IMG/VR virus record: IMGVR_UViG_3300047378_000147
Coordinates: 1-42,133 of that record
Direction: 5' to 3' (one strand)
Origin: a virus
DNA: 42,133 nucleotides
Under the pieces are notes generated by a model. The model was not told the DNA's origin. It searched no databases and saw nothing but the letters and a program-made list of their open reading frames with translations. The translations under genes and the position numbers were made by a program. Below, piece by piece: positions 1 to 42,133 of this stretch (position 1 is its first letter; the number at the start of each line of letters is the position of its first letter).

Positions 1-42
1 TCTTTACACAATAAAAAAAATAAACGAAAATAAATAAATAAT

Positions 43-483
43 ATGACACTAACTGAAGAAAAAATGATAAAAATAGCTAAGCAAAAGCTTGGTTTAGAAG
101 TAACTGACAGCTTTGATAATAGCTGCGACTTGTACTGCTACAATGAATCTACTGTAGATGGCTATGATGTATGGGTATTAACTCATAGTTTAAAAGATAT
201 AAACATATGTGAAAATGTATACTATTATGAATCTGACTTAGCATCTGCTGTTATGGAAGAAATTCAATACAATGGCGGTAGCGAAACTCTATTACATATG
301 GATGAGTACATGTGGGACGACTTATATATGGACGATCAAATGCTAGAATATTTCGGTGAAAATATCGATGACATTGTTGAAAACAATGATGAAGAAGGCT
401 ATGGTTTAACTAAAGCTGAAATACAAGAATTAAAAGATGAATATGGCTTAGAAGCCGAAGAAATTGAAGAAACTGTTAGTTAG
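43..483 (+). CDS. Acidic hypothetical protein (146 aa)
   Basis: First gene of the plus arm; the start follows an A/T-rich leader with no Shine-Dalgarno. The protein is strongly acidic, especially its C-terminal half, which has runs of Asp/Glu around residues 85-125 and a Glu-rich end. It has no signal peptide or membrane segment. The N-terminal half has an alternating hydrophobic pattern (DVWVLTHS, NVYYYESDL) suggesting a small beta-rich fold. I recognise no enzymatic motif. Acidic early phage proteins sometimes mimic DNA or bind host proteins, but nothing here proves that. Upstream bases 4-42 weakly resemble the repeated element found before other gene blocks. Confidence 0.7.
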   Translation: MTLTEEKMIKIAKQKLGLEVTDSFDNSCDLYCYNESTVDGYDVWVLTHSLKDINICENVYYYESDLASAVMEEIQYNGGSETLLHMDEYMWDDLYMDDQMLEYFGENIDDIVENNDEEGYGLTKAEIQELKDEYGLEAEEIEETVS

Positions 484-501
484 TTAATAGTAGTTTAGTT
501 T

Positions 502-564
502 CCACGTTAGCTCGTACTTTCCCTTCGGCGTAAGCCCACAGGTGACGGTACGGGCTTTTCGTGG
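502..564 (+). promoter_or_regulatory. Structured RNA leader, candidate cis-regulatory element
   Basis: This GC-rich island in an AT-rich region folds by simple pairing. CCACG (502-506) pairs with CGTGG (560-564). AGCTCGTAC (509-517) pairs with GTACGGGCT (548-556) over nine pairs with one G-U. Inside, GGC-GTAA-GCC (527-536) forms a small GNRA-type hairpin. An alternative pairing, AAGCCC (532-537) with GGGCTT (552-557), competes with the long helix. The outer helix ends one base before the ATG at 566, so folding would control access to that start. I could not match it to a riboswitch or ribozyme class. It might instead be a small RNA or a processing site. Confidence 0.6.
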
Positions 565-565
565 T

Positions 566-766
566 ATGAGAACATTTGAAAAATATAAACAAAACCTAAG
601 ACAACATGGTGATGAGATATGGTCTTATTCTACTCATGTTGCAACTATAATATACGATAAAGACTACCATAAATCACATTTAAAACAACTTGGCTGGTGG
701 TCTGTTACTACACAAAAACACATTAACTACGCTGCTAAAGAACTAAACTTAGAGCTAGTTAAATAA
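566..766 (+). CDS. Small conserved phage protein (66 aa), DUF8033-like
   Basis: I chose ATG 566 over an in-frame GTG at 542 because the GTG lies inside the structured RNA element. The product is a small soluble protein with a central SYSTHVATI segment and LGWWSVTTQKHINYAAKEL near the C-terminus. This pattern recalls small proteins common in marine phages (DUF8033-type), a resemblance from memory. Function is unknown. It sits between the RNA element and the first copy of the repeated 37-nt element, so it is probably a short transcription unit of its own or the end of the first one. Confidence 0.7.
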   Translation: MRTFEKYKQNLRQHGDEIWSYSTHVATIIYDKDYHKSHLKQLGWWSVTTQKHINYAAKELNLELVK

Positions 767-767
767 T

Positions 768-804
768 TACAAACTAAATACGATAACTAACGGATAATAT
801 TATT
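768..804 (+). promoter_or_regulatory. Repeated 37-nt upstream element, copy A
   Basis: The element reads TACAAACTAAATACGATA, five variable bases, CGGATAATA, five bases, then the ATG at 805. An element with the same two blocks and the same spacing stands before the gene at 7664. GATAAT resembles a -10 box and ACAAAC lies 18 bases upstream of it, so it may be a phage promoter giving a nearly leaderless mRNA. A translation-initiation element is the alternative. Confidence 0.65.
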
Positions 805-1113
805 ATGATGAACGAAGATGAAATAGAAAGACTAGCTGACTTGTTGTTCGATAGAATAATGGAAAAGCAAGAAGAAGCAGACAGAGAGTATGCTCAACAA
901 ATAATGAAATTAGCTAAAGATGGTTATGTTGTTGACGACATAACTGACAAACTAGAACTTAATGAAGAAGAAAAACTAGTAGGTGAATTAGCTAAAATGC
1001 AGACAATTATGATGATTCTCGAAGACAGAGAAGAGTATGAAAAAGCTGCAGTAATACAAAAGAAAATTAAAAATATAAACAAGAAATTAAATAATGGATC
1101 AGGAAAATATTAA
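805..1113 (+). CDS. Hypothetical protein with UVR-like C-terminal helix pair (102 aa)
   Basis: The gene starts five bases after the repeated upstream element. A second ATG follows at once, so the start is 805 or 808. The protein is highly charged and almost all helical. Around residues 70-95 the LEDREEYEKAAVIQKKIKNI stretch resembles the UVR motif of UvrB and Clp adaptor proteins, a short helical hairpin for protein contacts. No catalytic motif is visible. It overlaps the DNA ligase gene by 20 bases, so the two are probably co-expressed. A role as an adaptor in replication or repair is possible but inferred. Confidence 0.7.
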   Translation: MMNEDEIERLADLLFDRIMEKQEEADREYAQQIMKLAKDGYVVDDITDKLELNEEEKLVGELAKMQTIMMILEDREEYEKAAVIQKKIKNINKKLNNGSGKY

Positions 1114-1939
1114 AGCAATGCTAGCGCATAAGTATAATGAAGATAAAGCAGATTACCCTGCATACATACAACCAAAACTAGATGGTGTACGTTGTCTATT
1201 TACTGCCAAAGGCGCGTTCTCTCGTGCTGATAATCAGTTTATGAATGTAGAACATATTGAACAAGCTTTAAAGCCTTTCTTTGCAAAAAATCCTACAGCT
1301 GTGCTTGATGGCGAGCTATACAATCACGGACTAAAAGATGACTTTGAAAAGATTATATCTCTTGTTAAAAAGAAAAAACCAACTAAAGATGATAGAGTTG
1401 AAGCGGCTGAGCTAGTAGAGTATCACATTTATGATGTAGCTAGTATGACAATAGCTAATTATACTACAAGATTAAATTATATAAATTCAATATCAAACTT
1501 TCAATGGAATCATATACTACGTAGAGTTGATACTAAAGTTGCATTAGACTTTGACGATGCTCTTAAAATGCACAAGAAAAACCTTAAACTAGGTTATGAA
1601 GGCAGTATATACAGATCATTTGAAGGTAAATACAAAGGTACAAGATCATGGGATCTTATGAAGTTTAAAGACTTTCACGATGCAGAAGCTACAATTGTTG
1701 GCTATGAGATAGGTAAAGGCAAGCGCGAAGGTACTCTTGGTAAGTTTATTATGCAAGATTATGAAGGTAATGAGTTTGGTTGTCCTCCAGGTAAAGGCTA
1801 CAATTACAAAGACTTAGCTAATATGCTAGAAAATATACACGACTACATCGGTCAGTATGCTACATTTACATACTTCGAGCGAACTAAAGCAGGTAGTTAC
1901 AGACATCCACATTATAAAGCAATAAGAAATTATGAGTGA
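1094..1939 (+). CDS. ATP-dependent DNA ligase (281 aa)
   Basis: Seals nicks with ATP during phage replication and recombination. The nucleotidyltransferase core is clear: motif I KLDGVR at residues 28-33 with the adenylated Lys28, motif III LDGELYNHG at about 71-79, motif IV YEGSIYR at 168-174, and motif V SWDLMKFK at about 185-192. A C-terminal OB-fold part follows (GYEIGKGKREGTLG and beyond). At 281 aa it is a minimal ligase, shorter than T7 ligase (359 aa) and without a DNA-binding domain. It overlaps both neighbours by a few bases, consistent with translational coupling. Confidence 0.95.
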   Translation: MDQENIKAMLAHKYNEDKADYPAYIQPKLDGVRCLFTAKGAFSRADNQFMNVEHIEQALKPFFAKNPTAVLDGELYNHGLKDDFEKIISLVKKKKPTKDDRVEAAELVEYHIYDVASMTIANYTTRLNYINSISNFQWNHILRRVDTKVALDFDDALKMHKKNLKLGYEGSIYRSFEGKYKGTRSWDLMKFKDFHDAEATIVGYEIGKGKREGTLGKFIMQDYEGNEFGCPPGKGYNYKDLANMLENIHDYIGQYATFTYFERTKAGSYRHPHYKAIRNYE

Positions 1940-2102
1940 TTATGAAGCAACAGGTTTGGCAGAAGGTTTTATATCAGCTGAATCAGAAGAACAAGTAATA
2001 AATGCTTGGCAACATTTACACGACACCGGTCTTGCTTATAAACTGCAAGGCTGGTTTGGTAGAAATGCACAACGTCTATTAGAAGCAGGGATAATACAAT
2101 GA
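1932..2102 (+). CDS. Small conserved phage protein (56 aa)
   Basis: This short ORF overlaps the ligase stop by 8 bases and ends in an ATGA overlap with the next gene. The protein has EGFISAESEEQVINAW followed by LHDTGLAYKLQGWFGR and a LLEAGII ending. I recognise this as a widespread family of roughly 50-70 aa phage proteins with an acidic helix and a 'TGLAY-LQG-GR-A' core. Function is unknown. Its conserved pattern and tight coupling to neighbours support a real gene despite its size. Confidence 0.75.
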   Translation: MSDYEATGLAEGFISAESEEQVINAWQHLHDTGLAYKLQGWFGRNAQRLLEAGIIQ

Positions 2103-2254
2103 ACAATAACTGCAACTACTCAGGTCTTGCCTCTACAGAATCGTGGGGCAAGCCTACATGCGAGATGTGTAATAAAATTATGAACCAAGAAGACTACGAC
2201 TACTGCGATATATGCGGTGATTGTTTAGAAGACGAGGGTGGATTTACAATTTAA
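2099..2254 (+). CDS. Small zinc-finger-like protein (51 aa)
   Basis: Starts in an ATGA overlap with the preceding stop. Cysteines occur as CEMC and CDICGDC, a CxxC...CxxCxxC layout typical of a small zinc ribbon. The rest is polar and acidic. It may bind nucleic acid or a protein partner; the sequence alone does not tell. Coupling to the neighbouring mini-genes supports its reality. Confidence 0.65.
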   Translation: MNNNCNYSGLASTESWGKPTCEMCNKIMNQEDYDYCDICGDCLEDEGGFTI

Positions 2255-2260
2255 AAAAAT

Positions 2261-2380
2261 ATGAGAAGATTAATATATGATATGTTTTATGCTGATGAGA
2301 TCAGCGAAGACGTGGCTTACAAACTAATTGATAAGCTAAATAAAATAAGAGATAAAACTAAATATAGCTGGGAACGATGA
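2261..2380 (+). CDS. Mini-protein, hypothetical (39 aa)
   Basis: A short ORF six bases after the preceding stop, ending in an ATGA overlap with the next. The product is a single predicted helix region (SEDVAYKLIDKLNKIRDK) with mixed charge. I recognise no family. Support comes from the chain of coupled starts and stops in this stretch and from the absence of any competing reading on the strand. Confidence 0.5.
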   Translation: MRRLIYDMFYADEISEDVAYKLIDKLNKIRDKTKYSWER

Positions 2381-2547
2381 AAGAGATACTTAAAAAACGT
2401 AGATGTTTATCACATAGAAGATATGTAGAACATCGTATGGCACAGCTTCAAACTGAGATATTCAATGATGCTATGGCAACAGGAGTAGTTAACTTAGAAA
2501 AAAGACAACAATTATTAAAATATAGAACACATTTAAATAACTTATGA
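2377..2547 (+). CDS. Mini-protein, basic and helical, hypothetical (56 aa)
   Basis: Begins with an ATGA overlap and ends with another, so it is the middle of a translationally coupled chain. The N-terminus is very basic (KEILKKRRCLSHRRYVEHR), and the rest looks like two amphipathic helices. Basic charge suggests nucleic-acid contact, but no known domain is visible. Confidence 0.5.
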   Translation: MKEILKKRRCLSHRRYVEHRMAQLQTEIFNDAMATGVVNLEKRQQLLKYRTHLNNL

Positions 2548-2660
2548 CAAATAAAATACAACCAATATTTAATTCTTTTCAAGAATATATAGAAGCAGAA
2601 GATATGATATTTAAAACGTTGCAAGACAGTGTGACACATGGTAGTAAAGATATAGAGTAA
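2544..2660 (+). CDS. Mini-protein, hypothetical (38 aa)
   Basis: The last of the coupled mini-genes, starting in an ATGA overlap and ending seven bases before the regulator gene at 2668. The short mostly acidic peptide has one helical stretch (FNSFQEYIEAEDMIFKTL). No family was recognised. It may be expressed mainly to couple translation into the downstream regulator. Confidence 0.45.
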   Translation: MTNKIQPIFNSFQEYIEAEDMIFKTLQDSVTHGSKDIE

Positions 2661-2667
2661 GGGGCAA

Positions 2668-3288
2668 ATGTCACACCGTAACTTAAAATATTTAAACGAA
2701 AATAGAATTATATATCGTAGGTATTCTTCAGATATACCAACATCTAGCCATAGCTGGGGTTGGTATTATGCTGATGGTACTCATGGGTATTATGCTCTGT
2801 TTAATAATAAAGCTAAAATAAATACTATTAGATCTTTAAAATGGCATTTGTTAACTTTATGGTATCTAAATCATAATTTAGATAAAAGTAAATTTAAGAT
2901 GTTAGCAGAGTATATTATATACAAAGAAAATGGATTCGTAACTTTTAACATCGGAAATAAACTAATTAATCAAGTGGTTGAAGATGTGTTTAAACAAGAT
3001 CTTGATCAACCGCCAAAAAACAGACTACGTAAAATAGTATTTAAAGACTCATCTGGTCTTAGTACTGTTGAAAAACTACAAATAGTAGGTAAAATAATAG
3101 GTGGTAGTAAAGGTATCAAAGAGGACGATGTATACGAAGCCATGTTATACATACATGAAAACGGTTTGATTACAGTAAAAAAAATAGCTAAAGTATTGAA
3201 ATGTACAACTAGAACTATTTATAGACATATGAGTGAAGAGCTTAAAGAAGAAAAACAATTACTAAATAAACAACATGAAAAAATATAA
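2668..3288 (+). CDS. Putative HTH transcriptional regulator (206 aa)
   Basis: The C-terminal 45 residues form a helix-turn-helix: a first helix near ITVKKIAKVLKC, a turn, then the recognition helix TTRTIYRHMSEEL. The N-terminal part has an aromatic segment (SHSWGWYYADGTHGYYAL) of unknown role. The gene lies directly upstream of, and overlaps by 14 bases, the phage sigma-like factor, so the two probably form a regulatory pair controlling phage gene timing. This start has a GGGG stretch upstream, unlike most others here. A replication-initiator or DNA-binding accessory role is the main alternative. Confidence 0.7.
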   Translation: MSHRNLKYLNENRIIYRRYSSDIPTSSHSWGWYYADGTHGYYALFNNKAKINTIRSLKWHLLTLWYLNHNLDKSKFKMLAEYIIYKENGFVTFNIGNKLINQVVEDVFKQDLDQPPKNRLRKIVFKDSSGLSTVEKLQIVGKIIGGSKGIKEDDVYEAMLYIHENGLITVKKIAKVLKCTTRTIYRHMSEELKEEKQLLNKQHEKI

Positions 3289-4030
3289 TGTAAAAAACTA
3301 CGTTAGATACAAAGAAGATATTAAAAGAGTAATAAAAAGTATACCTAATAAAAGATTTATAGATTATACTTCTGAAGAATTAAAAATAATATTCTTACCA
3401 TTAGTAGAAAATATAGGTAGAAAATTCGCAACTTCTCAAGAAGCTTCAGGTGTTATGTCTATTAATGATATAATACAAGAAGGTAGTTTACAGTTATGCA
3501 AAGCTGTAGATAAAATAGATAGAAATAGATTATTTGAATCTGAAGACATTGAGAAAACTTTAAAATCGTTTTTAGCTAAAAGAATAAGAGGTGGTATACG
3601 TAGAGCTGTAGATACAAATAGAGGTACAATGAGAATACCAGAGCATAAACTAAATGAAATAAGAAAAGATGGAGGCAAAGATAAAAAAATGGTTGCTATG
3701 TTCTTTAATAGCATATTTTTAAGTATTGATGCTGTAACTAACGACGAAGATATGGTTTATCAAATACCTGATAAATCAGATCCTTACAATGAAACTTTAC
3801 TAAACTCTTACATTATGAGTTTATTAACTAAATACCTTGATTTTAATGAAATGTTAGTATTAAGCAAGAGTTATGGTTTAGATGGTCCAAAATGGTCTGC
3901 TAATGAAATAGCAACAGCTTTAGAGATTAAAGGCATCTCTGCATATGTAAGAGTATCAGAGCTTAAAAAACAAGCAGTACAAAAACTTATAGATAATGTA
4001 GATCACTCGCAAGTGCTTGATTATCTGTAA
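3275..4030 (+). CDS. Sigma-70-like RNA polymerase factor (251 aa)
   Basis: Predicted to direct host RNA polymerase to phage promoters. Residues about 60-130 match sigma region 2: INDIIQEGSLQLCKAVDK resembles region 2.2 'DLIQEGNIGLMKAVDKF', and FLAKRIRGGIRRAVDTNRG then MRIPEH resembles region 2.4 and the start of region 3 ('RTIRIPVH'). Residues about 190-240 match region 4: FNEMLVLSKSYGL followed by the HTH SANEIATALEIKGISAYVRVSELKKQAVQKL. Region 1.1 is absent, as in small alternative sigmas. It overlaps the HTH regulator by 14 bases. The repeated 37-nt element is a plausible target, an inference only. Confidence 0.85.
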   Translation: MKKYNVKNYVRYKEDIKRVIKSIPNKRFIDYTSEELKIIFLPLVENIGRKFATSQEASGVMSINDIIQEGSLQLCKAVDKIDRNRLFESEDIEKTLKSFLAKRIRGGIRRAVDTNRGTMRIPEHKLNEIRKDGGKDKKMVAMFFNSIFLSIDAVTNDEDMVYQIPDKSDPYNETLLNSYIMSLLTKYLDFNEMLVLSKSYGLDGPKWSANEIATALEIKGISAYVRVSELKKQAVQKLIDNVDHSQVLDYL

Positions 4031-4060
4031 AATACAATATAAACCTGTAATTATATATAT
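4023..4060 (+). promoter_or_regulatory. Degenerate copy C of the repeated upstream element
   Basis: Before the ERF gene, AAATACAATA is followed by five bases, CTGTAATTA, seven bases and ATG. This parallels AAATACGATA, five bases, CGGATAATA, five bases and ATG in the two strong copies. It begins at the stop codon of the sigma gene. The match is partial, so it could be chance in AT-rich DNA. Confidence 0.35.
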
Positions 4061-4618
4061 ATGACAATATACCAAAAATTAACCACAATTCAAACAAAGT
4101 TTAAATCGAAGAAGAGTAGATTTAACTCATTCGGCAAGTATTATTTCCGATCTGCCGAAGACATCCTAGAAGCTACAAAACCCTTTTTAAAGGAGTTAGA
4201 CGTTGCAGTAACGATCACTGAAGAGCTAATATCTTTTGATCCTGCTGTACTTAAAGTAACAGCTAAAATTATGAATGGCGAAGCCGATGCAGGTTTAGGT
4301 TCTCATAAGCACGCTGAAGCTGTAGCTATTGTAGGTGTTGACTTAGATCAGAAAGGTATGCAGATGCCACAAAGATATGGTGCAGCTAGTTCTTATGGTA
4401 AGAAGTATGCGCTAGGCAATTTGTTCTTGATTGATGATACTCAAGATTCGGATGCCACTAATACACACGGTAAAAATAAAACAATAACTCAAAAAGCTAT
4501 TTCAACAGCTCAGTTAATAAAAGCTAAAGAATATGTTAAAAGCGGTGGCCAAGTAAGTGCAATAAAATCTAAATATAATTTGACAAAAGAGCAAGAACAA
4601 GAGTTAGTTACATTATGA
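4061..4618 (+). CDS. ERF-family single-strand annealing protein (185 aa)
   Basis: Predicted recombinase that anneals complementary single strands in phage recombination and concatemer formation. Residues about 1-130 are ERF-like: an N-terminal helical region (YQKLTTIQTKFKSKKS), then YYFRSAEDILEATKPFLKEL, and the diagnostic segment GAASSYGKKYALGNLFLIDD followed by acidic DSDA. The C-terminal 50 residues are a separate helical, basic tail. It is joined by an ATGA overlap to a PD-(D/E)XK nuclease gene, the classic annealase plus exonuclease pairing. Confidence 0.88.
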   Translation: MTIYQKLTTIQTKFKSKKSRFNSFGKYYFRSAEDILEATKPFLKELDVAVTITEELISFDPAVLKVTAKIMNGEADAGLGSHKHAEAVAIVGVDLDQKGMQMPQRYGAASSYGKKYALGNLFLIDDTQDSDATNTHGKNKTITQKAISTAQLIKAKEYVKSGGQVSAIKSKYNLTKEQEQELVTL

Positions 4619-5349
4619 AAAATAAAAAAGAAATACTAGAGAAGCTAAAAGATGACGAGCATTACTATGGTGAGTTCGGTAAGCAGTTTATATCTAACTC
4701 AGATATAAGAACACTTATGACAAACCCACTAGGATTTAAAGAGCCATCTATTCAAGCTCCTCATTTTCTTATTGGTGGTTATTTTCATACTGCAATACTA
4801 GAACCTGAAAAAATAAAGAACTTCAAAATAGTTGAAGCCTCATCACGTAATACAAAGCTTTACAAAGAAATAACAAATGGAGAAGTTTGTTTATTACAAC
4901 ATGAGGTTGATAAAACAGAAGCATTAGTTGATAAGATGATGAATAATAAAATATGCAGAGAACTTATACATACTGATGGTAATGATTTTGAAGTTCCTGG
5001 TGTTGCTGAAGTATATGGCAACATGTGGAAAGGTAAAGCAGATATTGTTAACCACAAAGAAAAACTAGTTGTTGATCTTAAGACTACATCAGACTTAGAG
5101 AAGTTTCATTGGTCAGCTAAGAAGTACAACTACGATAGTCAAGCTTACATATACAGCCAGTTATTTGGTTATGATATGTTGTTTATAGCTATCGACAAAA
5201 ACACGGGTCAAATAGGTATATTTGACTGCTCACAAGAATTTTATAAAACTGGAGCAGATAAAGCTGAAAAAGCTTCTGAAATATACGATCTGTTTTACAA
5301 CAGTGAAAATTTTGATCCTAGTAATTATTTTATAAATAAAACCCTATAA
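4615..5349 (+). CDS. PD-(D/E)XK exonuclease, recombination partner of ERF (244 aa)
   Basis: Likely double-strand DNA exonuclease that makes the single strands used by the annealing protein. The N-terminal part has ISNSDIRTLMTNPLGF and GGYFHTAILEP, typical of the RecE/PDDEXK-like phage exonucleases. The catalytic core is WKGKADIVNHKEKLVVDLKT, giving Asp followed by Asp-x-Lys, and the YDSQAYIYSQLF helix follows with the conserved Gln. It starts within the ERF stop (ATGA) and ends one base before the SSB-like gene. Confidence 0.88.
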   Translation: MKNKKEILEKLKDDEHYYGEFGKQFISNSDIRTLMTNPLGFKEPSIQAPHFLIGGYFHTAILEPEKIKNFKIVEASSRNTKLYKEITNGEVCLLQHEVDKTEALVDKMMNNKICRELIHTDGNDFEVPGVAEVYGNMWKGKADIVNHKEKLVVDLKTTSDLEKFHWSAKKYNYDSQAYIYSQLFGYDMLFIAIDKNTGQIGIFDCSQEFYKTGADKAEKASEIYDLFYNSENFDPSNYFINKTL

Positions 5350-5350
5350 T

Positions 5351-5665
5351 ATGGCAGGAATAATAAAAACAAGTATCAATTTAAATGCAATTGATAAATC
5401 AAAAATAATCGAAGGCAAGAAAGGTAAATACCTACCTATTACGATTACAATTAATGATGAGCCAGATCAGTTTGGAAATCAAGGACCGGTTTGTATAGAT
5501 CAGTCTAAAGAAGAAAGAGAAGCTAAAATAGCTAAAACATATCTTGGTAATTGTAAAGTAGTCTGGACTAATGGTACTTTTCCAGACAAGATACCTTATG
5601 AGGGTGGTGGACAAGCTCCTGCACCTAAAGTACAAGCGAAAGTAGAACCAGATCTACCATTTTAA
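5351..5665 (+). CDS. Single-stranded DNA-binding protein candidate (104 aa)
   Basis: Beta-rich for the first 80 residues (KTSINLNAIDKSKI, YLPITITINDEP, NCKVVWTNG), followed by a Pro/Ala linker and an acidic-hydrophobic tip ending EPDLPF. This tail resembles the DDDIPF tip by which SSB proteins recruit replication enzymes. The position between exonuclease and primase-helicase fits. The OB-fold itself cannot be confirmed by eye and sequence conservation with bacterial SSB is low. Confidence 0.72.
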   Translation: MAGIIKTSINLNAIDKSKIIEGKKGKYLPITITINDEPDQFGNQGPVCIDQSKEEREAKIAKTYLGNCKVVWTNGTFPDKIPYEGGGQAPAPKVQAKVEPDLPF

Positions 5666-5678
5666 TCTAATATAATAA

Positions 5679-7388
5679 ATGCAAGTCGAAGATAAAGAAA
5701 TAAATGGTTTCTTAATTGAAACTTTTAATCAGCACGACTTAGAAGTAGGTAAAACGCAGGGGATTTGTCCCCTGTGTTCATCTTCTAGGAAACCTGAGAA
5801 TAAGAAGGCTAAATGCTCTTCTTATGACTGGGAACGTGGTATCGGTACTTGCCATAACTGTGATAAATCTTACCAATTACATACGTTTAAACGCAAAGGC
5901 AAAGCTGAACGTGAGTATGTATTACCTGAAGTAAAACATAAACCAGTTGAATCTAAAGTTGTTGATTGGTTTAAAACAAGAGGTATATCTAAACAAACCT
6001 TAGATGAGGTTGGTGTAGGTGAAGGTAAAGAGTTTATGCCACAGACCGGTAAACCCGAGAATACTATTCAGTTTAATTATTATGTAGGTGGAAACCTAAC
6101 TAATGTTAAATATAGAGATGGACGTAAAAACTTTAAGCTATATAAAGGAGCAGAAAAAGTATTTTACAATATAGATAATACTGTAGGACATGATACATGT
6201 ATTATAGTTGAAGGCGAAATGGATGTACTAGCTTTACACGAAGCTGGTATTACAAACGCTATATCAGTTCCAAACGGCGCTACATTAAATAGTAATAACT
6301 TAGATTACTTAGATAATTGTATTGATTACTTTATAGACAAAGAAAAGATAATCATCGCGGTAGATAATGATCCACCAGGTATTGCGTTACAAACAGAGCT
6401 TGTAAGACGTCTTGGTGCTGAGGTTTGTTATTTAGCATCATTTGATGACTGTAAAGATGCTAATGAATATCTAATTAAATACAGCGCTTTAGAATTAAAG
6501 TCTAGAGTCTTAGATGCAAGACCTGTACCGTTAGAAAACGTTACAACATTTAAAGACATTGAAGATGAAGTTACAGACTTTGTTCGTAATGGTTTTAAAC
6601 GTGGTTATCAAGTTGGTTTACCTAATTTTGATAACATTTTTTCTACGTATACTAAGCAGTTTATAACTGTAACAGGTATACCTAGTTCAGGTAAGTCAGA
6701 CTTTGTAGATCAAATGGTTGTAGGCTATAACAGAGAGTATGAATGGAAGACGGCGTTTGCATCTCCTGAAAATGCTCCTACGTTTTTACACGCGCACAAG
6801 CTTATGCGTAAAGTATGGGGTGATATGCCTAACAAAGGCGATATTGGTAGAGAAAAATGGAATAAAGTAGCTAATCATGTTAATGATAACTTTTTCTTTA
6901 TTGATATGGAGCGTTATACTTTAGAATCTGTTTTACGTAAAGGCGCTGAGCTAGTTAAACGTAAAGGTATTAAATGCTTAGTTATTGATCCATACAATAA
7001 GGTTAGAGACGTTGATTCACATACTGAAGACGTTAACCGCTATACAATGGAATACTTAACTAAGATTGAAACCTTTGCTAAAAAGTACGATGTACTAGTA
7101 TTTATAGTAGCACATCCAACTAAAATGTATAAGACACAAGATGGTAAAATTGAAGAACCAACGATGTACAATATAAAAGGTGGTGGTGAATGGTACGATG
7201 CTAGTTATCATGGTTTACTTGTTCATCGTGACTATGATAATAAAACAACTAAAGTTAAGGTACTTAAATGTAAGTTTCAAAACTTAGGTGAAAATGGCGC
7301 TGAAGCTTATTTCACTTGGGAACCTAGATCAGGTTGTTTTATACCTCATGAAGTACCTGGCCTTGATGAAGCTATGCCCTGGGAATGA
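5679..7388 (+). CDS. T7 gp4-like DNA primase-helicase (569 aa)
   Basis: Bifunctional replication protein that primes lagging strands and unwinds the fork. Domains in order: zinc-binding region with CPLC (30-33) and CHNC (58-61); TOPRIM primase domain with IIVEGEMD (Glu177) and IIIAVDNDPPG (Asp228, Asp230); DnaB/RecA-type helicase with Walker A GIPSSGKS at 332-339 and Walker B CLVIDPYN around Asp436, then VAHPTKM. The length matches T7 gp4 (566 aa). A strong hairpin lies inside the zinc-region coding sequence. The next gene starts in its stop codon. No DNA polymerase gene is found nearby, unlike in T7. Confidence 0.95.
   Translation: MQVEDKEINGFLIETFNQHDLEVGKTQGICPLCSSSRKPENKKAKCSSYDWERGIGTCHNCDKSYQLHTFKRKGKAEREYVLPEVKHKPVESKVVDWFKTRGISKQTLDEVGVGEGKEFMPQTGKPENTIQFNYYVGGNLTNVKYRDGRKNFKLYKGAEKVFYNIDNTVGHDTCIIVEGEMDVLALHEAGITNAISVPNGATLNSNNLDYLDNCIDYFIDKEKIIIAVDNDPPGIALQTELVRRLGAEVCYLASFDDCKDANEYLIKYSALELKSRVLDARPVPLENVTTFKDIEDEVTDFVRNGFKRGYQVGLPNFDNIFSTYTKQFITVTGIPSSGKSDFVDQMVVGYNREYEWKTAFASPENAPTFLHAHKLMRKVWGDMPNKGDIGREKWNKVANHVNDNFFFIDMERYTLESVLRKGAELVKRKGIKCLVIDPYNKVRDVDSHTEDVNRYTMEYLTKIETFAKKYDVLVFIVAHPTKMYKTQDGKIEEPTMYNIKGGGEWYDASYHGLLVHRDYDNKTTKVKVLKCKFQNLGENGAEAYFTWEPRSGCFIPHEVPGLDEAMPWE
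5754..5777 (+). other. GC-rich hairpin inside the primase gene
   Basis: ACGCAGGGGA (5754-5763) and TCCCCTGTGT (5768-5777) form a 10-bp stem with one G-U pair and a TTTG loop. It is unusually GC-rich for this genome and lies about 75 bases into the gene, in the codons around the first zinc CxxC. No T-run follows, so it is not a standard terminator. It could be a processing or translation-modulating structure, or a by-product of Gly-Cys-Pro codon choice. Confidence 0.5.
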
Positions 7389-7636
7389 TAAAGAAAGTAG
7401 ACTGGAAACCGCCGGCGTGGAGCAAAGAGTTAAGACAAATTTACTCATGGTGTTTAAGACATGGAATAAAAATATACCCTATAGCTGCGGCTAAAGGAGA
7501 AAAAAATAAAAACTGTTATATAGAAGTTAATGTAAATGGTAAAACAACTTTATCACCTAAACATTATGGTGTTAATGAATTATGGCCTAAGATATTTGAG
7601 CTTTATAAGTTTTATTATGACAAACATACAAACTAA
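7385..7636 (+). CDS. Hypothetical protein (83 aa)
   Basis: Starts in an ATGA overlap with the primase-helicase stop, so it is translationally coupled to it. The protein is basic and aromatic-rich (WKPPAWSKELRQIYSWCLRHGIKIYPIAA, then VNGKTTLSPKHYGVNELWPKIFELYKFYY). I have an impression of similar proteins next to phage primases but cannot name a family. Its stop codon lies inside copy B of the repeated 37-nt element. Confidence 0.7.
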   Translation: MIKKVDWKPPAWSKELRQIYSWCLRHGIKIYPIAAAKGEKNKNCYIEVNVNGKTTLSPKHYGVNELWPKIFELYKFYYDKHTN

Positions 7637-7663
7637 ATACGATACAATTCGGATAATAAATAT
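7627..7663 (+). promoter_or_regulatory. Repeated 37-nt upstream element, copy B
   Basis: TACAAACTAAATACGATA, five variable bases, CGGATAATA, five bases, then ATG at 7664. Both blocks and both spacings are identical to copy A, 6.9 kb upstream. It opens the nucleotide-metabolism block and overlaps the stop of the previous gene, whose last codons read ACA AAC TAA within the element. A promoter with GATAAT as -10 would start RNA almost at the ATG. Confidence 0.65.
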
Positions 7664-8350
7664 ATGAGAGAATATAAATTTAAAAATGCAAGCGAAGCTT
7701 TTGACTTTTATTATGGTACAATACCATATGAAGGTAAAAACTTTGGTAATACTAAAGCTATGTTTAATCAAGGCTTTACAATATTAAACCCAGTTGATCG
7801 CATAATAACTAATGAAGCTAGAAACTTCAATGTTGAATATGCAGAAGCTGAATGGCAATGGTATTTATCAGGTGATCCATCTACAGCTAAGCTTGGTGAA
7901 ATATATGGTAAGATACCTAAGATATGGCAGGATATGGCTGATGGTAATGGTAGAGTTAATTCTAACTATGGTTATCAATGGGAAAGAGGTTATCAACTAG
8001 ATAAAGTTGTAGCTATGTTAAAAGAAAATCCCGACACAAGACAAGCCTGTGTATCTATATATGATGGTAAAGAAATGAACAGGTACAGACACGATACGCC
8101 TTGTACTTATGCTGTACAATTTACAGTTATAGATAACAAGCTTGATATGTGCGTTACGATGCGTTCTAACGATCTTTGGTTCGGTTTCTGTAATGATCAA
8201 TATCAATTCAGTAAACTGCAAGAGATGGTCTCAGAACGTACAGGATATAAGGTTGGTGTGTATTATCATTTTGCACATAACCTACATATCTATGACGATC
8301 AGTTACCAGAGCAAAATACACTAACATCTAGAGCTAAACAATATGGATAA
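7664..8350 (+). CDS. ThyA-fold pyrimidine methyl/hydroxymethyltransferase, dCMP-type active site (228 aa)
   Basis: Member of the thymidylate synthase/dCMP hydroxymethylase fold, which adds a one-carbon unit from methylene-tetrahydrofolate to a pyrimidine nucleotide. Landmarks: EAEWQWYLSGD (61-71), NYGYQW (101-106), phosphate-binding Arg126, catalytic Cys147 in DTPCTYAVQF, MRSNDLWFGF (166-175) and NLHIYDD (206-212). The residue eight after Asp170 is Asp178. In thymidylate synthases this place is Asn (L. casei Asn229), and in T4 dCMP hydroxymethylase it is Asp. This favours dCMP as substrate, so the gene may be a dCMP hydroxymethylase rather than a thymidylate synthase. The length is close to T4 gp42. 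Confidence 0.82.
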   Translation: MREYKFKNASEAFDFYYGTIPYEGKNFGNTKAMFNQGFTILNPVDRIITNEARNFNVEYAEAEWQWYLSGDPSTAKLGEIYGKIPKIWQDMADGNGRVNSNYGYQWERGYQLDKVVAMLKENPDTRQACVSIYDGKEMNRYRHDTPCTYAVQFTVIDNKLDMCVTMRSNDLWFGFCNDQYQFSKLQEMVSERTGYKVGVYYHFAHNLHIYDDQLPEQNTLTSRAKQYG

Positions 8351-9227
8351 AATAAATTATTATTTATACCATATACCGGGTAAAAAAATAGGTGTTACAC
8401 GTGATCTTATAAGCAGAGTCGTCGAACAACAAGGTTACGACTTAGACGAAATAGAAGTTCTAGAGCAAAGTACAGATATAAACTATATATCTGACCGCGA
8501 GTTAGAACTTCAACAGTCTTACGGCTATCGAGTTGACAGGCAGAAGTATAAAGATCTATATATTAATAAAATTAAATTAAATAAAATGTACATAAACGCA
8601 ACAGAGCAGACGAGCACGTTTCCAGTGCCAGTATCTAAATTAAAAGGAAGATTAATGGATATGATGGGTAAAACATGGGAAACAATGCATGGTGAATTTG
8701 AAATCAATATGCACACAATTGATTGGATAATGGATAATGTCAAGACATCCATGTATACTACAGAAAGATCTTATATATACAACAAAGCATTTGCTAAATA
8801 CTTTCAAGTTGAAGACCATGCTAAAGCAGCTGAAAGATTTCCATTTGGTAAAGACGCTTATCAAGTTTATTTAGATGGTTTGACAACTAGAGCTAATGGT
8901 AATGGCAACTGGAGATATGATTCATCTGATAGTGAAAGGTTTCAAAAGATAAGAGACTGGGCTGGAGAAAGAGGTCTGTATACTAAGGGTGATACCAAAA
9001 CTCAATTTTGTAAGTTAATGGAAGAAGCTGGAGAGCTTGGTAGAGCAGTATTGAAAGACGATAAAGCTGAATTTGTAGATGCTATAGGCGATATGGTTGT
9101 AGTATTAACTAATATGGCACATCTTGGTGGTACAACTATTGAAAAGTGTATTGATGAAGCATACAAAGTTATATCTAAACGTACTGGTAAAATGGTTAAC
9201 GGAACATTTGTTAAAGATGAAAAGTAG
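8343..9227 (+). CDS. MazG-like NTP pyrophosphohydrolase with GIY-YIG-like N-terminus (294 aa)
   Basis: The C-terminal ~80 residues carry the MazG pattern: CKLMEEAGELGRAVL (EExxE) and EFVDAIGDMVVVL (ExxD), the magnesium site of all-alpha nucleotide pyrophosphohydrolases. The N-terminal ~70 residues (YYLYHIPGKKIGVTRDLISR... then SDRELELQQSYGYRVD) resemble a compact GIY-YIG or T5orf172-type nuclease domain, with the YxxG-like start, an Arg and a later Glu. The middle section (about 95-190) is unrecognised. The gene overlaps the ThyA-like gene by 8 bases. A role in hydrolysing unwanted dNTPs fits the neighbourhood; the N-terminal assignment is weaker. Confidence 0.75.
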   Translation: MDKINYYLYHIPGKKIGVTRDLISRVVEQQGYDLDEIEVLEQSTDINYISDRELELQQSYGYRVDRQKYKDLYINKIKLNKMYINATEQTSTFPVPVSKLKGRLMDMMGKTWETMHGEFEINMHTIDWIMDNVKTSMYTTERSYIYNKAFAKYFQVEDHAKAAERFPFGKDAYQVYLDGLTTRANGNGNWRYDSSDSERFQKIRDWAGERGLYTKGDTKTQFCKLMEEAGELGRAVLKDDKAEFVDAIGDMVVVLTNMAHLGGTTIEKCIDEAYKVISKRTGKMVNGTFVKDEK

Positions 9228-9540
9228 AACTATTAAATTCAGAGATCCAGTCGTTGAGAACGTTGTGGATAAGTTTGTATCAAGATCTGATGTTGGCTAT
9301 GCTAAATACGGTAGAACATTACACAGTGAAAGAACTGGTAAACATAAAGATCTAGCTGGTTATTTAAATGATATACAAGAAGAGCTTATGGATGCTATTC
9401 TTTATATTCAAGCTGCACGTGAAGAGTTGTTAGAAGATGACAAAGAAAACATATTAGGTGTTAATAAACCTTTACATGAATCTTTTAGGCCACCACACCC
9501 TAGTCACGCAGATGATTTAGATTATGGGACGCCGATATAG
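9217..9540 (+). CDS. Small helical protein, MazG-like candidate (107 aa)
   Basis: I chose ATG 9217, which overlaps the preceding gene by 11 bases. An upstream in-frame ATG at 9124 would overlap it by over 100 bases. The core reads FVSRSDVGYAKYGRTLHSE and LAGYLNDIQEELMDAILYIQAAREEL. The EEL-x-DA pattern resembles small phage all-alpha nucleotide pyrophosphohydrolases. The C-terminal 30 residues are a polar, proline-rich tail. If correct, it is a second nucleotide-sanitising enzyme beside the first. The metal-site pattern is incomplete, so this is tentative. Confidence 0.6.
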   Translation: MKSRTIKFRDPVVENVVDKFVSRSDVGYAKYGRTLHSERTGKHKDLAGYLNDIQEELMDAILYIQAAREELLEDDKENILGVNKPLHESFRPPHPSHADDLDYGTPI

Positions 9541-9973
9541 CAAGAAAAAAGGTCCGGTAAGATCAAAGAAAGTAGAGCATGATGGAATTAAATTTCAATC
9601 AGGCCTAGAAAAACACATGTACATAGCGCTTAAAAAAGCTAAGATAAAGTCACAATATGAGGGACAAACTTACGAGCTTGTCCCTTCTTTTAACTTTGAA
9701 CAAGAAGCATATGAAAGACAAGGAAACGGTAAAGGAGAATACCGCAATAGAGGTAATAAAAAAATACTTAACATTAAGTATACTCCAGATTTTGTGGGAG
9801 ATAATTTTATTATTGAATGTAAAGGACGTCCTAATGAGTCTTTTCCCATACGTTGGAAGCTATTTAAAGCTTATGTACATAAACACTTACCGAATATTAC
9901 GTTATACAAACCTCAAAATCAAAAGGAATGCGAAGAAACCGTGAACTTAATTCTTGGGAAAAGAAAGATCTAG
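9524..9973 (+). CDS. T7 endonuclease I-like Holliday junction resolvase (149 aa)
   Basis: Predicted to cut branched DNA before packaging. The PD-(D/E)XK active site is complete: SGLEKHM with Glu29, YTPDF with Asp89, and IIECKGR with Glu98 and Lys100, in the order of T7 gp3 Glu20, Asp55, Glu65, Lys67. The spacing between the first two catalytic residues is larger than in T7 because of an extra polar loop (residues 60-80). Length equals T7 endonuclease I (149 aa). The N-terminus is very basic. It overlaps genes on both sides. Confidence 0.9.
   Translation: MGRRYSKKKGPVRSKKVEHDGIKFQSGLEKHMYIALKKAKIKSQYEGQTYELVPSFNFEQEAYERQGNGKGEYRNRGNKKILNIKYTPDFVGDNFIIECKGRPNESFPIRWKLFKAYVHKHLPNITLYKPQNQKECEETVNLILGKRKI
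9660..9685 (+). other. Hairpin with short T-rich tail inside the resolvase gene
   Basis: AGGGACAA (9660-9667) pairs with TTGTCCCT (9678-9685) around a 10-base loop, followed by TCTTTT. The form resembles a weak intrinsic terminator but lies inside a coding region. It could reduce transcription into the downstream small genes and the ribonucleotide reductase, or be chance. Confidence 0.35.
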
Positions 9974-10104
9974 CAAGAAGAAAATATGCTGAAAGACAAT
10001 TGCAAAAGTTTATAGACTGGAGCGTTGAATCTAAAGGTTATTTAAAATACAAAGACTTAATTAAATACTCAGAAAAATATGGCACGCCAACAACTAAGCA
10101 CTAA
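9928..10104 (+). CDS. Small basic hypothetical protein (58 aa)
   Basis: Overlaps the end of the resolvase gene by 46 bases and the next ORF by 26 bases. The product is strongly basic and helical (NSWEKKDLARRKYAERQLQK, then YLKYKDLIKYSEKYGT). I recognise no family. Charge suggests nucleic-acid binding. The long overlap lowers confidence, but it fits the compact style of this arm. Confidence 0.5.
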   Translation: MRRNRELNSWEKKDLARRKYAERQLQKFIDWSVESKGYLKYKDLIKYSEKYGTPTTKH

Positions 10105-10213
10105 AATAGATAGAGTTAAAGTTAAAAGAAAAGGCATACATGCCAAGACTAAAACATCTAGCTCTACATCTAGCATATTATATAAGAAAAAATATAAAGG
10201 ACAAGGAAGATGA
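10079..10213 (+). CDS. Small conserved basic phage protein (44 aa)
   Basis: Very basic mini-protein with the stretch KVKRKGIHAKTKTSSSTSS and a KKKYKGQGR ending. I recall the 'KG-HAKTKTS ... Y-GQGR' pattern from small proteins in many unrelated phages, which supports a real gene; its function is unknown to me. It ends in an ATGA overlap with the gene at 10210. Binding to DNA, RNA or ribosomes is a guess from charge. Confidence 0.65.
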   Translation: MARQQLSTKIDRVKVKRKGIHAKTKTSSSTSSILYKKKYKGQGR

Positions 10214-10437
10214 AAGAAAGTACATTATTAGAAATGCAAAATAAAATTGCGGCATTAACAAGAGTTGTGCAACAAATGATAAATGAAATGAATATACTTA
10301 GTACCACTGCAATGGGTACTTTAGAAACTGTAAAATTAATACCAGGCTACGATAGAGCTATAGAGTTCTTAAAAAAAGAAGCTGAAAAATTAGAAAAAGA
10401 AAAGAAAGATGGAGTTATCGAACAAAATACTAAGTGA
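10210..10437 (+). CDS. Coiled-coil hypothetical protein (75 aa)
   Basis: Starts in an ATGA overlap and overlaps the ribonucleotide reductase start by 29 bases. The protein is all helical: LEMQNKIAALTRVVQQMINEM, then RAIEFLKKEAEKLEKEKK. Heptad-like spacing of Leu/Ile suggests a short coiled coil. No enzymatic motif is present. It could be an assembly factor or an accessory of the reductase, but only position supports that. Confidence 0.65.
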   Translation: MKESTLLEMQNKIAALTRVVQQMINEMNILSTTAMGTLETVKLIPGYDRAIEFLKKEAEKLEKEKKDGVIEQNTK

Positions 10438-12271
10438 TATAACAGTATATATGAAGTACGCTAAGTTTGTACCTGAGTTAAATCGTAGAGAAACTTGGGT
10501 GGAACTAGTAGATAGAAATAAAGCTATGCATATTAAGAAATATCCAGAGCTTGCAGAAAGAATAAATGAGGCTTATAAGTTAGTATATGATAAAAAGATT
10601 TTACCAAGCATGCGTTCGTTACAATTCGGAGGTAAACCGATTGAAATTAGTCCTAATCGCGTGTATAATTGCGCTTATCTACCGATTGATCATATTGATT
10701 CGTTTCATGAAACTATGTTCTTGCTGCTGGGTGGAACAGGTGTTGGATATTCTGTGCAGAACCACCATGTAAAACAAATGCCACCAGTTAATCAACCTTA
10801 TGAAAAAAGAACTAGAAGGTTTTTAATTGGTGATAGTATTGAAGGTTGGGCTGACGCAATTAAAGTGCTTATGAAGTCTTATATGGGTGATAAGAGATCT
10901 TCTAGTGTACAGTTTGATTATTCTGATATTAGACCAAAAGGAGCTCAACTAGTTACATCAGGTGGAAAAGCGCCAGGACCTCAACCACTGAAAGAGTGTA
11001 TACTTAAAATTAAAGGTATATTTGACGCCAAACATGATGGCACACCATTAACCACTGTTGAAGCCCATGATATAGTTTGCCATATAGCTGATTCTGTTTT
11101 AGCTGGCGGCATACGTAGAGCTGCTTTAATTAGTTTATTCTCTGCTGAAGATAGCGAAATGATTAGCTGCAAGTCAGGTAATTGGTGGGAAACAAATCCA
11201 CAAAGAGGTAGAGCTAACAACTCAGCCGTACTTATGAGACATAAAGTAACTCAAGAGTTTTTTATGGATCTATGGAAGCGTGTTGAGCTATCAGGGTCAG
11301 GCGAGCCAGGTATATATCTTAATAACGACAAAGACTGGGGCACAAACCCTTGTTGTGAAATAGCATTAAGACCTTTTCAGTTTTGTAACCTATGTGAAGT
11401 AAATGCTAGTGATATTGAGTCACAAGAAGATTTTAACGAGAGAGTTAAGCACGCTAGCTTTATAGGTACATTACAAGCTGGTTATACTGACTTTCATTAT
11501 TTAAGAGATGTATGGAGAGATACGACAGAGAAGGACGCCCTTATAGGTGTATCAATGACAGGAATCGCGAGTGCCGCTGTGCTGCCGTTGGATATGAAGG
11601 CCGCTGCAAGTATAGTAAAAAGAGAGAATACAAAGACAGCTAAAGCAATTGGTATTAATCCAGCTGCAAGATGTACAACCGTGAAGCCTGCTGGGACAAC
11701 ATCTCTGGCATTAGGAACTTCATCTGGTATTCACGCATGGCACGCTGATTATTATACGCGTAGAATTAGAGTTGGTAAAAATGAATCTATGTATAAATAT
11801 TTAGCCGCTAATCATCCTGAGTTAATTGAAGATGAATTTTTCAGACCTCATGATACTGCAGTGATTAGCATACCACAAAAAGCTCCTAAAGGTTCTATAC
11901 TTAGAACTGAATCACCATTTGATTTACTTGAAAGAATAAAGAAGGTTGCTACAGAGTGGGTTAAGCCTGGTCACAGAAAAGGATCTAACACTCATAATGT
12001 TTCAGCTACTGTCAGCTTAAAGCAAGAAGAATGGGATCAAGCAGGTAAATGGATGTGGAAAAATAGAGATCATTATAATGGATTATCTGTATTGCCCTAC
12101 GATGGTGGTACATATACTCAAGCTCCATTTGAAGACATAAGCAAAGTAAAATACGATATGGCTATGACACACCTGAAAGACGTTGATCTCAGTAAAATCA
12201 TAGAGACAGAAGATGAAACAGATCTTGCAGGAGAACTAGCTTGTGCAGGTGATAATTGTGAAATTAAATGA
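10409..12271 (+). CDS. Adenosylcobalamin-dependent (class II) ribonucleotide reductase (620 aa)
   Basis: Reduces ribonucleotides to deoxyribonucleotides for phage DNA synthesis, using a coenzyme B12 radical. The sequence matches the monomeric triphosphate-reductase type: VYNCAYLP (Cys88, first of the redox pair), GGTGVGYSVQ (108-117), TNPCCEIAL (thiyl Cys around 315), FCNLCEV (326-331) and KPAGTTSLALG. The C-terminus has Cys612 and Cys617, a CX4C relay pair like that of Lactobacillus RTPR. The shape differs from class I (no NrdB partner gene) and class III (no glycyl-radical end). At 620 aa it is shorter than the 739 aa Lactobacillus enzyme. The host must supply cobalamin. Confidence 0.92.
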   Translation: MELSNKILSDITVYMKYAKFVPELNRRETWVELVDRNKAMHIKKYPELAERINEAYKLVYDKKILPSMRSLQFGGKPIEISPNRVYNCAYLPIDHIDSFHETMFLLLGGTGVGYSVQNHHVKQMPPVNQPYEKRTRRFLIGDSIEGWADAIKVLMKSYMGDKRSSSVQFDYSDIRPKGAQLVTSGGKAPGPQPLKECILKIKGIFDAKHDGTPLTTVEAHDIVCHIADSVLAGGIRRAALISLFSAEDSEMISCKSGNWWETNPQRGRANNSAVLMRHKVTQEFFMDLWKRVELSGSGEPGIYLNNDKDWGTNPCCEIALRPFQFCNLCEVNASDIESQEDFNERVKHASFIGTLQAGYTDFHYLRDVWRDTTEKDALIGVSMTGIASAAVLPLDMKAAASIVKRENTKTAKAIGINPAARCTTVKPAGTTSLALGTSSGIHAWHADYYTRRIRVGKNESMYKYLAANHPELIEDEFFRPHDTAVISIPQKAPKGSILRTESPFDLLERIKKVATEWVKPGHRKGSNTHNVSATVSLKQEEWDQAGKWMWKNRDHYNGLSVLPYDGGTYTQAPFEDISKVKYDMAMTHLKDVDLSKIIETEDETDLAGELACAGDNCEIK

Positions 12272-12423
12272 AAAGACTAGCATTAATAGGAGGCATCGGC
12301 ATGATGACAATGTCGGGTGCAAACATGATGTGGCGTGGCCAACAATTTGGCTACAACCCAAACACTCTTGCAATAGCAAGTGGAGCTTTTATTTGCTCAA
12401 TCGGAATCACTTTAAAAATATAA
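12268..12423 (+). CDS. Small membrane protein (51 aa), possible holin
   Basis: Starts in an ATGA overlap with the reductase stop. Two hydrophobic stretches (about residues 4-17 and 32-50) flank a short polar turn (WRGQQFGYNPN). The first has Gly/Met-rich character. It is likely an inner-membrane protein. Position at the end of the early arm and size fit a small holin-like or membrane-anchoring protein, but there is no neighbouring endolysin, so function is unproven. Confidence 0.5.
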   Translation: MKRLALIGGIGMMTMSGANMMWRGQQFGYNPNTLAIASGAFICSIGITLKI

Positions 12424-12426
12424 ATT

Positions 12427-12468
12427 ATGTGTGATGGATGTCCGGGCGGATTTTGCCCATGGTGTTAA
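12427..12468 (+). CDS. Candidate 13-aa cysteine-rich micropeptide
   Basis: A short ORF reads MCDGCPGGFCPWC and stops just before the terminator. It starts three bases after the previous stop, with AAATT before the ATG. Four of 13 residues are Cys, in a CxxC-x4-CxxC layout; CPWC is a glutaredoxin-type pair. This could be a metal-binding or redox peptide linked to the upstream reductase. So short an ORF can arise by chance, yet the regular Cys spacing is striking. Not confirmed as translated. Confidence 0.4.
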   Translation: MCDGCPGGFCPWC

Positions 12469-12472
12469 ATAT

Positions 12473-12506
12473 AAAAAGGGGAAGTCGTAATGACCTCCCC
12501 TTTTTT
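12473..12506. terminator. Bidirectional intrinsic terminator between convergent arms
   Basis: AAAAGGGGA-A-GTC (12474-12486) pairs with GAC-C-TCCCCTTTT (12492-12504) around a GTAAT loop with one mismatch. It has a T6 run on the plus side and an A5 run on the left that becomes a T-run on the minus strand. It separates the plus-strand early arm from the minus-strand virion arm, whose last gene ends at 12541. Confidence 0.92.
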
Positions 12507-12540
12507 GGTTACAGGAACTTTGGGTATGGTGCCCAGTCTT

Positions 12541-13056
12541 TTATTGTTCCTTTATATGTTTGCTCATAGCTAATCCTAACTTTTTACCAAAATTAGAATC
12601 TGATTTATAATGTGCTTTAGCTACATTTCTACTGTAACATATGTCTTTAGCTACTTTATCTAGTTGTTTAGACTTTTCAGGATGTTTACTTTTTAAATAA
12701 TCAGATATTAAATAGGCTTGAGTAGAATGTCCTGATGGATAAGAAGGTGTCTTCATAGACTTTAATTCTATATCTTTTAATTTTATTCCAAAACCTTTAG
12801 CTAGTCTCTTAGGTCTAGGTCTATTGAAATACTTCTTAAGCTTTTCTATATGTGGTACAGATTCTTTTATTAATACGTCTATGTTTTTATCTTTAACAAC
12901 CTCATTAAATCTTTTACTAACATCATCATTTTTCTTAACAAATTCTTTGTCATCAGGAATATTGTTTATTTTCTTTATCTCTGACATTGTTTTTAAAGAG
13001 TTATCTTTTGGTGGCTTCTGCTTTTTAAAGCTATCTATATTAAATTTATCTAACAT
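12541..13056 (-). CDS. PAP2-superfamily (acid) phosphatase (171 aa)
   Basis: All three PAP2 signature motifs are present: KX6RP (Lys74 to Arg81-Pro82 in KKYFNRPRP), PSGH (107-110) and SRX5HX3D (Ser142-Arg143, His149, Asp153). Enzymes of this superfamily remove phosphate from lipids or small phosphoesters via a phosphohistidine intermediate. No membrane segment is visible, so it resembles soluble class A acid phosphatases more than lipid phosphatases. It is the last gene of the virion arm, two bases after the giant internal protein, so it may be late-expressed, virion-packaged or host-directed. Substrate is unknown. Confidence 0.88.
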   Translation of the reverse strand: MLDKFNIDSFKKQKPPKDNSLKTMSEIKKINNIPDDKEFVKKNDDVSKRFNEVVKDKNIDVLIKESVPHIEKLKKYFNRPRPKRLAKGFGIKLKDIELKSMKTPSYPSGHSTQAYLISDYLKSKHPEKSKQLDKVAKDICYSRNVAKAHYKSDSNFGKKLGLAMSKHIKEQ

Positions 13057-13058
13057 AA

Positions 13059-16000
13059 TTAATCCATTAATTCAAGAAGTTTTTCAACTCTATCATTTTC
13101 ATACTTTAAAGCTTTTATCTCGTCTTTACTTAAACCTAAACTGTCTAGTTTTCTAACCTGATCAGCTTTACTTAATTTCTTGTATTTATAAGCATCAACT
13201 TCTTTTTTATTAACTATATCTTTTTTACCACTGTTTTTAGCTATAATAAGTTTTATCTTAGCATCTTCAGACTTAGCTTTCTTTATAGTATATTCTCCAA
13301 AACCTAATCCTTTTAACATTTTTATTTGCTGATCTGATGTAAGCTTTTTAATAGTATCATAATCTTTAGAGCCTTTAGCTTTCTTGTAGTTTTCTATTTT
13401 AGTATTAGCTTTTTTCTCAGTCTTTTCTTCAGGAGTAAGCGTAGCTGGTGTTTTAGGATCTTCTAATTGCCACTTAGGCCAACCACCCATCATAGCTATT
13501 CTCTGCCAAATTTCATTATCTTCATCTAAAGCTCCTTCAATATTTTTTATCTTATACATGACTCTATCAAGAGGAACATTAGTTGTAGCAGAGACTACTT
13601 TAGCAGCTGCTTCATATGCTGGATTGTCTAATGAAAAACCTTTTTCATATATTAATTCTCTACGTTTTTTAGAATCAAACTGCCAACCAGCTTGTTTTAA
13701 TTTAGATAACTTAGAGTATATAGGCGGTGAGAACCTAGTAACTTCCCATACAGAATCTACATACTCCGGCCTGTCTCTTCCTGATCTTTCGTAAATATCC
13801 ATTAAAAAGTTTTTAGCTACAGAAACAGCTGCTCCTCCAATACCTAAACCTCTTAGTAGAGAGTCTAGCATACCGTTAGCTACATTTAAATACTTCTTAT
13901 TTTTAGCTTCTTCTTTTTCATCATCATCATCATCACCAAAACCTAAAGCAAATACAGCTTGTTGTAAAGCATTGAATATCACATTTTGAACAAATCCATA
14001 ATAAACTATTCTACTAACATGAGATTTAGCATCTCCTCTACCGTTAATTAAGTCCTGTATAGCTCTTTTTTGTATTCTAGCATATTGCATAGGAGTGTTT
14101 GCAAAAGCTAGTATTAATCTACCAATATTGCTAGCTTGTTGTTGAGATATTCTACTAGGATCAGAAGACTGCTGTGACTCTTCTGCCACTTGCCTAAACT
14201 CTATAAGAGCTTGTTTCTTAGCGTCAGCCTCTGTCATACCTTTGCTGACTAAATCTTTTATTCTGTTACGATAAAACGTAGCGCCACCAGAAGCAATGGC
14301 AAAACTATCAGCATATTGAGTAGGTAAAAAACCTTTTTGCAATAAGTAATTAATAGCAGCTTTAGCTTTGTTCTTACTAGTCGCAGCAGCGTCAGCTATT
14401 TCACTTTCAGATATATTAAGCTTTAGACCATTACGTCTGTCTAACAAGTAATCAGAGTTCATTAGCTCTTTGAAATCAGACCAATATTGTTTTTGATTAG
14501 CAAAAGCTTTACCAGCTTGATAAGGATTATTAAAACTCCAGTTAACAAAGTTTATAGAAGATATTGTTTGTAAAACAGCTGATCTAGTATTAAAGAACAT
14601 TATAGTACCTATAGATCCGTTTACATAGTCTAGTATTCTATTTTCTATTTTACTACCACTAGTTAATCTGTTCTTGCCAGTTTTCATTCTAGTTAACATG
14701 TTTGTTAACGCATCTACATATTTAGTACCATAGATGGCTTCTAGCTTGTTTAAATTTTCTTTAGAATATATAGCATCTATACTCTCTTGCCAATCAGTCA
14801 GGTACTTAGATCTTTTTTCTGTATTAATTAAGTTTATTAAGTCAGTTGTTATAGTACCAACCAACCAACTAGCGTCAGGCATAGCATACCCATCACCTTT
14901 GGTTATACTTAATATCTGTTCAGCAAACTCTCTAAGTTTAGGATTGTTTTGCACTGTGTCACTAAGTTGTTTTAAATCTCTCTTAGATAACCCAGGTATT
15001 TCTACATCTGCTTTATTCCAAAGGTAAACTCTTACAGCTTGCTCATTAGTAAATCCATTAGAGTTTTTCTTTTTAAGATCTTTAGGAACATCTAATGATT
15101 TTTTCAACTGTTTAAAATCGTTCATTAAGTTTAATCTAGCTGTAGATAGATTTTCTTGAGCTTTAGTGTACTTATCTATTAAATTAGTTTTATACCAAGC
15201 CATTTGAGCATCTCCCTTGCTACCTTTGGCTAAAGTAGGATATACTAAACCTAAAAAGTCTTCAGCAGAATAAGGTATAAAGAATTTAAAATTACCTTTG
15301 CTTGCTCCTATAGTTTTAGCTTTAGCAGCTGAATATTCTTTAAAAGCATCTACGCCTGTAGTTTCATCTATTAAATCATTAAATTCATCACTAAGCTTTT
15401 TACTTTCCTTAATTCTAGCTTGTTGAACCTTAGACTTGACATCTATAACTGACATTACATCTCTAACAGCTTTTACGTTTTGGTATGCATCATCAGCAAA
15501 GTAAAAATCATTATAACCTTCAGCCGCTTTATTAACCATCCATTTTGCTTTAGCAGCACCAGTTGAATCACCTAGACCAGTTATATTGTCTAATGGTATA
15601 TTTAAACCTTGGCTATCTAAAAACTCTTTTATAGCTACTTGAGCAGCAGGATTTCTAGCAGTTAATACAAACACGTCTTCAGTTCCTCTTGCTGCTTGTA
15701 TTTTCTTAGCTATATCTAGCAATGGACCTGGTTTTCCTTTAGTTACTTTATTAAACTCTGAAAAATCAAACACATAACCTTCTTCTAGTAATTGAGCACC
15801 TTGTTTTGCAAACTGTTCAGCATTTAGTCTACCTTCTTTACCATCAGGAGCTGTAAATAAAACATCTGATTTAGTTATTGCTAGTGTATCGTCAAAGTCA
15901 AACACTCTAATTTTCTTAACAGGTTGATCTAATGAGTTAGCTAGCCTTAAAGCTTCATCAACTGTTGCGGCATAGTTAACTATATCGTCATTAGTTTCAG

Positions 16001-19000
16001 TTTTACTAAACTTAACAACTTCGTTAGATAATTCTTTTATGTTTGATTCTTTAGCAGGAACTTTAGCCTCTAGCATTTTAACAGCTTCTGTCTTCATTAA
16101 AGAAGAAACACTTGAAGCACTATCTAGTGTATAATCACTTTTAGGAATATTTCTTAAATTACTTGGTAATATTCTTAAGTTAACAGTAGTAGTAGGTACT
16201 CCATCTTTTCCAACGTTATTACTAGGAAAAATTCTCATCGTTAGATCAACATTGCCTGTCAATTCTGGTAAAGGTAATCCTAAAGGGTTTTTACCCATAA
16301 AAAATAATCCACTGTCTTTTAATTGTATATAATTAGTTGGTGGTGTTTTATTTTCGTAAATCTCTTTTATTGGTGTTATATCAAACTCAGCTTTTTGAGT
16401 CACCGCTTTTTGAAGCCCTTCTCCTTTTATACCATTTGGAAATTTTTCTTTTAAATACTTATATTTAGGTTTTAATTTAGCAATGCCTTTGGCATCTAAT
16501 CCTTGACCTAACTGTAAAAATATCTCCATAGGAAGTTTTCCTGTTCTTCTGTACAAATTCATATCAGCACCTAGCTCACCTGCTCTTTTTTCATAAGCTT
16601 TTAAAGCTTTTTCTGATGGTGCAAATAATTCTTTTCTTATTCTTTCTTTAAAGCTATAGTCTTTGCTTTTAACCTTATCGTTAAAATCTATTAAACCATT
16701 TCTAAATGTTAAACCAACATCTCCATATTGAGCTTTTGCAAGCTTAACTTCTACATCAAAATCATTACCAAATATCTTAGCAGCAAAATCTGGTATTCCA
16801 ATTTTATTACCGCCAGCTTGTTCTGAAACTACAAACCCTTTTATTTTTAAATCTTTTAATCTTTTTATAATTACATTTTCATAAGCAAATCCTTTGTTTG
16901 AGCCTATTTTTTTTAATTCAAAGTTTATGGCTTGATCAATTGTTATTCCAGGATTATTGTCTAATATTTGGTCAACTCTTCTTACAAACGTTTTTTCTTG
17001 ATTTTTATCTAAATCTAAGTCTAATCCATCTAGTTTTTTAGCAAATAATATATCAGGTCTTGTTTGAGTTTTTCTAGCTGATGTAGCTTTCACTTGATCA
17101 GTGTCACCCTGTTTAACTCTGCTTTCAGGTAAAAAGTCTTTAAACATTTTTTTACCAAACGCTTCAGCTAATTTACCTTTTCTATTACTAACGGTAGATG
17201 GTTTTTCTTTTGTAAAGAAATCTACAGCAGCATCTGCACCAGGATTTAATATATCATAAAGCATAACACCTTGAGCTTCGTTTTCTACAAAAGCTCTGCC
17301 TGAGTCTCTATACTTTCTTATATCAGCTTGAGTTGTTAAACGTCTATTAGGCTTAGTGAACATTCTAGGTTTACCTTGTTTCATTAAACCTTTATCTAGC
17401 TCAATAAGATATTTTAAATCTAAATCTCTTATATTGTTATAATTTTCTTTTACAAAAGTTTTATAATCTTGGCCTTTTAATACATTGTCCTTAACCCAGT
17501 TCTTAAGTTCAGCTCCTGCTAATTGATCTACTTTTGTTCTATATTTAGGATCACTAACAGGTGGTAATTTACTTACTATAGGTTCTGATATTTCTTTAAA
17601 TGATTTAACTTCTTCTTGAGTTAAACCTTCTTCATTACCTCTCTTTATATTTCTTCTAAATGTAGACTTAGGTTGTTCTTTAACTTCTCTATCTACCTCA
17701 GCTATAATATCTGTTGACGTATCTTCAATGTCAAAAGCTTGGCCTTCACTAGTTGGTTTGTCTATACTACGAGCATCAGAATCTACTCTAGTAGCATAAT
17801 CTTTTTTAACATCTAATAAAGCTTTCTGAGCAATACCACCTAAACCTCTTTGATCTGCTTTACCATACAAATAGCTAAATAAACTTCTTTTATTTCCATC
17901 TACTATAGGTTTAAAATTATTTAAAGCCCTAAGCTGTAGGTTTTCTTTTATTTTTCTATTAACCTCTTGTTTGACATTAGAGTCTAATCCTTGTAAGTTG
18001 TTATCTCTATTTATTAGTTGATTTATATAATTATCAAATTGAGAGTTATTTTCTATATTTTCAAAAGCATCTATAGCAGCTTCACTATTTTTAAAGTCTT
18101 CGTTTGTTTTAAGTTCTTCAGTAATGTTTTGATCAAAAGAGTTAGACATGGATTTAGTATCAACACTTATAGGCTTAGCTGCTGCCATTTTAGTGTCTCT
18201 AGATTTTATATCTTCAGTAGTAGTTTCAGATTGCTTATTTATAGGTATTACTTTTGCATCGTTTTCAGATGCTATTAAGTCTCCAGACTTTTTAATTATA
18301 TCAGAAAACTTAACTTTACCTTTAGCTAGCTTTCTTTGTGATCTAGTTAACTTACCTCTTCCAGTATTTCTAATATAATCATCAAGAACTTCCATAACAT
18401 TGTTCTCATTGATTTCTATTTCCATACCTAAACCTTGAAATAATCTTCTTACTCCAGCTTTAACTTCACCACCAATAGTTGTGCCTTTTTTAAACGCACC
18501 TTTTTTCTTAAGCTGAGTATAATAAGTCAACACTTCCTCAGCTACATCAGCATCTGTGTAGTTTTCATCTGACCTATACTTGTCTAATTGTCTTTCTATT
18601 TTTCTTGCTGTCTCAGGATCTATCTCAGCCATTTGCTTTTTCAAAGCTTCCGCTATACCGAATACTACATTTTTATTTTTAGGATCGCTTAAAGCTATAT
18701 CTAAAAAGTTATGTAAAGACTCATGTTCTAAAACACCTTTAGTAGCCGTTTTAGACATTAGTATTACGCCTTTGTCTTTTAAATAAACACCTTCTGGATC
18801 TAATAAATCTTCTTTATTTAAGTTGTATTTTTCTGCTATTTCATCAACATTTTCATCATTAAAAACCTCTACTTTAGCTTCATTAAGTAGGTTATCAGCA
18901 TCCTCTTTAGATATATCTTGATCTTTAGCTAGGTTTTTTATTTTTTGTAATGATACTATCTTTAACTGTTTTTCTGTAAAATCTAATTGCTCTTCCGCTG

Positions 19001-22000
19001 TTAGTTCTTTAGATATTTCATTGTTTGAATCTGTAGTTATTTCTTGAATTTGCTTGTTATTAGCTTCTATTTGATTTTTTATTCTAGCGTTAGTGTTTGG
19101 CCCTAATTTTTCTGCTTCTACTTCTAGCTTTTCATTAGCCTCTAATAATTGAGCAACTTCCATTTGAGCTTTACCATTTATGTTTGGGTCTATTTTATTA
19201 AACCTACTAAATGCTTTATTCATTTCAAAAGCATCTTCATCAAACTGTTCTTGAGTATATATCTCGCCATTAACCTCTTGTCCTATTTGCTCTTTTATTT
19301 GTGTTAAAGCTACTGATAGATCTTCTGGAGATCTTAAAGTATTAGCAAGTTCTTCCATGTTTTTTTCAAACTGCTTTCTTTCAGCAAAAGAATTATTAGC
19401 TTCGTAATCGCTTAATACTTTTTCACTATTTATCATAGCTTGAAAACTACCACCTGCATTACCTGATAAAAAAGAAACACCAGCCATATGTTTCATTTCT
19501 TTTTTAAACTCATCTGAAGTATAAGCAGGTAATTCAAAATTCAATTGGTTTCCTGTTCCTTTATTAAACATCTCAGTAATAAAATAATCTGCACCTGTTT
19601 GAACAGTCTCATCTAAAAGTTCATCTATACCAGATCCAGTTACTTTACCAAACTTAGATAAAGCTTTAGCGCTTAAATCTCCTATTTTCTTGTTAACAGC
19701 TATTTGAATATCTTTTGCAGTAACATTACCTGTCAAGTTCTTCATTACAGAGTTAGTTACTCTACCTACTACTTTTTCAGTTATTTTAATATTACCTTTC
19801 ATTATACCTGCAGTAACATAAGACAAAGCACCTTGCACAGTTGCTTTTGCTAAAGCATATCCTTGCCTAGAAGCTGGCGACCATATTTCATCAAATCTTT
19901 TCTTAGCTTCTGACCTGCTTAGTTCAGGGTGATCAGCTATAAATTCATTTTCTACTCTAACAGCATCAGCTTGTTCAGCGGCTAGAGTTCCAAAGAAATA
20001 ACCGCCAGCTAAACCTGTTAATGGAGCACCTATGACAGCACCGTACATTTGAGCAAAAGAATTTATAGTTCCACCAACAAGGCTTTGAGCAAATTCTTGA
20101 CTGAACTTTTCATCATTACCACTTAGTTGTAGTTGATCTTTTATCGCTTTAATATTATTATCTATACTTGCATTTTCAAAAGCAAATCTCTGTTTGTAAG
20201 ACTTATACTGCCTGTCGTTTATGCCAAAAGCTTTTTTAATGAAATCAGGAGATCCACTTGAGTATATCTCATGCCCAAGGTAGTTTATACCTCTAGCAAA
20301 TAATTGAAAAGCTTGAACTCTACCTACACTTGTCTCCGCAACTTGGCCTGCTACAGTATTATACAACTCTCTTATATAACTTCCTTGTGCTTCATATTTT
20401 TCAGACATTTTTTCTAAGCGACCACTAAGCATTAAATTTGAAGCTGTATATTCTCCTTCTAAAGCTGTTAAAAAATCATTATCAGTAAGTAAACCATCAA
20501 ACTCATCTTTTAACTTAGTAAAACCACCAACTCCAGCATTGTACTCCTCTGTTAAAGATTCTATATTTGGTATTTTATCATCATAAAATTCTTTGTATTT
20601 AGAGGATATACTTTTTTCTTTTTCTAAGTTTTCATTATAAGTCTTTATAGAGTCTCTTTGATCTGACATGAAACCTTTTTCCCACTTTCTATACTCTTTA
20701 GTTAATTGCTTTGCTATATCTGGGTTATTAGCTATATCTTTCTTTAATTGATCTACCTTTTTACTCTGAACATTAGAACCATTGTCTATTTCTTCTTTAA
20801 GAATTTTGTTATCTTTTTCTATTAATCTTATTTCTTCATTTGATCTTACAAATTCTTTTCTTAATGAAGTTTTTTGTTTTGTAATATCTTCTGAAATCTT
20901 AGAAGTATCTAGTATTATTTTTGTCCTTTGTTGGATATTAGACTTTTGCTCGTTTATGTTTTCTTTTATAAGATTAAGTGTTTTCTTTTTTTCTTTTCTT
21001 TCTTTACTGCTATCAGCTTTAGCTCCAGGTGCGGTGCTGTTTGATTTTTTGTATTCACTTATGTTTTTATCTATAAAGTTTGTAATACCTTCAACATCTT
21101 CTACATCATTTCCACCTACTCCAAAATTAGCCTTATAAGAAAGACCTTCTCTTTCCATTAATTTATTAAAGTCATCTGTTTCATAAATTACTTCTCCAAA
21201 AGAATTTCTTTTTGGCATCTGATCGGCAGATATACCATTAGCTTCTAACGTTTTTCTATAATCTATACTACCGTCATCTTTAAATACAGGGTTTTTGTAA
21301 ACATAAACATCACCATCATCTCTAATAGCACCAATGCCATTATTTATATACTTTTCGTTAATATTATTTCTTACAGTTTCAGAGTCTAAATTTTCAAACT
21401 CTCTTATATTCTTTTCTAGTTTCTTTTTTCTACCAAATATTCCTGTCTGACCATAATCTTTCTCTGTCTTGATCTCATAGCCGTTATCTGTATTGTTAAA
21501 ATAACCACCTTTACCAGTCCAGTCTGTAGGTTTTGGTTTCTCTTGTTCTACTTCTATAGAACTTAACATGTTGTTGTTACGGTATGCTTGAACTAATTTT
21601 GTTTTTTTAGAATTTTTAAATTCTTTAAGCTCTTCTACCCTTTCTGGAGTTGTCTCAGGGTCGTTTAATTCTTGATCAATTACATTTATCTCATTTATAA
21701 TTTCTGAAGGATTAGCAGGTATAAGTGAGCTTTCCGCGGTAACAACTAATTCTGGTAAAGCTTCATCTTTAGGATCTCTTATAGTAACTTGATCTGTAGT
21801 TACAACATCATCTTTTTTACCAAATAATTCTTCTTCTTGCTCAAAAGTTAGATATATTGGAGTTCCTTGAATTTCTTCAGATGTATCAAATCTAGGAAAT
21901 TTAATTTTATTACCTAAAAAGTTTTCAACTTTTGATCTTTTATCATTGTACTTAGTGTCTTTATCTTGCTTGTAGTAAGCTAAATAATAATTTCCTTTAA

Positions 22001-22574
22001 CAGTTTCAACTGTAGATTCTTTATCTTCACCTGGCCTGTTTATTCTTTTTTTAGTTTCTGGCTCTGTATAACTATAGTTTATTTTCTTTAATGAAACTAA
22101 ATTATTCGAGTCAGTATTCGTATCTTCTTCTAACCTAGTTAAAGGCTCAGATTGATTTTTTAATTTATCTGCATCTTCAGCTATGTTAGATAAATCTACA
22201 TTTTTTGTATTAAATGAGTCTTGTATTTTAGTTTTTTCTTCATCACTTAAACTAGATAAATCAATAGTTTCTAAAACATCGTATTTTCCTTCTGGTATAT
22301 TTTCAGAGTTTTTTGGTACTTTGACTTTTCCCTTAGACTTTTTCTCTACTTTAAGATCTTTTTTACCTAAATTTTTAGGGTCGTTTTCATCCTTTTGAGA
22401 TTCCAAAGAAGTATTTTCCGAGCTGGATTCCGTACCGCTTTGGTCTTGCGCCGTTACAGATGCAGTATTCTCCGCAACGACTTCCTGCTTTTCCACAACC
22501 TCAAAACCTGGAATAATTTCTTTTTCTTCTTGTTCTTCAACAATTTCAAAACCTGGTATAATTTCTTCAGCCAT
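13059..22574 (-). CDS. Giant internal virion (cargo) protein, 3171 aa, with zincin, nuclease and HAD motifs
   Basis: About 23 percent of the window. It lies after two smaller internal-protein genes in the position of T7 gp16, so it is likely packaged and possibly ejected into the host. Order: an acidic N-terminus with a tandem IIPGFE(I/V)VE repeat; a long coiled-coil region (about 540-720); a hydrophobic Gly/Ala segment (about 835-880); a zincin-like HESLH (His1284, Glu1285, His1288); a PD-(D/E)XK-like motif with Asp1929, Glu1942 and Lys1944; an HAD-phosphatase-like domain with DFDDTL (Asp2226, Asp2228), VLTAR and FADD. A C-terminal region follows with an AFANTPMQYAR segment and a membrane-like helix before a DDDDD run. 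I recall a similar C-terminal region in marine phage structural proteins. Each enzymatic call rests on short motifs. Confidence 0.85.
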   Translation of the reverse strand: MAEEIIPGFEIVEEQEEKEIIPGFEVVEKQEVVAENTASVTAQDQSGTESSSENTSLESQKDENDPKNLGKKDLKVEKKSKGKVKVPKNSENIPEGKYDVLETIDLSSLSDEEKTKIQDSFNTKNVDLSNIAEDADKLKNQSEPLTRLEEDTNTDSNNLVSLKKINYSYTEPETKKRINRPGEDKESTVETVKGNYYLAYYKQDKDTKYNDKRSKVENFLGNKIKFPRFDTSEEIQGTPIYLTFEQEEELFGKKDDVVTTDQVTIRDPKDEALPELVVTAESSLIPANPSEIINEINVIDQELNDPETTPERVEELKEFKNSKKTKLVQAYRNNNMLSSIEVEQEKPKPTDWTGKGGYFNNTDNGYEIKTEKDYGQTGIFGRKKKLEKNIREFENLDSETVRNNINEKYINNGIGAIRDDGDVYVYKNPVFKDDGSIDYRKTLEANGISADQMPKRNSFGEVIYETDDFNKLMEREGLSYKANFGVGGNDVEDVEGITNFIDKNISEYKKSNSTAPGAKADSSKERKEKKKTLNLIKENINEQKSNIQQRTKIILDTSKISEDITKQKTSLRKEFVRSNEEIRLIEKDNKILKEEIDNGSNVQSKKVDQLKKDIANNPDIAKQLTKEYRKWEKGFMSDQRDSIKTYNENLEKEKSISSKYKEFYDDKIPNIESLTEEYNAGVGGFTKLKDEFDGLLTDNDFLTALEGEYTASNLMLSGRLEKMSEKYEAQGSYIRELYNTVAGQVAETSVGRVQAFQLFARGINYLGHEIYSSGSPDFIKKAFGINDRQYKSYKQRFAFENASIDNNIKAIKDQLQLSGNDEKFSQEFAQSLVGGTINSFAQMYGAVIGAPLTGLAGGYFFGTLAAEQADAVRVENEFIADHPELSRSEAKKRFDEIWSPASRQGYALAKATVQGALSYVTAGIMKGNIKITEKVVGRVTNSVMKNLTGNVTAKDIQIAVNKKIGDLSAKALSKFGKVTGSGIDELLDETVQTGADYFITEMFNKGTGNQLNFELPAYTSDEFKKEMKHMAGVSFLSGNAGGSFQAMINSEKVLSDYEANNSFAERKQFEKNMEELANTLRSPEDLSVALTQIKEQIGQEVNGEIYTQEQFDEDAFEMNKAFSRFNKIDPNINGKAQMEVAQLLEANEKLEVEAEKLGPNTNARIKNQIEANNKQIQEITTDSNNEISKELTAEEQLDFTEKQLKIVSLQKIKNLAKDQDISKEDADNLLNEAKVEVFNDENVDEIAEKYNLNKEDLLDPEGVYLKDKGVILMSKTATKGVLEHESLHNFLDIALSDPKNKNVVFGIAEALKKQMAEIDPETARKIERQLDKYRSDENYTDADVAEEVLTYYTQLKKKGAFKKGTTIGGEVKAGVRRLFQGLGMEIEINENNVMEVLDDYIRNTGRGKLTRSQRKLAKGKVKFSDIIKKSGDLIASENDAKVIPINKQSETTTEDIKSRDTKMAAAKPISVDTKSMSNSFDQNITEELKTNEDFKNSEAAIDAFENIENNSQFDNYINQLINRDNNLQGLDSNVKQEVNRKIKENLQLRALNNFKPIVDGNKRSLFSYLYGKADQRGLGGIAQKALLDVKKDYATRVDSDARSIDKPTSEGQAFDIEDTSTDIIAEVDREVKEQPKSTFRRNIKRGNEEGLTQEEVKSFKEISEPIVSKLPPVSDPKYRTKVDQLAGAELKNWVKDNVLKGQDYKTFVKENYNNIRDLDLKYLIELDKGLMKQGKPRMFTKPNRRLTTQADIRKYRDSGRAFVENEAQGVMLYDILNPGADAAVDFFTKEKPSTVSNRKGKLAEAFGKKMFKDFLPESRVKQGDTDQVKATSARKTQTRPDILFAKKLDGLDLDLDKNQEKTFVRRVDQILDNNPGITIDQAINFELKKIGSNKGFAYENVIIKRLKDLKIKGFVVSEQAGGNKIGIPDFAAKIFGNDFDVEVKLAKAQYGDVGLTFRNGLIDFNDKVKSKDYSFKERIRKELFAPSEKALKAYEKRAGELGADMNLYRRTGKLPMEIFLQLGQGLDAKGIAKLKPKYKYLKEKFPNGIKGEGLQKAVTQKAEFDITPIKEIYENKTPPTNYIQLKDSGLFFMGKNPLGLPLPELTGNVDLTMRIFPSNNVGKDGVPTTTVNLRILPSNLRNIPKSDYTLDSASSVSSLMKTEAVKMLEAKVPAKESNIKELSNEVVKFSKTETNDDIVNYAATVDEALRLANSLDQPVKKIRVFDFDDTLAITKSDVLFTAPDGKEGRLNAEQFAKQGAQLLEEGYVFDFSEFNKVTKGKPGPLLDIAKKIQAARGTEDVFVLTARNPAAQVAIKEFLDSQGLNIPLDNITGLGDSTGAAKAKWMVNKAAEGYNDFYFADDAYQNVKAVRDVMSVIDVKSKVQQARIKESKKLSDEFNDLIDETTGVDAFKEYSAAKAKTIGASKGNFKFFIPYSAEDFLGLVYPTLAKGSKGDAQMAWYKTNLIDKYTKAQENLSTARLNLMNDFKQLKKSLDVPKDLKKKNSNGFTNEQAVRVYLWNKADVEIPGLSKRDLKQLSDTVQNNPKLREFAEQILSITKGDGYAMPDASWLVGTITTDLINLINTEKRSKYLTDWQESIDAIYSKENLNKLEAIYGTKYVDALTNMLTRMKTGKNRLTSGSKIENRILDYVNGSIGTIMFFNTRSAVLQTISSINFVNWSFNNPYQAGKAFANQKQYWSDFKELMNSDYLLDRRNGLKLNISESEIADAAATSKNKAKAAINYLLQKGFLPTQYADSFAIASGGATFYRNRIKDLVSKGMTEADAKKQALIEFRQVAEESQQSSDPSRISQQQASNIGRLILAFANTPMQYARIQKRAIQDLINGRGDAKSHVSRIVYYGFVQNVIFNALQQAVFALGFGDDDDDEKEEAKNKKYLNVANGMLDSLLRGLGIGGAAVSVAKNFLMDIYERSGRDRPEYVDSVWEVTRFSPPIYSKLSKLKQAGWQFDSKKRRELIYEKGFSLDNPAYEAAAKVVSATTNVPLDRVMYKIKNIEGALDEDNEIWQRIAMMGGWPKWQLEDPKTPATLTPEEKTEKKANTKIENYKKAKGSKDYDTIKKLTSDQQIKMLKGLGFGEYTIKKAKSEDAKIKLIIAKNSGKKDIVNKKEVDAYKYKKLSKADQVRKLDSLGLSKDEIKALKYENDRVEKLLELMD

Positions 22575-22577
22575 ACT

Positions 22578-23993
22578 TTATGTTTTTCTTATCTTTGTTA
22601 ACTTACCATTGATAGTTACTTCTACTTCGTCTCCACTTTTTGCTAATCTCATTTTCTCTTGATCATCTTCTGATAAACCGTATTTAACTTTTAAATCTTC
22701 AGGTAATTTTTCTTCTTCAACTTTTAAGTCTTTAACAGTGTCCGCGATTTGTTTATTGACATCTTCTGTAGGATCATCTAGTGTTATTTGCATTGAAGCA
22801 GCTCCAGCTCTCACTGATTGTTCAGCTAGAAAATCTAAAGAAGGCTTGTAGTATTCTTTATAAAAAGCTTCATAAAGATCTTTGTCTTTTTTAGTTGCAC
22901 TAGCCCTTGTTCCATTGTTTATTATTTCATCAGAACTTAATTCTGTTTCAATAAACCCATCACCATATGGTATTGCTACTTGTAGATCACCCGTAGGCCA
23001 TTGTGATTTAACTTGATAATTAGGATCTTCAAACATTTGATCTTCCCAAATACTTTCTGCAATATTAGCGTCTCCTTGCAACAAACCCTTAAAACTACCA
23101 CCTTCGGCTTTTTCATTAGGTTTTGACGGGTCATTTCCTATTAAGCTGTTTTTATAATCTACTTGTTGTTTTGGTGTCATACTATAAGTATCGTCTGGAC
23201 CTGTAGTTACAAACGTTGGATTATAAACACCCTCATCATTTTCGTTTTTAACAATATCGCCAAAGAAACCTGTACTTAATTCTTCTGTTGGTTTTGCATA
23301 CACTAAATAATCTTCGCCTCTGTCTTGAGCTTTATTGAATTCAGTTATATTAAGAGATGTATCACTTTTAGTGTCATAAAGTATTATATTATTACCTTCT
23401 CTTTTAAACTCTATATCTTCAGACTCACTTCCACCACCTGTTATTTTTCTTATTATTTGTAGTTGGTCAGCAGGTGCACCAGCATTACTTAATTTACCAC
23501 CACTATTAATATCTGCTGTAGAAGCTTCTTTAATTGCTTGGTTAAAAGCCAACATGTTAGAAACACCTTTTCCATACTCATCAATCATGTTTTCTATATT
23601 TGCCAAGTCCTGCATGCCTAAAGAAGGATCTTTCATATTTTTTATATTGTTTTTAATATTATAATAGTCATCTATTACACCATTCATAAAAACATCTGCT
23701 TTTTTATCAGTTCCTTCAAATCCAGTATCATAATCTGTACTACCTACTTTCTTATATAATTTAGTAGTTGCATTGGCATAGTCTTTGTTTAGTTTAGCCA
23801 AACCATCTGCCTTAGGTGCTATTGCTTGATTGGCCAAAGTACTTGCTACATTAGTTAAAGCAGATAAGTTTTGACTAGTTCTGGCTTGCCTAGTAGTTTC
23901 TCTTTGAGAACTTCTTTGTAGCGACTGATTTAATAGAGTTTGATTCAACTCTAAAGCACCGTCTTTCATTTGTTTTGGTTGTCTATAACTCAT
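22578..23993 (-). CDS. Internal virion protein B candidate (471 aa)
   Basis: Directly upstream of the giant internal protein (3-base gap) and downstream of the 188-aa protein, a position like T7 gp15. The sequence is polar, with an N-terminal Gln/Ser/Thr-rich helical region (LNQTLLNQSLQRSSQRETTRQ), a mixed middle with beta segments and an acidic-helical C-terminus. It has no catalytic motif, signal peptide or membrane segment. A core or ejection role is inferred from order only. Confidence 0.68.
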   Translation of the reverse strand: MSYRQPKQMKDGALELNQTLLNQSLQRSSQRETTRQARTSQNLSALTNVASTLANQAIAPKADGLAKLNKDYANATTKLYKKVGSTDYDTGFEGTDKKADVFMNGVIDDYYNIKNNIKNMKDPSLGMQDLANIENMIDEYGKGVSNMLAFNQAIKEASTADINSGGKLSNAGAPADQLQIIRKITGGGSESEDIEFKREGNNIILYDTKSDTSLNITEFNKAQDRGEDYLVYAKPTEELSTGFFGDIVKNENDEGVYNPTFVTTGPDDTYSMTPKQQVDYKNSLIGNDPSKPNEKAEGGSFKGLLQGDANIAESIWEDQMFEDPNYQVKSQWPTGDLQVAIPYGDGFIETELSSDEIINNGTRASATKKDKDLYEAFYKEYYKPSLDFLAEQSVRAGAASMQITLDDPTEDVNKQIADTVKDLKVEEEKLPEDLKVKYGLSEDDQEKMRLAKSGDEVEVTINGKLTKIRKT

Positions 23994-24004
23994 TGTATAT
24001 ATAT

Positions 24005-24571
24005 TTAAGCCATTGTTTCGTTAATGTAACTAGTATTTATAGCATTTAAGTTTTCTAAAACTCTTTGTTCGGTATTATCTAATTTGGTAGCTGATCTATC
24101 TATGTCTGCGTTTTGTCTATTTTCAGTAGTATCAAACTTGAATTTTTCACCTTCTGCTAATTGGGTCTGCAGTTGCTGTGCGCCTTGCGCAGCTAGCTTC
24201 TGATTATTTGCTTCTTGTTGTTCTAATGAAGCTGCTATACCTTTTTTACTTTGTAGTGCCGCTTGTGCTAATGCTGTAGCACCACCGGCGCCACCACCTG
24301 TAGCTGCAATAGTATCTAATGTGTTTGCCAAAGCCATGTCTGTTTGTTCAGCTTGAAACTCAGCCGCTTTAGTAGACACGCTTAAATTAGCCATTTGATT
24401 AGTCATTCCTGCATATGGGTTTATAGCAGGCTGTCTATTCTTTAGTAAGTTATCTAAATGAGCTTGTTTAGCTGCTATTAATTTTTTACCTTTATCTCTA
24501 GCTGCGTTAATTTTATTTCGTCTATCTTGTTCTGCGTTTTCTAAAGCAGTATTATTCTTTGAACAACCCAT
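24005..24571 (-). CDS. Internal virion protein A candidate (188 aa)
   Basis: Begins MGCSKNN, an N-terminal pattern I associate with gp14-like internal proteins of podoviruses, and is very rich in Ala, Gln and Asn with long helices (ALAQAALQSKKGIAASLEQQ). A Gly-rich turn (ATGGGAGGAT) sits in the middle. It is the first of three consecutive internal-protein candidates, matching the T7 gp14-gp15-gp16 order. By analogy it would help form the ejection channel. Similarity to T7 itself is not directly visible. Confidence 0.68.
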   Translation of the reverse strand: MGCSKNNTALENAEQDRRNKINAARDKGKKLIAAKQAHLDNLLKNRQPAINPYAGMTNQMANLSVSTKAAEFQAEQTDMALANTLDTIAATGGGAGGATALAQAALQSKKGIAASLEQQEANNQKLAAQGAQQLQTQLAEGEKFKFDTTENRQNADIDRSATKLDNTEQRVLENLNAINTSYINETMA

Positions 24572-24581
24572 ATTTATTGAT

Positions 24582-24989
24582 TTATTTTATTATTTTAACT
24601 ACCTTGTGCAAAGGATCTTTGTCTACGTACCAGTTTTTCTTAACAAATGTAGACATTAAACTTTTGTTATCAGTGACTGTTATAATATATTTTTTACCAG
24701 CTTTTTTAACTAGCTCTTCAACAACTTCTAATAAGTTTATTAAAGATTTAGCTCTAGTTAATCTTTCCGCGTTTTTATCTGCTACTATATAGTCTAACCA
24801 AGCTATATTATCATAACCAAAATATACAAAACCTGCTATTATAGGTTTTCCATCTTTCTCTAGCATTATACCATCACCACCATTGCTTGGCAACATATCT
24901 TTAGGTACTGCATCCCAGCCCCACTCCTTCCACCAGCTAACTAGTAGGTCATAATCTTTTTCTTTAATTTTTCTTATTTGAAATTCCAT
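24582..24989 (-). CDS. GNAT-like acetyltransferase (135 aa)
   Basis: A compact GNAT-type pattern: N-terminal beta strand and helix (MEFQIRKIKEKDYDLLVSWW), a central DGIMLEKDGKPIIAGFVYFGYDNIAWLDYIVAD strand pair, a helix (LINLLEVVEELVKKAGKKYI) and a final strand region (VTDNKSLMSTFVKKNWY). The Q/RxxGxG/A acetyl-CoA loop is not clear, so activity is uncertain. It sits between tail and internal-protein genes, where I recall marine phages often carry such a protein. It may modify a virion or host protein, or be a structural relic. Confidence 0.7.
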   Translation of the reverse strand: MEFQIRKIKEKDYDLLVSWWKEWGWDAVPKDMLPSNGGDGIMLEKDGKPIIAGFVYFGYDNIAWLDYIVADKNAERLTRAKSLINLLEVVEELVKKAGKKYIITVTDNKSLMSTFVKKNWYVDKDPLHKVVKIIK

Positions 24990-24999
24990 TTAATTTAAT

Positions 25000-26700
25000 T
25001 TAATATGATGATACAACGTATTTAGTTCCAGCTGACCAAAGTTCTTTAGCTCCTCCTAACTGAGTTGTTTCATCTGTTTCTATAGTTACGGTTGCAAAAT
25101 AACCTTTAATACCAGACATTTGATTTCCAAAAATAACTTCACCAGCCCTAGCGGTGGAATTAGATATTAAGTTTGCTACATATCTATTTTCTTTTCTATT
25201 GAAACCAGCTCTCAAAGGTTGTCCTGTAACGCTGTCATTGTACAAACCTTCATCATAACTTCTTATAGCAATGCCTAATTTTTCATAGTTTTGGTCTTGA
25301 TCTTGAACGTAGGTTGAAGTACCGTTTGGATTTGGATCATAACCTGTAAAGCCTGATTTAAATGAGGTTACTTCCCAACCATTACTACCTTCATAAGAAG
25401 TAGTTTGAAAATTTTTAACTATTGAGGATTGATCGTTAAATATAAATGTAACATTGGAAGGTTTTCTCACTCCATAAAACAAGCCTCTATTGTTTGCTAC
25501 ATCGCCTGCGTAATGTTCGTATATGTCATGTTCATCTACAGTATAAAACTTGTTTAACACACTAAACATTTGGTTTGGTTTAAAAGTAAAGAAACTAACC
25601 CAACCATTTATTTTCTCATCAAAAGCTACTGTCTTAAAACTTGATTCACTTGAGCTAACTTGATTAGGAGATTTTTGAAGTGATATTAAATAATTTCTAT
25701 TGTGTATATCCCAACCACCAATTACTTTTCCTTTTGTTTTATATTGAAAAGACAAAACTCCGCCTGCTACTACACCTCCTACAAAAGCTTGAGAATACAA
25801 AACTTGACTTACTGTATTAGCAGATAAAATTCTAATATTAGTTACATAACCTCCATTTTGACTTGCTATTGTCATACCTGGTGTTATTTTTCTAGTTTCC
25901 ACCGAATCAGGTATGTTTACATAAAAATCACCATTACCCCCACCGGCAAATACACTTCCACCAGCTATATCAATACTTGTAGTTTGCTTATCATCAAGAA
26001 CTGTAGCTAACTCATCTCTAAAATAATCTTGCATTCCATACATGCTTATTTCAGTTAATCCATCATTAGATAGTCTCATTATAGAGTTTCTACTTTTATC
26101 TGAAAAATACTTCCTATAGTTATATATTGCAAATGATTCTGGGTTTTTACTTATTCCATACTCTCCTTTGTAAGGAACAAACTGACCTATAACCGCGGCA
26201 CCTGCCTGAGTTTGTGTACCACTTTCGGTTGTGTATATAGTATCTTTATCTATTAAAGCCCTATGTATTTTGTTTTCTTGCCAAACTATTAAGTTAGTAT
26301 CTTCAGCATAAAGCTTTTGTATAGAACCAAAAACAGGATCTATAGATTTAGTTATGGCATCACCTACAGAGAATACGTTAGTTCTGTTTATACCAGTTCT
26401 AGAATTATAAACACCAGAATATATAAGTGTGTTTATTCTTTTTTGTTGAAGTGGAAAAGGCTCGTCTAAGTATGCTCTAGCGCCTTGATCAGTAGATGTA
26501 TTATTAAAACCACCTCTTATTCTAGCTTCTTCAATGTAGTAGTTTCTATTAGAAGTACCAGTACTTATATCTTGATAAGGAGTAACGCCAGGAGACATAA
26601 ATACAGTTGCTGTAGCTCCAGCGGTTTGTGCTTGACTTTGGCATCTAACTTTTCTTATTATATAGCTGTTAAAGAAATCTACTTGTATTATTGCTGACAT
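25000..26700 (-). CDS. Tail protein, second part of the stabilisation/muzzle system (566 aa)
   Basis: Beta-rich, Gly/Ser/Thr/Asn-rich protein with no membrane segment. Segments such as YKGEYGISKNPESFAIYNYRKYFSDKSRNSIMRLSNDGLTEISMYGM match, from memory, a region found in tail proteins of marine podoviruses, sometimes as the C-terminal part of a larger tail protein. It follows the 1221-aa stabilisation protein by 14 bases in a different frame, so the two are separate genes. It probably forms the distal short tail, near the host-binding tip. Confidence 0.75.
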   Translation of the reverse strand: MSAIIQVDFFNSYIIRKVRCQSQAQTAGATATVFMSPGVTPYQDISTGTSNRNYYIEEARIRGGFNNTSTDQGARAYLDEPFPLQQKRINTLIYSGVYNSRTGINRTNVFSVGDAITKSIDPVFGSIQKLYAEDTNLIVWQENKIHRALIDKDTIYTTESGTQTQAGAAVIGQFVPYKGEYGISKNPESFAIYNYRKYFSDKSRNSIMRLSNDGLTEISMYGMQDYFRDELATVLDDKQTTSIDIAGGSVFAGGGNGDFYVNIPDSVETRKITPGMTIASQNGGYVTNIRILSANTVSQVLYSQAFVGGVVAGGVLSFQYKTKGKVIGGWDIHNRNYLISLQKSPNQVSSSESSFKTVAFDEKINGWVSFFTFKPNQMFSVLNKFYTVDEHDIYEHYAGDVANNRGLFYGVRKPSNVTFIFNDQSSIVKNFQTTSYEGSNGWEVTSFKSGFTGYDPNPNGTSTYVQDQDQNYEKLGIAIRSYDEGLYNDSVTGQPLRAGFNRKENRYVANLISNSTARAGEVIFGNQMSGIKGYFATVTIETDETTQLGGAKELWSAGTKYVVSSY

Positions 26701-26714
26701 ATTTGTGAATTAAT

Positions 26715-29700
26715 TTATTGTTCAACAGGGACTGAATCATCTAACGGTGTTCCTGGTGTTATAGGTGCATCTGGTAGAACCACAGAAGATGTAGGACCTG
26801 CTGCTACTAAATTGTTTAAATCTGAAACTAAACCACACGTAGATGTCTCCCAAAATATTTCTATTTTAGACTGTAAAGCACCTACTTCAAATATATAAAG
26901 ACCAGTTGGTCTCCAATAGGCTCTACCTATTACATCTGCATTAGGCATTGTTAGTATTATAGCTGTAGGATCGCTTGAAGCGCTTTGGACACCACTAGAC
27001 TGTACAGGGGTTTTAAAGCCGTTAGGCACTGGAGGAGTAGCACTGTCGAAGGTAACTTCTGCCACACCTATATCTCTTATTTTACCATATGCGTTTATAG
27101 AAGCAGATTGAGCTCCAAGCAAAAAGTTTTGAGTATATATATAATCTATGGTTGCGTTGTCTCTTAGTATTGTTCCGCCAACTCTAGGATATAGCAAAGC
27201 ATCACTAGTTCCAAATTGATTTTGTTCAGGAGCTACTTGTATTAAGTCTGCTGGAATTTTATTAACATTGTCAGCTAACAAACTAGATACAAAACTACTA
27301 CCTGAAAAAGCATAATTACCTAAACTACTAGCTAAAGCTGAGTTAGGAGATAAATAAGCAACATTACCTAAATACGCGTTGTAATAATCTGGTGTTAATT
27401 GTTTTACTACTATTTTGTAACTATACCATCCTAATTTATTTTCTGGACCATATATTTCAACATCAGTATCAATGGCTGCGCTGATAGGACTAGACAAAGT
27501 AATTTTTTTTGTAGTAAAGTTTAATGCTACAATAGCTAATACATTAGATTCTATAACTACAATATCACCAACTGCAGCATTAGAATCTAATTCATTACAA
27601 ACAATTATATTTGAACTACTCACAGCTGCTCCTAGTGTAGTGTCGTATCTACCGCTTTTGTATATACCAGGATATCCATCAGCTGTTGATGTTGCTGGTA
27701 TAGCTTCTCTTAGCAATATCTCCAACATATCACCTCTCCACGTTGCTATGTTTCTAGTAAAATAACTATTAAAATAAGGATTAAAAATTGTTGATGATTC
27801 ATACAAATTATTTATGTTGCTCACGACTGTTTTGTATTGTTTATTGTCTAAAGGTGATAAGATAACGTCTGATTGCCTACCATATCTATCAGCTAGAACA
27901 AAACCAACTTGGTAATTTCTATTCTGCTTAAGAGTATGTGTAGGGTAAGATAAATATGAGTTACTAATTTCTTTGCCTGCTTGTAGAGTCTGAACGGTAG
28001 AATTAGTTATATTAGAAATAGTTGGAGTTTCTTTTTCTGTTATTCTAACATTATATTTTATAGAGCTTGGAGGTGTGTGCTTATCTATAAAATTTCCATA
28101 AATTATTCTATTACCAGCAGATTCTTGAGCTAGAGCTCTAATAGGTACTTTGTCGTAAACTCTTTCTATTTCTTTAGTTGGAGATATTAATTTAAATGGT
28201 TCTTTTGATTGGTAGTTATATGTGAAAATATTAGAAGTATTTACAGTTCCGTCTTCATTTAATCTAAATATTTCACTAGGTATTGTATCAACGATTTTAA
28301 CAGCTAAACCGTCTGATTCTTTATATAGTATATCTATTTCTACAACACCAAGCTTTGATTTTATATCTAAAGTATTAGGATTACTTGAGTCACCAAGCGG
28401 GTAAGGCATTTCAATCTGCAAACTAATAGTATCTATGCTGTTTTCAAAAAAGCTTACTATAGTACTAGCTTGAATATCTTCTTCACCTGTTGCAAAATTC
28501 TGAATTGCAGTGCCTATTACGTTTCCACTAGAAGTGACTGCTCCTAAACCTGGATCTGTTAAGGCTATTTCAGAAACGCTTTCTTGTATAAAACCTCTTT
28601 GCTTAGGCACAAAGACTGGTTGAGTAAAAGGTGATATTAATGAATATTCTCCATCATCGAATTTAAATCTATAAGCAAATCTAACAAATTTATCTTTTAA
28701 TAATTCAGAGTCTCCAGCAAATGCTGAATTATAGTTAGGATTTGGCCAACTAAACTCAACCATAGCAACGGCATTTAAAGTACTTGAAGTAGGTATGTTG
28801 TGATCTATATTAGTTGTTATTTTATAATAATTTACTCCATCTGGAGCAGCGCCTTGGTATGCTGACGCGGTAATAACAGTGTCAGGACTTGTGAATCCAG
28901 GGCAATTAACAAGCATTTTAGTGTAAGGAATAGAACTACCAGACCAAAAGAAAGTTTTAGCAGTTGGAGCATCTACATTTATAAAATTACCAGCAGATAG
29001 AGTCCAAACTAAAGTTCCTGAACCATAGTTGTAAGTAAATCCCGCAGCTGAACCAGACCCAAATGGAGCTGGAAGTGTCACATTGCTACCATTTATATAA
29101 CCTGCACCAGTACTTTGAAGAGTAGCATTTCCACTTGAACTAGAAACTAAAGCTGTTCCATCTGCTCCACTACCAAGCACGGATAATACGCTGCCTACTG
29201 TGTAGTTGCTCCCAAGAGCAGTTTGAGTAATAGAGGCATATTTGATTATAGCCGTATTAATTGTTATTGTATCATTTACTGAGTAACCACTACCCGCGCT
29301 AGTTACTATAACTCTCGATATACTTCCACTTGCTATCTCAACATCAATAGTAGCATTAGTTCCACTCCCATTAGTGGTAAAAGGAACATTTACTAAAGTA
29401 CGACTTGGACCACCCACAGAGGTGTTATTAACCATGTTTGATTCGCTAGACACCAAATAATCAACTTGTCTTAAGCCTAAAGTTACATCAGCGTCGTACC
29501 TTACAGCAGCTCCTATTATAGAATAATCTAAATACTTTTTAAATGAATTTTTAGAATTAGAAAAACCAAAAGCTACTACAGTGTTTGCGGTAGTTACAAT
29601 TTGTTCATTAGTTAAAAAATAACTAGTATTATTATTGCCCTCAGAAACAGCTACTATAAATCTTTCCAACGTTGAGCCTGGGTTAGATGGAACGCTATTA

Positions 29701-30380
29701 CCACCCTTCAAAAGCATCATGCCTGCTTTTAGTTTTTTAGCATCTGCTAAAGTAACAAAATTTTTATAATCATAAGTTGGTAGGCCTGCTGATGAATAGT
29801 TTTTTACGTTAACACTAACCTCATCATATAGTTTAGGTACTTTATATGGGTAATATTTAGCTACAGATATTGTGTCTTCTGTAGAATAATAAGTAAGACT
29901 AGAAACTTTTTTTACGTTTATTTTTCTAGGTTGGTTTCTGTCATCAGTCCAAAACAATAAATCCTCTAATAAATTAACACCATATATAGGGTGTGTTTTA
30001 GATAAATTTAAAAATCTGCCTTGAACTAAGATAGAATCTGTACCTGTGGATAAATCTGTTTTAACTATTCTACATTCAGCGCCATAGGGTGCCGGATTAC
30101 TCAATTCATCACTTGAAGTATCAGTATAATTAGTTGAAAAAGTGTAAACACAGTTGTTTATATCATCTTTTATATACCCTATGATTTCACTAGTTTGAGT
30201 AAGGGTTACTGATGATAATAATTTATTTCCTAAAACATTCTCTAAAGCACCAACATCTTCACCTTCAGATCTACTTATATTTACGTTTTGAGCATTTCTA
30301 TATTCTCCATTAGATAAAAGTCTATCGTCAAGATCTTTGTTCATCTTTGACTTGATAAAAGTATTTTTTATTTCTGGCAT
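26715..30380 (-). CDS. Tail stabilisation/muzzle-type protein (1221 aa)
   Basis: The N-terminus has MNKDLDDRLLSNGEYRNAQNVNIS, and further on come LLFWTDDRNQPRKINVKK, NRIIYGNFIDKHTPP, YQVGFVLADRYGRQSDVILS and GWYSYKIVVKQ. I recognise this series from the tail stabilisation family of marine podoviruses and crAss-like phages (P22 gp10-like role). It would form the lower neck or nozzle. A Gly/Ser-rich insert at about residues 350-460 repeats a GSGYSV.., GSNYTV.., GAGYIN.. motif and looks like a beta-repeat insertion. The C-terminal tail is Pro/Asp-rich (PITPGTPLDDSVPVEQ). It precedes the 566-aa tail gene. Confidence 0.82.
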   Translation of the reverse strand: MPEIKNTFIKSKMNKDLDDRLLSNGEYRNAQNVNISRSEGEDVGALENVLGNKLLSSVTLTQTSEIIGYIKDDINNCVYTFSTNYTDTSSDELSNPAPYGAECRIVKTDLSTGTDSILVQGRFLNLSKTHPIYGVNLLEDLLFWTDDRNQPRKINVKKVSSLTYYSTEDTISVAKYYPYKVPKLYDEVSVNVKNYSSAGLPTYDYKNFVTLADAKKLKAGMMLLKGGNSVPSNPGSTLERFIVAVSEGNNNTSYFLTNEQIVTTANTVVAFGFSNSKNSFKKYLDYSIIGAAVRYDADVTLGLRQVDYLVSSESNMVNNTSVGGPSRTLVNVPFTTNGSGTNATIDVEIASGSISRVIVTSAGSGYSVNDTITINTAIIKYASITQTALGSNYTVGSVLSVLGSGADGTALVSSSSGNATLQSTGAGYINGSNVTLPAPFGSGSAAGFTYNYGSGTLVWTLSAGNFINVDAPTAKTFFWSGSSIPYTKMLVNCPGFTSPDTVITASAYQGAAPDGVNYYKITTNIDHNIPTSSTLNAVAMVEFSWPNPNYNSAFAGDSELLKDKFVRFAYRFKFDDGEYSLISPFTQPVFVPKQRGFIQESVSEIALTDPGLGAVTSSGNVIGTAIQNFATGEEDIQASTIVSFFENSIDTISLQIEMPYPLGDSSNPNTLDIKSKLGVVEIDILYKESDGLAVKIVDTIPSEIFRLNEDGTVNTSNIFTYNYQSKEPFKLISPTKEIERVYDKVPIRALAQESAGNRIIYGNFIDKHTPPSSIKYNVRITEKETPTISNITNSTVQTLQAGKEISNSYLSYPTHTLKQNRNYQVGFVLADRYGRQSDVILSPLDNKQYKTVVSNINNLYESSTIFNPYFNSYFTRNIATWRGDMLEILLREAIPATSTADGYPGIYKSGRYDTTLGAAVSSSNIIVCNELDSNAAVGDIVVIESNVLAIVALNFTTKKITLSSPISAAIDTDVEIYGPENKLGWYSYKIVVKQLTPDYYNAYLGNVAYLSPNSALASSLGNYAFSGSSFVSSLLADNVNKIPADLIQVAPEQNQFGTSDALLYPRVGGTILRDNATIDYIYTQNFLLGAQSASINAYGKIRDIGVAEVTFDSATPPVPNGFKTPVQSSGVQSASSDPTAIILTMPNADVIGRAYWRPTGLYIFEVGALQSKIEIFWETSTCGLVSDLNNLVAAGPTSSVVLPDAPITPGTPLDDSVPVEQ

Positions 30381-30382
30381 AA

Positions 30383-31537
30383 TTAGTGTTTAATCCATTT
30401 AGATTTACCACGCATTACTTGAACTATTTCATCAAGTTTTATATTTGATAATCTTATCTTAGCATTTCTTAATTTTGCTGATCTTTCTCTTTGGTATCTT
30501 TGAACTATGTATTCTGGGATATTTGTTTTTGTTGATAGTATAGAATGATTAATATGAGCATATAATGCATCCTCGGCCATCTTAGGCACCTTAGAATCTA
30601 TGTCATAGGCTAATCCATCTGAGATATATTCTAAAACTATTAGTTTATTGGCTAAATCACTAGAAAAAGTAAATTTACCTTCTCTCTCATTTATTTGAAA
30701 CCAACCATTCATTTGTGATACCTGCGGATCTAAACCATATCTTTGTCCATAAGTTAATTTCCACCAATCTCTACTATATACATTGACGTCATCTTTGTCA
30801 ATCTCTCCAGTTATATCTTTGCCACTAGCTGTGTTCCATTTTTCTTCTGTTAAAGATTGATCTGCTTGAATATTTTTACTAAAAGAATCTTGTATTGGGA
30901 TTCCTGATTCATCTTGTAGAGGTAAAGTAAAAGGTGAGGATGTTAGATTATTAACTGGATATATTATATGTTGAACACCACTACTGTCTATCCATGAGCA
31001 TCTAACGTAGTTTACATAGTCTTGTGGTATTGCAACACCTAAACCAGGTGGTATTGTTAATTCTTGAGATTTAATACTTTTTAAAGTATCATAACTAAAC
31101 TCTTGTAAACCTCTTTTAGCGTGGAATATAACATCAGTTCTACTAATTCTATTTATTAATTTATCTTCACCAACGTAAGCTACTATAAAGTTGTTTATAA
31201 CATCGTTTAGACTAGTATATTCGTAACTGCCATAATTTTCTTCTATTGCAGGTTTTTTTAACTGTATATAAATAGATCCAGTATATGGACCATTTCTAAG
31301 TGTTATTATATTACTAGATGGGTTAGATACATAAGATAAATTTTCCGCTTGAGCAACATTATTTATATATATAGTGTAATTAGAAGCAGATGAAACCATG
31401 CCGCCAGAGCTATCAAAAGCACTAACAACATCAACATTAAAAGTACAATTAAAAGTTGGGTTTGATACACCTGCTAAATTAGAAAATGTTTGTTGACCTG
31501 AATAGTATTGAGCGTTAGTTTCAGTTATTAGTCCCAT
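30383..31537 (-). CDS. Connector/ring protein B2, with fibre-like N-terminal extension (384 aa)
   Basis: The middle and C-terminal parts are a paralogue of the 195-aa protein encoded at 32345-32932: INNFIVAYVGEDKLINRISRTDVIFHAKRGLQEFSYDTLKS here versus INNFLISYTGPGRLIPDAIRTEVIFHARRCLQEFAYETIKS there. The N-terminal ~105 residues are extra: a beta-rich segment (FNCTFNVDVVSAFDSSG... NIITLRNGPYTGSIYIQLKKP) resembling the virion-anchoring N-terminal domain of T7 gp17-type tail fibres. It may dock tail appendages onto the neck. It is the distal member of an A-B-A-B gene array before the tail stabilisation gene. Confidence 0.78.
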   Translation of the reverse strand: MGLITETNAQYYSGQQTFSNLAGVSNPTFNCTFNVDVVSAFDSSGGMVSSASNYTIYINNVAQAENLSYVSNPSSNIITLRNGPYTGSIYIQLKKPAIEENYGSYEYTSLNDVINNFIVAYVGEDKLINRISRTDVIFHAKRGLQEFSYDTLKSIKSQELTIPPGLGVAIPQDYVNYVRCSWIDSSGVQHIIYPVNNLTSSPFTLPLQDESGIPIQDSFSKNIQADQSLTEEKWNTASGKDITGEIDKDDVNVYSRDWWKLTYGQRYGLDPQVSQMNGWFQINEREGKFTFSSDLANKLIVLEYISDGLAYDIDSKVPKMAEDALYAHINHSILSTKTNIPEYIVQRYQRERSAKLRNAKIRLSNIKLDEIVQVMRGKSKWIKH

Positions 31538-31561
31538 ATTTATTTTCTTTTAATATTAAAT

Positions 31562-32335
31562 TTATTTATCTGCAAGTTCTTGAGCTGCTGCTTGAACTAT
31601 TTGAGGATCTCTTATTACTACTCCAGCATATTTAAGTATTTCTAGTATAACTTCAGTCTGGTAGTTACTACTTATTTCAAAGTCTACAGATCCAGTAGTA
31701 GGTATAACACCAGCGCCTGTGCTAGATGGTTGATATACGTAGTTACCTAGAGCTGCATTTACACTATAAGCCCAAACAACGTTTCTAGGTTTTCTTATAA
31801 AGCTTGCTTCTACGTTTGCTGTAATAGTGCTAGGTTTTATTGTTAATTCTTTATTCTCATATAGATATACAGGATAATTTGCGCTAGGTGCTGTTAAATC
31901 AGATCTATCTATGTTGTAAAAATAATCTCTTTGTAGTCTTTCTATTTCTACAGGTTTAGTAGATCCAGAAGTGACTGTTCCTAATCTATAAAAAGCAAAT
32001 TGATTAGATGTAGGAGCGTCATCATAAACTACAGCTGTGTTTGTTAATAAATCTACAGTTGGTGTAGTAAACCGCAAAGAACTTTGGTATGTACATTCAC
32101 CTAAGCATTTAAATGTAGATAACTCATCATCAATATTTTCTATAGGATTACTATAGTCAAATTCATTTTGAGGTATTCTTAATTGCTTGTCTAAATCTTT
32201 AAAGTAATTCTCAAATATATCTAACTGAACTTGAGTAGCTGCTTGATTAAACTCATATGGAGTTAAGTAACCACGCTGTTCTTTGTTAAGTATACTCAAC
32301 ACCGTCGTGTACACTGTGTTTACATTAATCGCCAT
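31562..32335 (-). CDS. Connector/ring protein A2 (257 aa)
   Basis: A paralogue of the protein encoded at 32938-33657. Both begin MAIN-N-VY--VL---ExRGxLTPxEFNxxATQxQxxIF, then YFxxLxxxLRxPQ, and share a PVYxYEN strand and a C-terminal GNYxY...ILxYAGVxxRD region. This copy has an extra Pro/Ser/Gly loop (VYQPSSTGAGVIPTTGSVDFE). Predicted to be a ring between portal and tail. It lies between the two B-type genes. Confidence 0.78.
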   Translation of the reverse strand: MAINVNTVYTTVLSILNKEQRGYLTPYEFNQAATQVQLDIFENYFKDLDKQLRIPQNEFDYSNPIENIDDELSTFKCLGECTYQSSLRFTTPTVDLLTNTAVVYDDAPTSNQFAFYRLGTVTSGSTKPVEIERLQRDYFYNIDRSDLTAPSANYPVYLYENKELTIKPSTITANVEASFIRKPRNVVWAYSVNAALGNYVYQPSSTGAGVIPTTGSVDFEISSNYQTEVILEILKYAGVVIRDPQIVQAAAQELADK

Positions 32336-32344
32336 ATTATTGTT

Positions 32345-32932
32345 TTAATCGAAGTTAGTAAATACCAGTCTTGATTTAGCTCTTTCTAGTTTGTCTGTTT
32401 TTTCTATAAGTAATCTCTGTAACACGTCTGGTCTAGTTTTTTCTCTATTTGCAAGTATAGCGTAAATCATACATGCGTATAAAGCTTGTTCTGCTAGCTT
32501 TGGTATAGCAGCAGATTCATCTGTGGTAAGTGCATTTGATAAGTAAGTTAACGTTGCATTACCATTATTTCCGTATTTAATTGTTTTAGCTGCGTAGTCT
32601 ATAAAAAACTCTCCCGAGGTAAGTTCAGCTAGCGTAGGAACTTCAGTGAGTGGCTGAGATGCAGAAAAACCAGTGTTTATTGCTGATATTACAGCAACAA
32701 AATCTGTTGGTAAAGCAACTGCAGTTGAAACCGTAACAGCAGTAGGTCCTTCTGTAAATTGACTTTTTATAGTTTCGTAAGCAAACTCTTGCAGACATCT
32801 ACGAGCATGAAATATAACTTCTGTTCTTATAGCATCTGGTATTAATCTACCAGGTCCAGTATAAGAAATTAAAAAGTTATTTATAATATCATTAAGTGAT
32901 ATAAAAGCGTTTGATAAGGGTGTTGTTGCCAT
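32345..32932 (-). CDS. Connector/ring protein B1 (195 aa)
   Basis: Core paralogue of B2 without the N-terminal extension. It has SLNDIINNFLISYTGPGRLIPDAIRTEVIFHARRCLQEFAYETIKS, then a beta part and a C-terminal helix with RAKSRLVF. Helical N-terminal halves of this kind occur in head-to-tail connector proteins such as P22 gp4 and T7 gp11, though I can only argue from position and pattern. It lies 5 bases from A1. Confidence 0.75.
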   Translation of the reverse strand: MATTPLSNAFISLNDIINNFLISYTGPGRLIPDAIRTEVIFHARRCLQEFAYETIKSQFTEGPTAVTVSTAVALPTDFVAVISAINTGFSASQPLTEVPTLAELTSGEFFIDYAAKTIKYGNNGNATLTYLSNALTTDESAAIPKLAEQALYACMIYAILANREKTRPDVLQRLLIEKTDKLERAKSRLVFTNFD

Positions 32933-32937
32933 AATTT

Positions 32938-33657
32938 TTATTTTTGTCCGTCAATATCTATTTGTTGTTCTTTGCTATTTGCCAACTGTAAAGCTAGCTG
33001 ATCCCTAGTCATAACACCTGCATAACCTAGTATTTTATCTACTAACATAGGCTCATCCGATTGATGTAACTCAAAATCTACAGAGCTTTGTGCATTGTAA
33101 ATGTAATTACCAAGTTCTGTATCAATAGTGAAACCCCATTTAACGTCTGTTGGATATTTTAAAAAGTTTAACTGAATATCATTTGTTCCATTAACAATGG
33201 TCGATGGGTATAGCTGTATGACATTATTTTCATAAGTATATACAGGGTATCTAGTAGTTGGTGCAGTTAGTGGAGATTGGTTAGTAGTATAAACCTCGTG
33301 TTTTTGTATTCTTTGAACTTCTCTACCTGCGCTAGATCCTGTTTCAAAATAAACAACATCACCTAATTCTTGAACCGCTGTAGTTGGTGTTACAGTTCCA
33401 GTAGCAGATGTGCTAAGAGTTTCAACTCTTTTAAATATTTGTATCTTTTCGTCTAATAAAGCATATCTATCAGCGTATGCTAGACTCGTTTGAGGTTGTC
33501 TCAGTAACTGGTTTAGTTCATCAAAATACTCTATGAATATTTCTTGCTGTGCTTGTGTAGCAACTTTGTTGAATTCAGTAGGTGTTAGCACACCTCTTTT
33601 TTCTTGTTGCAATACTACAAGTACAGACTTATATACCTGATTTATGTTTATAGCCAT
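32938..33657 (-). CDS. Connector/ring protein A1 (239 aa)
   Basis: First member of the A-B-A-B connector array, paralogous to A2 through MAININQVYKSVLVVLQQEKRG-LTPTEFN, YFDELNQLLRQPQ, YPVYTYENNVIQLYPS and GYAGVMTRDQL. Predicted neck-ring component. It ends close to B1 (5 bases) and starts after an intercistronic hairpin. The leader is almost pure A (AAAAATAAAAAAAAACAAA), with no Shine-Dalgarno. Confidence 0.75.
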   Translation of the reverse strand: MAININQVYKSVLVVLQQEKRGVLTPTEFNKVATQAQQEIFIEYFDELNQLLRQPQTSLAYADRYALLDEKIQIFKRVETLSTSATGTVTPTTAVQELGDVVYFETGSSAGREVQRIQKHEVYTTNQSPLTAPTTRYPVYTYENNVIQLYPSTIVNGTNDIQLNFLKYPTDVKWGFTIDTELGNYIYNAQSSVDFELHQSDEPMLVDKILGYAGVMTRDQLALQLANSKEQQIDIDGQK

Positions 33658-33683
33658 TTTGTTTTTTTTTATTTTTGCGTATT

Positions 33684-33703
33684 AGGCCCGAGTGAACGGG
33701 CCT
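33684..33703 (-). other. Intercistronic GC hairpin
   Basis: AGGCCCG (33684-33690) and CGGGCCT (33697-33703) form a perfect 7-bp stem with a 6-base loop, between the 265-aa gene and the connector array. On the transcribed minus strand it is followed by A-rich sequence rather than a T-run, so a terminator is unlikely. It may be a transcript-processing or stabilising structure. Confidence 0.6.
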
Positions 33704-33721
33704 TTATACTATTGTTACATG

Positions 33722-34519
33722 TTATTTTAGTTTTTTCTCTATTGATTTAAAAACTTCAACACCTTCATCTGTCTTGAACCACGCAGCCATTGCTGAATAT
33801 GGGTTCTCATCAAAAGGTACTGTCATTAGCTTACGATCATTAGATGCCCAGGAAAAAATTCTGTTATCTCCACTGAGTTTTATAATATTATTTTCTCTTG
33901 CTCTAATAGCTATGTTTCTTAATTGTACATTTTCATCGTTAGCTATTTCAATAAATAAATTTGGTTGATTCTTGGCAAACAGTAATAAATCTCTCTTAAG
34001 CTCTTTAGAAGTTAGTTCAGATACTTTAGAACCTAACTCAACTCTTAATATAGCTTCTGCAAAATCAGGATCCATTTCCATAGCAGCATTCATTGCTATC
34101 AATTGAACTTCTATATCTTCAACTTCATCTACTGCTTCTTCAATTTTATCGTATTCAGCAAACAGTAAACTACGATGAGGATGTTTACTTAAGAACTCTT
34201 GTAAATTTCTTTTTTCTTTGGGTACCATAAGCATACCCATTTCAAAAACTATATGTTGTAAAGTAACTTGACCTTGTTGTTCATCAACAAATATAGAATT
34301 TTGATTAGTGGCGTATCTTAACTCTCTTTCATAACCTTTTTCTGGATCAAACCAGACTAAAGGATATTTTCTAGTATGTTTACTAGGTAAAGTGTATGTT
34401 AAAGGATTTTTGCCATCAATTAGATAGTATGTTCTATCTTTATATTCCCAAGTATCTTTTTTTACTTCAGGAGTTGCCGAGGCTTTAGCCACAGGCTTTT
34501 TCTTTTCTTTTGTTTCCAT
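33722..34519 (-). CDS. Conserved structural-module protein of unknown function (265 aa)
   Basis: Starts with a Lys/Ala-rich tail (METKEKKKPVAKAS), then a beta-rich region (YYLIDGKNPLTYTLP, YPLVWFDPEKGYERELRYATNQNSIFVDEQQGQVTLQHIVFEMG) followed by helices (ELTSKELKRDLLLFAKN). From memory, proteins of this type recur in marine phage virion modules near the capsid genes. No function can be named. Its leader is a repeated TATTATATTATATT sequence, shared with the scaffold-like gene, and it lies just after a terminator. Confidence 0.7.
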   Translation of the reverse strand: METKEKKKPVAKASATPEVKKDTWEYKDRTYYLIDGKNPLTYTLPSKHTRKYPLVWFDPEKGYERELRYATNQNSIFVDEQQGQVTLQHIVFEMGMLMVPKEKRNLQEFLSKHPHRSLLFAEYDKIEEAVDEVEDIEVQLIAMNAAMEMDPDFAEAILRVELGSKVSELTSKELKRDLLLFAKNQPNLFIEIANDENVQLRNIAIRARENNIIKLSGDNRIFSWASNDRKLMTVPFDENPYSAMAAWFKTDEGVEVFKSIEKKLK

Positions 34520-34542
34520 AATATAATATAATATAATAATTT

Positions 34543-34572
34543 AAAAAAAGACCCCGCCGAAACGGGATCTTA
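34543..34572 (-). terminator. Intrinsic terminator after the capsid genes
   Basis: On the minus strand AGATCCCG pairs with CGGGGTCT across a TTTCGG loop, with one G-U pair, and seven Ts follow. It lies between the 100-aa head protein and the next gene. It would limit read-through from the strongly expressed terminase-portal-capsid block into the connector and tail genes. Confidence 0.85.
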
Positions 34573-34581
34573 TTATTGTTT

Positions 34582-34884
34582 TTATGATGTTGGTTGAGCT
34601 AATACACTCATAGTAACACCAGTTACTGGTAAACTAAGCTCTGTTAAAGGAGCTTTTCCAGAAGCACCGTTTATAACATCAATTGCATCTGCAATTTTGT
34701 CAACGTCTGCTTGCACAAAGTTATCACTAGCACCTGTACCAGCGGTAATTACAACTTTGCACTGTGAAAGATATTGAATAACAATACTATCACCTGTAGT
34801 TGCCGTGTCTAATTTTACATCGCCAACATTGTCAGCAGATACTAAATCAAAGCCACTTGCTTTTTTTAATTTCACATATCCCAT
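34582..34884 (-). CDS. Small head protein candidate (100 aa)
   Basis: Follows the major capsid gene by 29 bases and precedes the terminator, so it is in the capsid expression unit. Sequence is beta-rich and Gly/Ala/Thr-rich (VKLDTATTGDSIVIQYLSQCKVVITAGTGASD), compatible with a decoration or head-completion protein. No family recognised. Abundance in the capsid unit suggests a virion component. Confidence 0.6.
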   Translation of the reverse strand: MGYVKLKKASGFDLVSADNVGDVKLDTATTGDSIVIQYLSQCKVVITAGTGASDNFVQADVDKIADAIDVINGASGKAPLTELSLPVTGVTMSVLAQPTS

Positions 34885-34913
34885 TTTCTTATTTTTTAAA
34901 TGTTAATAAATAA

Positions 34914-36431
34914 TTAAGCTCCTTTGAATAACACGAAGTTATTAGCAGCTTGTGTAACTAAACATCTTTCAGATAAGAAGTGTACAGACATTGCATCTAA
35001 ATCAGAAGTATAAGCTCCTCCAACTGAACCAGTAATCCAGTTTTTGAATCTTCTATCTTCAGTTTCAGAAGCTCTATATCTTACGTGTAAGAAAGGTCGT
35101 CTGATGTTTGATCCTAACATTTGATCGTATACTGTTGAAGTTCCAGCAGGAACAAGTACACCATCAATAGCTTTGTCTAACCCTCTTGTAGATGCATCGT
35201 TTAGATATTTCCAGTCAGTTTTGTAGAAGTCATAAGAACCTCTTCTGAATCCAGTAAATCCAAAGTTTAATGCCATCTCTTGCTCGTTGTCAAATAAACC
35301 ATAAGAAGCTGAAGCTGTAGAAGCATAACCTCCACCTGCCATAGCAGCAATCATATCGTCAAAATCAAGAGCAGTAGATCTAGATAAGAAAAGCATGTTT
35401 TCTTCAATAGCACCTTGCTTGTCTAAGTTTTTGAGTATTTCATCAAAATCTCCCATTGCACCTGAACCAGGAGCAGCAGCACCAGCAAAACCAGAGTATA
35501 TGTTACCTCTGTCTTCGATAGCAGCAAATAAACCTTGAGAACCGTCTAAACCTTGACCACTTAAAGTAGTAGCACCACCAGCAGCTGTTTTAGAATTTTC
35601 ACCTTCAACCATTTGCATTTCAAGATAATCTTCAAAACGTAATCTAGTTTCAGACTCAGCTTTTAGATACCATAAATATCCAGACGTTCCGTCTTCAGTA
35701 GCAACTTCAACCCACCCAATTTGAGCAGTGTCAGAACCATTGATTTCGTATTTGTCTTTGATAATTACAGGTCTGTTAGCAAATTGAGTAAAAGATGGCT
35801 CAATAGAACCTGACATTCCGTTAGTACCTTTTTTAAACTCAGAACCGTATACAAACATATTGACGCCTGTAGTTCCTAATAAACCAGCAGGTAAATCGTC
35901 ACTCCCATAAGGTGAACATGTAAAACTTAAAGCATTAGAAGCTCCGTCAACTACAGGATTTCCAGCACCTTGCGCGGTGTCAAATACTTCAGTCACGTGA
36001 ACTTTAGCAGTTACCAAACCAGTAGCTTCATCTGATAAAAGAACTGTTTGTCCTTTTCTTACAGCTATGCTAGTAGCGCTGTTTTTACCAGTTGGGTTAT
36101 CCAAACTTGGAGTAACTTGGAATACACCAGTGTTAGCACCTGTTTCAGTTATGGCTTGTGTTACCTTTTTGTAAGAGATATGTAATCTATTTTGTTCAGA
36201 CCAAATAATTTGATCAGAAGTCATAGGCATTTCAGCTCCTACCATTCTCAAGAAACCAGACAAAGTCCTGTTTCCGTATCTTTCTACTTCTGCTTCGTAA
36301 AGCTCCGGTAGATATTGTTGTGCAAAGTCCTTTCCAGCTCCAGTATTGAATTCTAAAAAGTTAGAACTCAATGCCATTCTGTTTTGAGAAGGGACTATTG
36401 ACGCGGGAAAACTCCCACCTGATAAACTCAT
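34914..36431 (-). CDS. Major capsid protein (505 aa)
   Basis: Assigned by order (after terminase, portal and the scaffold-like gene) and composition. The 505-aa protein is Gly/Ala/Ser/Thr-rich with HK97-type features: N-terminal helical FAQQYLPELYEAEVERYGNRTLSGFLRMVG, a beta-rich central region and C-terminal HFLSERCLVTQAANNFVLF. ENMLFLSRSTALDFDD and GLFDNEQEMALNFGFTGFRRGSYDFYKTDWKYL resemble capsid proteins of marine podoviruses and crAss-like phages from memory. It is the likely main virion shell, about 11 bases from the scaffold-like gene stop. The leader is AAAACTAAAATT. Confidence 0.85.
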   Translation of the reverse strand: MSLSGGSFPASIVPSQNRMALSSNFLEFNTGAGKDFAQQYLPELYEAEVERYGNRTLSGFLRMVGAEMPMTSDQIIWSEQNRLHISYKKVTQAITETGANTGVFQVTPSLDNPTGKNSATSIAVRKGQTVLLSDEATGLVTAKVHVTEVFDTAQGAGNPVVDGASNALSFTCSPYGSDDLPAGLLGTTGVNMFVYGSEFKKGTNGMSGSIEPSFTQFANRPVIIKDKYEINGSDTAQIGWVEVATEDGTSGYLWYLKAESETRLRFEDYLEMQMVEGENSKTAAGGATTLSGQGLDGSQGLFAAIEDRGNIYSGFAGAAAPGSGAMGDFDEILKNLDKQGAIEENMLFLSRSTALDFDDMIAAMAGGGYASTASASYGLFDNEQEMALNFGFTGFRRGSYDFYKTDWKYLNDASTRGLDKAIDGVLVPAGTSTVYDQMLGSNIRRPFLHVRYRASETEDRRFKNWITGSVGGAYTSDLDAMSVHFLSERCLVTQAANNFVLFKGA

Positions 36432-36442
36432 AATTTTAGTTT

Positions 36443-37570
36443 TTAGTTTTTATTTTTTGTTTTAATTTTCAACTTAGAACTATCAACGCCAGACACTGCT
36501 TTAACTTTTAATCCGCCAATAAAAATATCACCATTATTTTGAGGTCGTGATGATGCTTCTATATTTTTAGATTTATCAACTACATCTTTAATTCCATCGG
36601 ATTTACCTTGTTCATAAAAATGTTTAGCTATAGTATCAGCATTTCTAGCAGCAAACATAGCTTTGTGGTAGCCTTTATGATCGGCTATTGAACCATCTTC
36701 ATTTAAGAACATCTTAGTGAATTCTGATAACTTAACCTGTGTCTTGCCTACCTCTTGAGCATTATTAATATTATAACTAAACTTCTTTTCTCCTACGTTA
36801 AACTCAAAACCTTTGAAATCCTCGGAAAAATATTCGTTAGTTAAATCAATAAACTCTTGCTGTTGTGTATTTGCTCTTGCTTGTTCTTTGTTGTATCTAT
36901 TGAAAAAGTCCGTTGCTTTTTGTTGATCTTCGGTTATACTAGGTCTCAACTTGATCTCTTCGTAATATTTATCCTTAGTCTCTTCCAAAAAACTTTTGGC
37001 ATTTGCAATTTCTTCTTTAAAGGCGAGTTTCTTTTTCTTTATATCTCGCTCTTCATCCAACTCTTTATCAAATCCAAATTGATCTTCCATTATAAAATCA
37101 ATTTCTTCATTGTCTAAATGTGGCTTAGTACTTTTGTAATATTCTCTTAATAAAGTATTTTCATCAACACTAGAAATATCAGTGTCTAATCTAACATAAT
37201 CTTTAACAGTTCCACCTGTTTCTTTCATGAACTTAACAAGCTTATCTAAACCTTCAGGTAGTTCTAAGTTTAGTTGAGGTTTTGTTTCTTTTTTTACTTC
37301 TTCTTTTTTTTCTTCAGTTTCAGTAATTTCTTGTATAATAGGTTCTGTTGATTCTTCTTTTTTTAAATCAACTTCTTCTTTTATCACTTCTTCTACTTTT
37401 TTCTCTACCTCTTCTTTTACCTCTTCTTTTACCTCTTCTTCTACTTTTTCTTTATTAAGATTTATTTTCAATGGAGTGTTTTCTTTAATTAATTTATTTG
37501 GTTTTTTCTTAATTTTAAATTCACCTTGAGTCAACTCTCCTCCTTTTGTTTCTTTTATTTCTTCTGACAT
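36443..37570 (-). CDS. Scaffold-like protein (375 aa)
   Basis: Lies between portal and capsid genes, the usual place for scaffold. The N-terminal ~110 residues are extremely charged Glu/Lys coiled-coil repeats (EEVKEEVKEEVEKKVEEV), encoded partly by a 12-nt tandem repeat. Middle and C-terminal parts are helical with a basic end (VKAVSGVDSSKLKIKTKNKN), as expected for a capsid-binding tail. No protease signature is visible. The leader is TATTATATTATATT before ATG. Confidence 0.78.
   Translation of the reverse strand: MSEEIKETKGGELTQGEFKIKKKPNKLIKENTPLKINLNKEKVEEEVKEEVKEEVEKKVEEVIKEEVDLKKEESTEPIIQEITETEEKKEEVKKETKPQLNLELPEGLDKLVKFMKETGGTVKDYVRLDTDISSVDENTLLREYYKSTKPHLDNEEIDFIMEDQFGFDKELDEERDIKKKKLAFKEEIANAKSFLEETKDKYYEEIKLRPSITEDQQKATDFFNRYNKEQARANTQQQEFIDLTNEYFSEDFKGFEFNVGEKKFSYNINNAQEVGKTQVKLSEFTKMFLNEDGSIADHKGYHKAMFAARNADTIAKHFYEQGKSDGIKDVVDKSKNIEASSRPQNNGDIFIGGLKVKAVSGVDSSKLKIKTKNKN
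37407..37442 (-). repeat. 12-nt tandem repeat in the scaffold-like gene
   Basis: Three consecutive units of ACCTCTTCTTTT on the plus strand, the last with one change. They encode the repeated EEVK pattern of the acidic coiled coil. Slippage here could change the length of this region without a frameshift because the unit is four codons. Confidence 0.8.
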
Positions 37571-37592
37571 AATATAATATAATAGTTAATAA

Positions 37593-39998
37593 TTACTCTA
37601 CTATTGCTTCGGGTATAGAGTCTTGTGCCCCGCCACCTTGTTTAAAATCTATAGGTGGTAAATTTAAATTTCTTTGATTAATCATTTCACTTTGCTGAGT
37701 ACCTTCAATCTTTGTTCTTGTATCTTTTCTATCTTCTATTAGCTTTTCTTTTTCAAAAAGTCTATCTACTTCCATTTGTTTTAACTCTTTGTCAAACTTG
37801 AACTGCATCTGCATCATTTGTTTTTTCAACTCTGCATCTTGCTGCATTTTGTTTATTTCAAATTCTGATTTACCTTTAGCTATTTGAAGAGTTGTCTCTG
37901 CTAGCGCTTGTTGTTTTTGCATTTCAGCCAATGTAGCTCTTTCACTAGACTCTGCATTTGCTTGAGCTTGAGCTTGTATGTTAGCTTGAGACTTTTGTTG
38001 ATCTTCAGCAGCTTTCTGTTTTCTTTTAATCTTTATATATTGATTAGCTAGCTTTAAGTTTTTAATATCTCTTATCTCTATAGCATCTTCTAAGTTTATA
38101 GATTGTGACTGTAATGCTACTTGTATGTTTTGCTCTAGTTGAGCTTTTTCTTCCTCGTCTGGAACTAACTCTAAAAATATACCAAACTCAAACATATTTA
38201 AATTCTGCATGTCTTCTAATGTACCTACGTTGTAAGAACTAATACTTGACTTTAGAGCTTCTTTAGTTAGAGGAAACTCTAGCATGTCAGCTATTCTTAA
38301 AGATATATTTTCGCATGTTCTAGCTGATAGATATAAACTAGCTTGTACTATATGTTTAGTTGCTGTATTAGAATTAGCAGCAGCAAGCTTTTGTAAACCT
38401 ACTAAAGAATCTTTATTTGGCTGACTACCATCTCTAGCTTCATTAAGACCGGTAACATCTCTCATCATTTGTAGATAATATTGATAAGTTTGAATTAAAG
38501 ACTGCATCTTAGCAGCTCCTGATCCGGATTGTAGCTCTTGTATTGGAACTTTACCTGGGTTTGCGCCACCATCTTGAGTCATCGATCTACCTAATATACT
38601 ACCAGTTTGAAAATACATATTCAATGCTTCTGCTGGATTATAATTAGTACCATTACCTAAGTCAACTTCTGCTAACCCATCTACATCTAAGAAAACACCA
38701 TCTGGCACTGTTCTAGCTAAAACTTGTTGAAGCTTTAAATGAGTTAGTTGGATCATATCAGCAAAACCTGTCATTCTACTAACTAAGGACTCTATACGAC
38801 CCTTATACATCTTAGGAGCGCATATGTTATAATTCATATTTACTTTAACTAAATTAGAATCTGGTCTTACCATATTCTTAGCTAGCTTCCAGCTTAACAT
38901 CATGTCGTGGCCTAAAATTTTTGCTCCTTGATACAATACCTCTATAGATCTTGATACTCTATCAAAGTTATCGTTTTTAGGTGGATTAAAAGTATCTGGT
39001 TTTTCAATAGCTTTTTCCAAGCCAGTGTTAGTTTCTTTTATTTTAAAAACTTGATTACTATAAGTTTTATACTCATAATACAAAACAGCTACACTATTGT
39101 TGTCTTGTCTGCCGTTAAATTGATAGTTGTAGCTAGCGCTACCAGGGTACTGCTGTATTGTTTCTAAATCTTCATCATCTAAGTAAGGAAATTCTTTTTT
39201 AAGTTCATTTAAACTTATATATTTAACTTCCCCTACGTACCATATATCTTGAAAGTTTGGATCATCAGTATATGAATAAACTAAGTCAGCCGGATCAACG
39301 TACTTTACAGTAACACCTTCAGACAAGTTAAAAGAAGTTTTAACAGCGCCAATGCCTAAAACTACTAAATCCTGCGCCATTCTTCTTCTAGTAAGTTCGT
39401 ACTTGTTAAATGCTAAAGTGTTGTTTATAGCTTCTTCTTCTGCAATTTCAATTGATTGCTTGTAAGTTAATTGCATATGTACATCTAATTCTTCTCTATT
39501 TTGAGGAAGATCTTCTGGATTAGAAGTAGAATACATATTCATGCCTGTTACACTCTGTATTTGATCTATAAGTTTTTTTGCTTCTATATCTCTTAGTAGA
39601 GCTTCTGCATATTGAGTTCTTTTCTTTATTGACTCTGGATCTTGAGCATAAGCTTTAACATCATATAGCTTGCCATCCATGCCATTAACTACTATATCTA
39701 CAAACTTAGGTATAATAGGTACTGGTTTCCAGTCTAAATTTAAATAAGATAAATCACCATTAATTGCTAACTCATCTTTGTATTTTTGAACTGTTTGTTC
39801 GCCTCTCGCGTATAATCTTAAATTTCTAAAATTATTATAATTAGTGTTATACCTGCCTGACACGCCAGTTCTAGTACCGCTAAACCAATCTCCTTCAATC
39901 GCTCTACCAACTTGCCTGCCGTAGTCTAAACTTTCTTTAACCTCGTCAGGTACCACCTGATCCGGGAATGAACTGCCATTATAAGTTTGTATTTGCAT
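37593..39998 (-). CDS. Portal protein (801 aa)
   Basis: Directly follows the terminase stop without a gap. The N-terminal half has a portal-like layout: NFRNLRLYARGEQ, VPIIPKFVDIVVNGMDGKLYDV, KTSFNLSEGVTVKYVDPADLVYSYTDDPNF and the acidic-aromatic strands around VAVLYYEYKTYSN. The C-terminal ~120 residues are a long Gln/Lys/Glu coiled coil (KQMMQMQFKFDKELKQMEVDR), plausibly the portal barrel facing the capsid interior. Size is large but similar to portals of crAss-like and related podoviruses. It would form the packaging ring joined to the connector proteins. Confidence 0.87.
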   Translation of the reverse strand: MQIQTYNGSSFPDQVVPDEVKESLDYGRQVGRAIEGDWFSGTRTGVSGRYNTNYNNFRNLRLYARGEQTVQKYKDELAINGDLSYLNLDWKPVPIIPKFVDIVVNGMDGKLYDVKAYAQDPESIKKRTQYAEALLRDIEAKKLIDQIQSVTGMNMYSTSNPEDLPQNREELDVHMQLTYKQSIEIAEEEAINNTLAFNKYELTRRRMAQDLVVLGIGAVKTSFNLSEGVTVKYVDPADLVYSYTDDPNFQDIWYVGEVKYISLNELKKEFPYLDDEDLETIQQYPGSASYNYQFNGRQDNNSVAVLYYEYKTYSNQVFKIKETNTGLEKAIEKPDTFNPPKNDNFDRVSRSIEVLYQGAKILGHDMMLSWKLAKNMVRPDSNLVKVNMNYNICAPKMYKGRIESLVSRMTGFADMIQLTHLKLQQVLARTVPDGVFLDVDGLAEVDLGNGTNYNPAEALNMYFQTGSILGRSMTQDGGANPGKVPIQELQSGSGAAKMQSLIQTYQYYLQMMRDVTGLNEARDGSQPNKDSLVGLQKLAAANSNTATKHIVQASLYLSARTCENISLRIADMLEFPLTKEALKSSISSYNVGTLEDMQNLNMFEFGIFLELVPDEEEKAQLEQNIQVALQSQSINLEDAIEIRDIKNLKLANQYIKIKRKQKAAEDQQKSQANIQAQAQANAESSERATLAEMQKQQALAETTLQIAKGKSEFEINKMQQDAELKKQMMQMQFKFDKELKQMEVDRLFEKEKLIEDRKDTRTKIEGTQQSEMINQRNLNLPPIDFKQGGGAQDSIPEAIVE

Positions 39999-42133
39999 TT
40001 ATTTTTTTATTTTAGATAAACTTCCTTCGTTATTATATTTTTTTATACCTAAATCAATACTTTTTTTAGTAATCATAGGCACGGGCGTATACTTGTTTTT
40101 ATTACAAGCCATTATTGCTAAACCAGAGCTTATAGAAGCATCGTGCTTTGTCCTGTTGTTTATGTCAAAAGTAGCCCAGTCTTCTAGTGTTTTTTGAAAA
40201 TACATATCACCATATTCTTCGTTAGAATATCCAATGTGAGTTTCTATATAAGATTCAATAGCAGCCGCGTGAGCTTGCTTAATGTCTTCACTTGAATTAG
40301 GTATTCCACCAATTTCTTTTTCTGTTGTAGATAATTTATTCCAAATTTTATCTGGTCTATTTATTGAAAAACCTCTATAACCTCTACGTTTAAAATAATA
40401 TAATAATCTAGGTTTATTATTTTCAGCTAATATTGGCATGCCGTAGAATATACAAGCCATCAACACGTCTTCAAAGAATATCTCAGCTGTTTGAGGTCTT
40501 GATATATACTCTAAAAAGAAATGATTAGGCGGAGCATCTTCCATGGAAAATTTAGTTAATCCGTGTAGCGATCCATTAGAACCTTTACCGTCAACAGTAC
40601 CGCTAATGTCGTAAGAGTCACAACCAAAAGCTCCAATATGCTCGTTGCCTGGATATTTAATGCCATTTTTTATTATAACTTTATTTTGTAATCCTAAATT
40701 TGGTACCCAAGAAACCATAAATCTACCTTTATCATTAGGGTAGAATACAACTTTAGTATCTTTAACACCATTTACCCACTGGAAATTACCTTTAGAAACT
40801 CTACTTAAATTATTTATTTCTTCGTTGTAATCTATTTGTTGGTATATTTTAGTTAAATTAAATATAGACTGTTTTGATTCGTCTCTGAAAGCATGTTGTT
40901 CAGTTCTTGGAAACTGTCTGTAATATTCATTTAAACTGTCTTGATCATTTTTTAATCCTTCAACTTCATTTTCCCAGTGCTCAATAACGCCTGTTGTAAT
41001 GTCGTAACCGTCAACTCCTTTGATTGGATTTTCTTCTCTAATGAAAACAGGTAATCCGTAAGAATCCATGAATCCTTCGTAGTTCCATTCCATAGGGACG
41101 AACAAAGAATAGAGTCCAGAAGAAGTTTGTCCGTTACGATTTCTCTTTGTAACGTCTGAATTATAGTATAATTTTTTGAAGTTGTTTCCACCTTTATCTA
41201 ATGCGTTTGAAGTTGAACCCATCATACACTTGCCTACGATTCTTGATCCTAGCCTTAGTGTAGTCTTTGTAACTCGCCAGTTGTTTAGTATGTTGTCTGG
41301 TCTTTCCCATTTTCCACTTTCATCATGTGCTAATAATTTTAATTTCTCACCATCGTAAGAGTTGTCGCCGGTATTTTTCCAGTCAATAGTTGTGTCAAGT
41401 CCATCTAGTTCTCTTAGTTGCTCATTACTCTCAAGCTTTCTTCTAGTAAGTTTTGAAGCCGGAACCCTATACGCCAGTTCTGTCTTAGGACGATCCATAC
41501 CGTCTTGGATCGGCTTGAAGAAAAACGGATAGTTAACGGATATTGGCACGACTTTATCTGTAAACATTTTTTTAGCATCTGATCCAGACTTAGATAATAT
41601 ACCGAATCTGGAGTCACTGGATATCGTCGCTTGATTAACAAGCTCTGCTGAGGACATAAATGAAAATCCAGACCTTCTGTTTTTAAGGTAGCACATCCCG
41701 TAACATCTGTTATCTGCCTTGCATGCTTCCCAAAATATAAAGAATAATCTATTTGCTTCTCTATAGTCTGGTGCTCCAACGTCGATCTTTGACCACTGTA
41801 AGTACATGTAATGAGTACCAGTAATATAAATAGGAGTGCCGTTGTTATAGAACCAGTAACCTTGATCTCTTCTTGTAAATTCTTTATCGATATAATCATA
41901 CCACTTTTCTTTAAATTCAGTGTCATAATCTTCCCAGTCAAACCTTGATTTAATTCTACTTAGTTCTTTTGGGTAATCTGCTTTTTCCCATCTTTGTTCC
42001 GCTTTTTCTTTGCTTCGTTTAAACGGTTCATTTGTTGCTGGTAAAGCAATCCTGAGATTTTGTATTTCAATGATTTGTCCAATTTGTCCAGTTTTACTTA
42101 TTACTATAAAATCATAATCAGAGTTATAACCAT
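39999..42133 (-). CDS. Terminase large subunit, 5' end outside the window (at least 710 aa)
   Basis: DNA-packaging motor. The frame stays open to the right edge (no stop, no clear start), so the first Met at 41807 is internal: GTPIYITGTHYM continues upstream. Features: deviant Walker A RRSGFSF, Walker B KLKLLAHDE, coupling motif MGSTSN, and a C-terminal RNase H-like nuclease with Asp in FGCDSYDISG, Glu in ILAENN and Asp in KHDASIS. The visible length is large for a phage terminase. No small subunit is seen; it may lie outside the window. The gene heads the virion arm, with the portal gene next to it. Confidence 0.9.
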   Translation of the reverse strand, partial: GYNSDYDFIVISKTGQIGQIIEIQNLRIALPATNEPFKRSKEKAEQRWEKADYPKELSRIKSRFDWEDYDTEFKEKWYDYIDKEFTRRDQGYWFYNNGTPIYITGTHYMYLQWSKIDVGAPDYREANRLFFIFWEACKADNRCYGMCYLKNRRSGFSFMSSAELVNQATISSDSRFGILSKSGSDAKKMFTDKVVPISVNYPFFFKPIQDGMDRPKTELAYRVPASKLTRRKLESNEQLRELDGLDTTIDWKNTGDNSYDGEKLKLLAHDESGKWERPDNILNNWRVTKTTLRLGSRIVGKCMMGSTSNALDKGGNNFKKLYYNSDVTKRNRNGQTSSGLYSLFVPMEWNYEGFMDSYGLPVFIREENPIKGVDGYDITTGVIEHWENEVEGLKNDQDSLNEYYRQFPRTEQHAFRDESKQSIFNLTKIYQQIDYNEEINNLSRVSKGNFQWVNGVKDTKVVFYPNDKGRFMVSWVPNLGLQNKVIIKNGIKYPGNEHIGAFGCDSYDISGTVDGKGSNGSLHGLTKFSMEDAPPNHFFLEYISRPQTAEIFFEDVLMACIFYGMPILAENNKPRLLYYFKRRGYRGFSINRPDKIWNKLSTTEKEIGGIPNSSEDIKQAHAAAIESYIETHIGYSNEEYGDMYFQKTLEDWATFDINNRTKHDASISSGLAIMACNKNKYTPVPMITKKSIDLGIKKYNNEGSLSKIKK

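Follow-up and report, generated by a model that had tools for sequence, protein, structure and literature searches.

The stretch of DNA analyzed here (the window, 42,133 nucleotides of an uncultured IMG/VR virus record) encodes a 3171-amino-acid protein that probably belongs to the ejectosome of a marine, flavophage-like podovirus as its third and largest component, a polyvalent cargo that carries a zincin-type metallopeptidase domain, a HAD phosphatase-type domain and an exchange slot. The strongest sign of this putative ejection is amino-acid composition. A preliminary description of the sequence had proposed a continuous frame of this length, and this was borne out: the region holds a single open frame, on the minus strand, which that description left unstated, while the plus strand is rich in stop codons. 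The frame is also intact in four near relatives of 3165–3331 aa. The features of the protein and its surroundings are collected in Table 1.

Table 1. Features of the giant protein and of adjoining genes, in window coordinates.
Feature	Position	Strand	Remarks
Giant ejection-type protein, 3171 aa, no cysteine	13059..22574	-	intact frame also in relatives
N-terminal region, aa 1-800	20175..22574	-	acidic, fast evolving
Zincin-type metallopeptidase domain, aa 1189-1403	18366..19010	-	H1284, E1285, H1288, E1347; pLDDT 84
Linker region, aa 1450-1850	17025..18227	-	conserved in close relatives only
Exchange slot with PD-(D/E)XK-like module, aa 1892-2187	16014..16901	-	E1899, D1929, E1942, K1944; i-E 1.7e-12
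HAD phosphatase-type domain, aa 2217-2403	15366..15926	-	D2226, D2228, T2305, K2342, D2361, D2362
Conserved C-terminal core, aa 2423-3037	13464..15308	-	in 77/77 giants
Upstream partner (putative), 471 aa, 0 cysteines	22578..23993	-	position and composition
Upstream partner (putative), 188 aa, 1 cysteine	24005..24571	-	position and composition
Upstream head/tail module: muzzle-like pair, ring proteins, major capsid protein, portal, terminase	25000..42131	-	

Gene context, cysteine content and relatives

The giant gene ends the late operon, beside structural genes that match those of cultured flavophages. Terminase and portal match PHROGs, the portal is 42–52% identical to those of Flavobacterium, Maribacter and related cultured phages, and the tail protein matches Flavobacterium and Cellulophaga phages. 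The muzzle-like tail protein at 25000–30380 is divided between two ORFs (1221 and 566 aa), which align to consecutive sections of a single PHROG family 1474 positions long, and the 566-aa ORF contains a crassvirus muzzle C-terminal domain. A gene for a PAP2-superfamily phosphatase directly follows the giant (12541–13056), and a repeated element, TACAAACTAAATACGATA...CGGATAATA, lies just upstream of early genes at 768–808 and 7627–7667 and is a candidate phage promoter or operator.

Searching IMG/VR returned five loci with the full-length protein and 80 with its C-terminal part, from which 76 non-duplicate giant ORFs were taken to give, with that of the window, 77 giants. All three domains are supported by these uncultured-virus relatives, which were recovered at lengths of 1,000–3,500 aa. 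Nothing similar to the giant was found by translated BLAST among 50,697 phage records, nor was there a match by megablast and tblastn among cultured phages. A scan of genome contigs added 20 loci, many in bins of Flavobacteriaceae, Cryomorphaceae, Saprospiraceae and other Bacteroidota, which fits Bacteroidota hosts, though binning could account for these loci.

No cysteine occurs in the window giant or in 65 of its 76 relatives. Ten others have six cysteines each in a Cys/His-rich C-terminal tail (with two extra in L075), and the giant of L003 has two cysteines. Cysteine makes up 0.03% of residues in the giant and likewise in each of the genes immediately upstream of it, two in number, but 0.45% in the genes beyond those. 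Cysteine is likewise absent from N4 gp50, gp51, and gp52 and from T7 gp15 and gp16, and the giants at the syntenic position in cultured phages contain 0, 0, 0, and 1 cysteines. For the N4-type RNA polymerase, published work connects the lack of cysteine with passage through the tail during injection (PMC3915230). Together, cysteine absence and gene order strongly suggest that the giant is ejected, and the T7 gp16-like position attributed to it earlier is upheld as that of a third ejection protein. By the same reasoning, the 471-aa partner is a putative periplasmic-tunnel protein in the position of T7 gp15 and N4 gp51, and the 188-aa partner a putative outer-membrane pore protein in that of T7 gp14 and N4 gp52; across relatives, the two upstream proteins mostly measure about 350–700 and 190–340 aa, respectively. 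Direct BLASTP of both small proteins against their cultured counterparts gave nothing significant. An iterated profile tied the 188-aa protein to phages phi38:1, elemo, and Panino, a result to be read in light of strong compositional bias and the presence of those sequences in the search set. The main text of a proteomics paper on phi38:1 virions and virocells makes no mention of gp101, the syntenic giant of that phage. A cysteine-free block of three adjacent genes could serve as a simple and testable marker by which to recognize ejection proteins from their composition.

The window protein shows a stepped pattern of conservation along its length, and the order zincin, HAD, core is constant. 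Between the window and its relative L002, dN/dS was 0.18 for the zincin, 0.35 for the slot, 0.045 for the HAD, and 0.08 for the core. The N-terminus varies, with differing short tags among relatives (a repeated EIIPGFE[IV]VE in the window), and at BLAST level residues 1851–2150 are common to the window and L002 only. The C-terminal core, the sole part found in all 77 giants, is under strong constraint; it had no match among Pfam models or PDB sequences, and 35 such cores matched none of the Pfam LPD models, LPD38 included, at E up to 0.1, which still leaves room for such a relationship. In ten giants (L073, L077, L072, L074, L075, L082, L084, L080, L086, and L085) the last 60–80 residues hold a double Cys/His-rich motif ending in SGKCYYHD, which is perhaps zinc-binding. 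The giant of L037 is spread over two successive ORFs (1978 and 968 aa) that part ahead of the HAD; this may be a natural split or an assembly error. The membrane-like helices previously noted in the protein are weak, consisting of three 19-residue peaks with a mean hydropathy of 1.2–1.3.

Catalytic domains and the exchange slot

The three enzyme-like motifs lie where they were initially reported: HESLH at 1284–1288, D1929/E1942/K1944, and a DFDDTL (2226)...VLTAR...FADD set. Shuffling the residues of the giant protein itself gave expected counts of 0.0015 for HExxH, 0.01 for HAD motif I, and 0.35 for PD..ExK; chance is thus an unlikely source of the first two, while the last is not significant alone and needs conservation. 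The whole giant had no match in Pfam, and its sole match among PHROGs was to polynucleotide kinase (PHROG 415, aa 2217–2403, 6.9e-6).

Assignment of the zincin is supported by both sequence and fold. Among 68 segments, selected for HExxH but not for E1347 and mostly less than 25% identical to the window, H1284, E1285, H1288, and E1347 are the only invariant columns. The domain profile matches 75 of the 77 giants, the remaining two ORFs being truncated or split. An AF2 model (pLDDT 84.3, pTM 0.79) has the zincin arrangement of an N-terminal helix, a three-stranded sheet, and two C-terminal helices, in which the HExxH helix (model residues 78–91) is followed by a conserved helix bearing the downstream glutamate (138–154). 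The fold search proposed in the preliminary description came out in favor of a zincin by one route: Foldseek alone found no significant match for the model, but the best VIA alignment among the Foldseek candidates was to residues 2154–2362 of N4 vRNAP gp50 (Z 6.4, 173/193 residues), ahead of lethal factor and PPEP-1. The three chains span Z 5–6.4, and the value for gp50 is middling. The HExxH subdomain of N4 has been described (PMC12633501), as have the zincins of polyvalent proteins (PMC5512222), and L041 carries an HExxxH variant of a kind found in that literature (PMC12633501; PMC5512222). Five giants (L042, L048, L049, L068, and L069) retain the profile match but have lost the first histidine, reading EELFH or QEVGH, which suggests that these copies are catalytically dead. 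Catalysis by the zincin is thus probably usual rather than universal, and a structural role is possible.

A full-length HAD domain is present in 53 of the 77 giants and missing from 24. All 51 aligned segments have DFDDT, and each of LTAR, K2342, and DD2361–2362 is kept in at least 90% of them, so that the superfamily motifs (DxDxT, a T/S in motif II, K in motif III, and DD in motif IV) are all represented and the HAD assignment is upheld at the sequence level. DUF2608, an uncharacterized family, is matched by 41 of the 51 members, and a few match Pfam HAD or HAD_2; against the PDB the only matches were to mammalian PNKP and were not significant (E = 1.5). The HAD of the L019 giant is interrupted between motifs I and II by a zeta-toxin/PNK-type P-loop kinase (aa about 2275–2500), which makes a phosphatase–kinase pair inside one giant. 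Phage RNA repair is known to employ HAD phosphatases of the PNK type (PMC7824862). With moderate confidence, the domain can be regarded as a relative of the polynucleotide 3′-phosphatase that forms half of polynucleotide kinase, a likeness that favors the repair of nucleic-acid ends over an unspecific phosphatase attack.

The slot that precedes the HAD holds a PD-(D/E)XK-like module in six of the 77 giants and an alternative, the EH module (EHxxPA ... NYxQxxLxK; for example, L066:9218–9829), in 66, with both in none; the PD-(D/E)XK-like module is thus a swappable cassette, and it occurs by itself in cyanophages. Its carriers are the window and L002, with a related version in L056, L061, L064, and L070. 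A profile built from the window and L002 alone did not link the two groups, nor did an initial profile of the other four that stopped before much of the module's conserved C-terminal half; once the module was extended into that half, the four-sequence profile matched the window slot (Table 1) and also standalone proteins of 225–287 aa from cyanophages P-SSM2 (PSSM2_192), P-TIM40, and S-8S53. The residues that never vary among the resulting nine homologues include E1899, D1929, E1942, and K1944 as well as a Y..K......IQ....G block farther downstream, which substantiates the PD-(D/E)XK-like claim at the level of a sequence family. In its residues, the module follows the PD-(D/E)XK pattern of a Glu on the first helix, an Asp, then ExK on adjacent strands; the AF2 model of the segment, made from six sequences, reached a pLDDT of only 42.8. 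A regular-expression count of the PD motif was barely above that in shuffles (6 vs 3.6) and was therefore not relied on. In the EH module the Glu-His is invariant and an Arg nearly so; searches of the PDB, Pfam, and PHROGs returned nothing convincing, and an HNH-like identity was considered.

A role at infection and its alternatives

In the favored scenario, the giant would be stored in the head with its two upstream partners, pass partly unfolded through the tail and a channel built by those neighbors, and refold in the host before or with DNA entry. The C-terminal core may serve packaging or ejection. After refolding, the giant could be cut or could work as a tethered enzyme set: the zincin, of lethal-factor type, would most likely cut its own polypeptide, either in the head or once inside the cell, with host proteins as possible further targets; the HAD would most likely heal nucleic-acid ends made by host defenses; and the slot would here contribute a PD-(D/E)XK-like nuclease. 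Neither enzyme is universally required, since the HAD is absent from 24 of the 77 giants and HExxH is lost in five. More tentatively, and with the odds against so specific a reading, a lineage of marine Bacteroidota phages may inject such a cysteine-free multi-enzyme chain before their DNA, with an end-healing phosphatase (joined by an inserted kinase in one relative), a swappable cassette that acts on nucleic acids, and a self-cutting zincin, as a pre-loaded counter-defense against nuclease-based immunity that can be rewired through exchange at the single slot. To call the protein an unusual takeover device, as had been proposed, is an overstatement, injected multi-enzyme phage proteins with zincins having been described since 2017 (PMC5512222); a takeover function is possible but not needed, and counter-defense or end repair at entry fits equally.

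It is unlikely, though worth weighing, that the giant is mainly structural, a T7 gp16-like ejectosome protein forming the inner-membrane end of the DNA channel, with enzyme folds that are inherited and have little or no catalysis. Such a role would suit the strong constraint on the core, alone present in every giant, the replacement of HExxH in five relatives, and the loss of the HAD from 24. It sits poorly with catalytic residues that are the sole invariant columns of an otherwise very divergent zincin, with HAD motifs intact in 51 segments at a dN/dS of 0.045, and with nuclease-like residues that never vary among nine proteins, including three standalone ones from cyanophages. Considerably less probable still is an unpackaged late protein acting inside the cell as a large assembly or processing factor, its zincin maturing other virion proteins. 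The position of the gene beside structural genes would agree with this and zincin-type processing of head proteins is plausible, but cysteine depletion is common only to the two neighboring genes and the known ejected proteins of N4 and T7, and the cultured counterpart is annotated as structural.

A further alternative concerns the HAD alone and has a substantial chance of being right, if somewhat short of even: the domain may be a phosphatase of nucleotides or other small molecules, or a degrader of nucleotide immune signals, instead of an end healer. That the best Pfam matches are to uncharacterized DUF2608 and general HAD families, and that the PNKP structure matches are not significant, would be in keeping with this; the PHROG polynucleotide kinase match, the kinase inserted into the HAD of L019, and the precedent of PNK-type HAD phosphatases in phage RNA repair (PMC7824862) argue for end healing.

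Comparison with known injected proteins

The polyvalent proteins of phages and conjugative elements are a class of injected multi-enzyme proteins, some with zincins, that was described in 2017 (Iyer et al., 2017; PMC5512222). Like them, the giant is large, multi-domain, and phage-encoded, combines a zincin with unrelated domains, and is predicted to be injected at infection; with zincin, HAD, and PD-(D/E)XK-like domains in one frame, it has the two or more biochemically unrelated domains in a single phage or plasmid protein that are expected of the class. It differs in that the main text of PMC5512222 names neither HAD/polynucleotide-phosphatase nor PD-(D/E)XK-like modules and in that its C-terminal core matches no Pfam polyvalent domain. 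N4 gp50 is comparable in being about 3500 aa, free of cysteine, ejected, equipped with an HExxH domain, and last of an ejection trio (PMC12633501), and that domain, the best structural match of the giant's zincin, is similarly placed. Unlike gp50, the giant has HAD and nuclease-like cassettes and no recognized RNA polymerase: none was matched in the 3171-aa protein by Pfam at E up to 1, a search that divergent polymerases could escape. T7 gp14, gp15, and gp16 are also encoded by three consecutive late genes, small, medium, and large, and share cysteine absence in gp15 and gp16; no sequence similarity was detected, however, and T7 gp16 is annotated with an endolysin domain.

Among cultured phages, the 3694-aa protein of Flavobacterium phage elemo and gp101 of Cellulophaga phage phi38:1 resemble the giant in lacking cysteine and in following homologous head/tail genes. 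The elemo protein, annotated as "structural protein" and with 0 Cys, contains the same zincin (i-E 2.5e-12), but neither the C-terminal core nor the HAD was detected in these two giants. The cyanophage (Kyanoviridae) proteins of P-SSM2, P-TIM40, and S-8S53 carry a homologue of the PD-(D/E)XK-like module in which every motif residue is present, yet are encoded by separate small genes outside any giant. The kind of protein described here is thus already known from polyvalent proteins and N4 gp50; what is new is the HAD and PD-(D/E)XK-like modules, the exchange slot, and the family itself. The strategy of injecting multi-domain proteins, for which N4-type, P1-type, and conjugative systems are the main examples so far, would thereby extend to a family common in marine virus contigs. 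It would gain two catalytic themes, a polynucleotide-type HAD and a PD-(D/E)XK-like module, together with a defined exchange slot from which further effectors can be sought.
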